NCBI RefSeq assembly: GCF_014205165.1
Contig: NZ_JACHMZ010000001.1
Coordinates: 4,818,501 to 4,882,500, forward strand
Origin: Micromonospora carbonacea
GTDB lineage: Bacteria; Actinomycetota; Actinomycetes; Mycobacteriales; Micromonosporaceae
Direction of reading: 5' to 3'
Length of the DNA stretch: 64,000 nucleotides
The notes under the pieces were generated by a model that was given only the letters and a program-made list of their open reading frames with translations, was not told where the DNA came from and searched no databases. The translations under genes and the position numbers were made by a program. Within the stretch, counting starts at the first letter, position 1, and each line of letters begins with the position of its first letter. Positions 1 through 64,000 of this stretch are shown piece by piece.

Positions 1-192
1 CCAGTCGCGCAGGGCCCTGCCCAGCGGGCTGAGCAGCCAGCGGCGCAGCAGCCGGACGGCCGCGACGAGCAGCTCCCACAGCAGCCGCACGGGCAGCACC
101 ACGACGAGGGCGATGCCCCGGGCGAGCAGGGCGATCGGCGGGAGCGGCGGCTCGGGACGGGCGGCGGGTCGGTCGTCGGGGTGGCCGGTCAC
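1..192 (-). CDS. Partial membrane protein (N-terminal 64 residues)
   Basis: The gene starts with GTG at 192 and runs off the left edge, so only the N-terminus is visible. The first 20 residues are polar and proline/arginine-rich, followed by a hydrophobic stretch (ALLARGIALVVVLPV, about 22-36) and then an amphipathic leucine/arginine-rich segment. This suggests a membrane-associated protein. The family cannot be named from this fragment. It lies 83 bp downstream of a same-strand phosphatase-family gene and may be the tail of that operon. Confidence 0.5.
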   Translation of the reverse strand, partial: MTGHPDDRPAARPEPPLPPIALLARGIALVVVLPVRLLWELLVAAVRLLRRWLLSPLGRALRDW

Positions 193-275
193 GGCGGCGA
201 GCGTAGCGGCCGGCGGCAACCCCCGGCGGCGCGGGCGGCGCGGGCGGCGCAGGGCCGGCGCGGCCGGGCGGGCGG

Positions 276-1088
276 TCAGGCCGGGTGCAGGTCGAGGTCG
301 GCGAGCACCGGGTAGTGGTCGGAGGCGTGCTCGGTGTCGCCGCCGCGCACGACGACGCAGGACCGGGCCAGCCCGGCCAGGGTGGGCGTGCCGAACAGGT
401 AGTCCAGCCGCATGCCGGAGAACTCCGCGCCGCCGCCGTGCCGCGTCGGCGCGGTGCGCCCCTCGTCGCCGGGGGCGAGCGCGGCGTACAGGTCGACCAG
501 GCCCGCGGCGGCGAGCCGGGCCACCGCCCGGGTGTCCACCGTGCGCCCGTCGCGGCGCAGGTGCCGACGACGGTACGCGGCCGGCAGCCGGGCGACGCGG
601 TCGGTGTGGTCGACGCCCGGGGCGAGGGTGTTCAGGTCCCCGGCCAGCAGCGCCAGCGCGCCCGACCCGCCGGGGGCCCGGCCGACGGCCCGCGCCAGCC
701 AGCCCGCCTCGACCCGCCGCCGCAGCCCCGAGTACGGGTCGAGGTGCGCGGCGAGCACGGTGAGCGGCCCGGCGTCGGTGGCCACGGTGACACGTACGGC
801 GGCGTGGTGGAACGGGCGGCGGACCGGGCCGGCCGCGACGACCCGCAGCGGCGGGCGGACCAGCACCGCCACGGGCTGGCCGAAGCACGACCGGGCCAGG
901 TGCGGCTCCATGCCCACGGCGGCGGCGAAGCCGGCCAGCACGCCGCCGGAGTCGAAGCCGCGCAGCTCCTGCGCGGCGAGCACGTCCGGCCGGTGCGCGG
1001 CGACGACCCGGGCCACCCGGTCCAGGCGGCCGGGGCCCGTCCGGTCCCGGCCGCCGGTCCTGATGTTCCAGGTCATCACCCGCAGCAT
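276..1088 (-). CDS. Endonuclease/exonuclease/phosphatase (EEP) family protein
   Basis: A 270-residue protein with the full EEP signature. It has MTWNIRTGG at the N-terminus (Asn binds metal), AAQEL around residue 40 (metal-binding Glu), AAHLDPYSG near 115, LLAGDLNTL near 150 (catalytic Asp/Asn), and ASDHYPVLADL at the C-terminus (the Asp-His pair). Family members hydrolyse phosphodiester or phosphoester bonds in nucleic acids, phospholipids or inositol phosphates; the substrate here is unknown. No signal peptide is evident, so it is probably cytoplasmic. The start lies 7 bp after the stop of the upstream PAP2 phosphatase gene, so the two are probably co-transcribed. The ATG four codons further in is an alternative start. 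Confidence 0.85.
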   Translation of the reverse strand: MLRVMTWNIRTGGRDRTGPGRLDRVARVVAAHRPDVLAAQELRGFDSGGVLAGFAAAVGMEPHLARSCFGQPVAVLVRPPLRVVAAGPVRRPFHHAAVRVTVATDAGPLTVLAAHLDPYSGLRRRVEAGWLARAVGRAPGGSGALALLAGDLNTLAPGVDHTDRVARLPAAYRRRHLRRDGRTVDTRAVARLAAAGLVDLYAALAPGDEGRTAPTRHGGGAEFSGMRLDYLFGTPTLAGLARSCVVVRGGDTEHASDHYPVLADLDLHPA

Positions 1089-1095
1089 CGCCGGA

Positions 1096-2586
1096 TCAGT
1101 CGGGACGGCCGGCGGTGGCCAGCTCGTCGTCGAGCTCGTCGACCTGTTCGGACTCGATCGCCGGCCGGTTGCCCTCGGCGAGGTCGGCGTTGGGGCGGAT
1201 CACCCAGTAGAGCAGGCCGATCCACAGGGCGCTGAGCAGGATCGCCCCCATGAAGTCGGTCGGGTGGTGCATGCCCCGGTACATCCGGGAGACCGCCACG
1301 CCGACCGGCATGACCACCGCGGCGGCCACGAACAGCCACCGCCACCAGCGGTCGGTGCGGGGGAACACGATGACGGCGATGGCGAGCCAGAGGCAGATGG
1401 TGGCGGCGATGTGCCCGGACGGGAACGACGAGGTGGGCATCTGCCCGTCGAGGTTCTCCACGGGCGGGCGGGGCCGGTCGACGGCGCGGGCGGAGGCGAG
1501 GAAGAGGGTCAGCTCGCCGAACATCGCCAGCGCCACGAACAGCACCGGCCGCCAGCGCCGCCACACGGCGAGCACCAGCGGGCAGAAGACCAGCGACACC
1601 AGCAGGATCGCGTGGGTGTCGCCGAACTTGCTCCACCACCAGCTCAGGTCGGTCGACGCGGCGGTGTGCCGGTCGGCGAACCAGCGCGGGACCCCGGTGT
1701 CGAGGGTGCCGAAGAACGTGTCCTTGGCGTGGTAGCTGACGAACATGCCGAAGGCGTACAGCGCGCCGAACACCAGCACCCAGCCGACCAGCAGCTCCGC
1801 GACGGCCGAGCGGGGGTGCTCCAGCACGCGCTCCTCGGCGGGGGCCGGGGCGATGTCGCGGCCCGCCTCCGGCTCCAGGCCCTCCGTCAGCGGCGGCACC
1901 GGCCGGCCGCGCTCGCGCCGCCAGAGCCGGAAGGCGTACGCGGTGACGCCCAGCCAGGCCGCGCCGAGCAGCCAGCCGCCCAGCACGTCGGAGACGAAGT
2001 GCACGCCCAGCGCGATCCGGGTCAGCCCGATCAGGGCCACCAGCACGGCGGCGACGGCGATGGCGGGCCTGCGCCAGCGGGGCGCCATGGCGGGGAGGAA
2101 GACCAGCAGGATCGCCCCGTACGCGACGAACGAGCCGAGGGCGTGGCCGCTGGGGAAGCTGTTGCCGGGGGCGCTGGCCAGCGGCACGTCCACCACGGGA
2201 CGCAGGCGGCCGACCAGGGTCTTCAGCGACGGGTCGAGGATCAGCCCGCCGACCCCGGTGATGATGAGGTAGACGGCGAGCCGGGCCTGACGGCGGATCA
2301 GCAGCCCGAGGACGGCGACGCTGACCAGCCAGATCAGCACGGGCCGCCCGCCGAGGTCGGTGATCGCCTGCAACACGGTGACCAGGGCGTGATGGGGGGC
2401 GACGAGCCCGTTGAACCACTCGGCGGCCTCGTGGTCGGCGTGCTGGAGCGGGCTCCACCGGAACCGCACCAGCATCAGCAGCAGGCCGAAGGCGACCCCC
2501 GCGCCGACGACGGCCACCAGGCCGGCGATGCTCCGCTCGGCGAAATGGCCGAGTGGCCGCCGCACCACCTCTTTGACCGCGGTCAC
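1096..2586 (-). CDS. Double PAP2-domain membrane phosphatase
   Basis: An integral membrane protein of 496 residues carrying two complete PAP2 phosphatase units. The first has K-x6-RP near 122-130, FPSGH at 144-148 and the R-x5-H-x3-D motif ending near 200. The second has RPRP near 371, FPSGH at 388-392 and SRMYRGMHHPTD near 433-444. Many hydrophobic segments surround them. PAP2 enzymes dephosphorylate phosphatidate or isoprenoid pyrophosphates at the membrane; most bacterial members have one unit, so a two-catalytic-site fusion is notable. GTG at 2586 is chosen because GGGAGGTG lies just upstream. A diacylglycerol kinase two genes upstream suggests lipid phosphate turnover. Confidence 0.85.
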   Translation of the reverse strand: MTAVKEVVRRPLGHFAERSIAGLVAVVGAGVAFGLLLMLVRFRWSPLQHADHEAAEWFNGLVAPHHALVTVLQAITDLGGRPVLIWLVSVAVLGLLIRRQARLAVYLIITGVGGLILDPSLKTLVGRLRPVVDVPLASAPGNSFPSGHALGSFVAYGAILLVFLPAMAPRWRRPAIAVAAVLVALIGLTRIALGVHFVSDVLGGWLLGAAWLGVTAYAFRLWRRERGRPVPPLTEGLEPEAGRDIAPAPAEERVLEHPRSAVAELLVGWVLVFGALYAFGMFVSYHAKDTFFGTLDTGVPRWFADRHTAASTDLSWWWSKFGDTHAILLVSLVFCPLVLAVWRRWRPVLFVALAMFGELTLFLASARAVDRPRPPVENLDGQMPTSSFPSGHIAATICLWLAIAVIVFPRTDRWWRWLFVAAAVVMPVGVAVSRMYRGMHHPTDFMGAILLSALWIGLLYWVIRPNADLAEGNRPAIESEQVDELDDELATAGRPD

Positions 2587-2674
2587 CCCGCACCTCCCTT
2601 GTCGGCTCTGGCGAGGCCCTTTACCCGATCCGGGCCGCCCGCACACCGGGGGTGTCGCGCGGGGCGTCGCGCCG

Positions 2675-3676
2675 TCAGAGGGCGGTCATCTCGCCGGTGT
2701 CGTGGATCTCCTCACGCTCCGTCTCGGGCTGCCACAGGTCCGGCTGGGCCGGCTCGGGAGCGCCGATCCGCATCGCCTCCAGCTGGGCGGCGAAGGCCAG
2801 CCCGCCGAAGAGCGCCATCCCGGTGAGGTTGGCCCAGAGCAGCAGCGCCATCATCCCGGTCAGCGCGCCGTAGGTCTGCCCGAACCCGTCGCTGAACCGC
2901 ACGTACGCGGCGAGCAGCAGGCTGGCCAGCCACCACAGGGCGGTGGCGATGCCGGCGCCGAGGAACAGCCAGGACAGGCCGGGCTGCTTGCGGCGGGGGG
3001 CGTGCCGGAACAGCAGGGCCACGGCGAGCACGGTCAGGCCGAGGCTCAGCGGCCAGCGGACCACCTCCCAGGCGAAGGTGGCGACGTCGCCCCAGGCGTA
3101 GTTGCGGCGTACCGAGTCGCCCATCGTCCCGCCGCCGACCAGGATGAGGAACCCGGCGAGCGCCGGGACGCCCGCGACGAGCGCGAGGACGGCGGCGCGC
3201 AGGTATTTCCACAGGGCCGGGCGGTCCCGCTCCACGCCGTAGATCCGGTTCGCGCCGCGCTCGATCTGGGCCATCGTGGTGGTGAGCGCGACGAGGCCGG
3301 TCAGCAGGCCGAGGGTCAGCGCCAACTCGCCGGCGTCCTCGGTGCGCTCGCCGGAGTCGAGCAGCTCACCGACCACCTGCTCGCTCTGCCCGGGGGTGAG
3401 GGCGAGCACCGTGTCGGCGACGACCCGGCCGCCCTCGTCGGCGCCGAGGTCGGTGATGAGGCCGGTGAGGGCGATCAGGAACGGCACCACGGCGAGGCAG
3501 AGCTGCAACGCGAGGGCCCGGGAGTGGCTGAACCCGTCGCCGTAGCGGAACCGGACGAACGCGTCCCGCAGCAGCCGCCAGCCGCCGTGGCGGCGCAGTG
3601 TGTGCCAGGCGTCGTCGGCGGAGAGCTCCTCGGCGGCCATGAGCCGGGTCTCGGGCACCATCCGGGTGCTACTCAC
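2675..3676 (-). CDS. YihY/BrkB-family inner-membrane protein
   Basis: A 333-residue polytopic membrane protein. It has the typical family N-terminus (a soluble segment with RFRYGDGFSHSRALALQLCLAVVPFLIAL), about six hydrophobic helices, a conserved YGALTGMMALLLWANLTGMALF segment near the end, and a charged C-terminal tail. Family members are called virulence factor BrkB, or RNase BN in old annotations; that nuclease assignment is obsolete and the molecular role is unsettled. The GTG start at 3676 has GGAGG 6 bp upstream and overlaps the end of the diacylglycerol kinase gene by 8 bp, so the two are translationally coupled. Confidence 0.85.
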   Translation of the reverse strand: MSSTRMVPETRLMAAEELSADDAWHTLRRHGGWRLLRDAFVRFRYGDGFSHSRALALQLCLAVVPFLIALTGLITDLGADEGGRVVADTVLALTPGQSEQVVGELLDSGERTEDAGELALTLGLLTGLVALTTTMAQIERGANRIYGVERDRPALWKYLRAAVLALVAGVPALAGFLILVGGGTMGDSVRRNYAWGDVATFAWEVVRWPLSLGLTVLAVALLFRHAPRRKQPGLSWLFLGAGIATALWWLASLLLAAYVRFSDGFGQTYGALTGMMALLLWANLTGMALFGGLAFAAQLEAMRIGAPEPAQPDLWQPETEREEIHDTGEMTAL

Positions 3677-4691
3677 GGCGGGCCTCCTCGACCAGCTCCT
3701 CGCCCCGCTCCCCGGCGGCTTCGGCGTCGGCGGCCAGGTCGGGCGCCTCCTGCGGCTGCGGCACGCAGAGCCAGAGGGCGCGGGGGCGGATCTCGACGGC
3801 CAGCCGCCGGCCCGGGGCGATGAGGTCCCCGTCGAGCTCGCGCGGCTGGGCCCGGTTGCTGGTCACCTCCACCCGGCGGGCGCGGTAGACCTCCATCCGG
3901 GGGACGCTGCCCCGGCGGCGCACCAGCGCCCAGCCCATCGCCAGCCAGTGCCGCAGGGCACGCGGGGTGAGCACCGCGACGTCGAGCCAGCCGTCGTCCG
4001 GTTCGGCGTCGGTGAGCAGGGTGACGCCGCCCTGGAGGCGGCCGACGTTGGCCACCAGCACCGAGCGGGCCCGGCGGCGCAGCGGCGGCCGGTCGTCGAG
4101 GCGGATGGTGACGCGCATCGGCCGGTCGCGCAGGTGCCGGGCGGCCCCCATCACGTACGCCGGCCAGCCGATGCGGGCCTTGGTCGTCTCCGAGGTGGCG
4201 TCGAGCATCTGGGCGTCGAAGCCCATCCCGGCCATGACGGTGAAGTAGGCGTCGTCGACCGCGCCGACGTCGAGCTGGCGGCGGCCCCGCTCGACGGCCA
4301 CCTCCAGCCCAGCGGCCAGGTCGGTGGAGAGGCCGAGGTTGGCGGCGAGCAGGTTGCCGGTGCCCTGGGGCAGGACGGCGAGGGCCACGTCGGTGCCGAC
4401 CAGCGCGCTGACGCAGGACATCACGGTGCCGTCGCCGCCGCAGGCGAAGACGACGTCGACCCCGGCGGCAACGGCCTTGCCGGTCTGGCCGCGGCCCGGG
4501 TCCTCCGGGGTGGTCTCGAACCACAGCGGCGTCGGCCAGCCGGCGGCGGCGAGCGCCCCGTCGACCGTCGCGCGCAGCTCGTCGAGGTCGGCGACCTTCG
4601 CCGGATTGACCACCACGGCGGAACGCAGCCCGCCGTGGTGGTCGGTCGCGCGCGCGTCCGGCGTCGAACGCGTGTTCTGCTCAGCATCCAC
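3669..4691 (-). CDS. Diacylglycerol kinase family lipid kinase
   Basis: The protein of about 340 residues has the DAGK catalytic domain: VVVNPAKV at the N-terminus, the nucleotide-binding motif FACGGDGTVMSC near residue 85, and LPQGTGNLLAANL near 110. The C-terminal half carries the family beta-sandwich (VGAVDDAYFTVMAGMGFDAQML). It probably phosphorylates diacylglycerol or a related lipid alcohol at the membrane face. The frame is open to a TTG at 4709, but GTG at 4691 is the more usual codon. The first 25 residues are unconserved, so the exact start is uncertain. It heads the group containing YihY and the PAP2 phosphatase; the PAP2 enzyme could reverse its reaction (inference). Confidence 0.85.
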   Translation of the reverse strand: MDAEQNTRSTPDARATDHHGGLRSAVVVNPAKVADLDELRATVDGALAAAGWPTPLWFETTPEDPGRGQTGKAVAAGVDVVFACGGDGTVMSCVSALVGTDVALAVLPQGTGNLLAANLGLSTDLAAGLEVAVERGRRQLDVGAVDDAYFTVMAGMGFDAQMLDATSETTKARIGWPAYVMGAARHLRDRPMRVTIRLDDRPPLRRRARSVLVANVGRLQGGVTLLTDAEPDDGWLDVAVLTPRALRHWLAMGWALVRRRGSVPRMEVYRARRVEVTSNRAQPRELDGDLIAPGRRLAVEIRPRALWLCVPQPQEAPDLAADAEAAGERGEELVEEARRE

Positions 4692-4780
4692 GGCGTCAGT
4701 GTGCAGCAACTCGGTGCAGGCGGCGAGCCGACGGCCGGTGAGGTTGCGCGCACCGAAAACAGGTTTACCGGGCCGGGTGG

Positions 4781-5362
4781 CTAGGCTGCGGCCCGCAGGG
4801 CCAGCTCGACCCGGCGGCGCAGGTCGTCCAGCTCCAGCCCGGCCTCGGCGAGCACCAGCGCGGCCGGGCCGCCGCCCTCGCGCAGCAGCCCGAGCAGGAG
4901 GTGCTCGGTGCCGATGTGCCGGTGCCGCAGCCGCAGCGCCTCGCGCAGCGAGAGCTCCAGCGCCTTCTTCGACCGGGGCGAGAACGGGCCGCCGGGCCGG
5001 TGCCGCCGCCCCCAGCGGCGGCGCGGGGCGGGCGGCGCGGCACGCAGCGCGCCGGGGCCGAAGGACTCCTCGATCCGGGCGACGATCGCGGCCAGGTCGA
5101 TGCCGATCTCGCGCAGCGCGGCGGCGTCGGCCTCGGCGAGCCCCGCGCCGCCCTCGGCGGTGTGCCGGGCCACGGCGGCGCGCAGGTCGGCGGCGCGGAC
5201 TCCGGCGTCGTGCAGCACCCGGGTCGCGAGGTTGTCGGGGTCGGCGAGGACGGCGAGCAGCAGGTGCTCGGTGCCGATCGGGCGCTGCCCGGCGGCCCGC
5301 GCCTCGTGGGCGGCCTGCCTGACCGCCTCGCGGGCCCGGCCGGTGAACCGTTCGAACATCAT
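4781..5362 (-). CDS. Stand-alone Clp N-domain (Clp_N) protein without AAA module
   Basis: A 193-residue protein made only of two Clp N-terminal repeats. The first is MMFERFTGRAREAVRQAAHEAR with GTEHLLLAVLADP. The second is FSPRSKKALELSLREAL with RHIGTEHLLLGLLREGGG (about 120-165). In ClpC these repeats bind substrates and adaptors and are the target of cyclomarin-type peptides. There is no Walker motif, so the protein cannot unfold substrates itself. Its ATG overlaps the stop of the upstream HTH gene (ATGA), so the two are translationally coupled. It could be a ClpC adaptor, decoy or sensor; mycobacterial ClpC2 is a reported precedent for a Clp N-domain decoy (knowledge; application here is inference). 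Confidence 0.85.
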   Translation of the reverse strand: MMFERFTGRAREAVRQAAHEARAAGQRPIGTEHLLLAVLADPDNLATRVLHDAGVRAADLRAAVARHTAEGGAGLAEADAAALREIGIDLAAIVARIEESFGPGALRAAPPAPRRRWGRRHRPGGPFSPRSKKALELSLREALRLRHRHIGTEHLLLGLLREGGGPAALVLAEAGLELDDLRRRVELALRAAA

Positions 5363-5595
5363 TCCTCCCAGGTGCTCGGGACCGCCGGTCGCCCGGCGTG
5401 CTTCTTGTGGACCGCCTGCCGGCTGACCTCCAGCGCGTCGGCGATCTCCTGCCAGGACCAGCCCTGCCGTCGGGCGTTGTCCACCTGGACCACCTCCAGC
5501 CGTTCGAGGAGCCGGCGCAGGGCGCGCACGGCGCGCAGGCCGACCCGGGGGTCGGTGCTGCCGGCCGCCGCCGCGAGTTCCGTCGCGTGACTCAT
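5359..5595 (-). CDS. Small HTH regulator coupled to the Clp N-domain protein
   Basis: A 78-residue protein with a helix-turn-helix near the C-terminus: QGWSWQEIADALEVSRQAVHKKH (about 46-68). It resembles sigma-factor region 4 or MerR-like HTHs. An N-terminal helical part (VGLRAVRALRRLLERLEVVQVDNAR) probably dimerises. ATG at 5595 is chosen because a well-placed -10 ends 6 bp upstream, implying a leaderless mRNA. The promoter is covered by two inverted repeats, so the protein is probably an autorepressor (inference). Its stop overlaps the start of the Clp_N gene. Such pairs recur in actinobacteria as I recall, but I know of no firm function. Confidence 0.8.
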   Translation of the reverse strand: MSHATELAAAAGSTDPRVGLRAVRALRRLLERLEVVQVDNARRQGWSWQEIADALEVSRQAVHKKHAGRPAVPSTWEE

Positions 5596-5641
5596 GCTGT
5601 CAACATACGTTGACAACGGGCCGCCGTCAACCAAAGTTGAC
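5593..5641 (-). promoter_or_regulatory. Leaderless promoter with two GTCAAC-N4-GTTGAC operators
   Basis: On the minus strand, TTGACG (plus 5625-5630) and TATGTT (5602-5607) are 17 bp apart, and the ATG at 5595 begins 7 nt after the -10, so the mRNA should be leaderless. Two inverted repeats lie over these boxes: TGTCAAC-N4-GTTGACA at 5598-5615 covers the -10, and GTCAAC-N4-GTTGAC at 5626-5641 covers the -35. Their centres are 27 bp apart. This is a textbook layout for repression, most likely by the HTH protein encoded here. Confidence 0.8.
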
Positions 5642-5643
5642 GC

Positions 5644-5703
5644 CAGGACCGCCTGGATCGCCAGGATCGCCAGGATCTCCGGGGTTGCCAGGGTTGCCCG
5701 GAC
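5644..5703. repeat. Short degenerate tandem repeat of about 9 bp
   Basis: Units resembling GGATCGCCA and GGGTTGCCA occur about six times in a row between the HTH promoter and the universal stress gene. No function is evident. Confidence 0.5.
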
Positions 5704-5824
5704 CGGCCGGTCACCGGAGTCGGCAGGAGCCGGCGCGATACCCGCCCCGGCCCGGCCGGCGGCCACTACGCTCGGTTGCAGTGATCGGACCCGCCGCGCA
5801 CGCCTGTCGGGGAGGTGAGGCCGG

Positions 5825-6742
5825 ATGACCCCGCCCGCCGACGCGCCCGTGGTGGCCGCGCTCGGCTCACCGGAGACCGCGCCGCAGGTCGCCCGGCTGG
5901 CCGCGCGGGAGGCCGCCGGTCACGGCCGCCCGCTGCGCCTGCTGCACGCCTTCAACTGGTCGGCGGCGCTGGAGGCCCCGTCGGTGGTCAACCCGCGCGC
6001 CCGGGCCGAGGAGCTGCTCGAAGAGGCCGCCGCAGCCGCCGGCGAGGCGGAGTCGGCGGTGCCGGTCAGCGGCGAGATCGTCGAGGGCGCGCCGGTCGCC
6101 GCCCTGGTCCGCCGCTCCGAGTCGGCGTTCCTCGTCGTCGTCGGTGACGGCGGCATGGCGCGCTGCGGGGCCTGCATCCCGGCCGACGCCCCGGCGGTGC
6201 AGCTCGCCGCCCGCGCCGGCTGCCCGGTGCTGGTGGTGCGCCCCGAGCCGCCGCCGCAGGGCCCCGTCCTCGTCGGCGTCGACGGTTCGCGCAGCTCCCG
6301 CACGGCGCTGGCGTTCGCCTTCGGCTGCGCCGCCCGCCGGTCGGCCCGGCTGCTCGCCGTGCGGGTCGTCGAGCCACCGCCCGAGGACCGGCCGCCCGCC
6401 GCCGCCCCGCCGCCGGGCCCCGGCCCGCACGGCACGTCCGGCCGGCCCGACGCGTACGACCGGCACGGCCTGGACAGCGCGCACGCCGAGCTGGCCGACC
6501 TGGTGGCCCGGTGCGGAGGCCGGCACCCGGAGGTGCCGGTCGAGTGCCACGTCGTCGTCGGCGACCCCGGCCGGGTGCTGGTCGAGCAGTCCCGCTCCGC
6601 GCAGCTCACCGTGGTCGCCCCCCGGGGCGACGAGCCGCTGCGCGGGATGCTCGGCGCGGTCAGCCAGTCGCTGCTCTACCACTCCCCCGCGCCGGTCATC
6701 GTCGTGCGTGGACTGGTGGCCACCGCGCCGGGCGGGGCATGA
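5825..6742 (+). CDS. Double universal stress protein (UspA family), degenerate nucleotide site
   Basis: A 305-residue protein with two Usp domains: residues 1-140 (VVAALGSPETAPQVARLAAREA at the start) and about 150-300 (VLVGVDGSRSSRTALAFAFGCA). The usual ATP-binding pattern G-2x-G-9x-G(S/T) is not seen in either half: the first reads VVVGDGGMARCGACIPADAPA, the second APRGDEPLRGMLGAVSQ. It is therefore probably a non-ATP-binding Usp. A strong GGGGAGGTG precedes the ATG. It opens the dormancy-like island, and paired Usp genes are a hallmark of the mycobacterial DosR regulon (knowledge). Whether it belongs to the regulon here is inference, since no clear copy of the shared dyad lies upstream. 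Confidence 0.88.
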   Translation: MTPPADAPVVAALGSPETAPQVARLAAREAAGHGRPLRLLHAFNWSAALEAPSVVNPRARAEELLEEAAAAAGEAESAVPVSGEIVEGAPVAALVRRSESAFLVVVGDGGMARCGACIPADAPAVQLAARAGCPVLVVRPEPPPQGPVLVGVDGSRSSRTALAFAFGCAARRSARLLAVRVVEPPPEDRPPAAAPPPGPGPHGTSGRPDAYDRHGLDSAHAELADLVARCGGRHPEVPVECHVVVGDPGRVLVEQSRSAQLTVVAPRGDEPLRGMLGAVSQSLLYHSPAPVIVVRGLVATAPGGA

Positions 6743-6756
6743 CGCCCCCACGGTCC

Positions 6757-6771
6757 AGGACCTACGGCCCT
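6757..6771. promoter_or_regulatory. Candidate DosR-like dyad upstream of phosphoketolase
   Basis: The sequence AGGACCTACGGCCCT is a near-perfect inverted repeat about 95 bp before the phosphoketolase start. Read on the other strand it contains GGGCCGTAGGTCC, which matches the dyad at 16368-16381 (GGGCCGAAGGTCCC) at all but one shared position. The mycobacterial DosR box also has GGGAC arms. The binding protein is inferred. Confidence 0.55.
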
Positions 6772-6866
6772 GATCGATCTCCGCCCGCGCCGCGAAGCTG
6801 GACGTGGCCGGGAAAACCCGGCACCCCGGATGCGAACGTCCCCGATCCGCGAGAGGCTAACGCAGC

Positions 6867-9269
6867 ATGGACACCGCTGTAGACCTGCACAGCCCCCTGA
6901 CCGAAGACGAGCTGCGCCGGCTGGACGCCTACTGGCGGGCCGCGAACTACCTGACCGTCGGGCAGATCTATCTGCTGGACAACCCGCTGCTGCGGGAGCC
7001 GCTGCGGCCCGAGCACGTCAAGCCCCGCCTGCTGGGCCACTGGGGCACCAGCCCGGGCCTCAACCTGCTCTACGCCCACCTCAACCGGGTCATCGTCAAC
7101 CGGAAGCTGCCGACGATCTTCATCACCGGCCCCGGCCACGGCGGCCCCGCCCTGGTGGCCAACACCTGGCTGGAGGGCACCTACAGCGAGCTCTACCACT
7201 CGGTGAGCCGCGACGAGACCGGCATGCAGCGGCTGTTCCGCCAGTTCTCCTTCCCCGGCGGCATCCCGAGCCACGTGGCGCCGGAGGTGCCGGGTTCGAT
7301 CCACGAGGGCGGCGAGCTGGGGTACGCGCTGAGCCACGCCTACGGCGCGGCGTTCGACAACCCCGACCTGCTGGTCGCCTGCGTCATCGGCGACGGGGAG
7401 GCCGAGACCGGCCCGCTGGCCGGTAGCTGGCTGTCCAACGTCTTCCTCAACCCGGCCCGCGACGGGGCGGTGCTGCCCATCCTGCACCTCAACGGCTACA
7501 AGATCGCCAACCCGACGGTGCTGGACCGCATCCCCACCGACGACCTGCTGGACATGATGCGCGGCTTCGGCTACCAGCCGTACGTCGTCGCGGGTGACGA
7601 CCCGGCCACCGTGCACCAGGCCCTCGCCGCCACCCTCGACCGGGCCGTCGACGAGATCGCCGACATCCAGCGCCGGGCCCGCTCCGGCGCGCCCGTCGAG
7701 CGCCCCCGCTGGCCGATGATCGTCCTGCGTACGCCGAAGGGCTGGACCGGCCCGGCGGTCGTCGACGGCAAGCAGGTGGAGGGCACCTACCGCGCCCACC
7801 AGGTGCCCATCGCCGAGGTGCGCGACAACCCGGAGCACCTGGCCGAGCTGGAGCGCTGGCTGCGCAGCTACCGGCCGGAGGAGCTGTTCGATCCGACCGG
7901 CGCGCCCGTCGCCGAGCTGACCGCGCTGCCGCCGACCGGTGACCTGCGGATGAGCGCCAACCCGGTCGCCAACGGCGGGCGGGTGCTGCGCGACCTGGAG
8001 CTGCCGGACTTCCGCCGGTACGCCGTCGACGTCCAGCAGCCCGGCGAGCCGGTGGCGGGCGCGACCGGGACGCTCGGCGCGTGGGTCCGCGACGTGATCA
8101 CCGCCAACCCGCGCACGTTCCGGCTGTTCGGCCCCGACGAGGTCGCCTCCAACCGGCTCGGCGCGGCCTTCGAGGTCACCGACCGGGCGTTCGTCGCCGG
8201 CCGGGTCGACGGCGACGACCACCTCTCGCCCGACGGCCGGGTGATGGAGGTGCTGTCGGAGCACCTGTGCCAGGGCTGGCTGGAGGGCTACCTGCTGACC
8301 GGCCGGCACGGCATCTTCACCAGCTACGAGGCGTTCATCCACATCGTCGACTCGATGGTCAACCAGCACGCCAAGTGGCTGAAGGTGACCCGGGGCATCC
8401 CGTGGCGGGAGCCGGTGGCGTCGCTGAACTACCTGCTGTCCAGCCACGTGTGGCGGCAGGACCACAACGGCTTCTCGCACCAGGACCCGGGCTTCATCGA
8501 CCACGTGGTCAACAAGAAGGCCGAGGTGGTGCGGGTCTACCTGCCGCCGGACGGCAACACCCTGCTCTCCACCATGGACCACTGCCTGCGCAGCCGGCAC
8601 TACATCAACGTGGTGGTGGCCGGCAAGCAGCCCGCCCCGAACTGGCTGACCATGAACGAGGCGGTCCAGCACTGCCGGCGCGGCCTGGGCATCTGGGACT
8701 GGGCCAGCACCGACGACGGCGAGGAGCCGGACGTGGTGCTCGCCTGCGCCGGCGACGTGCCGACGCTGGAGACCCTCGCCGCCGCCGAGCTGCTGCGCCA
8801 ACGGCTGCCCGAGCTGAAGGTGCGGGTGGTCAACGTGGTCGACCTGATGCGCCTCCAGCCGCCGTCGGAGCACCCGCACGGCCTGCCCGACAACGAGTTC
8901 GACACCATCTTCACCAGCGACAAGCCGGTCATCTTCGCCTACCACGGCTACCCGTGGCTGATCCACCGGCTCACCTACCGGCGCGCCAACCACGACAACC
9001 TGCACGTGCGCGGGTACAAGGAGGAGGGCACCACCACCACGCCGTTCGACATGGTGATGCTCAACGACCTGGACCGGTTCCACCTGGTCATCGACGTGAT
9101 CGACCGGGTGCCGGGGCTGGCCGCGCGGGCCGCGCACCTGCGGCAGGAGATGGTGGACACCCGGCAGGCGTGCCGCGACTACACCCGCGAGCACGGCTCC
9201 GACGACCCCCGGGTCGCCGAGTGGCGGTGGATCCGGGAGACCGACGCCGAACTGAGGAGCGAGAAGTGA
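6867..9269 (+). CDS. xfp: Phosphoketolase (xylulose-5-phosphate/fructose-6-phosphate)
   Basis: An 800-residue protein matching full-length phosphoketolase. It cleaves xylulose-5-P or fructose-6-P with phosphate to acetyl-P and glyceraldehyde-3-P or erythrose-4-P, using thiamine diphosphate. Visible family motifs are [19 protein letters not shown] near residue 55, [10 protein letters not shown] near 90, the ThDP-binding [14 protein letters not shown] near 175, and [10 protein letters not shown] near 535. The C-terminal domain ends with [23 protein letters not shown] lies upstream of the ATG. The stop overlaps the GTG of a Usp gene (GTGA), so the two are coupled. Acetyl-phosphate production would allow substrate-level ATP synthesis when respiration is limited, which fits the hypoxia-like setting. 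Confidence 0.97.
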
Positions 9270-10126
9270 GCCGTGACGAGATCCTCGTCGGCTACGACGG
9301 TTCCGCCGACGCCACCGTCGCCCTGAACTGGGCGCTCGGCGAGGCGGAGCACAGCGGCCGGCCGGTCCGCCTGGCGTACGTGTTCGAGTGGGTGACCGTG
9401 GCCGGCTGGGTCGGCCCCGGCGTGGCCCCCGGAGTCTGGCCCGACGAGACCGCCCGCCGACAGGTGGAGGAGCTGGTCGGCAAGGCAGCCGCCGACGCCG
9501 CCGCCGCGCGGCCCACGGTGACCGTGCGCGGGGAGGTGTTCGACGGGCCGCCGGCCCTGGTGCTGGAGGAACGCTCCGCCGAGGCGGGCCTGCTGGTGCT
9601 CGGCAGCCGGGGCCACGGCGGGTTCGGCGGCCTGCTCGCCGGCTCCACGGCCGTGTCGGTGACCGCCCACGCGCACTGCCCGGTCGTGGTGGTCCGCGAC
9701 GGCGACACCCCCGCCGGGCGCACCGGCCGGGTCGTGGTGGGCGTCGACGGCTCCGAGACCTCCCTGCTGGCCCTCGGGTTCGCCGTCGAGCGGGCGGCCC
9801 AGCGGGGCGTGCCGCTGCACGTGGTGCGGGCCTGGGAGCCGTCGGCCGACCGGGGACTGGCCGCCGACGACGCGGCGGCGGCGGAACGCGCCGCGCTGGA
9901 CGAGCCGCTGGCCGGCTGGCGGGAGACGTTCCCCGACGTCGCGGTGACCGTCGACGTGGTGGCCGGCCGCCCGGCCGGCGCGCTGGTCGAGGCGAGCCGG
10001 GACGCCCAGCTCGTGGTGGTCGGCAGCCGGGGCCGGGGCGGGCTGCGCGGCATGCTGCTCGGCTCGGTCGGCCAGCAGCTCCTGCACCACGCCCACTGCC
10101 CGGTCGCGGTGGTCCGCGAACGCTGA
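9266..10126 (+). CDS. Double universal stress protein (UspA family)
   Basis: A 286-residue protein with two intact Usp domains. The first carries [19 protein letters not shown] and [16 protein letters not shown]; the second carries [19 protein letters not shown] and [16 protein letters not shown]. Both keep the G-2x-G-9x-GS nucleotide motif, unlike the Usp at 5825. The GTG start overlaps the phosphoketolase stop by 4 bp and has GAGGAGCGAGAA upstream. It is probably an ATP-binding stress protein of the Rv2623 type (knowledge of the family), made in fixed proportion to phosphoketolase. Confidence 0.92.
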
Positions 10127-10131
10127 CGCGC

Positions 10132-10212
10132 AAGGAAGGGCCCCCTCTTAACACCCGGTGTTAGGAGGGGGCCCTTCCTCTACAGAATGCGTTAACAAGG
10201 GGCCCTTCCTTA
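10132..10212. repeat. TAAGGAAGGGCCCC-family dispersed repeat, copy A
   Basis: Two inverted elements stand in tandem. The first begins AAGGAAGGGCCCCCTC and folds back on GAGGGGGCCCTTCCT; then CTACAGAATGCGTTAAC leads to GGGCCCTTCCTTA. It lies exactly between convergent genes (Usp and the metal ATPase). Three relatives occur at 25285, 41150 and 52017. The strong hairpin could terminate transcription from both sides. Confidence 0.85.
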
Positions 10213-10216
10213 CACC

Positions 10217-12538
10217 TCAGTCGGGGAGGGAGAAGTAGTCCTCCTCTTCCTGGGCCAGGTGCAGGCGCAGGACGGCGTCGAGGCCGTACAGCGCGGCGAG
10301 CAGGTCGGTGACCTGGTCGCCGCGCAGCGGCCCGGCACCGGCCTGGGCGAGGTGCCCGCCGATCCGGTCGACCAGCCGGCGGATCTCCACGTGCCCCCGG
10401 CTCATCGGCGAGGTCGCCTCGTCGCTGCCGAGCGGCCCGGCCAGCGCCGGGTAGAGCTGCCGCTCCTCGGCGGCCTCGTGCGGCAGCACCCGCGCGGTGA
10501 GCCGCCCGTGCACCGCGCGCAGGGCCGGCAGGCAGTCGGGCGAGTCGGGGTGCGTGGCGACCAGGTCGGCGGTGTCGCGCAGGGCGGCGAGCACGTCGCG
10601 GATCGCGGCGTGCTCGCCGGCGTACCGGTCGAGCAGCTCCCGGGTGTCCGGCGGGACGTCCCGGCGGCGCAGCCCGCCGCCGAGGGCCCGCAGCGCGTTG
10701 AGGATCACCACGACGTCGATGCCCTCCTGGAGGAACGCCCCGGCCACCGGCGGCAGCCTCCCGGCGGCGGCGACCAGCATCGCCGCCACGGCCAGCGCCA
10801 TCCCGACGACGGCGCTCTGGGTGGCGATGCGGCGGGCGTACCGGGCGATCTCCACGGCGTCGGCGAGCCGGTCGAGCCGGTCGACGGTGAGCACCGCGTC
10901 GGCGACGTCGGCGGAGGCGGTCGCCCCGGTCGCGCCCATCGCCACCCCGACGTCGGCCTCCGCCAGGGCGGGGGCGTCGTTCACCCCGTCGCCGACCATC
11001 ACGGTCACGGCCCGGCGGGACTCCTCGCGGACCCGGGCGGTCTTCTCCTGCGGGGTGCACCGGGCCAGCACGTCGTCGACGCCGACGGCCTGCGCGACCT
11101 GGTCGGCGGTGCCGGGCCGGTCCCCGGTGACCATGACCAGCCGGGTCAGCCCCGCCTCGCGCAGCCGCCGCACGGTGCGGCGGGCGTCCGGGCGCACCGG
11201 GTCCTCCAGCAGGATCGCCCCGAGCGGCTCCCGCTCGTCGCTGACCCAGACGGCCGACCGGCCGGCCAGTTCGGCGCGTTCGGCGGCCCGGGCCGCCCAC
11301 TGCGGCAGCTCCCCGCCGAGCTGGCCGACCCGCACCAGCCGCCCGTCGACCCGGCCGGTGACGCCGCGCCCCGGTTCCTCGGTGACGTCGGTCGGGTCGG
11401 CCAGCGCCAGGCCCCGCCCCCGGGCCTGCCGGACCAGGGCGGCGGCCAGCACGTGCGGGGAGAGCTGCTCCACGGAGGCGGCCAGCCGCAGCACCTCGTC
11501 CCGGTCGCCGCCGGGGGCGACCACCGTCTCGGCGGCCCGGGGTCGACCGGCGGTGAGCGTGCCGGTCTTGTCGACCAGCAGGGTCCGGGCCCGGCCCAGC
11601 GCCTCCAGCGAGCCGCCGTCGCGCACCAGCACCCCCCGCCGGGCCACCCGGGACAGCCCGGAGACGATCGCGATGGGGGTGGCCAGCAGCAGCGGGCAGG
11701 GGGTGGCCACCACCAGCACCGCCACGGCCCGCACGAACTCGCCGGAGAGCCACCAGCCCAGCCCGGCCAGCACCAGCGTGAACGGCACGAACGCCGCCGC
11801 GTACCGGTCGGCCATCCGCACCATCGGGGCCTTGCGCGCGGTGGCCTCCTCGGCGAGCCGGACGATCCCCGCGTACGTGCTGGCCGCCGCGCTCCTCGTC
11901 GCCCGCAGCCCGAACCCGGCCCCGGCGTTGGCCACGCCGCTGGCCACCTGCTCGCCGGCCGCCCGCTGCACGAGCCGGGACTCGCCGGTGACGACCGACT
12001 CGTCGAGGGTGGCGGGCTCCTCGACGGTCCCGTCGACGGGCACCACGTCGCCGGGGCCGACGACGAGCCGGTCGCCGGCCGCGACCCGGTCCAGCGGGAC
12101 CGTCTCGATGCCGCCGCCGGGGACCCGCCGCCGCGCGGTGCGCGGGGCCCGTTCCAGCAGGGCGCGCAGGTCGCGGGTCGCCCGGCGCTGGGCGTACGCC
12201 TCCAGCGCGCGGCCGGTGGCGAGCATCAGCGCGATCACCGCGCCGGCCAGGTACTCCCCGACGACGAGCGCGCCGGCCAGCGCGAGGACGGCGATGACGT
12301 CCACCCCGAACTGCCGCGCCCACAGCCGACGCAGCATGGACCAGGCCGCCGGGGCCAGCGCGGCCACGGTCGCCGCCGCCCACAGCCAGTCCGCCCAGGT
12401 GCGGCGGCCGGCGAGCCACAGCCCCGCCCCGGCCGGCACGGCCAGCGTCAGCGCGGCCAGCGGCGCCCACTGGAGCCCGCGCGCCCAGCGCTGCCGCACC
12501 GGCCGCTGCGGTACGCACTCCCGCGCCTCGGTGCCCAC
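10217..12538 (-). CDS. P1B-5-type metal-transporting ATPase with C-terminal hemerythrin domain
   Basis: A 773-residue P-type ATPase. Motifs in order are TGES at 184-187, the metal-site helix TPCP at 279-282, the phosphorylated DKTGT at 323-327, and GDGVNDAPAL near 505. There is no N-terminal CxxC metal domain. TPC in place of CPC or SPC marks the P1B-5 class, members of which are linked to iron/nickel export. From about residue 615 a helical domain carries the hemerythrin pattern (GEH, HEAAEERQLYP, GHVEIRRL, LHLAQEEEDYF), as described for an Acidothermus P1B-5 enzyme (recalled). The tail may bind a diiron-oxygen centre and make transport sensitive to oxygen or redox state (inference). It is divergent from an Acg-like nitroreductase. 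Confidence 0.93.
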   Translation of the reverse strand: MGTEARECVPQRPVRQRWARGLQWAPLAALTLAVPAGAGLWLAGRRTWADWLWAAATVAALAPAAWSMLRRLWARQFGVDVIAVLALAGALVVGEYLAGAVIALMLATGRALEAYAQRRATRDLRALLERAPRTARRRVPGGGIETVPLDRVAAGDRLVVGPGDVVPVDGTVEEPATLDESVVTGESRLVQRAAGEQVASGVANAGAGFGLRATRSAAASTYAGIVRLAEEATARKAPMVRMADRYAAAFVPFTLVLAGLGWWLSGEFVRAVAVLVVATPCPLLLATPIAIVSGLSRVARRGVLVRDGGSLEALGRARTLLVDKTGTLTAGRPRAAETVVAPGGDRDEVLRLAASVEQLSPHVLAAALVRQARGRGLALADPTDVTEEPGRGVTGRVDGRLVRVGQLGGELPQWAARAAERAELAGRSAVWVSDEREPLGAILLEDPVRPDARRTVRRLREAGLTRLVMVTGDRPGTADQVAQAVGVDDVLARCTPQEKTARVREESRRAVTVMVGDGVNDAPALAEADVGVAMGATGATASADVADAVLTVDRLDRLADAVEIARYARRIATQSAVVGMALAVAAMLVAAAGRLPPVAGAFLQEGIDVVVILNALRALGGGLRRRDVPPDTRELLDRYAGEHAAIRDVLAALRDTADLVATHPDSPDCLPALRAVHGRLTARVLPHEAAEERQLYPALAGPLGSDEATSPMSRGHVEIRRLVDRIGGHLAQAGAGPLRGDQVTDLLAALYGLDAVLRLHLAQEEEDYFSLPD

Positions 12539-12638
12539 CTGCGGATCCTCTCAACGGGCGGGGTCGGCGAGGCGGCCAACGACCGAATCGCGCCCGCCAC
12601 CTGTCATGATCGTTGGAGGCGAACGACCTGGGCGCGAC

Positions 12639-12652
12639 GGGACCTGCGTACC
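12639..12652. promoter_or_regulatory. Candidate DosR-like dyad between metal ATPase and nitroreductase
   Basis: GGGACCTGCGTACC lies in the 211-bp divergent region, about 100 bp from both starts. It matches the reverse complement of the dyad at 16368 (GGGACCTTCGGCCC) at 11 of 14 positions. The right arm is imperfect, so this is the weakest of the three copies. Confidence 0.4.
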
Positions 12653-12749
12653 GTGCGTCCGGGGGTGCCGGTGCCGCAGGATGGAGCGGCAACCCCGCCC
12701 GGGGCACCGCGCGGTGGGGCACGATGGGCTGAGACGAAAGGTCGTGACG

Positions 12750-13760
12750 ATGAGCCACGAGACGCCGGCGACGGACCGCCCGCTGACCACCGCGCTGGCG
12801 GAGGCCGCCGCGACGGCCGGCCACGCGCCCTCGGTGCACAACACGCAGCCGTGGCGCTGGCGGGTGCTGCCCGACGCGTTGGAGCTGCGCGTGGTGCGGG
12901 ACCGTCAGCTCGCCGCCACCGACCCGGAGGGCCGGCTGCTGGCGGTGAGCTGCGGCGCGGCGCTGCACCACGCCCGGGTGGCCCTCGCCGCCGAGGGCTG
13001 GGCGTTCGTGGTGGAGCGGCTGCCCGACCCGGGCGACGCGGAGCTGCTGGCCCGGATCGGCGACCTCAAGCGCGTCGAGGCCGACCCCGACGCCATGCGG
13101 GTGGTGCAGTGCATGCAGGTGCGGCACACCGACCGCCGCCCGGTCAGCGACGAGCCGGTGCCGACGGCCGCGCTCGGCGACATCGCCGCGGCGGTCTCCG
13201 CCGAGGGCGCGCGGCTCCAGGTGCTCAACTTCGATCAGGTGATGGAGCTGGCCGCCGCGGCCTCGCACGCCGCGACGGTGGAGGCGGAGGATTCGCAGCT
13301 GAGCGAGGAGCTGGACTACTGGACGAGCCGGGCGGGCACCGGCACGGGCCTGCCGCCGGAGGTGCTGCCCGAGCAGGCGCAGCAGACCACCGTGCCGGGC
13401 CGGGACTTCGGCCGCCCGGGCACCCTGCCGATCGGGGCGGGCCACGACCGGGCCGCGGCCTACGGGGTGCTCTTCGGCGACGAGGACGAGCCGGACAGCT
13501 GGCTGCGGGCCGGCGAGGCGCTGTCGGCGGGGTGGCTGACGGCGACCCGGCTGGGTGTGTCGATGGTGCCGCTGTCGGGCGTCGTCGAGGTGGAGGGCAC
13601 CCGGCAGACCCTGCGGCAGGTGCTCGCCGGCCTCGGCTACCCGTACCTCGTGCTGCGGATGGGGATCGCGGACCCGGCGCACGCCGGCCCGCCGCACACC
13701 CCCCGGCTCCCCGCGGAGCAGGTCGTCGACACGTCCGCGGTCCGCGGACAGGGTGGGTGA
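12750..13760 (+). CDS. Acg-like nitroreductase family protein
   Basis: A 336-residue protein of the Acg (Rv2032) nitroreductase family. It has HAPSVHNTQPWRWRV at residues 19-33, LLAVSCGAALHHARVAL near 65, MQVRHTDRRPVSD near 120, and a C-terminal LRMG-x-P. The family is a divergent, enlarged nitroreductase fold; the mycobacterial protein binds FMN poorly and its reaction is unsettled. ATG at 12750 is preceded by GAAAGG; a GTG two codons earlier is possible. It sits 64 bp before the sensor kinase gene and opposite the P1B-5 ATPase. Its closest relative in the window is the nitroreductase at 16514, so the regulatory pair is flanked by paralogues. Confidence 0.88.
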   Translation: MSHETPATDRPLTTALAEAAATAGHAPSVHNTQPWRWRVLPDALELRVVRDRQLAATDPEGRLLAVSCGAALHHARVALAAEGWAFVVERLPDPGDAELLARIGDLKRVEADPDAMRVVQCMQVRHTDRRPVSDEPVPTAALGDIAAAVSAEGARLQVLNFDQVMELAAAASHAATVEAEDSQLSEELDYWTSRAGTGTGLPPEVLPEQAQQTTVPGRDFGRPGTLPIGAGHDRAAAYGVLFGDEDEPDSWLRAGEALSAGWLTATRLGVSMVPLSGVVEVEGTRQTLRQVLAGLGYPYLVLRMGIADPAHAGPPHTPRLPAEQVVDTSAVRGQGG

Positions 13761-13815
13761 ACAAGCGGACAGGATGCGTGAGCGAGGCTGGGCCGGTGCG
13801 TCTGCCGGGCGATAG

Positions 13816-15564
<1,749 letters not shown>

Positions 15565-15692
15565 CCCGGCGCGACGACCGGTTCGCGCTGCCCTGCCGGG
15601 CGGCGGCGCCGCTGCGCGACCGCTGGCCCGGGCTGCCTGTCCGACGGCGCGGCCGCTGCGCGACGGCCGGCCCGACGGGTGCCGGCGTCCGG

Positions 15693-16331
15693 TCAGTGCG
15701 CCTTGCCGAGGAGGCGGGTGGCCAGCACGGCCGCCTGGGTGCGCCGCTCCAGGCCCAGCTTGGCCAGCACGCTGGAGACGTAGTTCTTCACCGTCTTCTC
15801 GGCGAGGAACATCTTGCCGGCGATCTCCCGGTTGGTCAGGCCCTCCGCGACGTACTCCAGGATGCGCCGCTCCTGCTCGGTGAGGGTCTTCAGCTCGCGG
15901 GGCTGCTCCACGCCGCTACGGATGCGCTCCAGCACCCGGGTGGTGATCGCCGGGTCGAGCAGGGACTGGCCGGCGGCGACCCGGCGCACCGCGTCGACCA
16001 GGTCGGTGCCGCGGATCTGCTTGAGCACGTAACCGGACGCGCCGGCCATGATCGCCGCGAACAGCGCCTCGTCGTCCTCGTACGAGGTGAGGATCAGGCC
16101 CTTGATCGACGAGTCGACGGCGCGGACGTCGCGGCACACGTCGATGCCGTTGCCGTCGGGCAGCCGGGCGTCGAGGATCGCCACGTCGGGCCGCAGCGCG
16201 GGGATGCGGCGGGCCGCCTCCTGGGCGGAGCCCGACTCCCCCACCACCTCGATGTCGCCGCTGTTGGTGAGCAGGTCGGCAAGGCCACGACGGACGACCT
16301 CGTGGTCGTCGAGCAGGAACACCCGGATCAT
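15693..16331 (-). CDS. DosR/DevR-like NarL-family response regulator
   Basis: A 212-residue regulator. The receiver domain (1-120) has acidic residues DDH at 8-10, phospho-acceptor Asp54 in AILDARLPDG, and LTSYEDDEALFAAIMAGASGYVLKQI. The LuxR-type HTH is LTEQERRILEYVAEGLTNREIAGKMFLAEKTVKNYVSSVLAKLG near 150-195. Length, Asp54 and the HTH closely resemble mycobacterial DosR. It should be phosphorylated by the convergent GAF kinase and bind GGGAC-type dyads. One such dyad lies 37 bp upstream of its own start and is shared with the divergent nitroreductase, which implies autoregulation (inference). Confidence 0.93.
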   Translation of the reverse strand: MIRVFLLDDHEVVRRGLADLLTNSGDIEVVGESGSAQEAARRIPALRPDVAILDARLPDGNGIDVCRDVRAVDSSIKGLILTSYEDDEALFAAIMAGASGYVLKQIRGTDLVDAVRRVAAGQSLLDPAITTRVLERIRSGVEQPRELKTLTEQERRILEYVAEGLTNREIAGKMFLAEKTVKNYVSSVLAKLGLERRTQAAVLATRLLGKAH

Positions 16332-16367
16332 CCCTCGTTTCTACCCCCTCGGGCCGGGTGCCCGCAC

Positions 16368-16381
16368 GGGCCGAAGGTCCC
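16368..16381. promoter_or_regulatory. Candidate DosR-like dyad between regulator and nitroreductase
   Basis: GGGCCGAAGGTCCC forms an interrupted inverted repeat in the 182-bp divergent region, 37 bp before the response regulator start and about 130 bp before the nitroreductase start. It is the best-formed of three related dyads in this island (see 6757 and 12639). Confidence 0.6.
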
Positions 16382-16513
16382 TACCGCCGCCGCGCGGCGG
16401 TGGGCTGGGGGTCCCGGCGCAGACGGGACGTCCGGCCCTGCCCGCCGACCGCCCTGGTCACGCACCGTGGAGGAGGACCAGACGGGGCGGCACGACTGCC
16501 ACGGGAGGGGATC

Positions 16514-17491
16514 ATGATGGAGACCGGCTTCACCGTCGAGCAGCTCAGGACCGCCGCCACCGACGCCGTGCGGGCGCCGTCGCTGCACAACAGCCAGCCG
16601 TGGCGGTTCCGGCTGCGCGACGGCGGCATCGAGGTGCTGCTGGACCGCGAGCGCCGGCTGCCGGCGACCGACCCGAGCGGCTGGGGCGCCCGGATCGCCT
16701 GCGGGGCGGCCCTGTTCAACCTGCGGCTGGCGCTGGCCGTCGCGGGCACCCCGGCGACGGTGCGGCTGCGCCCGTACCCGGCGGAACCCGACGTGCTGGC
16801 CCGGTTGGTCCCGGACGTGCCGCGCCGGCCCACCCCGGCCGAGCAGACCCTGTACGGCGTCATCCCGCACCGGTTCAGCAACCGGGCCCCGTTCTGGCCC
16901 GACCCGGTGCCGGCCGACGTGCGGTGGCGGCTCGGCGAGGCGGCCCGCGCCGAGCAGGGCTGGCTGGAGCTGGTGATCGGGGTGAGCGCGGTCAACGCGT
17001 TCGCCGAGGTCGCCCGCAGCGCCAACCGGGTGCTGGAGCGCGACCCCGCCTACCGGGCCGAGCTGGCCGAGTGGGTGCGCAGCGCGCCCGCGTCCGACGG
17101 GATCCCGGCCGCCGCCGGCGGCCCGCTGGGCGAGCCGCAGGACCTGCTGCCCAGCCGCGGCTTCGGCGGGCGCAGCCGCGCGCCGGGGCGCGACTTCGAG
17201 CCGGAGCCGCTGGTGGCGGTGCTCGGCACCGCCGGCAACACCACCACCGATCAGGTCGTGGCCGGGCAGGCCCTGCAACGGGTGCTGCTCACCGCCACCG
17301 ACGCCGGGCTGGGCGTGTCGATGATGTCCCAGCCGATCGAGGTGCCGGGGGCGCGGGAGGCCCTGCGGCTGTCCCTGGGCCGGTTCGGCACCCCGCAGAT
17401 GGTGATGCGGGTCGGCTACGGCCAGCCGGGCTCGCCGACCCCCCGCCGCAGCGTCGACGAGGTGCTGGACGTGCCGGTCGTCCGGGCCTGA
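16514..17491 (+). CDS. Acg-like nitroreductase family protein
   Basis: A 325-residue relative of the nitroreductase at 12750. It has RAPSLHNSQPWRFRL at about 17-31, RIACGAALFNLRLAL near 58, YGVIPHRFSNRAPF near 112, and LLTATDAGLGVSMMSQPIE near 255. It probably uses flavin and NAD(P)H, or serves as a flavin store; the substrate is unknown. GGGAGGGG lies 3 bp before ATG 16514, so the second ATG at 16517 may also be used. It is divergent from the DosR-like gene with the best-conserved dyad between them, the layout expected of a direct target. Confidence 0.88.
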   Translation: MMETGFTVEQLRTAATDAVRAPSLHNSQPWRFRLRDGGIEVLLDRERRLPATDPSGWGARIACGAALFNLRLALAVAGTPATVRLRPYPAEPDVLARLVPDVPRRPTPAEQTLYGVIPHRFSNRAPFWPDPVPADVRWRLGEAARAEQGWLELVIGVSAVNAFAEVARSANRVLERDPAYRAELAEWVRSAPASDGIPAAAGGPLGEPQDLLPSRGFGGRSRAPGRDFEPEPLVAVLGTAGNTTTDQVVAGQALQRVLLTATDAGLGVSMMSQPIEVPGAREALRLSLGRFGTPQMVMRVGYGQPGSPTPRRSVDEVLDVPVVRA

Positions 17492-17571
17492 GGCCGGGGT
17501 CGCCGGGGGCGTGCGCCGCCCGCCGGCGACCCCCACCCCCGGCTGGGCCGGCGGTGGTACGGTGCCGGCCG

Positions 17572-20511
17572 ATGGCCAGCTTCGCGATACTCGGGCCGCT
17601 CGAGGTGGCCGTGGCCGGGCGGACGGTCACCCCGCGCAGCGGCAGGCAGCGGGCGCTGCTGGCCGTCCTGCTGGTCAACGCCGGCCGGGACACCGGGCTG
17701 GCGCAGATCCTCGGCGCGCTGTGGGGCGACGCGCCGCCCGACACGGCCGTCGGGCAGGTGCAGACGCTGATCTGGCGGCTGCGCGGGGTGCTCGGCGACG
17801 ACGCCATCGCCACCCGCCCGGGCGGGTACCGGCTCACCGTCGCCGACGCCGACCTCGACGCGCGGGTGTTCGCCGCCGGCGCGGCCGAGGCCGCCGCGCT
17901 GGCCCGGTCGGGCCGGGCGGCCGAGGCGGCCCGCCGCTACGGCGAGGCGCTGGCCCTGTGGCGCGGCCCGGTCCTGGCCGACGTGCGCCTGCCGGGCGAC
18001 CCGCACGCCGCCGGGTTCCCCGCCGCCGTGGCGGAGCTGACCGAGCTGCGCCTGGCCGTGGAGCGCGACCGGGTGGACGTCGAGTTCGCCCTCGGCCGGC
18101 ACGCCGAGCTGATCCCCGCCCTGCACCGGATGGTCGACGCCGAGCCGCTGCGGGAGGAGCTGCGGGAACGGCTGATGCTCGCGCTGCACCGCACCGGCCG
18201 GCGGGCCGAGGCGCTGGAGACGTACCGGCGGGGCCGGGCGGCGACCGTGGCAGAGCTGGGCCTGGAACCCGGTCGGGGGCTGCGGGAGCTGCACCGGCGC
18301 ATCCTCGACGGCGACCCGCTGCTGGACGCCGCCGAACCCGCCCCGGCGGCGTCCCCGCCCGCGCCCCCGGCGGCCCAGTTGCCGATGGACGCCGCCGACT
18401 TCGTCGGCCGGCACGACCTCGCGTCCCGGCTGGCCGCCCTGCTGGCCGCGCCACCGGCCGGCGGCCCCGCCGCGGACGCCGGGCAGGCGGCCGCGCCGCC
18501 GGTCGTGGTGGTGTCCGGCGCGGCCGGGAGCGGCAAGACGACCCTCGCGGTCCACGTCGCGCACCTGGTGCGGGACCGGTTCGGCGACGGGCAGCTCTTC
18601 GTCGACCTGCGCGGCGGCGGCGAGCCGCACGACCCGTCGACCGTGCTGGGCCGGTTCCTGCACGCGCTCGGCGAGGACCCCCGGGCGGTGCCGGCCGACA
18701 CCGACGAGCGGGCGGCGCTGTTCCGGGCCCGCACGGCCGGGCGACGGCTGCTCGTGGTGCTGGACAACGCCGCCGGGGAGAACCAGCTCCGGCCGCTGCT
18801 GCCGGCCGAGCCGGGCTGCGCGGTGCTGGTGACCGCCCGTCGCCGGCTCACCGCGCTGCCCGGCGCGCACCACGTCGACCTGGGCGTGTTCGCCGCCGAC
18901 GAGGCCGTGGACCTGCTGCGGCACGCGATCGGCGACGGCCGGGTCGCCGCCGAGCACGCCGACTGCCTGCGGGTCGCCGAACGCTGCGGATACCTGCCGC
19001 TGGCCATCCGGATCGCCGGGGCGCGGCTGGCCGCCCGGCCGCACTGGCCGGTGGCGAAGCTGGCCGGGCAGCTCGCCGACGAGCGGGCCCGCCTCGACGT
19101 GCTGCGCACCGGGGACCTGGCGGTGCGCTCCAGCCTCGCCACCAGCTACCACGAGCTGGACCCGACCGAGCGGCGGCTGCTGCGGCTGCTCGGCGGGGTG
19201 GACCTGCCCCGGGTGCCGGGCTGGGCGGCCGCCGCGCTGCTGGACCGCTCGCCGACCGAGGGCGAGGAGCTGACCGAGCGGCTCGTCGAGGCCCGCCTGG
19301 TGGATGCCGACGGCGGCGGCTACCGGCTGCACGACCTGGTCCGGGCGTACGCGCGGGAGCTGCTGGACGCCGACGGCGCGCCCGGTGAGCGGACGGCGGC
19401 GCTGGGACGGCTCACCGGCGGGTGGCTGACGCTGGCCGACGAGGCGTACCGGCGTACCGGCGGGGGTTTCCGGCGGGGCGTGGCCGGCGCCGCCCCGCGC
19501 TGGTCGCGGTGGACGGCGGCCGAACGCGACGCCGTGCTCGGCGACCCGGTGGCCTGGTTCGAGGCGTCCCGAGGGATGCTGGTCGGGACGGTGCGGCGGG
19601 CCGCGGCGGCCGGGCTGGTCGAGCCGGCGTGGAACCTCGCCAACACCCTGGGCCGGCTGTTCGAGCTGCGCGAACACCTCGACGACTGGGCCGGCGCGAC
19701 GACGGCGGCCCTGGACGCCTGCGTGGCCGCCGACGCCGACGCGGGCCGGGCCTGGCTGCTGCGGTCCCTCGGCGAGCGGCACCTCAACCTCGACCGCCTC
19801 GACGACGCGCTGGCCTGCTTCGACGCGGCGCTGGCCCGCTTCGAGCGGCTCGGCGAGCGCAGGGGGCAGGCGCTGGCGCTGCGCGCGGCGGGCACCGCCT
19901 ACCGGCTCCAGCGGCGCGACGCCGAGGCGATGGCCGCGCTGAGCCGGGCGAAGGCGATCACGGTGGAGCTCGGCGACCGGGCCGGCCAGGCGCAGGTGCT
20001 GTTCGGCGTCGGCGCGGCGCACCGGGTGGCCGGGCGGCCCGGGCCGGCGGAGGCGGCGTTCCGGCAGGCGCTGGCGATCTTCGGGGAGCTGGGCGACCGG
20101 TTCGGGGAGGCGTACACGTCGACGAGCCTGGCCCTGGTGCTCGGCGGGCGCGGCGCGGACGCCGACGCCGAGGCGCTGCTGGCGCGGGCCCTCGGGCTGT
20201 GCCGGGAGCTGGGCTACCGGCGGGGCGAGGCGATCTCCCTGGGGCACCTGGGCGAGCTGCACCTGCGTACGGGCGCGCACGAGCGGGCGGTGGCGGAGCT
20301 GACGGAGGCGGTCGCCGGGGCCCGGGAGGTCGGCGACGGCATCGGCGAGCTGATCGCGCTGCGCCGCCTCGGCGCGGCGTACCTGGCGTTGGGCCGGTTG
20401 CCGGCGGCCCGGTCGGCGCTGCGCTACTGCCTCGCCCTGTGCCGCGAGCACGGCGAGGACGGCGAACGGGAGCGGGCGCTGCGCCTGCTCGGCGAAGTAC
20501 GGGCCGGCTGA
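17572..20511 (+). CDS. AfsR/SARP-type transcriptional regulator with NB-ARC and TPR domains
   Basis: A 979-residue multidomain regulator. The N-terminal OmpR-like winged helix spans residues 1-95 (FAILGPLEVAVAGRTVTPRSG; VGQVQTLIWRLRGVLG). The bacterial transcriptional activation domain spans about 100-245. The NB-ARC ATPase has Walker A GAAGSGKTTLAVHVA near 315-329 and LLVVLDNAA as Walker B near 395. A TPR region spans about 690-975 (repeats such as ERLGERRGQALALRAAGTAYR). This is the AfsR/SARP architecture, which activates secondary-metabolite or morphogenesis genes in Streptomyces. No biosynthetic cluster lies next to it, so its targets are unknown. The next gene downstream encodes an exported glycosidase-like protein, 149 bp away. 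Confidence 0.92.
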   Translation: MASFAILGPLEVAVAGRTVTPRSGRQRALLAVLLVNAGRDTGLAQILGALWGDAPPDTAVGQVQTLIWRLRGVLGDDAIATRPGGYRLTVADADLDARVFAAGAAEAAALARSGRAAEAARRYGEALALWRGPVLADVRLPGDPHAAGFPAAVAELTELRLAVERDRVDVEFALGRHAELIPALHRMVDAEPLREELRERLMLALHRTGRRAEALETYRRGRAATVAELGLEPGRGLRELHRRILDGDPLLDAAEPAPAASPPAPPAAQLPMDAADFVGRHDLASRLAALLAAPPAGGPAADAGQAAAPPVVVVSGAAGSGKTTLAVHVAHLVRDRFGDGQLFVDLRGGGEPHDPSTVLGRFLHALGEDPRAVPADTDERAALFRARTAGRRLLVVLDNAAGENQLRPLLPAEPGCAVLVTARRRLTALPGAHHVDLGVFAADEAVDLLRHAIGDGRVAAEHADCLRVAERCGYLPLAIRIAGARLAARPHWPVAKLAGQLADERARLDVLRTGDLAVRSSLATSYHELDPTERRLLRLLGGVDLPRVPGWAAAALLDRSPTEGEELTERLVEARLVDADGGGYRLHDLVRAYARELLDADGAPGERTAALGRLTGGWLTLADEAYRRTGGGFRRGVAGAAPRWSRWTAAERDAVLGDPVAWFEASRGMLVGTVRRAAAAGLVEPAWNLANTLGRLFELREHLDDWAGATTAALDACVAADADAGRAWLLRSLGERHLNLDRLDDALACFDAALARFERLGERRGQALALRAAGTAYRLQRRDAEAMAALSRAKAITVELGDRAGQAQVLFGVGAAHRVAGRPGPAEAAFRQALAIFGELGDRFGEAYTSTSLALVLGGRGADADAEALLARALGLCRELGYRRGEAISLGHLGELHLRTGAHERAVAELTEAVAGAREVGDGIGELIALRRLGAAYLALGRLPAARSALRYCLALCREHGEDGERERALRLLGEVRAG

Positions 20512-20660
20512 GGCGGGGGCTGTCCTGCGGGCCGGGGGCTCTCGCCCGGGCGGGGGGCCGTGCGAGCGGGGTGAGAGCGGGCTGAGAGGGCCGGGGACCG
20601 TCCGCCGGGGAGGGTGGACGGCGGGCGCGTGTCGTGCCCACCGGACCTGGGGAGGCTCCA

Positions 20661-21656
20661 ATGACCGACCATTCCATCCCCGCCGGGGACCGCCCGGGGC
20701 TGTCCCGGCGCGGCTTCCTCGGTGGCGTCGGGGCGTCCGCCGCCGCGCTGACCGTCGGCGGCGTCCTCGGCGACGCCCAGCCCGCCTCGGCCGCCTACTA
20801 CATGAAGTGGGGGGCCGTCGTCTCGCCCGGCGACGCCAGCAACAACATCGACTTCAGCCGCAAGGTCGACATCCTGCGCCGGATGCGCCCGCAGACCGCC
20901 CGGATCTCGATGTTCTGGGGCGACCCGTACAACCGGCGGTTCAGCGACTCGCAGCTCGACGCGCTGCGCGGCACCGGGCTCACCGAGATGATCATCCAGT
21001 CGTCGGAGGACCCCGACCCGAACCTGGCCCGCCACCAGCTCAGCCTGCTGCTGCCCTACATCGACGCGCACCCGAACACCCTGTTCGTGTGGGAGCTCGG
21101 CAACGAGCCGGACTGGCACCAGCCGACCAACCCGTGGCTGGCCCGGTGGAACCGGCTGGCGACGATCCGGGACAACAAGCCGTCGCAGGACCGGGGCAAC
21201 CTGCTCTGGGCGATCAACATGCCGGCGGGGCGGTGGGCCGGCGACGGCACCGGCTTCACCGGCAGCTCCGGCGGCTACTTCGACTCGTTCGTCCGGGACA
21301 CCGGCGACGGGCTGGGCGGGATGCTCTCCGGCCCGTACCAGCCGGACGTGGTGACGGTGCACTGCTACAGCTCGACGTACCTCACGCGCGGCGCGGACGG
21401 CGGCGGCGAGCGCAACCCGTACAAGATGATCGACTACGTGCGGGGCTGGAACAACCGGATCAGCATGAAGGTCACCGAGGCCGGGATCGACGGCGCGAAG
21501 TCCGACCGGGGCTACCGCTACGTGAGCTTCGGCTCGTCGGTGGCGAACGAGACCGCCGGGCAGATCGACAGCGTCTGCTTCTACGGCATCCCGCCCGCCG
21601 AGCGGCAGTACGGCATCGGCGAGGGCGAGGCCGACCAGATCGGCACCCACCCCTGA
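20661..21656 (+). CDS. Tat-exported glycoside-hydrolase-like protein
   Basis: A 331-residue protein with a twin-arginine signal (LSRRGFLGGVGASAAALTVGG, cleavage near AQPASA-A). The mature part looks like a TIM-barrel glycosidase of the GH-A type. It has MRPQTARISMFWG, FVWELGNEPDWHQP (NEP carries the usual acid/base Glu), VVTVHCY, and MKVTEAGIDG, where TEAG is a plausible nucleophile. The exact GH family is not recognised. GGGGAGG precedes the ATG. Being Tat-exported, it probably folds in the cytoplasm. It could be under the AfsR-like regulator just upstream, but no operator was seen. Confidence 0.7.
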   Translation: MTDHSIPAGDRPGLSRRGFLGGVGASAAALTVGGVLGDAQPASAAYYMKWGAVVSPGDASNNIDFSRKVDILRRMRPQTARISMFWGDPYNRRFSDSQLDALRGTGLTEMIIQSSEDPDPNLARHQLSLLLPYIDAHPNTLFVWELGNEPDWHQPTNPWLARWNRLATIRDNKPSQDRGNLLWAINMPAGRWAGDGTGFTGSSGGYFDSFVRDTGDGLGGMLSGPYQPDVVTVHCYSSTYLTRGADGGGERNPYKMIDYVRGWNNRISMKVTEAGIDGAKSDRGYRYVSFGSSVANETAGQIDSVCFYGIPPAERQYGIGEGEADQIGTHP

Positions 21657-21694
21657 CCGCCCGGACCGGGGTGCGCCGCCGGCGGCTGACGTTG

Positions 21695-21847
21695 CGGAGT
21701 CGGCCTGCGGCGGGCCCCGGTCCGTGGCGCGGCGGCACCCGGGGGCGGAGTCGGCCTGCGGCGGGCCCCGGTCCGTGGCGCGGCGGCACCCGGGGGCGGA
21801 GTCGGCCTGCGGCGGGCCCCGGTCCGTGGTGCGGCGGCACCCGTGGC
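21695..21847. repeat. 51-bp tandem repeat, three copies
   Basis: A 51-bp unit beginning CGGAGTCGGCCTGCGGCGGG starts at 21695, 21746 and 21797, nearly identical except at the end of the third copy. It fills the 288-bp gap between convergent genes. No coding role is likely. The rest of the gap holds nothing recognisable. Confidence 0.85.
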
Positions 21848-21944
21848 GGGGTCACCGGGACCGGCCCCGCCCCGGGTGCGGCGGGTCGCGGCCGTCGGTG
21901 TGGGACGGCCGCGACCCGCCGACGCCCCCGGCGGCGTTCGTGCC

Positions 21945-22442
21945 CTAGTCGTCGAGAATCTGCTCCCGGAGGATGTCGGCGTGGCCGCAGTGCTGGGCCA
22001 GCTCGCGCAGCACGTGCAGATAGACCCACCGCAGCGGCAGCGGGCCCCGCCGGTTGCCGCGCAGGACGTCGTCCAGGTCCAGGGACGACGTCGCCCGGCG
22101 GGCCGCCTCGCAGGCCTCGCGGTGCGCCTGCTGGACGCTGGCGATCGTGTCACCGTCGTCGAGGAGGAACGAGTCCTCCGAGGCCGCGGGGAGGCCGAGC
22201 TCGACGCGCGGCCGGCACGTGACGGCCTCGTCGAACCAGACCCTCTCGACGAAGGTCGCGTGCTTCACCAGGCCCAGCAGCGTGGTCCGGGAGGGCACCA
22301 GCGACCGGCGCGCCTGTTCCTCCGTCAGCCCGTCCAGGCAGTGGTGGAGCGCACTGCGGTGCTCGTCGATGAACGCCTCGAACTGGGCCCGGGCCGGCTG
22401 TGCGATGACCTGGTCGGCGAAGGTGGGTGGAAAGGAAGGCAT
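21945..22442 (-). CDS. DinB-family protein
   Basis: A 165-residue four-helix protein of the DinB/DUF664 type. Conserved parts are LLGLVKHATFVERVWF near 65 (first metal histidine), LPLRWVYLHVLRELAQHCGHADILREQI near the C-terminus (the remaining histidines), and TEEQARRSLVPSRTTL. Family members are metal-binding, and some are thiol transferases that use bacillithiol or mycothiol; the partner here is unknown. ATG at 22442 begins the conserved MPSFPPTFADQVI. No clear ribosome site is seen. It stands alone, 115 bp from the next minus-strand gene. Confidence 0.8.
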   Translation of the reverse strand: MPSFPPTFADQVIAQPARAQFEAFIDEHRSALHHCLDGLTEEQARRSLVPSRTTLLGLVKHATFVERVWFDEAVTCRPRVELGLPAASEDSFLLDDGDTIASVQQAHREACEAARRATSSLDLDDVLRGNRRGPLPLRWVYLHVLRELAQHCGHADILREQILDD

Positions 22443-22557
22443 GGCCGGAGCATTCCAGATCGTCGCGCCGCGAACGACCACCGGAAGCACCGGTCAGCCG
22501 GCCCGGTACGAGAGGTAGCGGCCCTCCGCCGACGCGCAGGGCCCTCGGCCTCCGGGA

Positions 22558-23556
22558 TCAGCCGGCGGCGGCGAGCAGGGCGGCCTCCCGCTGCGGGTCC
22601 AGGCCCACCGGCGGGCGGGCCGGACGACCGGCGCGCGGCGGCACGCCACCGACCGCGCGCAGCCAGGCCCAGGTGTCGGCGACGGTCTCGGCCACCGGCC
22701 GGCAGGTCAGCCCCGTCGCGTGCGCCCGCTGCACCCCGCGCTCCTGCAACCAGCGGTACTCGTGCCCGAGGGGGACCCAGATCGGCAGGTCGTTCCACGG
22801 TTCCACCCCGGCGGCGAGGATCGTGTCCGGGTCGGTCCAGCGCAGCCGGGCGGTCGAGCCGGTGGCGGCGACGCAGGCGTCGAGCAGCTCACCCATCGTC
22901 GCGTGCCCGGTCCGCGACAGCACGTTGTACGCCCCACCGTCGCCCGCCACGCCCCGGTCCAGCAGCCACGCCGCCAGGTCGCGGACGTCGACGTACTGCA
23001 GGGGCAGGTCGACCGGGCCGGGGGCGAGCACGTCGCCGCCCCGGGCGACCCGGTGCAGCCACCAGGGCAGCCGGCCGATGTCCTCCCCGGGGCCGAGGAT
23101 CAGCCCGGCGCGGGCCAGCAACGCCCGGTCGCCGAACACCGCCGTCGCGGCCCGTTCCCCGCCGGCCTTGAACTGCGCGTAGGAGCCGTCGACGGCGTCG
23201 GGCTCCGCGGCGACGGTGGGCGCGTCCTCGCCGACGCCGTGCGGGACCGGCCGGGCGTAGACGGAGCCGCTGGAGACGTACCCGAACCAGCCGGCCCGGT
23301 CGCGCAGGGCGCGGGCGGCGTCGCCGACCGCGCGGGGCGTGCCGTCCCAGGTGTCGACGACGAGGTCCCACTCGCCGCCGGCCAGCGCGGCGAGGCCGCC
23401 GGGCGCGTCCCGGTCGCCCCGCAACCGGTGTACGCCCGCCGGCAGCGCGCCGCTCACCCCCCGGTTGAACACCGTCACCGACCAGCCGCGGCGCACCGCC
23501 TCGGCGACCGTCGCACCGCCCACGAAACCCGTCCCGCCCAGCACCAGGAGTCTCAT
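22558..23556 (-). CDS. NAD-dependent epimerase/dehydratase family protein
   Basis: A 332-residue extended short-chain dehydrogenase. The Rossmann motif GGTGFVGG is at residues 7-14. VSSGSVYA (about 117) and YAQFK (about 147-151, the Y-x3-K catalytic pair) follow, then ARAGLILGPGED and LQYVDVRDLAAWLL. The substrate domain is short. It resembles reductases or sugar-nucleotide epimerase-like proteins, and the substrate cannot be named. GGTGGAG precedes the ATG. It lies 88 bp downstream of the NmrA-type reductase on the same strand and may be read through from it. Confidence 0.85.
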   Translation of the reverse strand: MRLLVLGGTGFVGGATVAEAVRRGWSVTVFNRGVSGALPAGVHRLRGDRDAPGGLAALAGGEWDLVVDTWDGTPRAVGDAARALRDRAGWFGYVSSGSVYARPVPHGVGEDAPTVAAEPDAVDGSYAQFKAGGERAATAVFGDRALLARAGLILGPGEDIGRLPWWLHRVARGGDVLAPGPVDLPLQYVDVRDLAAWLLDRGVAGDGGAYNVLSRTGHATMGELLDACVAATGSTARLRWTDPDTILAAGVEPWNDLPIWVPLGHEYRWLQERGVQRAHATGLTCRPVAETVADTWAWLRAVGGVPPRAGRPARPPVGLDPQREAALLAAAG

Positions 23557-23644
23557 CGCTCCACCCTGCCCCGGTCGGGGGCCCGGCCGCGACGGGTGTT
23601 CACTCCCGGCGGATCTGCCGACGGCAGAACCCGGGCCGTCCAGG

Positions 23645-24568
23645 TCACCCGTGGAAGCCCAGGTGCTCCCGCGCCCAGGCGGCGAAGCTGGTGAGCGGGA
23701 TACCGAGGTCCCTCGCGTACTCCGGTCGGCCCGGCTGGCCGACCGCGTTCATCCACTCGTGCGTGACGCCCATCGGCGGCATGCCGGCGGCGATGGCCTC
23801 CTCCTCGGTCATGTCCGGCGCGGCGAGCGGCGTGCCCAGCACACGGGAGAGGGTCTGCGCGATCTCCGTCATCGACAGGTGGTCGCTGGCCAGCTCCAGC
23901 TCGACCCCGTCGAAGCGCTCCGGGTCGGCGATGGCCGCCGCGGCGGCCCGGCCGATGTCGTCCACCGCGACCAGGGACAGCCGGGTCTCGGGGCGCAGGA
24001 CGCTGACCAGGCCGCCCGCGATGCCGCGCGGGAACAGGTACGCCATGGACGGCAGGAAGTTCTCCATGAAGAAGCCTGGCTTGAGCAGCGTCCAGTGGGG
24101 GAAGCCGGCCTCGCGTACCCGATCCTGGATCTCGCTCTTGGCGCCCAGGACGGGTTCCATCATGGCCCAGCGCCCCTCGGCCCAGCCGGGGGCCTCGGTG
24201 TGCTGGCCGGCGCCGGTGACGGAGGTGTGCACGAACTGCGGCACCCTGGCGACTCTCGCGCCCTCGACGAGGTTGACGCCCTGGACGACCTCCCCGGCGA
24301 AGTCGGGGACCCCGGTGCTCATGTCGGGCATCTGCACGGAGAAGACGGCGCGGGTGCCCTGCGCGGCGCGGGTCACGGAGTCGCGGTCGCGCAGGTCACC
24401 GGTGACCAGTTCGACGCCGAGCGCCTCGACGGCCCTGGCCCGGTCGGTGTGCGGGTCGCGCACCAGTGCGCGCACGGGCACGCCTGCCGCGCGCAGGGCA
24501 CGGACGGTCGCGCCGCCCTGCCGGCCGGTGGCGCCGGTGACCAGGACGGGTGCGGAATCTGCGGACAT
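23645..24568 (-). CDS. NmrA-like NAD(P)-binding reductase
   Basis: A 307-residue atypical short-chain dehydrogenase with VTGATGRQGGATVRAL at residues 9-24 (NmrA-type GxxGxxG) and VRALVRDP. FVHTSVTGAG, WTLLKPGFFMENFLPSM and GVELELASDHLSMTEIAQTLS follow. NmrA-like proteins sense NAD(P) or reduce quinones and small carbonyls. AGGAGCGAC precedes the ATG. It is divergent from a TetR repressor with two matching palindromes between them, so it is the likely regulated target. Confidence 0.87.
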   Translation of the reverse strand: MSADSAPVLVTGATGRQGGATVRALRAAGVPVRALVRDPHTDRARAVEALGVELVTGDLRDRDSVTRAAQGTRAVFSVQMPDMSTGVPDFAGEVVQGVNLVEGARVARVPQFVHTSVTGAGQHTEAPGWAEGRWAMMEPVLGAKSEIQDRVREAGFPHWTLLKPGFFMENFLPSMAYLFPRGIAGGLVSVLRPETRLSLVAVDDIGRAAAAAIADPERFDGVELELASDHLSMTEIAQTLSRVLGTPLAAPDMTEEEAIAAGMPPMGVTHEWMNAVGQPGRPEYARDLGIPLTSFAAWAREHLGFHG

Positions 24569-24591
24569 GTCGCTCCTGAACGCTCGACCTT

Positions 24592-24642
24592 AAACGGCGG
24601 GGCCCGCCGTTTATAAGCCGGTACGATACGGCGGGGCCCGCC
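24592..24642. promoter_or_regulatory. Two palindromic TetR-type operators
   Basis: The first palindrome (24592-24612) has 10-bp arms AAACGGCGGG and CCCGCCGTTT around a single G, and is perfect. The second (core 24630-24642) repeats GGCGGGGCCCGCC with a partly matching flank. Centres are 34 bp apart. Both lie between the divergent NmrA-like and TetR genes. Confidence 0.8.
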
Positions 24643-24667
24643 ACTTAGCAAGCTCGGAGCTGACGCC

Positions 24668-25291
24668 ATGCCCGACCACCAGCACGCCGCCGATACCCGC
24701 CGCGTCCACGCCCAGCGCGTCGATCACCAGCGCGCCGACGCCCGGCGCAACTACGCGCGCATCCTCGCCGTGGCCGAGCAGGAGGTCGCCGCCCACGGCG
24801 GTGGCGCGTCCCTGGAGCAGATCGCCCGCACCGCCGGCGTCGGCTCGGCGACCGTGCGCCGGCACTTCCCCACCCGCCGCGCGCTGCTGGAAGCCGTCTC
24901 CCGCAGCCGGATCGACGCCCTGAGCGCCCGCGCCCGCGACCTGGCCGACAGGGGCGACAGCCGGGACGCCCTCCTGGACTGGCTGTCCGACGTCGTCGCC
25001 TACTGCGTCACCGCCCGAGGGCTGGCGGCCACGCTGGCCTACGGCGACGTCCCGCCGGACCCGGTGCACGGAAACACGTGTGCGACGGCGATCCAGGAGG
25101 CGGTGGACCCGCTGCTGCGCCGCGCCGCGCAGGACGGCGCGGTGGCGCCCGACGTCACCGCCGCCGATCTGATCGCGCTCGCCGTCGGCATCGCCCTGGC
25201 CACCGAGCACCACCCCGACCCCGCCGCCCAGGCGGATCGGCTGTTCCGCCTGGCGGTGGCGGGGCTGAGCCCAGCTAGAAGCGAGCGTTAA
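24668..25291 (+). CDS. TetR/AcrR-family repressor
   Basis: A 207-residue regulator. The HTH is ASLEQIARTAGVGSATVRRHFPTRRALLEAV (about 47-77), preceded by RRNYARILAVAEQEV. The C-terminal ligand domain is all-helical and shows no obvious family-specific motif. Two matching palindromes upstream suggest it represses both itself and the divergent NmrA-like reductase. GGAGCTGACGCC precedes the ATG. Its stop TAA lies in the edge of a dispersed repeat (copy B). Confidence 0.9.
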   Translation: MPDHQHAADTRRVHAQRVDHQRADARRNYARILAVAEQEVAAHGGGASLEQIARTAGVGSATVRRHFPTRRALLEAVSRSRIDALSARARDLADRGDSRDALLDWLSDVVAYCVTARGLAATLAYGDVPPDPVHGNTCATAIQEAVDPLLRRAAQDGAVAPDVTAADLIALAVGIALATEHHPDPAAQADRLFRLAVAGLSPARSER

Positions 25292-25341
25292 TAGGGGGCC
25301 CCTGCTCTACAGAATGCGTTAACAGGGTGCCCTTCCTTACC
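25285..25341. repeat. TAAGGAAGGGCCCC-family dispersed repeat, copy B
   Basis: GCGTTAATAGGGGGCCCCTGC leads to CTACAGAATGCGTTAACAGG and then GCCCTTCCTTAC. It lies between convergent tetR and recQ. The stop codons of both genes (TAA at 25289 on plus, TAA at 25339-25337 on minus) are inside the repeat. Confidence 0.85.
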
Positions 25342-27172
25342 CCAGCGCGGCGAGGAGCTGCTCGCCGTAGCGGGCGAGCTTGGCCTCGCCGACGCCGTTG
25401 ACCCGGGCCAGCTCGTCCAGCGTCGACGGCGGATCGGCGGCGATCTGCCGCAGCGTGGCGTCGTGGAACACCACGTACGCGGGCACGCCCTGCTCCTTGG
25501 CCGTGGCCGCCCGCCAGGCGCGCAGCCGCTCGAACACGGGCTCGGCCTCGGCGGACAGCTCGACGACCGCCGCCGCGCCGGGGCGGGCCTTCGCCGCCGA
25601 CCGCGCCTTCGGCGGCCGGACGGTCTCCCGGCGCATCGGCACCGGCCGGCGGCGGCCCAGCACCTCGGCGCTGGCGTCGGTGAGCACGAGCGTGCCGTAG
25701 TCGCCCTCGACGGCCAGCAGGCCCTGCGCGAGGAGCTGCCGCACGACGCCCCGCCACTCGGCCTCGCTCAGCTCCTCGCCGATGCCGAACACGGTCAGCG
25801 AGTCGTGCCGGTGCTGGACGACCTTCTCGGTGCGCCGGCCGAGCAGGATGTCGATGCACTGGCCCGCGCCGAACTTCTGGTTGCGTTCGCGGTGCAGCCG
25901 CAGCACCGTCGACAGCAGCTTCTGGGCGGCGATCGTGCCGTCCCACGACTCGGGCGGCTCCAGGCAGGTGTCGCAGTTGCCGCACGGCCCGCTCGCCTGC
26001 CCGAAGTAGCTGAGCAGCCGCACCCGGCGGCACTCGACGGTCTCGCAGAGGGCGAGCATGGCGTCGAGGTGGGCGGCGAGCACCCGCCGGTGCGCCGCGT
26101 CGCCCTCCGAGGAGTCGATCATCTTGCGCTGCTGCACCACGTCCTGCAACCCGTACGCCAGCCAGGCCGTCGACGGCAGGCCGTCGCGGCCGGCGCGGCC
26201 GGTCTCCTGGTAGTAGCCCTCCACGGAGCGCGGCAGGTCGAGGTGGGCGACGAACCGCACGTCGGGCTTGTCGATGCCCATGCCGAAGGCAATGGTGGCG
26301 ACCATGACCAGGCCGTCGTCGCGCAGGAACCGCTTCTGGTGGTCGGCGCGGGTCGCCGCGTCGAGCCCCGCGTGGTAGGGCAGCGCGGCGACGCCGTTGG
26401 CGACGAGGAACTCGGCGGTCTTGTCGACCGAGGCGCGGGACAGGCAGTAGACGATCCCGGCGTCGCCCGGGTGCTCGGCGCGGATCAGGTCGAGCAGTTG
26501 CTTGCGGGGCTCCCGCTTGGCCACGATCCGGTACTGGATGTTGGGCCGGTCGAAGCTGGCCACGAAGTGCCGCGCCCCGGTGAGGTCGAGCCGGGTGGCG
26601 ATCTCCTTCGCGGTCTCGGCGGTGGCGGTGGCGGTCAGCGCGATGCGCGGCACGTCGGGCCAGCGCTCGTGCAGCATCGACAACGCGAGATAGTCGGGGC
26701 GGAAGTCGTGGCCCCACTGCGCCACGCAGTGCGCCTCGTCGATGGCGAACAGCGCGATGCGGCCCCGGTCGAGCAGTCGCAGCGTGCCCGCGCTGCCCAG
26801 CGCCTCGGGGGCGAGGTAGAGCAGGTCCAGCTCCCCGGCGACGAACTGCGCCTCGACGAGGCGGCGGGCGTCGGGGTCGAGGGTGGAGTTGAGGAAGCCG
26901 GCGCGCGCCCCGACGGCGGTGAGCGCGTCCACCTGGTCCTGCATGAGGGCGATCAGCGGGGAGACGACCACCGCGACGCCGTCGCGCACCAGCGCGGGGA
27001 TCTGGTAACACAGCGACTTGCCGCCGCCGGTGGGCATGAGGACCAGGGCGTCGCCGCCGCCGACCACGTGGTCGATGATCTCCTGCTGCTCGCCCCGGAA
27101 GGCGTCGTAGCCGAAGACCCGCCGGAGCACGCCCAGCGGAGTCTCGGCGAGCGTGTCGCTGGGGGAAGTCAT
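25337..27172 (-). CDS. recQ: ATP-dependent DNA helicase RecQ
   Basis: A 611-residue RecQ. Helicase motifs in order are [16 protein letters not shown] (I) near 45, [14 protein letters not shown] (II) near 145, ALTATA (III), [13 protein letters not shown] (VI) near 325, a zinc-binding C-x-n-C segment ([16 protein letters not shown] then CGNCDTC) near 375-410, and an HRDC domain at about 530-611 ([20 protein letters not shown]). It unwinds DNA 3' to 5' in recombination and repair. Length and domain order are standard for the long form. Its stop codon is contributed by the adjacent dispersed repeat. No neighbour suggests an operon. Confidence 0.97.
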
Positions 27173-27234
27173 CCGGCGAGTCTACGAGGGCGCCCCGACA
27201 CCGTCGCCGGACCCGGCCGGCCCGCCCCGGATCG

Positions 27235-27351
27235 GGCGGGCCGGCCGCGTGACGCGAGGTCGGTCGATGGTCAGGGCGACGGCGTGAACGGAGCCGTCGC
27301 CCGGGTCGATCTCCAACTCGTAGGGGCCGGGGCCACCCCGGTGGTGTCCCA
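27235..27351. repeat. Diverged duplicate of the esterase-gene 3' end
   Basis: This 117-bp stretch aligns with 31891-32008 at roughly 80 percent identity, with one base missing here in the 27325-27340 interval. It covers the last codons of the GH3 gene and the GC-rich sequence after them. Similarity stops abruptly at GTGTCCCA (27344-27351). Confidence 0.75.
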
Positions 27352-30300
27352 CCGGCGCCCGGGTGTGATCGTCATCAGGGCGGACTCCGACGTCTGCACG
27401 CCGGCACCGGTTGCCGTGACGGTCACCCGCACGTGCCCGGTCCTCGCCGCGGTCAGGACTCCCGCCGGGGTGACGCTCGCACCGGCGGTGTTGGTGTCCA
27501 TCGGGGCGATCTGGTAGCTGTACGTCGCCGTCGGGTCCGCCGGGAACACCCGCGCGGACAGCTGCGTCCCCGAGGATGCCTGGTCGAGCCTGACTGCCCG
27601 GTCGCCGAAGTCGACCCGCGACAGGTAGGCGTTCGGGAACGCCGAGCCGGTGGCGTCCGGTGCGCCGGAGGTCACCACGACCGGGAACGTGGTCGACCTG
27701 CTCTCCCCGTTGGCGGTGGCCCTGGCCGTGATCAGGACGGCGCCGGTGGACACCGGCCTGACCGAGCCGCGGGCGTCGACCGTCGCGACCGACGGGTCGG
27801 AGGAGGCGTACGTCACCTTGAGCGCCCGATCGGACAGCTTCCAGAACGTCATGTCGTGCCTGGTGACCGACAGTCGCGCATTGATCCGGTTGTCGGGGGT
27901 GTCCAGGCTCAACTCGGTGGCGTCCGGCTGGGCCGAGACCACCTCGACGCCGGGCGTCCGGCGTCCGGTCACCCGCAGCTTCACCGACTTCAGGTCGGCG
28001 TCGGCCGAGCTCGGCCCGGCCAGGATGGTCCAGTCGCCCGTGGGAAACACCTTCCTGTGCTTCACGTCGTCCCAGAACCACAGGTCACCGGCGTCGATGG
28101 TGACCTTCACCGTCGTGGTCTTCGCAGCGACCAGGTCGCTCTTGACGAAACCCTTCAGCTGCTTGAGCGGGCGCTGGCTACCGTCGGCGCCCTGCGGGGC
28201 CCTGGCGTAGACCTCCACGACAGCCTTGCCCGGGCGATCGGCGGCCCGGTTCGACACGGGCACCGAGACCGTCACCGACTCGTCGGGAGTGATCTTCGAC
28301 GACGACAGTCTCGGCGTGCCGTAGCCGAAGGGCGAGTAGGACAGGCCCTGACCGAACACGTAGTGGGGAGCCGCGCAACCAGGACCGACCTGGTAGTAGA
28401 GGTAGGTCCGGCCGCACCTGGCGCCCTCCGCCCTGGTCATCCGGTAGTCCTCGACCGCGCGGTCCGGAGCGGCCGCCGGCCCGAGTTGCGCGTCGACGTC
28501 GGAGTACCAGGTCAGCGGCAGCTTGCCGGAGAAGTTGGCCACCGCGGTACGCCCGTCCTCCAGCGCCACCGCGTCGTTGAACAGCAACTCGGCCATCGCC
28601 TTGCCCTGGTACATGCCGTTGAAGGACGACCAGACGATCGCCCCCACGCTCGGCAGGTCCTTGAACGCGCTGACGTCGACCATGGTCTTGGCCTGGATCC
28701 ACACCGCGATCTTCTTGCCGTACTTCTGTGCGAGCGGGGCGATCGAGTCCCGGATCAGCTCGGCCTGCATGCGCGGCAGAACGACCGTCGAGCGGTCCGT
28801 GCCCTCTCCGCCGTCGTTGTTCCGGTGACCGACGACGACCACGACGTTGTCAGCCTGTGAGATCTGGTATTCGGCGGTCGCCGCGTCCGCCACGGGATCG
28901 CAGGGGCTGCTGGCGCACCCGGAGGTGGTGATCGCGGTGCCGTCGGCGTCGAGGACGTCGGGGAACACCGCAAGGTGGCTGGACAGGAACGGCGTCGTGG
29001 AGCCCGCGGTCACGGCCGAGGGAGCCGACCCCGTCCGCTCGGCCAACGCCTGGGCGAAGGTGGTGTCGACCGCCGTGGGCCCGGAGTAGGAGCCCGACTG
29101 GAAGTTGTTGAGGGTGTCCACGTGCCCGAGGGCGACCGTCTTGCCGGACGCCGCGCCCGCGAACGGGAGCGCCCCGCCGGCGTTCTTGAGCAGCACGGGT
29201 GCCTCGAGGGCGGACTCGTGCGCGACCGCACGGTGCGCCGGCGAGGCCAGCTTCACATCGGGGTCGCCGGCCTCCGACAGCGAGTAGGAATCGCTGTTCC
29301 ACGGGACCGAGGCGACGGGATCGAACTCGCCCAGCTGGAACCGCGCGGTGAAGGCGCGCACGAGCGCGATGTCGACGTCGGCCTCGCTGACGAAGCCCTG
29401 GCTCTGAGCTGCCGGGAGTCCGCTCGCCGTCGGGTAGTCGCCGCCCGAGCAGTCGAGATCGGTGCCGGCCTTGAGCGCCCAGGCGTTGCCGAGGGTCTTG
29501 CTGATCTGCGTCTGCCCGCCGAGTTGGACGGGGTGCCACGAGTGTCCTGACGTCCCGGTTCCGTGCACGCGGGTGATCGCATCGCAGTCGGAGACGACGA
29601 AACCGTCGAAGCCGTACGACCTGCGCAGCATGGTCTCGATGGCGTACCGGCTCGCCGCGGCCGGCGTCCCGGGCGTACCGCCGGGTGTGACATCGTCGCG
29701 GGGGCTCCACAGGGTGGGGTAGCTCGATGCGGACGGGTAGTCCGTGGTGTAGTCCTCCACCACGGAGAAGGCGTTGTAGGCGGCCATCAGCGACCGCGCA
29801 CCCGCCTCGCCGGCCGAGGCCGCGAAGGGCGGCAGGAAATACTCGTGCATCGAACGCTCGGTGATGTTCGACGTGCCGAAGTCGCGGTTCGCCTCGGAGT
29901 TGTTCGCCAGGTAGTGCTTGGGCGTGGCGACCGCCTGGATGTAGTCGGCCGCACCGGTGGGAACCGTGTCGGGACGTGACGCGGTGTCGCCCTGTAGACC
30001 GGTCACGAAGGCGCCGGCCACCTGGCCTGCCAGGAAGGGATCCTCGGTGTAGGACTCGTCCGCCCGCCCCCACCGGGGGTCGCGGTTGAGGTTCTGGTTC
30101 GGCGACCAGTAGGTGAGGCCGTGACAGGCACCACCGGCGGGGTCGGGGTTCGGCACGCCCGGCGGGCAGGACGTGTTGTAGGTCACGCGGGCCTCGTCAG
30201 CGATACCGCCGGCGATCTCCCGGGTGATGCCCGGATTCCACGTCGATGCGATGGAGGTGCTCTGTGGGTACTGCGTGTAGTTGCTGTTGCCGGGGACGGT

Positions 30301-30660
30301 CGGGAAGTAGATCCCGTGGTTCGCCTCTCCCCAGTATCCGTACGACTTCACGCCGAGCCGGTCGATCGCCTTCGGCTTCGGACGCCAGGTCGCATGCGGC
30401 TGCATCGCTATGAGCTGGTCGTACTTCTCCTCCAGCGTCATGCGCGACACCAGGTCCGCCGCCCGGACACTGAATGGAAGCGAGGTGTTCCGGTACGCCG
30501 GCGGGTCCTCGGCCGAGGCCGAAGCCGGCCGCGTGAACGCGGCGAGCCCGCTCGCCGCCACCGCACACGCCAGCCCGAACGCCAAGGACCTGCGTCCTGG
30601 GCTCCTGACGCCTCTGCCGTGCCCCCTTGCGCGCGAGGGCGCGAAACTGGTCTTCACCAT
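27271..30660 (-). CDS. Secreted GH3 glycoside hydrolase (beta-xylosidase/glucosidase type), frameshifted C-terminus
   Basis: About 1129 residues. A signal peptide (SLAFGLACAVAASGLAAF...ASASA) is followed by a GH3 N-domain with KSYGYWGEANHGI and the nucleophile motif FDGFVVSDCDAI (Asp near 357). A GH3 C-domain follows (VVVVGHRNNDGGEGTDRS), then a FN3-like domain and a bacterial Ig-like (BIG2) domain near 990-1060. The VSDCDAI form is typical of xylosidase-like GH3 enzymes. ATG at 30660 has GGGGAGGGG upstream. The last 22 residues follow a one-base loss: the next frame would continue YELEIDPGDGSVHAVALTID, matching the end of the esterase at 31916. It lies downstream of a LacI gene. Confidence 0.88.
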   Translation of the reverse strand: MVKTSFAPSRARGHGRGVRSPGRRSLAFGLACAVAASGLAAFTRPASASAEDPPAYRNTSLPFSVRAADLVSRMTLEEKYDQLIAMQPHATWRPKPKAIDRLGVKSYGYWGEANHGIYFPTVPGNSNYTQYPQSTSIASTWNPGITREIAGGIADEARVTYNTSCPPGVPNPDPAGGACHGLTYWSPNQNLNRDPRWGRADESYTEDPFLAGQVAGAFVTGLQGDTASRPDTVPTGAADYIQAVATPKHYLANNSEANRDFGTSNITERSMHEYFLPPFAASAGEAGARSLMAAYNAFSVVEDYTTDYPSASSYPTLWSPRDDVTPGGTPGTPAAASRYAIETMLRRSYGFDGFVVSDCDAITRVHGTGTSGHSWHPVQLGGQTQISKTLGNAWALKAGTDLDCSGGDYPTASGLPAAQSQGFVSEADVDIALVRAFTARFQLGEFDPVASVPWNSDSYSLSEAGDPDVKLASPAHRAVAHESALEAPVLLKNAGGALPFAGAASGKTVALGHVDTLNNFQSGSYSGPTAVDTTFAQALAERTGSAPSAVTAGSTTPFLSSHLAVFPDVLDADGTAITTSGCASSPCDPVADAATAEYQISQADNVVVVVGHRNNDGGEGTDRSTVVLPRMQAELIRDSIAPLAQKYGKKIAVWIQAKTMVDVSAFKDLPSVGAIVWSSFNGMYQGKAMAELLFNDAVALEDGRTAVANFSGKLPLTWYSDVDAQLGPAAAPDRAVEDYRMTRAEGARCGRTYLYYQVGPGCAAPHYVFGQGLSYSPFGYGTPRLSSSKITPDESVTVSVPVSNRAADRPGKAVVEVYARAPQGADGSQRPLKQLKGFVKSDLVAAKTTTVKVTIDAGDLWFWDDVKHRKVFPTGDWTILAGPSSADADLKSVKLRVTGRRTPGVEVVSAQPDATELSLDTPDNRINARLSVTRHDMTFWKLSDRALKVTYASSDPSVATVDARGSVRPVSTGAVLITARATANGESRSTTFPVVVTSGAPDATGSAFPNAYLSRVDFGDRAVRLDQASSGTQLSARVFPADPTATYSYQIAPMDTNTAGASVTPAGVLTAARTGHVRVTVTATGAGVQTSESALMTITPGRRWDTTGVAPAPTSWRSTRATAPFTPSP

Positions 30661-30761
30661 CGAGGGTCCCCTCCCCTTCACGTTGAAGAGCTCGAATCTA
30701 TCGATGACTTCGCGGGGTCGATGCCCCATACCGTCACCGCAGGGAGCGTGGCGGGACGGCC

Positions 30762-31808
30762 TCAGCGCAGCGTCGACTGCCTCTGAATCAGTTCGAAGTC
30801 GATGACTATCCGCCGGGGCGCCGGCCGCTCCTCTCGCGGCACGCCGTCGAACTGGAGCTGGATCCGCTCCTCCATCAGCGCGACCGCCCGGTGTGCGATC
30901 ACGTCGCGTCCGGGATCGATGGTGCTCAGCGGAGGACGGGAGTAGTTCGCCTCGTCGATGTTGTCGAAGCCGATCAACAGGACGTCCTCGGGAACCCGTA
31001 GACCGCGGTCCTGAAGGGCGGCGAGCGCGCCCAGCGCGAGTGTGTCGGTGAACGCCACGACCGCGTCGGGTTCGACGCCGCTGTCCAGGATACGAGCGAT
31101 CGCCGCGGCGCCGGTGGCGTGGAAGTAGTCGGGCACACCGATGACCGCGCGTGGGTCGACGTCCAACCCCCGCGACCGGAGGGCGTCCCGGAAGCCCTGG
31201 AACCGCAGCGTCCCGCTGCTCGGCGACGGGTCGTCCTTGACTCCCAGGGGAACCACCGTGGTCGCCCCGCGGTCCAGGACGTGCTCGGTCGCCGCACGCG
31301 CTCCCTCGACGTTGCTCATCGTGACGTGGTCGACGCCGCCATCGAACACCCGCTCACCCAGGAGCACGAGGGGGAAGTCGACGTCGAACAGCGGGAGGTC
31401 GTGCTGGCCCAGCGCGAGCGGCGAGTACAGCACGCCGTCGAAGCGTGACCGGTAGCTGCCGTCCAGGACCCGCAACTCGCGGTCGCGCTCGGCGTTGGTC
31501 TGCTCGATGAAGACGGTCAGGCCCCGCCTGGACGCCTCTCGCATGACGGCGTCCGCGAGCTCGGCGAAGTAGACACCGCGCAGCGCCGGCAGCACCAGAG
31601 CGATCGCCCCCGTCCGGCCTCGGCTCAGGTTCCGCGCCGACACGTTCACGTGGTAGCCCAGCTCACGGATCGCGTCGTCCACCCGCTCGCGGGTCTCCGG
31701 GCGCACGTACTGATAGCCGTTGAGGATGTTGGACACCGTCTTGATCGACACACCGGCGAGTCGGGCGACGTCGCGCATCGTCGCCGACCCGTTGGTCTTG
31801 CGTGCCAC
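30762..31808 (-). CDS. LacI-family transcriptional repressor
   Basis: A 348-residue LacI regulator. The HTH and hinge are ATMRDVARLAGVSIKTVSNILNGYQYVRPETRERVDDAI (about 9-48). The sugar-binding domain has GAIALVLPALRGVYFAELADAV and a PDAVVAFTDTLALGALAALQDRGLRVPEDVLLIGFDN segment. GTG at 31808 is used because GGGAGGGGCT lies just upstream. It sits between the esterase and GH3 genes on the same strand. A LacI-type palindrome within the esterase promoter is its likely operator. The inducer is probably an oligosaccharide released by these enzymes (inference). Confidence 0.92.
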   Translation of the reverse strand: MARKTNGSATMRDVARLAGVSIKTVSNILNGYQYVRPETRERVDDAIRELGYHVNVSARNLSRGRTGAIALVLPALRGVYFAELADAVMREASRRGLTVFIEQTNAERDRELRVLDGSYRSRFDGVLYSPLALGQHDLPLFDVDFPLVLLGERVFDGGVDHVTMSNVEGARAATEHVLDRGATTVVPLGVKDDPSPSSGTLRFQGFRDALRSRGLDVDPRAVIGVPDYFHATGAAAIARILDSGVEPDAVVAFTDTLALGALAALQDRGLRVPEDVLLIGFDNIDEANYSRPPLSTIDPGRDVIAHRAVALMEERIQLQFDGVPREERPAPRRIVIDFELIQRQSTLR

Positions 31809-31890
31809 AGCCCCTCCCGCCGCTCCTCGAATCGTCGGCCGCCTGCCCCCTTCACGACCCCGGACGCAGCGACCGACCCACCCGCTCCGG

Positions 31891-32008
31891 GGCGGGCCGG
31901 CCGCATGACGCAAGGTCAGCTGACGGTCAGGGCGATGGTGTGCACGGAGCCGCGGACCAGGTCGATCTGCAGCTCGTAGGCGCCCCGGGCGAGCCCGGTG
32001 GTGTCCCA
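31891..32008. repeat. 3' end of the esterase gene duplicated at the GH3 3' end
   Basis: This is the presumed parent copy of the segment at 27235-27351. It contains the intact ending WDTTGLARGAYELQIDLV and stop TGA, followed by the GC-rich GGCGGGCCGGCCGC. Confidence 0.7.
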
Positions 32009-34420
32009 GTCGAAGACGTACTGGTCTCTCGCGGCGCTGTAGCGTGCGGTGTTGTCCGCCCTCTCCCGGACAGGTGTGGCCGGAACCCGGTGGCCGGCCA
32101 CGCCGTCGGTCTTCTTCACGAGGTAGATGCGCGGCTCCGCGTCGGTGACCGCCTCGCCGGCTGCGTCGGTCACGGTGAACTTGACCGGCACGGGGCGTCC
32201 GGCCTCGACGACGTCGGAGCCGTCGCCGGCCAGCGGTGGCCGCACCCCGCCGAACCGGTACTCAGGCGCGAAGAGCCGCGGCACGAAGTCGATCAGATTC
32301 GCCATCCAGATGTCGAAGCCATGCGGTCCGACCCAGGTGCCGGCGTACTCGTACTCGATGCCCTGGGCGGTCAGCCACTTCATCGCCTCCTGCGTGAACG
32401 AGTACGTGAAGTCGACGTCACCGGAGTACAGCCTTGCCAGCTTGGTGCTTTCGTTGACCGCCCGGGCGTCGACGGTGGGATAGGAGAGCAGGCCCCCGGA
32501 GAAGGCACCGATGTAGGCGAACTCGCCCGGGTGATTGAGCCACGTGCCGAGGGTGTTCATGGCCCCCCACGACAGACCGGCGAGCGCCTGCTCATCCGAA
32601 TCAGTCGAGATGTTGTACTTTTCCGCCGCGGTCGGCATCACGTGCTGGCTGAGGTCGGTCCAGAAGTCGACGCCATTCTGGTCGGGCATGACCACGACCA
32701 TCGGCGCCATTGTTCCGTTGAGGTAATTGTTGTCGAGGATCTGCCGGGCACGCCCGGTCTCGATCCAGCTGCCGTAGTTCTGGCCCCCGCCGTGGTACAG
32801 GTACAGCACCGGGTAGGCAGCTGCGCGGTCGGCATCGTAGCCGGGCGGCGTCCAGACGTACGCGTAGCGCTCTGCGCCCTGGCCGCCGTCGTAGGTCATC
32901 AGCGAGACCGTGCCGCCCCTGCCTTCGGGGACGTCGGCCAGCATCGCGTCGGACTTGCCCGGCACGAAGAGCTGCGACTCCATCACATGGGTGTTGACGG
33001 TGTCGGCGGGGTCCTTCTTGTCGACGCCGTCGACCACGTACCGGTAGTAGTGGTAGCCGTCGAGCGGCCCGATCGTGCTGCGCCAGCGGCCGTCGGGCTG
33101 CTTGTCCATCGGGATCCGGAACCACTGGCCGTTCGGGGCCCAGTTGCCCCAGATCGTGACGTCCCTGGCACCGGCCCACTGGGTGCCGGTCTCGAACGTG
33201 ACGATGCCGTGCGGGTCGATGTGCGGGGTCGTGATCGACCCGGCCGGAGGGGGCGCGTACGGCCGGGTCAGCGCACGGTGTCCCTTGCTGGCGCCGTGGG
33301 AGACGACCTTCTGCCCGAAGAGCCGAGCGGCGAAGTCTCGCAGGTTCTCCCGCCACGCGTCCCAGGTGGCGCCGTCGTCGGGGTTGACGCCGTCGAACTC
33401 GAACTTCACTCCGGACCTCTTCAGGTCCACCAGCAGGTCGTAGTTGTCGTTGTAGGACGGGTCGAGCGTGTCGCCGACGTATACCCGGAGCAGCTCGGTG
33501 CCCTTGTTGATCGCTCTGGCCTCCGCCCTGGTGATCGAGCCGTCGACGGAGCCGGAGAAGGAGCCGACGTAGGCGAATGCGCCGGGATCGCTGCGGAGGA
33601 TGCTCATCGCCTGCTCGGCACCCGTGGCGACCCCGGCCAGCGCCTGGCCCTGGGCCCGAGACGAGACGTTGTAGCCGGCCCGCGCTGCGGGGACGATGGC
33701 GTCGAGCAGCTCGGCGCGGGGGTCGGCGGAACCGGCGTCGGCCATCACGACCACCATCGGCTTGGCGTCCCTGCCGGCGACCAGGTTGTCGAGGATCTGC
33801 TTCGCCCGGCCGAGTTCCAGCCACTCACGAGCGGTCTGGCCCTCGCCGCTCAGCAGGTACAGGACCGGGTACGCCTCGGCCCGGGCGGCGTCGTAGCCGG
33901 GCGGCGTCCACACCAGGGCGGTGCGGTGCTGCGCCGCCGTCGCGCCCGGGTAGGGCAGTTCCTCCACCGTCCCGCCCGCGGCGACGTCGTCCATCCACTC
34001 GACCGACTCACCCGGCACGAAGAAGGTGTTCCAGTTCGGCTTCGACGTCACCGCCACCGGGCTGCCAGGCTGGCGGAAGGACACCTTCGACCTGTCCTGC
34101 ATGGTCGCGGTGTACTGGTAGTAGTACAGCCCGGGCTCCAGCGGACCGACGTTCGCGGCGTAGTCCGAGCCACTCGGGTCGAGCACGAGCGCCGACCAGG
34201 TGCCGCTCGGGCCGATGTTCGCCTCCAGTTCGAGCGTCGCCGGCGTGCCGCCGACGATGCTGCTGACCTGCGACTGCGGCACCTTGAAGTAGTGATAGAC
34301 GTCGTCGTGCGAATGCCATGTGTCGGTCGCGGCAGCCGCCGGGGCGGCCGCGATTGCCGACGTCACCAAAGCCGCGGCTGCGACAAGGCTGGTCATTCGG
34401 GGGCCACTGCTGTGTGACAT
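31916..34420 (-). CDS. Secreted tandem esterase (one intact, one degenerate esterase-D domain) with PxKF-like tail
   Basis: 834 residues with a signal peptide (VAAAALVTSAIAAAPAAAA). The order is an Ig-like N-domain, esterase domain 1 (about 140-360), a second Ig-like domain with HYYRYVVDG (about 380-480), esterase domain 2 (about 500-735), and a tail with PVPVKFTV. Domain 2 has the nucleophile elbow LAGLSWGAMN (Ser near 616) and GPHGFDIW with the catalytic His. In domain 1 the elbow reads LAGVATGAEQ and the His region reads PDDGATWDAW, so both residues are gone. It resembles feruloyl/acetyl-xylan esterases of the XynZ/Fes type. Its promoter carries a LacI-type operator. The cognate repressor is probably the next gene downstream. 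Confidence 0.9.
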   Translation of the reverse strand: MSHSSGPRMTSLVAAAALVTSAIAAAPAAAATDTWHSHDDVYHYFKVPQSQVSSIVGGTPATLELEANIGPSGTWSALVLDPSGSDYAANVGPLEPGLYYYQYTATMQDRSKVSFRQPGSPVAVTSKPNWNTFFVPGESVEWMDDVAAGGTVEELPYPGATAAQHRTALVWTPPGYDAARAEAYPVLYLLSGEGQTAREWLELGRAKQILDNLVAGRDAKPMVVVMADAGSADPRAELLDAIVPAARAGYNVSSRAQGQALAGVATGAEQAMSILRSDPGAFAYVGSFSGSVDGSITRAEARAINKGTELLRVYVGDTLDPSYNDNYDLLVDLKRSGVKFEFDGVNPDDGATWDAWRENLRDFAARLFGQKVVSHGASKGHRALTRPYAPPPAGSITTPHIDPHGIVTFETGTQWAGARDVTIWGNWAPNGQWFRIPMDKQPDGRWRSTIGPLDGYHYYRYVVDGVDKKDPADTVNTHVMESQLFVPGKSDAMLADVPEGRGGTVSLMTYDGGQGAERYAYVWTPPGYDADRAAAYPVLYLYHGGGQNYGSWIETGRARQILDNNYLNGTMAPMVVVMPDQNGVDFWTDLSQHVMPTAAEKYNISTDSDEQALAGLSWGAMNTLGTWLNHPGEFAYIGAFSGGLLSYPTVDARAVNESTKLARLYSGDVDFTYSFTQEAMKWLTAQGIEYEYAGTWVGPHGFDIWMANLIDFVPRLFAPEYRFGGVRPPLAGDGSDVVEAGRPVPVKFTVTDAAGEAVTDAEPRIYLVKKTDGVAGHRVPATPVRERADNTARYSAARDQYVFDWDTTGLARGAYELQIDLVRGSVHTIALTVS

Positions 34421-34547
34421 CGCGTTGCTGCTCCTCTCAGAGCGTCAAGGCCTGCCGCAGCGAAGGCACGCGCCTCACCATCGAGATCGACTATCGAGAC
34501 GCTCCCGACAGCCACGACGGCCCACATCCACACCAGCGGCACTACAT

Positions 34548-34576
34548 TTCCTACACCGGTGTAGAGCGAATCGCAA
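34548..34576 (-). promoter_or_regulatory. Esterase promoter with LacI-type operator in the spacer
   Basis: On the minus strand TTGCGA (plus 34571-34576) and TAGGAA (34548-34553) are 17 bp apart. The perfect palindrome CTACACCGGTGTAG (34551-34564), with the central CG typical of LacI-family sites, fills the spacer and touches the -10. The start codon is about 130 bp downstream. Confidence 0.72.
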
Positions 34577-34830
34577 GAGATCTCTATTGACGTCCGTACA
34601 TGGGATTTCTCTGCGGCAATACGGTCCATGCCAATCCCACGAACTACGGGAGCGACAATTTCCGCAGGTCAGCGGCCTGCCCATTGAGTAACGTCGATGC
34701 TGGTTCGACGCCATGGACGGTTGGCGACCCCGGCGTCCGGTCCCCACCCACACCGCAGACCGGTCCCCGCGGGAAGCTGAACGATCATGTGCTCCCACCC
34801 GCCCGCAACGTAAGGAGCAAGAAACACCAA

Positions 34831-34860
34831 GGTCCGTTGCCGGGCATCCGGCAACGGACC
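34831..34860 (-). terminator. Terminator after the Gly-Val tRNA pair
   Basis: GGTCCGTTGCCGG and CCGGCAACGGACC form a perfect 13-bp stem with a 4-nt loop, followed on the minus strand by a T-rich TTGGTGTTTCTT. It lies 24 bp after tRNA-Val. The remaining bases of the 34421-34883 gap show nothing coding. Confidence 0.85.
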
Positions 34861-34883
34861 AACTGCGCAGCACACGTGGATGG

Positions 34884-34955
34884 TGGGCGATACTGGGTTT
34901 GAACCAGTGACCTCTTCCGTGTCAAGGAAGCGCGCTCCCACTGCGCCAATCGCCC
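34884..34955 (-). tRNA. tRNA-Val (GAC)
   Basis: A 72-nt cloverleaf. GGGCGAT pairs with ATCGCCC, the anticodon stem CTTCC/GGAAG encloses loop TTGACAC with anticodon GAC, and the T-arm contains GGTTCAAACC. CCA is not encoded. Its sequence is identical to the tRNA at 35609. Confidence 0.97.
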
Positions 34956-35017
34956 GCGCTCACCGGCCCGCGGCAGATGCCGGCCCGGCTGCGGTCGGCC
35001 CCGGAGGGCGGATCGCG

Positions 35018-35090
35018 AGCGGACGACGGGATTCGAACCCGCGACCCTCACCTTGGCAAGGTGATGCGCTACCAGCTGCGCTACGTCCGC
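35018..35090 (-). tRNA. tRNA-Gly (GCC)
   Basis: A 73-nt cloverleaf. Acceptor GCGGACG pairs with CGTCCGC, the anticodon loop TTGCCAA reads GCC, and the T-loop region is GGGTTCGAATCCC. Its sequence is identical to the tRNA at 35799. It lies 62 bp upstream of tRNA-Val on the same strand. Confidence 0.97.
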
Positions 35091-35121
35091 GTGCCGCAGG
35101 CGTTCGCCGGCGACGGGGTGA

Positions 35122-35151
35122 ACTGTACCCGATGGCAAGATCGCCGAACAA
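35122..35151 (-). promoter_or_regulatory. Promoter of the Gly-Val tRNA pair
   Basis: TTGTTC (plus 35146-35151) and TACAGT (35122-35127) lie 18 bp apart on the minus strand, about 32 bp upstream of tRNA-Gly. The sites are reasonable but imperfect. Confidence 0.5.
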
Positions 35152-35251
35152 ACTCCCCTCGCGTACGCGGCGAGCGCCGCCGATTACGCAGTTCACCGGC
35201 GGGGTACTTGTCCACCTCGACAGCACACTGCATCCCCCGAAGGAGGCTGTC

Positions 35252-35491
35252 GTGGGTATCGGTACGAGCATCTTCCTGATCGCGGTCGGCGCGATCCTCA
35301 CGTTCGCCATGGACGCCACCGTCGGCGGCGTCGACCTGGACGTCGTCGGCTGGATCCTGATGGCCGCCGGCGCGCTCGGCCTCGTCATGACCACGCTGGT
35401 CTGGGGCCGCCGTCGCGAGGTGGTCACCACCACCGAGCCGGTCGAGTACCGCCGCGTCGAGGAGCGTCGGGACGTCGCGCCGCCGCTGTAG
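35252..35491 (+). CDS. Small DUF6458-type membrane protein
   Basis: A 79-residue protein with two transmembrane segments: GIGTSIFLIAVGAILTFAM at 2-20 and VVGWILMAAGALGLVMTTLVW at 31-51. A charged tail follows (RRREVVTTTEPVEYRRVEERR). The GIGTSIFLIAVGAILTFA opening is typical of a short actinobacterial family (DUF6458) of unknown function. GTG at 35252 has GAAGGAGG 6 bp upstream. It lies between the two tRNA groups, transcribed against them. Confidence 0.82.
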   Translation: MGIGTSIFLIAVGAILTFAMDATVGGVDLDVVGWILMAAGALGLVMTTLVWGRRREVVTTTEPVEYRRVEERRDVAPPL

Positions 35492-35567
35492 GCGAGCCCG
35501 CCGAGATCTCGCCCTCTCCGCCGCGCACGCTTCCGCACGGCGAACCGGGCGGCGGACTCGATGGCGA

Positions 35568-35600
35568 AACGGCCCGGCACCTGTGCGGTGCCGGGCCGTT
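35568..35600. terminator. Bidirectional terminator between small membrane gene and tRNA cluster
   Basis: AACGGCCCGGCAC (35568-35580) and GTGCCGGGCCGTT (35588-35600) pair perfectly over 13 bp with a 7-nt loop. On the minus strand TTTCGCC follows. It lies 9 bp after tRNA-Val and should also stop the plus-strand gene. Confidence 0.8.
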
Positions 35601-35608
35601 ACCCGTGG

Positions 35609-35680
35609 TGGGCGATACTGGGTTTGAACCAGTGACCTCTTCCGTGTCAAGGAAGCGCGCTCCCACTGCGCCAATCGCCC
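35609..35680 (-). tRNA. tRNA-Val (GAC)
   Basis: A 72-nt tRNA identical to that at 34884. It is the last gene of the Gly-Cys-Val array. Confidence 0.97.
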
Positions 35681-35693
35681 TCGTCAACTGCCG

Positions 35694-35764
35694 AGGTGGA
35701 GACGGGATTTGAACCCGTGTACACGGCTTTGCAGGCCGTTGCCTCGCCTCTCGGCCACTCCACC
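35694..35764 (-). tRNA. tRNA-Cys (GCA)
   Basis: A 71-nt cloverleaf. GGTGGAG pairs with CTCCACC, the anticodon loop CTGCAAA reads GCA, and the T-arm has GGGTTCAAATCCC. It lies between tRNA-Gly and tRNA-Val and is the only one of the three not repeated in the second group. Confidence 0.97.
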
Positions 35765-35798
35765 GAGGTTGCCCCCGACATGCGTGGCGGCAGATCCG

Positions 35799-35871
35799 AG
35801 CGGACGACGGGATTCGAACCCGCGACCCTCACCTTGGCAAGGTGATGCGCTACCAGCTGCGCTACGTCCGC
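35799..35871 (-). tRNA. tRNA-Gly (GCC)
   Basis: A 73-nt tRNA identical to that at 35018. It is the first gene of the Gly-Cys-Val array. Confidence 0.97.
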
Positions 35872-35903
35872 ACGCCCCCGGCGTTTCCCGGTGACGGATG
35901 AGA

Positions 35904-35933
35904 ACTTTAGCCGAGCCCGCGAGCGGTTGCCAA
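35904..35933 (-). promoter_or_regulatory. Promoter of the Gly-Cys-Val tRNA operon
   Basis: TTGGCA (plus 35928-35933) and TAAAGT (35904-35909) are 18 bp apart on the minus strand, about 33 bp upstream of tRNA-Gly. The 35934-36300 stretch beyond it has no gene; it holds two copies of GTCGCCGGCATGG and GC-rich sequence. Confidence 0.65.
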
Positions 35934-36303
35934 ATCGGGGTCCGCCCGGCGCGTCCGCCGAGGCCGCAGCCCCCGCCGCACCGTGTCGCCGGCATGGGGC
36001 CTTCCCCACCTCGGGGACACCACCATGTCGCCGGCATGGCGGCGCGACGTCCCGACCCGGCCCCGGCCAGCCCCCGCTCTGACTGGACTCCGTCGCGCCC
36101 CGCCCGCGCGACCCCGGCACGAGGCGGCGCGCCCCCGCCCGGCCCCGACGCAGGCTCCGGCACACCGCGCAGATCATCCTAGGAGACTGGACAGGACTGC
36201 CCACCACACGGGGGACATGGCCGACAATGACGGGGAAATTGTCTTACTTCCGACTCTGGGGGGCCGAATCCGCCGGAGCGGTAACTGTTTGTGCACGAAC
36301 GGA

Positions 36304-36309
36304 TAGGTT
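36304..36309 (+). promoter_or_regulatory. -10 element of TetR gene, near-leaderless
   Basis: TAGGTT lies 12 bp before the GTG at 36321, with a weak upstream TAACTG 16 bp away. Transcription would begin within a few bases of the start codon. This supports the downstream start over the in-frame GTG at 36291. Confidence 0.4.
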
Positions 36310-36320
36310 ACGGTAGCGAC

Positions 36321-36992
36321 GTGACGAGACGTGCCGCCGAGATCCGCCTGGATGCCCTCTTGCGCACGGCCTGTGACGTGATCGCGGAACGGGGCTTGGC
36401 AAACACCCGCACGGCCGACGTGGCGCAGGCCGCGGGGGTCAGCCAGGCGCTGGTCTTCTACCACTTCGCCACCAAGGAGCGACTCCTCTCCCAGGCCTTC
36501 GCCTACGCGGTGGAGCAGGACCTCGCCCGGCTCGACGCCGTGGTCCGGTCCGCCGCCTCGCCCCTGGTCAAGCTCCGCCGGATGCTCAAGCTCTACGCGC
36601 CGACCGGCCGGCCGACCTCGTGGTCCATGTGGATCGACGGATGGTCGGAGTCGCTGCGCGTCCCGGAGCTGGAGAAGGTCTCCCGCCGGCTCGACCTGCG
36701 CTGGCGGGAGGATCTCGCCGCGGTGATCGCCGACGGGGTGCGCGAGGGGGTCTTCGAGTGCGCCGACCCGGCGGGGGCGGCGTGGCGGATCAACGCCATG
36801 ATGGACGGCCTCGCCGTGCAGTTCGCCGTGCACGAACGGGTGATCTCGCGCCGCCAGTTCGCCGAGTGGATCCGCCTGGCCGCCGCCCGCGAGCTCGGCC
36901 TGGAGCCGGCCCAACTCGACTGGTCCGCCCCGGCACAGGACCGCTCGCGCCGCGCCGCACAGCCCGAGCCACAGCCCGACGCGGTGAGCTGA
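36321..36992 (+). CDS. TetR-family regulator
   Basis: A 223-residue regulator. The HTH is ANTRTADVAQAAGVSQALVFYHFATKERLLSQAFAYAV (about 26-63). The C-terminal domain contains SWSMWIDGWSESLRVPELEKVSRRLDLRWREDLAAVI and ends with a BetI-like C-terminal pattern (RINAMMDGLAVQFAVHE). The proline-rich tail is unconserved. It converges on the AlkB gene 39 bp away, so it could control AlkB only from a distant operator; the inverted repeat upstream of alkB is a candidate. No palindrome was found at its own promoter. Confidence 0.85.
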   Translation: MTRRAAEIRLDALLRTACDVIAERGLANTRTADVAQAAGVSQALVFYHFATKERLLSQAFAYAVEQDLARLDAVVRSAASPLVKLRRMLKLYAPTGRPTSWSMWIDGWSESLRVPELEKVSRRLDLRWREDLAAVIADGVREGVFECADPAGAAWRINAMMDGLAVQFAVHERVISRRQFAEWIRLAAARELGLEPAQLDWSAPAQDRSRRAAQPEPQPDAVS

Positions 36993-37031
36993 CCCGCTTT
37001 CCCACGGCCCAGCCCCGCCGGCCCGGCCTCG

Positions 37032-38192
37032 TCAGCCGGCTAGCCGGCGCAGCCGGGCCCGCGCCGGCGGGTGGACGTTCGCCGCCTCCAGGTCGCCGCC
37101 GTAGTGGGCGAGCACCCGGTGGTCCATCATCCGCCGCCACACGGGCGGCACGAGGGCCGCCACGACCATCGTGGCGTACCCGGCGGGCAGTTGCGGCGAG
37201 CAGTCGAAGCTGCGCAGCGTCTGATAGCGGCGCAGGGGGTTGGCGTGGTGGTCGCTGTGCCGCTGGAGCTGGAACAGGAAGACGTTGGTGACCGTCCGGT
37301 CGCTGTTCCAGCTGTGCCGGGCGTCCACCTTCTCGTACCGGCCGGCGGGGGTGCGCCGCCGCGCCAGGCCGTAGTGCTCCAGGTAGTTGACCACCTCCAG
37401 CAGGGAGAAGCCGAACACGGCCTGGAGCAGCAGGAACGGCAGCACCCCCGGCCCGTACGCGGCGGCCAGGGCGGCGAACAGCGCCACCGTCATCGCCCAG
37501 GCGGTGAGGATCTCGTTGCGGTGCGTCCACGGGCTGCGGCCCCGGACGCGGAACCGGCCGGCCTCCAGCCGCCACGCCGAGCGCAGGCTGCCGGCCACGG
37601 TACGCGGCCAGAAGGCGTAGAAGCTCTCCCCGAGCCGGGAGCTGGCCGGGTCGGCCGGGGTGGCGACCCGGACGTGGTGGCCCCGGTTGTGCTCGACGTG
37701 GAAGTGCCCGTAACCGGTCGGGGCGAGGGCCACCTTCGACAGCCAGCGCTCCAGCTTCTCCCGCTTGTGCCCCAGCTCGTGTGCCGTGTTGATGGCGATG
37801 CCGTCGACCACGGCGAGGGTGGCGACCAGCCCGGCCGCGCCGAGCGGGCGCAGCCCGCCCGAGGCCCACACGGCGCAGCCGAGCGCCAGGCCGGCGTACT
37901 GGGCGGGCAGGTAGAGGTAGGTCAGCCAGCGGTAGTAGCCGTCGCGGGCCAGGCGCGGCACCGCCTCGTCCGGCGGGTTGCGCCGGTCGTCGCCGACGAG
38001 CAGGTCGACCACCGGGATCACCCCGAAGACCACCGCCGGGGCGAGCCACCACGCCCACGAGCCGGCGCCGCCCCGCCAGGCCAGCCAGGAGGCGAAGGGC
38101 AGCGCCGGCACCAGCAGGGCGAGCGGCCAGAGCGCCCGGCGCGGGTCGCGCCAGGCGGCGGGCGGGGCGGTCGCGGGCGCGTCAGCGGTCAT
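37032..38192 (-). CDS. alkB: Alkane 1-monooxygenase (AlkB family)
   Basis: A 386-residue integral membrane hydroxylase. The histidine boxes for the diiron site are all present: NTAHELGHKREK near 136, EHNRGHHVRVATP near 167, and LQRHSDHHANPLRRYQ near 305. The AlkB signature NYLEHYGL is near 270. Six hydrophobic segments lie in the first 230 residues. It hydroxylates terminal carbons of alkanes or fatty acyl chains and needs rubredoxin and rubredoxin reductase, which are not in this window. ATG at 38192 has GGAGA upstream. An inverted repeat at 38246-38270 may be its operator. Confidence 0.93.
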   Translation of the reverse strand: MTADAPATAPPAAWRDPRRALWPLALLVPALPFASWLAWRGGAGSWAWWLAPAVVFGVIPVVDLLVGDDRRNPPDEAVPRLARDGYYRWLTYLYLPAQYAGLALGCAVWASGGLRPLGAAGLVATLAVVDGIAINTAHELGHKREKLERWLSKVALAPTGYGHFHVEHNRGHHVRVATPADPASSRLGESFYAFWPRTVAGSLRSAWRLEAGRFRVRGRSPWTHRNEILTAWAMTVALFAALAAAYGPGVLPFLLLQAVFGFSLLEVVNYLEHYGLARRRTPAGRYEKVDARHSWNSDRTVTNVFLFQLQRHSDHHANPLRRYQTLRSFDCSPQLPAGYATMVVAALVPPVWRRMMDHRVLAHYGGDLEAANVHPPARARLRRLAG

Positions 38193-38245
38193 CGCCGGTC
38201 TCCGATCTCCCGGGTACGCCCTGACTGTGGCACGCGTCACGGCGT

Positions 38246-38270
38246 TTTACAAGAGACGGAGTTTTGTAAA
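38246..38270. promoter_or_regulatory. Inverted repeat upstream of alkB
   Basis: TTTACAA-N11-TTGTAAA is a perfect 7-bp-arm repeat, unusually AT-rich for its surroundings, 54 bp upstream of the alkB start and just after the stop of the upstream gene. It looks like a regulator-binding site. Confidence 0.6.
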
Positions 38271-38275
38271 GTCCA

Positions 38276-39133
38276 TCAGCGGCGGAGCAGCCCCCACCCC
38301 CGCTGCGGCGGGGCGGCCCGCTCGAAGTCCAGCCCCACAGCCGGCTCGCCCTCGTCGGCCGCCTTCGTGAGGTGCCGCAGCCGCAGCAGCAGCCCCACCC
38401 CGAGCGACAACAGCAGCGCGCCGAGCAGGAACGCCGCCTGCACCACCCCGAAGCCGCCCGACGACGACACCGGACGCCCGCCCGACGCGGCCGGCGGCAC
38501 CTCGGCCACCACCTCCTCGCTCGGCTCGACCTCCTCGTCCACCCCGGCCGGCTCCAGCGGCTCGTCCGTCGGGGCCGCCGACGGCCCGGCCGTCGGGGCC
38601 GCGGCGGTCGGGGTCGCCTCGACCTCCGTCCCGATCACCTCCCGGGTCGCCGCCTGCCGGGCCAGCAGCCGCGACTGCGCGTCGTACGCCTCGGCGGCCA
38701 GCGTCACCCGCCCCCGGGCGACGTCCTCGGCGAAGGCCACCCGGTAGCGGGCGGTCACCGTGCGGCCCGGGCAGAGCGTGCCCGGGTCGAGCTGCCGGTC
38801 GGTCAGCCGGGCCGTGCTGCCCTGGGTGCGGATCTCCAGGGGAAACAGCCCGGTCTCCTCGATCCGGTCCATCTTCACCTGGTCCAGCCGCATCCCCTGC
38901 ACGGTGAGCACCATCGACCAGCGGACCTTCACGCAGCCGCCGTCGCGGCGCGACACCACCGCCGAGACCGTCTGCACCCCGTCGCCCGCCGTGAACTCCG
39001 TCGGCAGGCCACTCAACTCGGTGGCGAACCCGGCCGCCGCCGCCCGAGCCGGCGCGGCGACGCCGACCCCCGCTCCGGACAGGCAGGCCAGCACCACCCC
39101 GACCCTTAGCGCGTACCGCACCACCGTCACCAC
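38276..39133 (-). CDS. Exported, C-terminally membrane-anchored protein
   Basis: About 285 residues. An N-terminal signal peptide (VVLACLSGAGVGVAAPARAAAA) precedes an extracellular beta-rich domain (about 30-170; FTAGDGVQTVSAVVSRRDGGCVKVRWSMVL). A Pro/Thr/Glu linker follows (about 175-225), then one membrane span (FGVVQAAFLLGALLLSLGVGLLL) and a short cytoplasmic tail. The family is not recognised. It is probably displayed on the cell surface. The two domain cysteines (GGCVKV and GTLCPGR) may form a disulfide. GTG at 39133 is chosen because GGGAGG lies upstream; in-frame GTGs just downstream are alternatives. It ends 83 bp before the alkB start. Confidence 0.6.
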   Translation of the reverse strand: MVTVVRYALRVGVVLACLSGAGVGVAAPARAAAAGFATELSGLPTEFTAGDGVQTVSAVVSRRDGGCVKVRWSMVLTVQGMRLDQVKMDRIEETGLFPLEIRTQGSTARLTDRQLDPGTLCPGRTVTARYRVAFAEDVARGRVTLAAEAYDAQSRLLARQAATREVIGTEVEATPTAAAPTAGPSAAPTDEPLEPAGVDEEVEPSEEVVAEVPPAASGGRPVSSSGGFGVVQAAFLLGALLLSLGVGLLLRLRHLTKAADEGEPAVGLDFERAAPPQRGWGLLRR

Positions 39134-39313
39134 CGCCCTCGCCTCCCGTCGGATCCATCCATCCGGCAACGCTATGGGCGAACCGGACAACCGGGTAGAC
39201 GGGCGTGTTCGCACGGACCGCCAACCCTGGGGGGTCATCTCACCGACAGTGGTGAACCGGTGACCGCCCACCCGCGACACGCCCGGGATCGCGGGACAGG
39301 GACAATCGGTGGC

Positions 39314-39982
39314 GTGTCCGATCTCTCCGCGGCCTTCGTGAGGCTGCACGCGCGGCTCGCCCCGGTGGCCTTCGTCCCCGAGGTCCGGCTGCACCAGGCC
39401 GACGAGCCGATCGGGCTGTGGGAGCTCACCGAGGGCGAGTTCCGCAGCTCCCAGCCGCCGCCGTTCTGGGCGTTCGCCTGGGCCGGCGGGCAGGCGCTCG
39501 CCCGGTACGTCACCGACCACCCCGAGGTCGTCGCCGGCCGCCGGGTGCTCGACCTCGCCTCCGGCTCCGGCCTGGTCGCCGTCGCCGCCGCCCGCGCGGG
39601 CGCTGCGGCCGTGCGGGCCGCCGAGATCGACGAGCGGGCCGTGGCCGCCGTCGCGCTCAACGCCGAGGCCAACGGGGTACGCGTCGACGCCGCGCTCGGC
39701 GACGTCCTCGACGGCGACGCCGGCGACGCCGAGGTGGTGCTCGCCGGGGACGTCTTCTACAGCGAGGCGATGGCCCGGCGGATGCTGCGCTTCCTGCTGC
39801 GGGCCGCCCGCTCCGGCGCGCGGGTGCTGGTCGGCGACCCGGGCCGGGCGTTCCTGCCCCGCGAGCGGTTCCGCGAGCTGGCCGCCTACGACGTGCCGGT
39901 GCCCGAGGCCCTGGAGAGCGTCCGGGTGAAGCACACCACCGTGTGGGAACTGGACCCCGCGCCGCCCGGGGCCGCCCGCTAG
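39314..39982 (+). CDS. Class I SAM-dependent methyltransferase (ETFB-lysine/NNMT-like fold)
   Basis: A 222-residue methyltransferase. It contains PPPFWAFAWAGGQALARYV near 48, the SAM site VLDLASGSGLVAVAAARAGA near 76, AAEIDERAVAAVALNAEANG near 98, and VVLAGDVFYSEAM near 132. The WAFAWAGG and GDVFY patterns are seen in the electron-transfer flavoprotein beta-subunit lysine methyltransferase group; the substrate is not established. GTG at 39314 starts the conserved VSDLSAAFVRLHARL; an earlier GTG at 39260 has no better ribosome site. It is 9 bp upstream of a P450 gene and probably co-transcribed. Confidence 0.82.
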   Translation: MSDLSAAFVRLHARLAPVAFVPEVRLHQADEPIGLWELTEGEFRSSQPPPFWAFAWAGGQALARYVTDHPEVVAGRRVLDLASGSGLVAVAAARAGAAAVRAAEIDERAVAAVALNAEANGVRVDAALGDVLDGDAGDAEVVLAGDVFYSEAMARRMLRFLLRAARSGARVLVGDPGRAFLPRERFRELAAYDVPVPEALESVRVKHTTVWELDPAPPGAAR

Positions 39983-39991
39983 GTTGACCCG

Positions 39992-41152
39992 GTGCTGTTC
40001 CGGGGTTGGGGCGATGCCGTCGACGGGCCGTGGCCCGACATCGCGACCGTGACCGACCACGTGGGCGCGGCGCACCTGGTGGTGACCCGGCACGCGCTGG
40101 TGCGGCGGGTGCTCGCCGACCCGGTGACCTTCCGGCCCGACAACGCCCTCGACGCGGTCACCCCGATCCCGGTGGCCGCCCTGCGGGTGCTCGCCGGGCA
40201 CCGGTTCCGGCTGCCGCCGACCCTGGCCAACAACGGCGGGGCCAGCCACCCGCAGATCCGGGGCATCGTCGCCGACGCCCTGCACCCGGGCCGGGTCGCC
40301 GCCCAGCGGCCCTGGCTCACCGACCTCGTCCGCGACCGGGTCGCCCGGCTGCGGGCGGAGCTGGACGCGGGCGTACCCGTCGATCTGTACGCTGGCCTGG
40401 CCGCGGACCTGCCGCTGCTCGTGCTGGCCCGGCTCGTCGAGCTGCCCGACGCGCCGGTCGGCGCGGTGAAGGAGTTCGCCCGCGCGGCCCTGGAGCTGTT
40501 CTGGGCCCCGCTCGACGCCGACCGGCAGGCCGCCCTCGCCGCCGAGGTGGGCCGGTTCCACCGGGTGCTGCGGGCGTTCGCCGCCACCGGCGGCGGGCTC
40601 GCGGCCCGGCTGCGCGCCGCCGGCCACTCCCACGACGTGGTCGTGGGCGCGCTGTTCTTCCTGCTCGTCGCCGGCCAGGAGACCACCTCGCAGTTCCTCA
40701 CCCTGCTGCTGCACCGGCTCACCGCCGAGCCGGCCGTACGCGCCGGGCTGCGCGCCGGCACCGTCGACGTCGCCGACGTGGTCGAGGAGGGGCTGCGGCT
40801 GGAACCGCCGATCGTCACCTGGCGGCGCGTCGCCGCCGTCGACACCACGCTCGGCGGCAGGCCCGTGGCGGCGGGCGCCAGCGTCGTGCTGTGGCTGGCT
40901 CGCGCCGGCCGCGACCCGCAGGTCGTGGCCGCCCCCGACGAGTTCCGCCCCGGGCAGCCCGGCTCGCGCCGGCACCTCGCGTTCGGGGCGGGCGCGCACC
41001 GCTGCGTCGGCGCGCAGCTCGCCCGGCTGGAGGCCGCCGTGGTCGTCGCCGAGGCCGCGCCGCTGCTCGACGGCGTACGCGTGCTCCGGCCGCCGTGGTG
41101 CCCGGACAACCTCACCTTCCGGATGCCCGACGCCTTCGTGGTCGCCCGGTAA
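39992..41152 (+). CDS. Cytochrome P450
   Basis: A 386-residue bacterial class I P450. The I-helix is LVAGQETTSQF near 227. The ExxR motif lies in VVEEGLRLEPP near 265. The haem-binding loop is HLAFGAGAHRCVGAQLARLE near 328-347, with the Cys ligand. No membrane anchor is present, so it is soluble and needs ferredoxin and reductase. Substrate is unknown. It forms a pair with the upstream methyltransferase, and its 3' end converges on bioD. A BioI-like role in making pimeloyl precursors is conceivable only from position. Its stop codon TAA is the first triplet of dispersed repeat copy C. Confidence 0.93.
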   Translation: MLFRGWGDAVDGPWPDIATVTDHVGAAHLVVTRHALVRRVLADPVTFRPDNALDAVTPIPVAALRVLAGHRFRLPPTLANNGGASHPQIRGIVADALHPGRVAAQRPWLTDLVRDRVARLRAELDAGVPVDLYAGLAADLPLLVLARLVELPDAPVGAVKEFARAALELFWAPLDADRQAALAAEVGRFHRVLRAFAATGGGLAARLRAAGHSHDVVVGALFFLLVAGQETTSQFLTLLLHRLTAEPAVRAGLRAGTVDVADVVEEGLRLEPPIVTWRRVAAVDTTLGGRPVAAGASVVLWLARAGRDPQVVAAPDEFRPGQPGSRRHLAFGAGAHRCVGAQLARLEAAVVVAEAAPLLDGVRVLRPPWCPDNLTFRMPDAFVVAR

Positions 41153-41231
41153 GGAAGGGCCCCTTGTTAACGCATACGGTATAGAAGGGTCCCCTTCTCT
41201 ACCCCAGGCGTTAAGAGGGGGCCCTTCCTTG
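41150..41231. repeat. TAAGGAAGGGCCCC-family dispersed repeat, copy C
   Basis: TAAGGAAGGGCCCCTTGTTA, then ACGCATACGGTATAGAAGGG, then a second arm ending GAGGGGGCCCTTCCTT. It lies between convergent P450 and bioD genes. Its first TAA is the P450 stop codon. Confidence 0.87.
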
Positions 41232-41242
41232 CTCGCGGGCGG

Positions 41243-41971
41243 TCAGCCGGCGTCCTCGGCCCAGGATCGCCAGTCGTCGAGCACCCCGTAGAGGGCGGGG
41301 GTGAGCCAGCCCGACGCGGACCGGCGGAACACCCCCGGGTCCATCGCCCCGGCGCCCGCCGGCAGCGCGCCGATCAGGTGCGGCACCAGCTCGGTCAGGT
41401 TGGCCCAGTGCACCAGCTCCGGCTCCGCCGGCCACGCGCCGATCACCACGCCGGCCGGCACGGCGCGCCGGTCGAGGGCCTCCAGGGTGAGCGCGGTGTG
41501 GTTGAGGGTGCCCAGGCCGGCACGGGCCACCACCACGGCGGGCGCGCCGAGCGACACCGCCAGGTCGGCCAGCGTCCACGCCTCGCCGGAGGGGCGCAGC
41601 CCCATCGGCACGAGCAGCCCGCCGGCCCCCTCGACCAGCACGAGGTCGTGCTTGTCGGCCTCCTCGCGGATCGCGTCGACGGCGGCGTACAGCTCCAGCG
41701 GCTCCAGCTGGGCCACCCGGGCCGCCGCCAGCGGGGCCAGCGGGTCGGGATAGCTGGCCAGGGTGCGGCCGGTGAGCGGGGCGGCCAGCCGGGTCACCGT
41801 GTCGACGTCGCCCGGGTCGCCGGTGGCCGTGCCGGTCTGGCCGGGCTTGACCACGGCGACCCGCAACCCGGCCGCCTGGGCGGCGGCGGTCACCGCCGCG
41901 GTCACCACCGTCTTGCCGACCCCCGTGTCGGTGCCGGTGATCAGCACCGGCCCGGTCCACGCCGCGCCCAC
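41243..41971 (-). CDS. bioD: Dethiobiotin synthetase
   Basis: A 242-residue ATP-dependent carboxylase-type synthetase that closes the ureido ring of dethiobiotin from 7,8-diaminopelargonate, CO2 and ATP. The P-loop is [18 protein letters not shown] near 11-28. VVKPGQTG (about 40), [12 protein letters not shown] (about 110) and [21 protein letters not shown] (about 140) follow. GTG at 41971 is chosen for the strong GGAGGTGA upstream; an earlier GTG at 42013 overlaps the bioF stop (GTGA). It follows bioF closely on the same strand. BioA, the preceding enzyme, is not encoded in this window. Confidence 0.95.
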
Positions 41972-42009
41972 GGCGTCACCTCCGCCCGTCCACCCGTGCG
42001 CGCCGCCGG

Positions 42010-43152
42010 TCACGGCGCGCATTCCACGATCACGTCGAGGGCCCGCTCGAAGTCCGCCCGGCCGACCCCGGCGTTGACGGTCAGCCGCAGCCGGGACCGG
42101 CTGTCCGGCGTCGACGGCGGGCGGAAGCAGCCCACGGCCACCCCCCGGTCGGCGCAGTCGGCGGCCCAGGCCGTGGCCGCCTCGGGGCCCGGCGCGGTCA
42201 CCGAGACCACCGCGGCGTCCGGCGCGGAGACCTCAAGCCCGGCGGCGCGCAGCCGGCGGACGGCCAGCGCGGTCCGCCCGGCCAGCTCGGCGCGCAGGTC
42301 GTCGCCGACGCGGGCCAGGTCGAGCGCGGCGCGCACCCCGGCGGCGACGGCGGGCGGCAGGGCGGTGTCGAAGATGAAGGTCCGGCCTGTCTCGACCAGG
42401 TGCCGGACGAACTCGGCCGGGCCGGCGACCACACCCCCCGCGCCCCCGAGCGCCTTGGAGAGGGTGGCGGTGACCACCACGTCCGGCTCGCCGGCCAGCC
42501 CCGCGGCGGCCACCCCGCCCGCGCCGGCGGGCCCCAGCACGCCGAGCGCGTGCGCGTCGTCGACGAGCAGCAGCGCGCCGTGCCGGCGGGCCACGGCGTG
42601 CAGCTCGGCCAGCGGCGCGAGGTCGCCGTCGACGGAGAAGACCGACTCGGTGACCACCACCGCCGGCCGGCCCGGCGCGGCGGCCAGCGCGGCGGCGACC
42701 GCCGCCGGGTCGGCGTGCGGGGTCACCACGGTCTCCGCGCCGGAGATGCGGCAGCCGTCGATCAGCGAGGCGTGGTTGTGGGCGTCGGAGACGAGCAGGG
42801 TACGCGGCCGCGTCAGCGCCCGGACCGCGCCGAGGTTGGCCAGGTAGCCGGAGGAGAAGACGAGGCTGCCGTCGACGCCGAGCCAGTCGGCGAGGGCCGC
42901 CTCGAGCCCGTGGTGGGCGTCGGTGGAGCCGCGCACCAGCCGGGAACCGGTCGCGCCCAGCCCGTACGCCGAGAGGGCCCGCCCGGCCGCGGCCGTGACC
43001 TCGGGGTGGGCGGCCAGGCCGAGGTAGTCGTTGCCGGCCAGGTCGACCACGGCGTCGCCCGCGGCGCGGGGGCGCAGCCGGCGGGTCAGCCCCGCCTTCG
43101 CCCGCAGCTCGGCGCGGCGGTGCAGCGCCGCCAGCCAGTCCGCCACCGCCAC
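42010..43152 (-). CDS. bioF: 8-amino-7-oxononanoate synthase
   Basis: A 380-residue PLP enzyme that condenses pimeloyl-ACP (or CoA) with L-alanine in the first committed step of biotin ring assembly. Motifs are [15 protein letters not shown] near 38, [21 protein letters not shown] near 63, [13 protein letters not shown] near 194, and the PLP lysine in [14 protein letters not shown] near 226. The GTG start has a purine-rich GGGGAGGGGAG upstream; a second GTG two codons later is possible. It is divergent from bioB with 186 bp between. Confidence 0.95.
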
Positions 43153-43325
43153 GCTCCCCTCCCCCTCCGTCTCCGCCGGGCGAAGTTACCACCAGTCGGC
43201 CGCGCCGCGGCGTGGCGCGGGCCGGCGCGCGACGCCGCCGCCGGTCGGACGCGGGGGTCGGGCCGCACCCGGGCGCGGGTGGCCCGGCCGCGCGCTCGGG
43301 CGTTTCTTCGTCGCCGGGCGCCTTG

Positions 43326-43331
43326 TAGGGT
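43326..43331 (+). promoter_or_regulatory. bioB -10 element, probable leaderless start
   Basis: TAGGGT ends 7 bp before the bioB ATG, so the transcript should start at or next to the A of ATG. No ribosome site precedes the ATG, consistent with a leaderless mRNA. A clear -35 is not visible. Confidence 0.5.
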
Positions 43332-43338
43332 ACGAGCC

Positions 43339-44334
43339 ATGCCAGAGATCCTCGACCAGGCCCGCAAGCAGGTGCTGGAGAACGGCGTCGGCCTCGACCA
43401 GGCCGGAGTTCTCGCGGTGCTGAACCTGCCCGACGAGCACCTCCCGGCCGCCCTCCAGCTGGCCCACGAGGTGCGGATGCGCTGGTGCGGGCCGGAGGTC
43501 GAGGTCGAGGGCATCGTGTCGCTGAAGACCGGCGGCTGCCCGGAGGACTGCCACTTCTGCTCGCAGTCCGGGCTGTTCGCCTCGCCGGTCCGCTCGGTCT
43601 GGCTGGACATCCCCTCCCTGGTGGAGGCGGCCAAGCAGACGGCGGCGACCGGGGCGACCGAGTTCTGCATCGTGGCCGCCGTGCGCGGCCCCGACGCCCG
43701 GCTGATGACGCAGATGCGCGAGGGCGTCGCCGCGATCCGGGCCGAGGTCGACATCCAGGTCGCCGCGTCGCTCGGCATGCTCAGCCAGGAGCAGGTCGAC
43801 GAGCTGGTCGACATGGGCGTGCACCGCTACAACCACAATCTGGAGACCTGCCGCTCCTACTTCCCCAACGTGGTCACCACGCACTCGTGGGAGGAGCGCT
43901 GGGAGACGCTGCGGATGGTCCGCGAGTCCGGCATGGAGGTCTGCTGCGGCGGCATCCTCGGCCTCGGCGAGACCGTGGAGCAGCGGGCCGAGTTCGCCGC
44001 GCAACTGGCCGAGCTGGACCCGCACGAGGTGCCGCTGAACTTCCTCAACCCCCGGCCGGGCACCCCGCTGGGCGACCGCCCGGTGGTCGAGGGCAAGGAC
44101 GCGCTGCGGGCCATCGCCGCGTTCCGGCTGGCCATGCCGCGCACCATCCTCCGGTACGCCGGCGGCCGGGAGATCACCCTCGGCGACCTGGGCACCCGCG
44201 ACGGCCTGCTCGGCGGCATCAACGCGGTCATCGTCGGCAACTACCTCACCACGCTGGGCCGGCCGGCGACGGCCGACCTGGAGCTGCTGGAAGACCTGAA
44301 GATGCCGGTGAAGGCGCTCTCGGCGACCCTGTGA
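43339..44334 (+). CDS. bioB: Biotin synthase
   Basis: A 331-residue radical-SAM enzyme that inserts sulfur into dethiobiotin. The SAM cluster motif CPEDCHFC is near residues 67-74. [35 protein letters not shown] and [16 protein letters not shown] follow, and an Arg ([11 protein letters not shown] near 275) serves the second cluster. Length is normal. Four bases after its stop is a gene for a BsaP-type accessory protein, the actinobacterial arrangement for oxygen-tolerant biotin synthase (knowledge). Translation probably starts on a leaderless mRNA. Confidence 0.97.
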
Positions 44335-44341
44335 GGCAGCG

Positions 44342-44557
44342 GTGACCGGATTCATCCCCACCACGGCGCCGTCCGCCGCGCGCTGGTGTGACAGGTGCGG
44401 CAAGTCGGTCGCGGCCGGCGCGCACCCGGCGTGCGAGGCGGCCCGCGCATGGGAGCCGCCACGCTGGTGCGCGTCCTGCCGGCGGCGGATGAAGGTGCAG
44501 GTCGTGCCGGTCGGCTGGTCGGCGGTCTGCGTCGAGCACGGCGAGCGGCGGGGCTGA
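44342..44557 (+). CDS. bsaP: Biotin synthase auxiliary protein (BsaP-like)
   Basis: A 71-residue cysteine-rich protein with CDRCGK near 16, HPAC near 28, [26 protein letters not shown] near 38-63, and a final EHG. This matches the small protein that follows bioB in mycobacteria, which is reported to be needed for biotin synthase activity and to help maintain its iron-sulfur cluster (recalled). The GTG start is 7 bp after the bioB stop, so the two are coupled. The six cysteines could hold a cluster or metal. Confidence 0.85.
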
Positions 44558-44560
44558 GGC

Positions 44561-45067
44561 GTGCTGCGCGGGCAAGCGGTGACACTGCGACCGGTGACCG
44601 ACGACGACGTGCCCGCCCTGGCCGCGATCCGGGCCACCCCCGAGGTACGCCGGTGGTGGCGGGGCGGCGACGACCTGGCCGAGTCGATGCGGGCCGATCT
44701 GGCCGACGACGCGCTGACGATCTATGCCGTCGAGCACGACGGGCGGCTGGTCGGAGCGATCCAGTGGTACGCCGAGACCGACCCGGACTACCGCCACGCC
44801 AGCCTGGACGTCTTCCTCGACCCGGCGGTACGCGGCGTCGGGCTGGGCGGGGACGCGATCCGCACGCTGGCCCGGCACCTGATCGACGAGTACGGCCATC
44901 ACCGGTTCACCATCGACCCGGCGGCGGCGAACACGGCGGCCATCCGGGCGTACGCGAAGGTGGGGTTCCGTCCGGTGGGCATCATGCGCCGCTACGAGCG
45001 TGGCGCGGACGGGAGCTGGCACGACGCGCTGCTGATGGACCTGCTCGCGGAGGACCTGTCCGGCTGA
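44561..45067 (+). CDS. GNAT-family N-acetyltransferase, AAC(6')-like
   Basis: A 168-residue acetyltransferase. VTLRPVTDDDVPALAAI opens the GNAT fold, SLDVFLDPAVRGVGLGGDAIRTLARHLI (about 85-112) is the acetyl-CoA site, and TIDPAAANTAAIRAYAKVGFRPVGIMRRYE follows. The whole resembles aminoglycoside 6'-acetyltransferase-like proteins, but sequence alone does not show drug acetylation. GTG at 44561 lies 4 bp after the bsaP stop, so it is the third gene of the bioB operon. Confidence 0.88.
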   Translation: MLRGQAVTLRPVTDDDVPALAAIRATPEVRRWWRGGDDLAESMRADLADDALTIYAVEHDGRLVGAIQWYAETDPDYRHASLDVFLDPAVRGVGLGGDAIRTLARHLIDEYGHHRFTIDPAAANTAAIRAYAKVGFRPVGIMRRYERGADGSWHDALLMDLLAEDLSG

Positions 45068-45120
45068 GTCAGCCGGCCCCCAGCAGGTTGTTGCCGGGCT
45101 CGGGCAGGGTCCGCCGACAG

Positions 45121-45152
45121 GCGTGCCCGGCACCGTGCGGTGCCGGGCACGC
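45121..45152. terminator. Bidirectional terminator hairpin
   Basis: GCGTGCCCGGCACC and GGTGCCGGGCACGC form a perfect 14-bp stem with a 4-nt loop, in the 112-bp gap between convergent genes. Confidence 0.8.
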
Positions 45153-45179
45153 TTCGGTTCTGCGCGAGTGCGGTGCTGC

Positions 45180-47768
<2,589 letters not shown>

Positions 47769-47846
47769 TGAAAAGGTCTGGCCGAGCGGGGCGTGGCGTG
47801 GCCGGTCGCCCGGGTGCGGCACCGGCCACGCCACGCCGCATCGACG

Positions 47847-50999
<3,153 letters not shown>

Positions 51000-51153
51000 T
51001 TACGCCGACACGCCGCCCGACGGCGGTAATCCCCTCCCGGAAGGGGGATTGGGCGCGGAGTCCGCCCAGCTCAGGCCGTTCATCCGATGCCACGCCGGAA
51101 CGCGCCGAGGCGATCATGTGGCGTCCCCTCGACTCCCCCTCGGAGGAATCCTC

Positions 51154-51933
51154 ATGTCACAGCGTCGGCGCGTGGCGCGCGCGGCCTTCTCCGCGACCGC
51201 CGCCACGGCCTGCCTCGCCCTCGCCACCCCGGCGTGGGCGTCGTCCACCATCGGCCTCAAGTCGGCCCACCATGGCAAGAAGGCGGGCTACTTCACCCAG
51301 CAGTGCGACGACGAGCGCTTCGCGAACCTGCCGGACGACCACGACGGCTGGCACTTCGTCCTGCCCGGCAAGAACAGCGGCAGCTTCGAGACCCTGACGC
51401 TGACCTTCTCCGACGGCACGAACGACGTCACGGTGAACATCCCGGACGGCTCGGACGCGTACCCGGACTTCTTCTACTCCACCGGAGGCAAGGACCCCCG
51501 GCAGATCCACGCCTACCTGTTCACCCCGGCCGGGTGGAAGCTGGTCGACGGGTCCGCCACGATCAGCGGGACCGGCGACGACTTCAACGTGAGCCACACC
51601 TGCAAGGGCACGGTCCCCAAGCCCACCCCCACCCCGACGCCGTCGGTCTCGGAGTCGCCGGAACCGTCGGAGTCCCCGTCGGCGTCGGAGTCCCCGGAGC
51701 CCTCGGAGTCGCCGTCGGCCTCGGAGTCCCCGTCGACCTCCGAGTCGCCCACCCCGTCGGACTCGGCGTCGCCGACGACCTCACCGTCGGGCGGGACCGG
51801 CGGGGGCGGTGACCTGCCGCTGACCGGCGTGGCCGTCACCGGCATGGCGCTCACCGGTGTCGCGCTGATCGGCGGCGGCGTCGCCCTGATGACGCTGCGC
51901 CGTCGCCGGGACCGCATCACCTTCACGGGCTGA
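51154..51933 (+). CDS. LPXTG-type cell-wall-anchored protein with Ser/Pro/Glu repeats
   Basis: 259 residues. A signal peptide (AAFSATAATACLALATPAWA) is followed by an ectodomain of about 130 residues (GYFTQQCDDERFANLPDDHDGWHFVLPG). A repeat stalk of SESPEPSESPSA-like units spans about 160-210. A sortase signal follows: LPLTG, a hydrophobic span, then RRRRD. It should be linked to the wall by a sortase not encoded here. The ectodomain has two cysteines and looks like a small beta-sandwich of unknown role. CGGAGGAATCC precedes the ATG. It is divergent from the GH9 cellulase, so a surface role in substrate or cell contact is possible. Confidence 0.88.
   Translation: MSQRRRVARAAFSATAATACLALATPAWASSTIGLKSAHHGKKAGYFTQQCDDERFANLPDDHDGWHFVLPGKNSGSFETLTLTFSDGTNDVTVNIPDGSDAYPDFFYSTGGKDPRQIHAYLFTPAGWKLVDGSATISGTGDDFNVSHTCKGTVPKPTPTPTPSVSESPEPSESPSASESPEPSESPSASESPSTSESPTPSDSASPTTSPSGGTGGGGDLPLTGVAVTGMALTGVALIGGGVALMTLRRRRDRITFTG
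51642..51780 (+). repeat. In-frame Ser/Pro/Glu coding repeat
   Basis: Short units encoding SESP, SEPS and SASE recur within the stalk of the wall protein, with near-identical DNA (TCGGAGTCCCC and variants). Such repeats can vary in number between strains. Confidence 0.75.
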
Positions 51934-52016
51934 CCCCGAGCGGGCCCGCCCGCACCCCCTCGGGCAGGCGCCCGCGACCGGCCGCCGGACCTCCGTCCGG
52001 CGGCCGGTCTGCGGGG

Positions 52017-52076
52017 TAAGGAAGGGCCCCCTGTTAACGCATTCGGTAGAGCAGGGGCCCCCTGTTAGCACCCGGC
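52017..52076. repeat. TAAGGAAGGGCCCC-family dispersed repeat, copy D
   Basis: TAAGGAAGGGCCCCCTGTTA, then ACGCATTCGGTAGAGCAGGG, then GCCCCCTGTTAGCACC. It lies between the wall protein gene and the downstream glyoxalase-fold gene, both on the plus strand, 20 bp before the latter start. Confidence 0.85.
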
Positions 52077-52095
52077 ACGGCGGTACGGTCACCGG

Positions 52096-52488
52096 ATGGC
52101 AGTGATCACGCAGGTCTCCCTGGGGGTCTCCGACTGCGAACGGGCCGCCCGGTTCTGGGCCGCCGCCCTGGGCTACGTACGCCGGCCGCCGCGCTATCCG
52201 GGCGACGGGTGGATCGTGCTCGCGCCGCCGCCCGGGGTGCCCGGCACGGCGCTCGCGATGGACCTCAGCGAGAGCCCGGCCGAGGCGTTCCCCCGGGTGC
52301 ACCTGGACCTGACCGCCGGAGGACGGGACCTCGACGACGAGGTGGACCGCCTCGTCGGGCTCGGCGCGCGGCGGGTGGACTGGCCGCACTACCCGGCGCA
52401 GCTCGAACCGGGCGCCTCCCCGTACGTCGTGCTCGCCGACACCGAGGGCAACCGGTTCTGCGTCGCCGGCCGACGGCGCGCCCGCTGA
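52096..52488 (+). CDS. VOC (glyoxalase-fold) family protein
   Basis: A 130-residue vicinal-oxygen-chelate protein with ITQVSLGVSDCERAARFWAAALGY at the start, FPRVHLDLTAG near 73, and YVVLADTEGNRFCVAG at the end (the metal Glu region). This is a two-module single VOC domain close to the glyoxalase-like group common in actinobacteria. The function could be a detoxification or resistance enzyme, but no ligand can be named. It is preceded by dispersed repeat copy D and followed by a convergent gene. Confidence 0.82.
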   Translation: MAVITQVSLGVSDCERAARFWAAALGYVRRPPRYPGDGWIVLAPPPGVPGTALAMDLSESPAEAFPRVHLDLTAGGRDLDDEVDRLVGLGARRVDWPHYPAQLEPGASPYVVLADTEGNRFCVAGRRRAR

Positions 52489-52528
52489 TCAGCCGCCGGC
52501 CGGACTCAGGGTCAGTTGCGGCGCGGGG

Positions 52529-53782
52529 TCAGCGGCGGCGCAGCTGGGCCGGCACCACCCCGGCCGGGGCTCCGGTCACCGCGAGGCTGACGGTGATTAG
52601 GGTGCCGTCCCGCTCCGTCACCGTCGGCCGGGCCAGCCGGCGCACGGTGCGCAGCATCGGCGTGTTCTCCGCCTGGACGTGCAGCACCAGCGCCGCCAGA
52701 CCGGCCCGCTCGGCGTGCCGGACCAGCCGGCGCAGCAGGGCCGTGCCGATCCCCCGCCGCTGCCAGTCGTCGCGCACCAGCAGCGCCACCTCGGCCTCGT
52801 CGCCCTCGACGAGCAGGTTCGCCATCGCGACGACCGGTTCCGCCGCCCCGCCGGAACCGACCGCCGCACCGCCCGGACCCGCTGCCCCGCCGGAGCCGGC
52901 AACCGCCCCGGCCGAACCATCCAGCGCCCCGGCGAAACCGTCCACCGCCCCGCCGGAGCCGGCAACCGCCCCGGCGAAGCCGTCCAGCGCCCCGCCCGGG
53001 GCCGACGTCGGCCAACCCGGACCGGTCACCACCGCGCCCGCCGGATCGGCCACCGCCGCGACGAGGGTCAGGCCCTGGGCCGGCTCCAGCAGCCGGCCGA
53101 GCCGGGCCGCCGCGGGCTGCGCCGCCCCGCCGAGGTAGCGGCGGTGCAGGGTGTCCGCCGAGCAGGCCCGGTGCAGGTCCACCACGGCGGTGAGGTCGCC
53201 GGCGGTCGCCGGGCGGACGACCGCCTCCGCGCCGTCGGGCAGGACGAGGGTGACCTGGTCGGCCTCCCGCCGGCCCACGGTCGCCGCCAGTTCGGCGAGC
53301 GCCTGGGCGCGGGCGTATTCGGCCGGGGTGAAGCTCGGCGCGGTCCGGCGCAGCTCGTACGACCCGCCGGTGGGGTCGGGCAGGGTCATCGTCGTGCCGG
53401 TGATGCCCCCCGCGACGGCGGCGGGCCGCCAGGTGACCTCGTCGGCGCCGAGCAGCGTGCGCAGCGCCTCCCCCGCCGCGTCGGGGTCGCGGACCAGCCG
53501 GGTGGCCAGGCCGAGCACCCGGGTGGGCTGGTCGGCAAGGCCGCGCGCCTCGCTGCGCGCCACCCAGCAGTCCCGGCCCCGGCCCCGTTCCACGGCCGCG
53601 ATCAGCTCCGCCTCGTCGAGGGTGTCCGGCGCGTCGACGAGGAAGTCGTCGACCGCGCCGACCTCGGTGGTGTGCACCTGCACGGTGAGGATGTTGACCC
53701 CGCGCAACGCAAGGCTCGCCGTGAGGACCGACAGGTAGCCCGGCCGGTCGTCCACGGTGGCTCGGATCCGCCACAGCGCCAT
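52529..53782 (-). CDS. ACT-domain-fused GNAT protein acetyltransferase (MaKat/AAPat type)
   Basis: 417 residues. The N-terminal ACT domain is WRIRATVDDRPGYLSVLTASLALRGVNIL (about 4-32). A GNAT domain spans about 200-417, with VVRPATAGDLTAVVDLHRACS at the start and the acetyl-CoA site VALLVRDDWQRRGIGTALLRRL near 345. A protein of this architecture from Micromonospora aurantiaca is reported to acetylate proteins under cysteine/arginine control (recalled). A Gly/Ala-rich repeat of about 50 residues interrupts the GNAT fold at about 265-315. GAAGGGAG precedes the ATG. A second ACT protein gene lies 254 bp upstream on the same strand. Confidence 0.88.
   Translation of the reverse strand: MALWRIRATVDDRPGYLSVLTASLALRGVNILTVQVHTTEVGAVDDFLVDAPDTLDEAELIAAVERGRGRDCWVARSEARGLADQPTRVLGLATRLVRDPDAAGEALRTLLGADEVTWRPAAVAGGITGTTMTLPDPTGGSYELRRTAPSFTPAEYARAQALAELAATVGRREADQVTLVLPDGAEAVVRPATAGDLTAVVDLHRACSADTLHRRYLGGAAQPAAARLGRLLEPAQGLTLVAAVADPAGAVVTGPGWPTSAPGGALDGFAGAVAGSGGAVDGFAGALDGSAGAVAGSGGAAGPGGAAVGSGGAAEPVVAMANLLVEGDEAEVALLVRDDWQRRGIGTALLRRLVRHAERAGLAALVLHVQAENTPMLRTVRRLARPTVTERDGTLITVSLAVTGAPAGVVPAQLRRR
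52840..52999 (-). repeat. In-frame Gly/Ala repeat inside the ACT-GNAT gene
   Basis: Repeated DNA units (such as CCGCCCCGCCGGAGCCGGCA, present twice) encode GGAVDGFAGA/LDGSAGAVAGSGGA. The unit recurs at about 63-bp spacing. The insertion falls between a GNAT strand and the strand that begins PVVAMANLLVEGDE. Confidence 0.8.
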
Positions 53783-53978
53783 GGTTGTCTCCCTTCACCC
53801 GCCTACGACGATGCCGGCCGGCTGTTGCGGGCCCGTTGCCCGGTGGTGACGGCGCGGGAACCGTGCGCATGACCATCACCACAGGTGGTGACCCTGGCCA
53901 CGCCCTGTCGGCGCCGGGCGGGAGAACGGCAGTGCGGGCCCGGCCGCATCGGCCGGGCCCGCACTGGTGCCGCCGGGC

Positions 53979-54029
53979 GGGCCCCGCACCGGGGCCCGAC
54001 TCCGGCCGACGGGCCCCGCACCGGGGCCC
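53979..54029. terminator. Two tandem GC-rich hairpins
   Basis: GGGCCCCGcacCGGGGCCC occurs twice (53979-53997 and 54011-54029), each a perfect 8-bp stem. They lie directly after the minus-strand ACT gene and likely stop its transcription. The rest of the 53783-54036 gap shows nothing else. Confidence 0.7.
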
Positions 54030-54036
54030 GACAGTC

Positions 54037-54744
54037 TCAGCCGCCGGCCACCACCGGCGGCGCGCCCACCAGGTCCAGCCGGTCACCGAGGATCACCGCG
54101 CTGGCCCGGACCAGCTGGGCGAGCCGGTCCACCTCGGTGGAGTGGAACGCGGCGGGGCTCAGCGCCTCGGTCTGGTCGCGGGACACCACCAGCACCAGGC
54201 CGGCCCGGCCGAACGGCGCGATCGCGTAGTGGGTGCCGTCGGCCCCGGTCAGCGCGCGGGCCCGCAACGGGGTGATCTCGGGCAGGCTGGGCGGGACCGG
54301 CACCCGCCAGCTCGCCTGCGCCACCGTGGCGTCGCCGCCCCCGCCGCCGGTGCGCGAGGCCCAGTCCAGCGGGACCACCGCCGCCACCGACCAGTCCGCA
54401 GCGAGCAGCCCCGGCACCGCGTCGACCAGCGTGGCCAGGCCGTCGGCCGGGTTGCCGGCGACCTGGGCGAGCAGCTCGGCGTCCTGCCCGGTGGTCGTCG
54501 GCGCGCCGATCGCCCGCCACACGCCGTCGACCCGCACGCCGGGGATGGCGGCCAGGCCGGCCAGCAGCCGCTCGACCCGGGAGGCGCCCGGCCACACCAC
54601 GGTGAAGTCGTCGACCGCCCGCCCACCGAGCCGTTCCAGGACGACGACCTGGACGATGTCGGCACCGGAGACGCCGAGCGTGCGGGCCACCTGGCCGAGG
54701 GTGCCGGGACGGTCCGGCAGGGTCACCCGAACTCTCAGCAACAT
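54037..54744 (-). CDS. ACT-domain amino-acid-sensing protein
   Basis: 235 residues. An N-terminal ACT domain (MLLRVRVTLPDRPGTLGQVARTLGVSGADIVQVVVLE) is followed by a region of about 150 residues (HYAIAPFGRAGLVLVVSRDQTEALSPAAFHSTEVDRLAQLV) that resembles a small GAF-like or sensor domain without recognised motifs. ACT domains bind amino acids and control partner activity. ATG at 54744 is taken because GGAGGGACGATC precedes it. It may belong to the same regulatory system as the ACT-GNAT protein immediately downstream, for instance as a second amino-acid sensor (inference). Confidence 0.75.
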   Translation of the reverse strand: MLLRVRVTLPDRPGTLGQVARTLGVSGADIVQVVVLERLGGRAVDDFTVVWPGASRVERLLAGLAAIPGVRVDGVWRAIGAPTTTGQDAELLAQVAGNPADGLATLVDAVPGLLAADWSVAAVVPLDWASRTGGGGGDATVAQASWRVPVPPSLPEITPLRARALTGADGTHYAIAPFGRAGLVLVVSRDQTEALSPAAFHSTEVDRLAQLVRASAVILGDRLDLVGAPPVVAGG

Positions 54745-54858
54745 GATCGTCCCTCCGCTCGGCAGGCCGGCGCAGGGCGGCCGGCAGGCTGGGCACCAGC
54801 CTGCCCGTTGACCATTTCGTCCCTGTTGCCGCGCCGTGTCCCAGGGGAAAATCCCACC

Positions 54859-54893
54859 TTGACAAGGTGCGTGAGCTGCCATCAACTAGTCGG
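54859..54893 (+). promoter_or_regulatory. Leaderless promoter of the kinase/acyl-CoA dehydrogenase operon
   Basis: TTGACA (54859-54864) is a consensus -35. TCAACT at 54882-54887 lies 17 bp on, and the ATG at 54894 starts 7 nt after it. No ribosome site precedes the ATG, so a leaderless mRNA is likely. Confidence 0.6.
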
Positions 54894-56069
54894 ATGACCG
54901 ATCCGGCCGTCGTCGACCCGCGCACCGGCCCCGGTGCGGACGCGGACGCCCCGAAAGGTCTGGATCTCGACCGGCTCGCCGCCCACCTGGCCGTGCACCG
55001 CCCCGAGCTGGCCGCCCCGCCGCTGCGGGCCCGGCTCATCGCCGGCGGCAAGTCCAACCTGACGTACGCCCTGCGGGCCGGCGCGGGGGCGACCCGGCGG
55101 GAGGTCGTGCTGCGCCGGCCGCCGTTGGGCCACGTGCTCGCCACCGCGCACGACATGGCCCGGGAGCACCGGGTCATCTCGGCGCTCGCCCCGACCGCGG
55201 TGCCGGTCCCGGCGGCGCTGCTGCTCTGCCCGGACACCGACGTGATCGGCGCGCCGTTCTACCTGATGGAGAAGGTCGACGGCGAGGTGTTCCGCAGCCG
55301 GTCGCAGACCGACGCGCTGACCGCCGGGCAGCGCCGCGGCCTGGCCATGGCGATGATGGACACCCTCGCCGACCTGCACGCGGTCGATCCGGCCGCCGTC
55401 GGGCTGGCCGACTTCGGCCGTCCCGAGGGCTTCCTGGGCCGGCAGGTGCGGCGCTGGGCCGGCCAGCTCGACCAGTCCCGCAGCCGCCCGCTGCCCGGCA
55501 TCGACGAGCTGCGCGACGCGCTCGCCGGCTCGGTGCCCGAGGGCGCGAACGCCGGCCGGATCGTGCACGGCGACTACCGGCTGGACAATCTGCTCGCCAC
55601 GGTCGACGCCGACCCCGCCACCGCCGGCAACCCCGCCACCGCCGGCAACCCCGCCAGCCCCGGCAGTCCCGCCGACACCGGCGGCCCGGTGGCGGTGCGG
55701 GCGGTGCTGGACTGGGAGATGGCCACCCTCGGCGATCCGCTGGCCGACCTCGGGCTCCTGCTGACGTACTGGGACGTGCTCGGCGACAGCGACGTCGCCG
55801 CCGGCAACCCCGTCGCCGACGGGCTCGGCCCGCGCGCCGGCTTCCCCGCCGGGCGCGAGCTGATCGAGCGGTACGCCGGGCGCGGCGACGTCGACGTCGG
55901 CCCGCTGCACTGGCACGTCGCCCTCGGCTGCTTCAAGCTCGCGGTGATCTGCGAGGGGATCCACTACCGGCACACCCTCGGGCAGACGCTCGGCGGGGGT
56001 TTCGACCGGATCGGCGACATGGTCGCGCCGCTTGTCGAGCACGGTCTGCGCGCAGTCAGGGAGCAGTGA
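54894..56069 (+). CDS. Aminoglycoside-phosphotransferase-fold kinase of the ACAD10/11 type
   Basis: A 391-residue protein with the APH/choline-kinase fold. [10 protein letters not shown] near 52 is the nucleotide loop, VLRRPP near 75, [12 protein letters not shown] (about 223-235) is the catalytic HGDY-x-x-DN, and [17 protein letters not shown] near 265 is the metal-binding DxE. In animals this domain is fused to an acyl-CoA dehydrogenase in ACAD10 and ACAD11, where it phosphorylates 4-hydroxyacyl-CoA to set up elimination (recalled). Here it is a separate protein coupled to such a dehydrogenase. A small Ala/Asn/Pro/Gly repeat (NPATAG) lies near 240-260. It is probably not an antibiotic kinase. 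Confidence 0.88.
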
Positions 56070-57280
56070 TGGACTTCCAGTTCGACGCCCGCACCGAGAA
56101 GCTGCGCGCGCGCCTCGGCACGTTCCTCGAGGAGTGCGTCCACCCGGCGGAGGCGGTGCACGCCGAGCAGGTCGCGGCGGCCGGCGACCCGTGGGCCCGC
56201 TCCCCCGTGCTGGAGGAGCTGAAGGCCGAGGCGCGGCGGCGCGGCCTGTGGAACCTCTTCCTGCCCGACCCCCGCTACGGCGCGGGCCTGACCAACCTCC
56301 AGTACGCGCCGCTGGCGGAGCTGACCGGGCGCAGCCCGCACCTGGCCCCGGAGGCGGTCAACTGCGCCGCGCCGGACACCGGCAACATGGAGCTGCTCGC
56401 CGAGTTCGGCTCCGAGGCGCAGCGGGAGCGCTGGCTCAAGCCGCTGCTGGAGGGGGAGATCCGCTCGGCGTTCTGCATGACCGAGCCGGAGGTCGCCTCC
56501 TCCGACGCCACCAACATCGCCACCCGGATCGTCCGCGACGGCGACTCCTACGTGATCGACGGGCGGAAGTGGTGGTCGTCCGGGGCGATGGACCCGCGCT
56601 GCGAGATCTTCATCGTGATGGGCAAGACCGACCCCGGGGCCGACCGGCACCGCCAGCAGAGCATGGTCCTGGTCCCCCGGGACACGCCGGGCGTGACGGT
56701 GCGGCGCGGCCTGACGGTCTTCGGCTACAGCGACGCCCCGCACGGCGGCCACGCGGAGATCGACTTCACGGGCGTCCGGGTGCCGGCGGAGAACCTGGTC
56801 GGCGCGGAAGGGGCGGGCTTCGCCATCGCCCAAGCCCGCCTCGGCCCGGGGCGCATCCACCACTGCATGCGGCTGGTGGGCATGGCCGAGCGGGCCCTGG
56901 AGCTGCTCTGCCGCCGAGCCAACCAGCGGATCGCGTTCGGCCGCCCCCTCGCCGAGCAGGGCGTGGTGCGGGAGTGGATCGCCGAGTCCCGGGTCCGCAT
57001 CGAGCAGGCCCGGCTGCTGGTGCTCAAGACCGCCTGGCTGATGGACACCGTCGGCAACAAGGGCGCGCACACCGAGATCCAGGCCATCAAGATCGCCACC
57101 CCGGCGATGGCGGAGTGGGTGATCGACAAGGCCATCCAGGGGTACGGCGGCGCGGGCGTCAGCCAGGACACCCCGCTCGCCGGGCTCTGGGCCCAGGCCC
57201 GCACCCTGCGCCTCGCCGACGGCCCGGACGAGGTCCACCGGTCGTCGCTGGCCAAGCGGGAGCTGCGCCGCTGGGCCTGA
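56069..57280 (+). CDS. Acyl-CoA dehydrogenase (ACAD11-like)
   Basis: A 403-residue FAD enzyme. The N-terminal helical part is followed by [17 protein letters not shown] near 133 (flavin/substrate loop) and KWWSSGA near 166. The second helical domain has [24 protein letters not shown] near 255 and the C-terminal RQTHIAFG-like segment [32 protein letters not shown] near 370 completes it. The ATG overlaps the preceding stop (TGATG), and the upstream kinase is the partner expected for ACAD10/11-type activity on hydroxyacyl-CoA (inference). It is probably cytoplasmic. Confidence 0.93.
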
Positions 57281-57311
57281 CCGGGCCGCGCCGGGCCGCC
57301 GGCGCGCGGGG

Positions 57312-57938
57312 TCAGACCGACACCAGGTCGAGCCAGGCGATGTTGTTGTTGTAGCGGACGTTGGTCCCGATGTCGGTGCTCATGAACGGCAACGGGTCGG
57401 TCAGCGAATCCCAGATGGCCAGCAGGGAGAAGTGCCCCGGGCCGGGCACCGCGGGCCACTCGGCCCGCACCGTCGTCACGCCTGGAGGAACGATGAGGAC
57501 CCGCGAGGTGACCGGCACCCAGTCCAGCGGCCAGGACAGGCCGCCACCCGGGGTCGTCCGGTAGAACCGCAGCGTCCCGCTGTCGGTGCCCGACCCGTAC
57601 GGCCCGGGGTTGCGCAGCTTGACGAAGATGTAGCTGGTCGAGCCGGCGACCGGGAACGTGCTGGTCGCGCACTCCACCGTCGTCGGGCACACCTTGATGT
57701 CCGGGCTGGCCCAGAGGGGGTTGGTCAAGTGCGGCTGGATGCCGACGTCGGAGACGGTGTCCCGCATCCACACGTCGGTGACCGTCATGCTCCGGGCGGG
57801 CTTCGCGGCCGAGGTGGCGCCCGCCGCCGGGCCGGCGACTGCGGCGGTGGCGGTGGCGCCGGTCAGCAGGCCGGCGAGCACCGGGCCGGCGCACAGGGCA
57901 AGGGCCAGGCGGCGGGCGCGGCTTCCGAGGGTTGCCAT
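57312..57938 (-). CDS. Exported protein of unknown function
   Basis: 208 residues with a signal peptide (LALALCAGPVLAGLLTGATATAAVAG). The mature part is beta-rich: VTDVWMRDTVSDVGIQPHLTNPLWASPDIKV, CPTTVECATSTFPVAGSTSYIFVKLRNPGP, and a C-terminal PFMSTDIGTNVRYNNNIAWLDLVSV. The segment with RDTVSD-x-G and RYNNNIAW resembles tail domains seen in secreted peptidases, but no active site is recognised. GGGAGACC precedes ATG 57938. It lies downstream of the CebR-like gene on the same strand, 171 bp away, and could be an extracellular binding or structural protein. Confidence 0.6.
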   Translation of the reverse strand: MATLGSRARRLALALCAGPVLAGLLTGATATAAVAGPAAGATSAAKPARSMTVTDVWMRDTVSDVGIQPHLTNPLWASPDIKVCPTTVECATSTFPVAGSTSYIFVKLRNPGPYGSGTDSGTLRFYRTTPGGGLSWPLDWVPVTSRVLIVPPGVTTVRAEWPAVPGPGHFSLLAIWDSLTDPLPFMSTDIGTNVRYNNNIAWLDLVSV

Positions 57939-58109
57939 GCGGGGTCTCCCATCGACGGTGACGCCGGCACGGAGCCCCCGCGCCGGCATGGTCCTGATGG
58001 CAGGAGCCGGCGCGGGGCGCGGTGATACCGGCCGACGACCCGGGAACTCCCAGATGACGCCAGGCCGGATCAATCAGACAGCGCGCCCTCCCCCCGGCCG
58101 CGGGACCGC

Positions 58110-59156
58110 TCAGGCGGAGGCGCGGCGGACCATGTGGGTGTCGAGGAGGATGTGGTTGGTCGGGATGTCCTCGCCCCGGATGCGGGACACCAGCAGGTGG
58201 GCCATCTGCCGGCCCATCTCCTCGACCGGCTGGAAGATGGTGGTCAGCGGCGGCTCGGCCTGCCGGGCCACCGGCGCGTCGTCGAAGCCGATCACCGCCA
58301 CGTCGTCCGGCACCCGCCGGCCGGCCTCGCGCAGCGTCCGCAGCGCGCCGAAGGCCATCAGGTCGGAGGCGACGAAGACCGCGTCGAGATCCGGGCAGAC
58401 CTCCAGCAACCGGCGCATGCAGGCCGCCCCGCTGCCCTCGCTGAAGTCGCCGTACGCGATGAGGTCGGGGTTGAGGCCGGCCCCGGTGGCCTGGACGGCC
58501 TCCCGGTAGCCGGTCAACCGGGCCAGGCCGGCGCCCATGTCCTGGGTCCCGGCGATGGTGGCGATGCGCCGCCGCCCCCGGGCGAACAGGTATTCCACCG
58601 CGTGCCGGGCGCCGCCGACGTTGTCGACGTCGACGTAGTACGCGGGCTGCGCGCCCGGCTGGAGCATCCGGGCCGGCCGGCCGCCCAGCACGGTCGGCAG
58701 GCCCCGCTCCTCCAGCAGGGTGGGCAGCGGGTCGGAGTCGTGCAGCGACAGCAGCAGGACGCCGTCGACGTGCTGGTTGGTGAGGTGGTGCTCGACGCGT
58801 TCCCGCTCCACCGGCGACTGGGCCATGGCCAGCCAGAGCTGCATCGGGGTCTCCAGCAGGCCCGAGCTGATCCCCCGGACGATGCCGGCGAAGAACGGCT
58901 CGGTGAAGACCCGGTCCCCGGACTCGGAGACGACCAGCGCCACCGAGTCCGTCCGCTGGGTCACCAGGGCCCGGGCGGCGCGGTTCGGCACGTACCCCAG
59001 CTCGGCGATGGCCTGTTGCACGGCCGCCCGCGCCTCCGGGCTCACCTGGGGTGAGCCGTTGACCACCCGGGAAACGGTGCCGCGCCCGACGCCGGCGCGC
59101 GCGGCGACCGCGTCAAGGGTCGGGCGCCCGAGCGACCGGGTGCGCTGCGTTGTCAT
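58110..59156 (-). CDS. LacI-family repressor, CebR-like
   Basis: 348 residues. The HTH is RPTLDAVAARAGVGRGTVSRVVNGSPQVSPEARAAVQQAIAELGYVPN (about 11-58). The sugar domain has DSVALVVSESGDRVFTEPFFAGIVRGI near 70 and GHPDLDAVFVASDLMAFGAL-like DAVFVASDLMAFGALRTL near 265. Its place next to a GH1 beta-glucosidase and cellobiose-type ABC transporter mirrors cebR in Streptomyces, which binds TGGGAGCGCTCCCA when cellobiose is absent (knowledge). One such site lies at the GH9 cellulase (50878). No copy was found between 59157 and 59244. ATG 59156 has GGAGGAGCAG upstream. The cognate promoter for the transporter is outside the window. Confidence 0.85.
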   Translation of the reverse strand: MTTQRTRSLGRPTLDAVAARAGVGRGTVSRVVNGSPQVSPEARAAVQQAIAELGYVPNRAARALVTQRTDSVALVVSESGDRVFTEPFFAGIVRGISSGLLETPMQLWLAMAQSPVERERVEHHLTNQHVDGVLLLSLHDSDPLPTLLEERGLPTVLGGRPARMLQPGAQPAYYVDVDNVGGARHAVEYLFARGRRRIATIAGTQDMGAGLARLTGYREAVQATGAGLNPDLIAYGDFSEGSGAACMRRLLEVCPDLDAVFVASDLMAFGALRTLREAGRRVPDDVAVIGFDDAPVARQAEPPLTTIFQPVEEMGRQMAHLLVSRIRGEDIPTNHILLDTHMVRRASA

Positions 59157-59244
59157 CGTCTGCTCCTCCGACATTGGTGGCCCGGTGCGCCCCCGGGTTG
59201 GGGGACGGGCACCGGGACCACCCGTCACTCGCTGGCCGTGTGCC

Positions 59245-60678
59245 CTATTGTGCGGCCAGACCGTTGCGTCGGATCACCTCGGCGTACCACCTGGCGCTGG
59301 ACTTGGGGATGCGGACCTGGCTGTCGTAGTCGACGTACACCATGCCGAAACGCTTGGTGTAACCCCAGGCCCACTCGAAATTATCCATCAGCGACCACGC
59401 GAAGTAGCCCCGCAGGGGCACCCCTGCACCGATCGCCGCGTGTGCCGCCCGCAGGTGCGAGTCGAAGTAGGCCAACCGGTCGGTGTCGTCGACCTGACCG
59501 TCGACCACGGCGTCGACGAAAGCGGAACCGTTTTCGGTCACGTAGAGCGGAAGGTCCGTGTAGTCGCGGTGGACCCGCTCCAGGGTCTCGACGAGCCCGG
59601 GGGCGTCGATCTCCCAGTCCATGTCGGTCACCGGGACACCCCGGGTGACGAACCGGACGTCCTCGCTGCCCGGCCAGCACGTCGGCGCCCGCCAGTACGC
59701 CTCCGGCTGCTCGCCCTCGACCGGGGCGGCCACCACGTGCCGGCTGTAGTAGTTGATCCCGACCAGGTCCAGCGGCGTCGAGATGATCTTCAGGTCGCCG
59801 TCGCGCACGTGCCCGAAGTCCGTCACCGACGCCAGGTCGGCGCGGAGGTCCGCCGGGTACGACCCGCGCAGCACCGGGTCGAGGAAGAACCGGTTGGCCA
59901 GCGCGTCGATCCGACGGGCGGCGTCCGCGTCGGCCGGCGAGCCGGTGGCCGGGGTCACCGGGTACAGGTTGACGGTGATGCCGAGCTGGGCGTCGGGCCG
60001 GGACGCCCGCAGCGCCTGGACCGCCAGGCCATGCCCGAGCATCAGGTGGTGCCCGGCCCGGACCGCGTCCGCCCCGTCGGTACGCCCCGGCGCGTGCGCG
60101 CCCGAGCCGTACCCCAGGAACGCCGAGCACCACGGCTCGTTCAGCGTCGTCCAGTAGCGCACCCGGTCGCCGAGCGCGTCCACGACGAGCTGGGCGTAGT
60201 CGGCGAACCGGCCGGCGGTGTCCCGGACCGGCCAGCCGCCGGCGTCCTCCAGCGGCTGCGGCAGGTCCCAGTGGTAGAGGGTCAGCCACGGCTCGATGCC
60301 GTGGCCCAGCAGCTCGTCGACCAGCCGCCGGTAGAAGTCCAGGCCCTCGGCGTTGGCCGCGCCCGACCCGCCCGGCTGCACGCGCGGCCAGGACACCGAG
60401 AACCGGTAGGACTTCAGGCCCAGCTCCGCCATGAGGCGCACGTCGTCGGGCATCCGGTGGAAGTGGTCGCAGGCCACGTCGCCGGTGTGCCCGCCGACGG
60501 TCCGCCCCTCCGTGTGGCTGAAGGTGTCCCAGATCGAGGGGGTGCGGCCGCCCGCCGTGGCCGCGCCCTCGATCTGGTACGCCGCGGTCGCCGCGCCCCA
60601 CAGGAAGCCCGGCGGGAAGGTGAGGGCCGCGCCCTGGTCGAGAACGCCGACGGCGGGTGGACGGGTCGGATCGCTCAC
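59245..60678 (-). CDS. bglC: GH1 beta-glucosidase
   Basis: 477 residues, intracellular (no signal). The GH1 barrel shows [19 protein letters not shown] at the start, [26 protein letters not shown] (acid/base Glu near 182) and [14 protein letters not shown] (nucleophile Glu near 385), ending [26 protein letters not shown]. It hydrolyses cellobiose and short beta-glucosides taken up by the adjacent transporter. The GTG start overlaps the permease stop (GTGA), and expression is thus coupled to uptake. It corresponds to BglC of the Streptomyces ceb locus. Confidence 0.95.
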
Positions 60679-61574
60679 GACTTGACGGCACCTTCCATGA
60701 TCCCGCCGATGATCTGGCGGCCGAACAGGACGAACACGACGAACAGCGGCAACGTGGCGACCAGGGTGCCCGCGAAGATCTGCGAATTGTCGGCGAAGTA
60801 GGCCGTGTTGAGGCTGCGCAGCGAGATCTGCACGGTCGGGTTGGCCGGGTCGGCGAGCACCACGAAGGGCCAGAAGAACTGGTTCCACTGCTCCATGAAG
60901 GTGAGCAGGCCCAGCACCGCCGCCGCCGGCCGCAGCGCGGGAACGACGACGTGCCAGTAGACGCGCCAGGTGGAGCAGCCGTCCACCCGGGCCGCCTCGA
61001 TCAGCTCGTTGGGCACGGCCTGCTCGGCGTACTGGCGCATCATGAAGATGCCGAAGCCGCCGATGAGGAACGGTATGGTGACCGACGGCATGGTGTTCAG
61101 CCACTCGAGCTTGGCCATCAGGATGTAGAGCGGCAGCACGCCGAGCTGGATCGGGACCATCATCGAGGCGAGGATGATCAGCAGCATCGCGTTCTTGCCG
61201 CGGAAGCGCAGCTTGGCGAACGCGAAACCGGCCAGCGAGCCGAAGAAGACGGTGGCGATGGTGATCGTCCCGGAGACCAGGAACGAGTTCATCAGCCCCT
61301 TGACGATGTTGGCGTCGCCGTTCTCCAGCACCCGCTGGATGTTCTCGCCGAGCTTGCCGCCGGGCAGGAACGGCGGCGGCCAGGAGTTGGCCGCGTCGTT
61401 CGTCCGGGACGCGATGACGATCATCCAGTAGAACGGGAACAGCGAGAGGATCACGCCGAAGACCAGGCCGACCCAGGTCAACGGGGTCGCCTTCCAGATC
61501 CGGTCGGCCTTGTGCGCGTCACGCGGCGGCCTGCCGGCCGGGCGCGCGGGTGGGCGGAGCGTCGTGGTCGTCAT
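60675..61574 (-). CDS. Sugar ABC transporter permease (CebG-like)
   Basis: 299 residues, six membrane spans, MalG/CebG type. [23 protein letters not shown] is the first span. The EAA loop [25 protein letters not shown] (about 192-216) binds the ATPase. The stop overlaps the beta-glucosidase start. It pairs with the permease at 61588. No ATPase gene is in the window; actinomycetes use the shared MsiK-type ATPase for such transporters (knowledge). Confidence 0.93.
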
Positions 61575-61587
61575 CTGGGCGCAACCC

Positions 61588-62574
61588 TCACTTGTCGGAA
61601 CTGATGCGGCGGGCGAGCAGGTAGTTCACCAGCGACACCAGCGCGATGAGCAGGAACAGCACGAGGGCGACCGCGCCGGCGTACCCCCAGCGGAACCGCG
61701 TGTTCATCACGTCGAGCAGGTACATGGTGATGGTCTGGAACTGCCCCTCCGAGCCGCCGGAGAGCGCCCCCGCGCCGCTGGTGAACATCAGCGGCTCGGT
61801 GAAAAGCTGGAGCCCGCCGATGGTCGAGACGATCAGCGTGAAGATGATCGTCGGACGGAGCTGCGGGATGGTGATCGACCAGAACTGCCGACGCCGCGAC
61901 GCGCCGTCCAGCGCCGCCGCCTCGTACATGTCCTTGCTGATCGACTGCATGGCGGCCAGGTAGATCAGGGCGTTGTAGCCCACCCAGCGCCAGTCCACCA
62001 TGGTGGAGATGGCGAACCAGGAGGCGAAGCGGTTCGCCCGCCAGTCGATCGGCTCCATGCCGACCAGGTCGAGCAGCCAGTTGGCGAGGCCGAACTCCTT
62101 GGCGTAGATCATCGAGAAGATCAGCGCCACCACGGCGGTGGAGGTGATGATCGGCATCGCGATGGCCATCCGGAAGAAGGTCTGCGCCCGCAGCTTCCGG
62201 TTCAGCGCGTTGGCCAGCACCAGCGCCAGCATCAGCTGCGGCACGGTGGAGAGCAGGAAGATGCCGAACGTGTTGACGACCGCGTTCCAGAACTGCGGGT
62301 CGTTGGTCAGCAGCTCGACGAAGTTGTCCAGGCCGACGAAGCTGATCGTGGCGTTCAGCGGCGACCGGTCGGTGAGCGCGATCCAGACCGTGTAGATGAT
62401 CGGGTACGCGCTGAAGACCGCGAAGATCACGAAGAACGGCAGGACATACAGGTACGGGGAGAACTTCAGGTCCAGCTTGGTGAAAGAGGCCGGGCGGCGG
62501 TGCGTGGCACGGGCGGGGCGGGCGGGGTCCCCGCCCCCGCCGGGGGGCGCTGTGGTGTGGAGGTCCAGGCTCAT
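61588..62574 (-). CDS. Sugar ABC transporter permease (CebF-like)
   Basis: 328 residues, MalF/CebF type, with about six membrane spans (first YLYVLPFFVIFAVFSAYPIIYTVWIAL near 40). The EAA motif is YEAAALDGASRRRQFWSITIPQLRPT near 228. A glycine/proline-rich leader of about 20 residues precedes the first span. ATG at 62574 follows a run of spaced G-rich sequence. It is 13 bp upstream of the second permease, so they are co-transcribed and probably form a heterodimer. Confidence 0.92.
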   Translation of the reverse strand: MSLDLHTTAPPGGGGDPARPARATHRRPASFTKLDLKFSPYLYVLPFFVIFAVFSAYPIIYTVWIALTDRSPLNATISFVGLDNFVELLTNDPQFWNAVVNTFGIFLLSTVPQLMLALVLANALNRKLRAQTFFRMAIAMPIITSTAVVALIFSMIYAKEFGLANWLLDLVGMEPIDWRANRFASWFAISTMVDWRWVGYNALIYLAAMQSISKDMYEAAALDGASRRRQFWSITIPQLRPTIIFTLIVSTIGGLQLFTEPLMFTSGAGALSGGSEGQFQTITMYLLDVMNTRFRWGYAGAVALVLFLLIALVSLVNYLLARRISSDK

Positions 62575-62608
62575 CGACGGTCCTTCTCGTCGGTCGGCGC
62601 GACCCGTC

Positions 62609-62710
62609 CGCGCGGGCGGCGCCGGGGGGTTACCGGCCCTCCGCGCGGGCGGCCGGGGAGTTGCCGGCCTTCCGCGCGGGCGGCGCCGGAGGATTGCCGG
62701 CCCGGCCACG
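62609..62710. repeat. Degenerate tandem repeat in the transporter operon
   Basis: About three copies of a 32-35 bp unit containing TCCGCGCGGGCGGC and GGGG-x-TTGCCGGCC lie between the binding-protein and permease genes. No coding role is likely. Confidence 0.65.
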
Positions 62711-62738
62711 CGGGCGCACCGGGCTTACCGGGCACCGC

Positions 62739-62772
62739 GGGTGGCGCCGACAGTCGCCTGTCGACGCCACCC
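62739..62772 (-). terminator. Intercistronic hairpin between binding protein and permease genes
   Basis: GGGTGGCGCCGACAG (62739-62753) and CTGTCGACGCCACCC (62758-62772) pair over 15 bp with one mismatch and a 4-nt loop. It lies 17 bp after the binding-protein stop and could reduce read-through, giving more binding protein than permease. Confidence 0.7.
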
Positions 62773-62789
62773 GTGGTCGGTCCGGCCGG

Positions 62790-64000
62790 TCACTTACCGG
62801 CGGCCTGACCGTTCTTCAGCGCTGCTTCCCACTGCTCGGCGGCGGGCTTGCCCTGCTCGACGGCGCGCAGGGTGTTCTCCACGGCGGTGCGGACCGCCTG
62901 GTTCTTCGGGCCGAGGTAGACCGGCTTCAGGTCGCTCGCGCCGGCGGCGAAGATCTTGCCGACCGGGGCGTTGGTGAAGTACTCGTTGGTCGAGTCGGCG
63001 ACGGCCGGGTCGGTCAGGGCCTGCGGCGACGACGGCAGGTTGCCGACCTTCTTGAACGCCTCGATCTGGCCCTTGGCGCTGGTCAGGAACTTCACCAGCT
63101 CGGCGGCCTCCTTGGGGTGCTTGCTGGACTTCGGCACGGCCAGGAAGGAACCGCCCCAGTTGCCGCCGTTGCCGGGCGCCTTCGCGACGTCCCACTTGCC
63201 GGCGGCGGAGTCACCGGCCTGGCCCTTGATGACACCGGTCATCCAGGCGGGGCAGGCGATGGTGGCGAAGGTGCCGTTCTTGAAGCCGGCGTTCCACTCG
63301 TTCGAGAACGACTGGAGGTTGTTCGACAGGCCGGCGGCGATCATCTTGGTGGAGAGGTCGTACGCGGTCCGCACGTCCGGGTTCTCGCCGATGACCAGCT
63401 TGTTGCTCTTGTCGTAGTAGGTGTAGCCGGTGCCGTTGCCCGCGGTCTGCATCAGCACGACGTTGTAGAAGTTGGTCGCCGAGTCGACGAACTTGTGTTT
63501 CTTGTCGGCGGCGACGAACTTCTGGCCGGTGGCGATGAACTGGTCCCAGGTCGGCCAGAGGGCGCCGACCTCTTCGCGGTCCGTCGGCAGGCCGGCGGCC
63601 TTGAACAGGTCGCTGCGGTAGCACAGCGCCATCGAGCCGACGTCGGTGCCGAGGCCGAGGACGGTGCCGTCCGGGGTGGTGCCCTGCTCCCACTTCCACG
63701 GCAAAAAGTTGCTCTTGAGGTCGTTCGCGCCGTGGTCGGCCAGGTTCACGAACTTGCCGGCCTGGGCGTAGAACTGGACGATCGTGCCCTCTTCGAGGGC
63801 CACCACGTCGCCGGCGCCAGCGCCAGCGGTGATCTGCTGGGTGAGGCGGGTGTTGTAGTCACCGAGGCCGAGACCCTTGCCGCGCTGCTCGATCTTGACG
63901 TTCGGGTGCTCCGCCTCGAACTGCTTGTAGAGCTCGTCGTAGCCGAAGCCCTGGTCGCCGAAGACGTCGACGACGAGCTTGATCGGGTCGTTGCTGCTGC
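62790..64000 (-). CDS. Partial extracellular sugar-binding protein (CebE-like)
   Basis: The C-terminal 403 residues of an ABC solute-binding protein. The N-terminus with its lipoprotein signal is past the window edge. Visible parts include LVVDVFGDQGFGYDELYKQFEAEHPNVKIE at the start, GDYNTRLTQQITAGAGAGDVVALEEG, TVLGLGTDVGSMALCYRSDLFKAAGLP and FLTSAKGQIEAFKKVGNLPSS. This is the family-1 fold (MalE/CebE). Together with the two permeases and the beta-glucosidase it forms a cellobiose/oligosaccharide uptake operon. The start and promoter, where a CebR site might lie, are outside the window. Confidence 0.92.
   Translation of the reverse strand, partial: SSNDPIKLVVDVFGDQGFGYDELYKQFEAEHPNVKIEQRGKGLGLGDYNTRLTQQITAGAGAGDVVALEEGTIVQFYAQAGKFVNLADHGANDLKSNFLPWKWEQGTTPDGTVLGLGTDVGSMALCYRSDLFKAAGLPTDREEVGALWPTWDQFIATGQKFVAADKKHKFVDSATNFYNVVLMQTAGNGTGYTYYDKSNKLVIGENPDVRTAYDLSTKMIAAGLSNNLQSFSNEWNAGFKNGTFATIACPAWMTGVIKGQAGDSAAGKWDVAKAPGNGGNWGGSFLAVPKSSKHPKEAAELVKFLTSAKGQIEAFKKVGNLPSSPQALTDPAVADSTNEYFTNAPVGKIFAAGASDLKPVYLGPKNQAVRTAVENTLRAVEQGKPAAEQWEAALKNGQAAGK

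Follow-up and report, generated by a model that had tools for sequence, protein, structure and literature searches.

A Micromonospora gene island as the probable control centre of a DosT/DosR-type oxygen/NO switch

The genes of the island

The window analyzed here, a 64-kb stretch of a Micromonospora chromosome, contains an island of eight genes at positions 5825..17491 (Table 1). Gene calls, Pfam, and NCBIfam recover every gene that a first-pass annotation, made from the sequence, had listed: two double universal stress proteins (Usps), a phosphoketolase, an ATPase, two Acg-family oxidoreductases, a kinase, and a regulator. The hemerythrin domain of the ATPase and the DevR boxes were absent from that annotation.

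Table 1. Genes and predicted regulatory sites of the island, by position in the window.
Feature	Position	Strand	Evidence
Double universal stress protein Usp1	5825..6742	+	PF00582, 2 stretches, E 4.5e-30
Predicted DevR/OsdR box CAGGACCTACGGCCCT before xfp	6756..6771	.	10.2 bits
Phosphoketolase Xfp	6867..9269	+	PF09364/PF03894/PF09363; NF003619 1475 bits (cut-off 962)
Double universal stress protein Usp2	9266..10126	+	PF00582, E 2.1e-58; overlaps xfp end
P1B-5-type metal ATPase, C-terminal hemerythrin-like domain	10217..12538	-	PF00122, PF00702, PF01814
Weak box-like sequence CGGGACCTGCGTACCG before Acg1	12638..12653	.	by eye, unscored
Acg1, Acg-family FMN oxidoreductase	12744..13760	+	NF047509 279 bits (cut-off 199); PDB 2ymv E 1.9e-33
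DosT/DosS-like kinase	13825..15564	+	Pfam GAF-GAF-HisKA_3-HATPase; GAF-A to DosT 2vzw E 4.3e-53
DosR/DevR-like response regulator, NarL-type	15693..16331	-	PDB 3c3w E 1.8e-72; 122/207 identical
Predicted DevR/OsdR box CGGGCCGAAGGTCCCT, ~40 bp before regulator start	16367..16382	.	13.6 bits
Predicted DevR/OsdR box CGGGACGTCCGGCCCT, ~80 bp before Acg2	16424..16439	.	15.3 bits
Acg2, Acg-family FMN oxidoreductase	16514..17491	+	NF047509 319 bits (cut-off 199); PDB 2ymv E 2.7e-31

With the ATPase set aside, the other seven genes stand in identical order in 19 of the 20 loci fetched from the genus and in 45 of the 49 judgeable loci from Micromonospora, Salinispora, and Verrucosispora; ten of the 59 loci in the latter set, which overlaps the former, lie on contigs too short to be counted. 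Because this order recurs, the grouping goes beyond chance. Both Acg proteins score above the NF047509 cut-off for Acg (Rv2032/Rv3131) oxidoreductases, and a longer reading frame for Acg2, from 16358, would run across the predicted DevR boxes. Xfp scores above cut-off with four of the NCBIfam phosphoketolase models and below it with two.

The kinase possesses, in order, a GAF-A domain with the haem pocket, a GAF-B domain, HisKA_3, and HATPase. In the comparison with DosS and DosT that the first-pass annotation proposed, the top PDB match of GAF-A is DosT (61% identity, 88/144), and identity to DosS is lower (78/150). The HHPPM segment expected at the haem ligand is present, with its second His lining up with haem ligands H149 of DosS and H147 of DosT; the H-box also reads as annotated, with His396 as the phospho-His. 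Specifically, GAF-A keeps the haem-ligand His position (H147), the distal Tyr (Y169), and the DosT-type Gly gate (G85), all invariant in 100 of 100 aligned Micromonosporaceae kinase rows. Those rows comprise the window and two overlapping sets of relatives, each row being kept only if its match starts before residue 60 and extends beyond 500. The proximal His and distal Tyr are likewise kept in 20 of 20 kinase rows from elsewhere in the taxonomic order. At the position of DosS H89 and DosT R87, the Micromonospora kinase has Ile87, unlike both. Proximal His, distal Tyr, GAF-B, HisKA_3, and HATPase together give the kinase the sequence character of DosS, DosT, and OsdK, and its GAF-A domain presumably binds haem. 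No NCBIfam model scores over its cut-off on the kinase. Among the 11 kinase matches in the same genome, only this kinase covers GAF-A, and a kinase match at 1e-60 is missing from 8 of 72 genus members.

The top PDB match of the regulator, set against DosR as the annotation had suggested, is DevR (3c3w; 59% identity). All 15 residues checked are kept, including D54, T82, K104, K179, K182, and N183. The alignment bears out the annotated Asp54, which we take to be the receiver Asp, as we take K179, K182, and N183 to be the DNA-contact residues; the four are as in DosR, DevR, and OsdR. Among the 25 best NCBIfam matches listed for the regulator, no model scores over its cut-off. The kinase and regulator genes are convergent, and that layout, annotated as unusual, is real and is the rule in the clade: it occurs in 59 of 59 Micromonospora, Salinispora, and Verrucosispora loci.

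The ATPase carries TPCP and QExxD-NALR, which, placed in one transmembrane helix and another, we take to define the P1B-5 class, a class expected to move Ni/Fe, together with the hemerythrin ligand pattern HxxxE-HxE-HxxxE. Sister species differ, at one orthologous locus, in whether the ATPase has its hemerythrin domain, and the ATPase gene itself is present in some species and missing from others. Before counting, loci lacking a near-full match to the kinase and Xfp were set aside, as were those with a broken or doubtful ATPase.

Predicted boxes and the extent of the regulon

Boxes were scored with a matrix built from 25 Streptomyces coelicolor OsdR sites (PMC5069765), the lowest of which scores 11.3 bits. 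The top hit in the window, CGGGACGTCCGGCCCT, and the second-best, CGGGCCGAAGGTCCCT, both lie in the regulator/Acg2 gap, with conservation of 0.94 and of 0.97 (gap mean 0.71; 21 sequences), respectively. The xfp box, CAGGACCTACGGCCCT, scores below the weakest training site and is the most conserved 14-mer in its gap (0.94 versus a mean of 0.69; 20 sequences). Within the genus, conservation in the regulator/Acg2 and Usp1/xfp gaps peaks at the boxes. Sites of at least 9.5 bits occur in 18 of 20 relatives in the former gap and in 12 of 19 in the latter, and are absent from the remaining two and seven. The arrangement, with two predicted boxes before regulator and Acg2 and a weaker one before xfp, is the own-gene and target pattern of DosR, DevR, and OsdR. 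Before Usp1, no site of at least 9.5 bits is found in 19 relatives, and a box there was rejected. Ahead of Acg1 and the kinase, this genome has only the weak box-like CGGGACCTGCGTACCG, which does not coincide with the best-conserved part of its gap; some relatives have stronger sites before Acg1.

The case for these boxes is one of position and conservation. Sites of at least 9.5 bits number three in 102,020 bp of background, of which 4,000 bp were scored twice. This background excludes the islands and also those fetched stretches that hold further candidate sites (L114, L116, and L118). Over the 64-kb window, sites are not in excess over shuffled sequence: the best hit exceeds 13.6 bits in 7 of 20 shuffles and 15.3 bits in 1. 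A genome-wide excess of box-like patterns was rejected, since three pattern counts against reversed controls (6 versus 9, 43 versus 35, and 21 versus 57) reveal none that is clear.

A second island, 2.64 Mb away, combines predicted boxes with genes for Usps, Hsp20, a P2-type ATPase, alcohol dehydrogenase, and pyruvate formate-lyase. Its boxes, at 2.17-2.18 Mb of the chromosome (among them 2172846 and 2175621), are the ones whose conservation was assessed, and they are conserved in relatives; further single predicted sites lie at 2.656, 0.896, and 4.496 Mb. Of the 27 loci that match best, the genome's own among them, 22 have a site of at least 9.9 bits at most 200 bp ahead of their P2-type ATPase match. 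For pyruvate formate-lyase, 20 of the 22 relatives carrying it were fetched.

Predicted targets thus extend beyond the island, and the contrast first drawn between a compact island and a scattered mycobacterial regulon does not survive. The accompanying claim that the island matches the content of that regulon holds insofar as a DosT/DosR-type pair lies beside DosR-regulon-like genes. As a full match it is too broad, because Hsp20 and the P2-type ATPase, both expected in a DosR regulon, sit in the second island, and because the classical Mycobacterium tuberculosis regulon is not known to include either phosphoketolase or a hemerythrin-fused P1B-5 ATPase. Nor is compactness new, as a compact core around osdRK is already known in Streptomyces (PMC5069765). 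Control of pyruvate formate-lyase was likewise dropped as a novelty, a putative pyruvate formate-lyase being already reported as co-expressed with osdR in S. lividans (PMC6302529).

Beyond the family, 59 genomes have both xfp and a DosS/T-type kinase, and in 18 of them the two lie no more than 10 kb apart, against an expectation of ~0.5; the literature searched holds no report of xfp tied to such a switch. For Streptomyces, phosphoketolase is missing from Table 1 of PMC5069765 and has 0 mentions in the main text of PMC6302529; its standing as a classical DosR-regulon gene was rejected on these grounds. Boxes before xfp outside the family were rejected as evidence of control: with the S. coelicolor matrix, one of five loci (L099, 9.2 bits) exceeds 9 bits, three score 5.2-7.7 bits, and one (L110) has no box. 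Acetate kinase has no box within its ~4-kb match locus. The xfp link suggests that a long-known dormancy switch may also steer carbon to acetyl phosphate at low oxygen.

The proposed switch and its alternatives

We consider it highly probable that the island serves as control centre, and holds part of the targets, of a DosT/DosR-type (OsdKR-like) oxygen/NO switch. The DNA itself furnishes the gene set, the haem-pocket and DNA-binding residues, the boxes, and their conservation; haem binding, phosphotransfer, hypoxia induction, and target roles would proceed as follows. Haem would sit in the kinase GAF-A domain, with bound oxygen holding the kinase off. Loss of oxygen, or binding of NO or CO, would cause autophosphorylation at His396, and the phosphate would pass to Asp54 of the oppositely encoded regulator. 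The phosphorylated regulator would bind the 14-16 bp boxes in the regulator/Acg2 gap, raising expression of its own gene and Acg2, and would bind the box before xfp-usp2. It may also act on the second-island boxes and the single sites. Together, these targets would make up a low-oxygen programme of stress proteins, flavin oxidoreductases, metal export, and fermentative carbon routes, namely from Xfp via acetyl phosphate to acetate kinase, and pyruvate formate-lyase with alcohol dehydrogenase.

One could go further and propose that, in Micromonosporaceae, the DosR-type switch governs fermentation and carries an acetyl-phosphate latch on the regulator. Xfp would make acetyl phosphate able to phosphorylate the regulator directly; after induction of xfp, the regulon would then stay on despite re-oxygenation of the kinase, until acetate kinase drains the pool. 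The idea draws on xfp being a likely target and a frequent kinase neighbour across the taxonomic order, and on the phosphorylation of OsdR by acetyl phosphate in vitro (PMC5069765). We judge it improbable.

The input could also differ from the one proposed. If the kinase were a DosS-like redox or CO/NO sensor, the island would answer to the state of electron transport and not to oxygen as such. The GAF-A domains of DosS and DosT belong to one family, DevS is discussed as a redox sensor in PMC5069765, and Ile87 resembles neither protein; however, the Gly gate is that of DosT in all 100 family rows, where DosS has Glu87, and GAF-A identity is nearer DosT. We find this reading rather unlikely. 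That the sensor has lost haem binding, its GAF-A pocket being kept by descent while sensing another ligand, is very improbable given the invariance of the proximal His and distal Tyr within the family and elsewhere in the taxonomic order, even if sequence cannot by itself establish haem binding.

With respect to output, the neighbours could be a general stress cluster that happens to adjoin a DosR-type pair whose targets are only the regulator and Acg2. Such a cluster would fit the lack of a strong box before Usp1 or Acg1 in this genome and an ATPase that comes and goes among species. It fits poorly with an xfp box at the conservation peak of its gap, with the linkage of xfp to such kinases far beyond the family, and with 16 of 20 loci elsewhere in the taxonomic order having a Usp or Acg match near the kinase; it seems to us quite unlikely.

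Relation to known systems

Judged by its sequence, the switch is of a known kind, a close relative of the mycobacterial and Streptomyces haem-based low-oxygen switches. Like DosS/DosT-DosR (DevS/DosT-DevR) of M. tuberculosis, it combines the GAF-A haem pocket, a HisKA_3 kinase, and the DosR residues, and the Acg and Usp families are common to the island and the M. tuberculosis regulon. M. tuberculosis has two such kinases, whereas Micromonospora has one, with convergent kinase and regulator genes. Thus, a DosT/DosR-type switch with a single kinase is placed in a genus known for antibiotic producers.

In S. coelicolor, OsdK/OsdR (SCO0203/SCO0204) likewise comprises a DosT-like kinase and a DevR-like regulator with the same DNA box, and its core regulon, SCO0167-SCO0219, also clusters targets that include Usps and a nitroreductase (PMC5069765). 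There, the OsdR box conforms to the DevR box, sites of this kind are bound by OsdR in vitro, and both low oxygen and an NO donor are reported to induce osdR (PMC5069765). In S. lividans, the osdR co-expression set includes a putative pyruvate formate-lyase, pyruvate phosphate dikinase, and alcohol dehydrogenase (PMC6302529). S. coelicolor has an osdR-osdK operon with nitrate reductase nearby, in contrast to the convergent Micromonospora pair, and the Micromonospora cluster, unlike that of OsdKR, holds xfp and a P1B-5 ATPase, with fermentation genes in the second island.

The ATPase has relatives of its own. According to a 2022 review (PMC9388753), which gives HxxxE-HxE as a hemerythrin ligand motif, the P1B-5 hemerythrin ATPases of Acidothermus cellulolyticus and Sinorhizobium meliloti (Nia) have the same domain order and share with the Micromonospora protein the unusual replacement of HxxxH by HxE. 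The last ligand motif, by contrast, is HxxxEE in Micromonospora and HxxxxD in the other two, and the Micromonospora ATPase differs further in sitting in a DosR-type island and in lacking its hemerythrin domain at the same locus in some sister species. The review calls the role of the domain unclear; an ATPase with and without it at one locus offers a natural experiment on that role.

The island and its kinase–regulator pair

All eight island genes proposed in the first-pass annotation are present by codon-based gene calling, Pfam, and NCBIfam, and the same sources place an additional C-terminal hemerythrin domain on the P1B-5 ATPase. Among 80 named loci, the Clp N-domain and small HTH genes to the left are retained beside the island in many Micromonospora. 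The AfsR-type regulator to the right has a counterpart at only 2/80 (L146 and L167 among the fetched genome stretches; some contigs end too early). Thus, we regard it as lying outside the island unit.

The kinase was correctly likened to DosS and DosT, and the regulator to DosR. Specifically, among PDB entries the kinase matches the DosT GAF-A domain best (2vzw, E 4.3e-53), followed by DosS; GAF-A identity is 88/144 to DosT and 78/150 to DosS. By alignment, His147 occupies the haem-ligand position (DosS H149, DosT H147), and Tyr169 is the distal Tyr. The channel residue, Gly85, is DosT-like, whereas DosS has Glu87; the position of DosS H89 and DosT R87 is Ile in the Micromonospora kinase. His147, Tyr169, and Gly85 are unchanged in 100/100 Micromonosporaceae rows (the window plus two overlapping sets), and of 20 rows from other parts of the order, all keep the ligand His and the distal Tyr and 19 keep the channel Gly. 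The regulator best matches DevR (3c3w, E 1.8e-72; 122/207 identical), and all 15 positions checked agree, including Asp54, as noted in the first-pass annotation, along with T82, K104, K179, K182, N183, T198, and T205. No NCBIfam model exceeds its cut-off for the kinase, nor for the regulator among the 25 best matches.

On its own chromosome, the kinase has 11 matches; GAF-A is covered by the island kinase only, and the remainder begin at query residue 325 or later. In the named collection, Micromonospora haikouensis has the nearest kinase (94%); the top 57 of the best 80 rows are Micromonospora, Salinispora, or Verrucosispora throughout. A match at E ≤1e-60 exists in 64 of 72 same-genus genomes, some of the other eight being fragmented assemblies.

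The convergent arrangement of the pair is, as first proposed, unusual against known cases, yet it is fixed in this clade: 59/59 named Micromonospora, Salinispora, and Verrucosispora loci are convergent (57 within 500 bp), as are 20/20 loci of another genus set. In the other Micromonosporaceae compared (21), the pair is convergent in 3 and divergent in 8, and 10 have no regulator of at least 50% identity within the stretch. Of 20 loci from other parts of the order, 11 carry the two genes in tandem, 3 have them divergent, 2 have them convergent, and 4 lack such a regulator. Streptomyces osdR–osdK is described as an operon in PMC5069765.

The ATPase exists in two forms. Of 40 named loci in which the match covers 350 or more ATPase residues, 24 encode the full-length protein with the hemerythrin domain (ligand pattern present in 23), 13 a short form without it, ending at 626-641 residues, and 3 a cut or broken gene. 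On a quick kinase plus Xfp tree (50 rows), the short form needs two changes, or one if ATPase-less rows are omitted, and ATPase absence needs seven. PMC9388753 describes the role of the hemerythrin domain as unclear.

Predicted boxes and the phosphoketolase link

Predicted DevR/OsdR boxes were scored with W1, a palindromic matrix from 25 OsdR sites (Table 1 of PMC5069765; training scores 11.3-18.3 bits), and with W2, for which the island in the window and its relatives served as the training set.

Features of the window (positions 4818501-4882500 of one chromosome, 7,528,541 bases), the chromosome, and one relative; L-numbers denote fetched genome stretches
Feature	Position	Strand	Remarks
Clp N-domain protein and small HTH protein	window 4781-5595	-	left of island
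Predicted box	window 6756		upstream of xfp; 10.2 bits W1, fourth in 64 kb
Predicted box	window 16367		regulator/Acg2 gap; 13.6 bits W1, second best in 64 kb
Predicted box	window 16424		regulator/Acg2 gap; 15.3 bits W1, best in 64 kb
AfsR/SARP-like regulator (BTAD, NB-ARC, and TPR parts)	window 17572-20511		right of island, adjoins Acg2
Five tRNA genes: 2 Val (gac), 2 Gly (gcc), 1 Cys	window 34881-35871	-	lowest-G+C stretch of window
Box-like match	window 56636		within a gene; 12.6 bits W1, third in 64 kb
Box-like site CGGGACCAACGGCCCT (W2)	chromosome 896005 (L118)		between aldehyde dehydrogenase and FHA-domain protein genes
Second island	chromosome 2,170,783-2,182,320 (L114, L115, L256)		outside window
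Predicted sites (W2)	chromosome 2172846, 2175621, 2181529, 2182320		second island
CBS-BON protein	chromosome 2655438-2656243 (L116)		three box-like sites upstream, 2656196-2656243 (W2)
Flavohaemoglobin and Rrf2-family (NsrR-like) regulator	chromosome 4495310-4497194 (L258 5310-7194)		divergent genes
Phosphoketolase-like gene	L284 2360-4762		one relative; adjoins pyruvate formate-lyase

The window as a whole shows no excess of sites over shuffled sequence (best shuffle scores 10.6-16.1 bits, 20 runs). Because shuffles reach equal scores, the scores alone prove nothing, and position carries the argument. In the regulator/Acg2 gap, 18/20 genus relatives have a site scoring ≥9.5 bits, and 15/20 have two such sites; the background outside islands is 3 such sites per 102,020 bp scored (4,000 bp counted twice). 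Both boxes are the top-conserved 14-mers of that gap (0.97 and 0.94 versus a mean of 0.71; 21 aligned sequences). The Acg2 open frame from 16358 would span them; the called gene start is 16514. In the Usp1/xfp gap, 12/19 relatives reach 9.5 bits, 4 have 7.8 bits, and 3 score lower, and the xfp box is again the top-conserved 14-mer (0.94 versus 0.69; 20 aligned sequences). Strong sites occur in the Acg1/ATPase gap of only a few relatives, and M. carbonacea has a weak one there; upstream of Usp1, no relative (0/19) has a site reaching 9.5 bits.

The proximity of phosphoketolase to the kinase recurs beyond the family. A search of 150 genomes of the order found both xfp and a DosS/T-type kinase in 59 outside Micromonosporaceae; the gap is at most 10 kb in 18/59 (about 0.5 expected from genome size) and at most 25 kb in 25/59 (about 1.1 expected). 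The 18 close pairs spread over six families, and because some of these contribute several from one genus, they do not represent 18 independent events. The xfp box itself is conserved in Micromonospora and weak or missing in five loci examined outside the family. Acetate kinase, single-copy in M. carbonacea, has no box-like site nearby.

A second island and scattered sites

The first-pass view of the regulon as one compact island does not hold: predicted boxes also occur in a second island and at single chromosomal sites. The second island was reached via whole-chromosome box-pattern searches, which gave no clear excess over reversed controls. It encodes two double Usps, a P2-type cation ATPase, Hsp20, a Crp-like protein, a radical-SAM activase, pyruvate formate-lyase (TIGR01255, 1122 bits versus a cut-off of 994), and alcohol dehydrogenase. 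Site 2172846 overlaps the last bases of the P2-type ATPase gene, ahead of a Usp. This ATPase is accessory (at least 78% identity in 27/72 genus relatives, one in two pieces), and in 22 of the 27 best-matching loci (M. carbonacea plus 26 relatives), a W1 site of at least 9.9 bits lies no more than 200 bp upstream of where the match begins. Pyruvate formate-lyase occurs in 23/81 genus genomes, M. carbonacea included. The gap upstream of it or of the preceding dehydrogenase holds a site in 15/20 relatives (W1 ≥9.5 or W2 ≥11.5), and in only 7/20 by W1 alone. The chromosome encodes five double Usps, four of them within the two islands; no site in the 3.4 kb locus of the fifth, at 3.24 Mb, reaches 11 bits.

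Among the single sites are those at the CBS-BON gene; in mycobacteria, DosR targets include CBS proteins. A candidate site precedes flavohaemoglobin (17.0 bits by W2; stretch L016). In L258, a strong predicted DevR-type box, CGGGACCTTCGACCCT, lies between the flavohaemoglobin and Rrf2-family regulator genes. In L284, where the phosphoketolase-like translation was judged by eye, that gene and pyruvate formate-lyase each have a box-like site upstream.

Proposed switch and known systems

From the residues, boxes, and conservation observed, we infer the remainder of a likely chain. Loss of oxygen from the kinase haem would switch the kinase on, and the active kinase would phosphorylate the regulator, enabling it to bind its boxes. 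Bound boxes would then raise the regulator gene, Acg2, and xfp–usp2 together with the second island.

Two Streptomyces studies show that the switch, the box, and the clustered core (PMC5069765), and the fermentation genes (PMC6302529), were already known in that genus. The literature search found no report tying phosphoketolase to a DosR-type switch; passages of the Rhodococcus equi genome paper mention xfp and a DosR-box table separately. Thus, as far as the literature was searched, the recurring phosphoketolase tie appears new, as do the clade's convergent arrangement and the occurrence of two P1B-5 ATPase forms at one locus.
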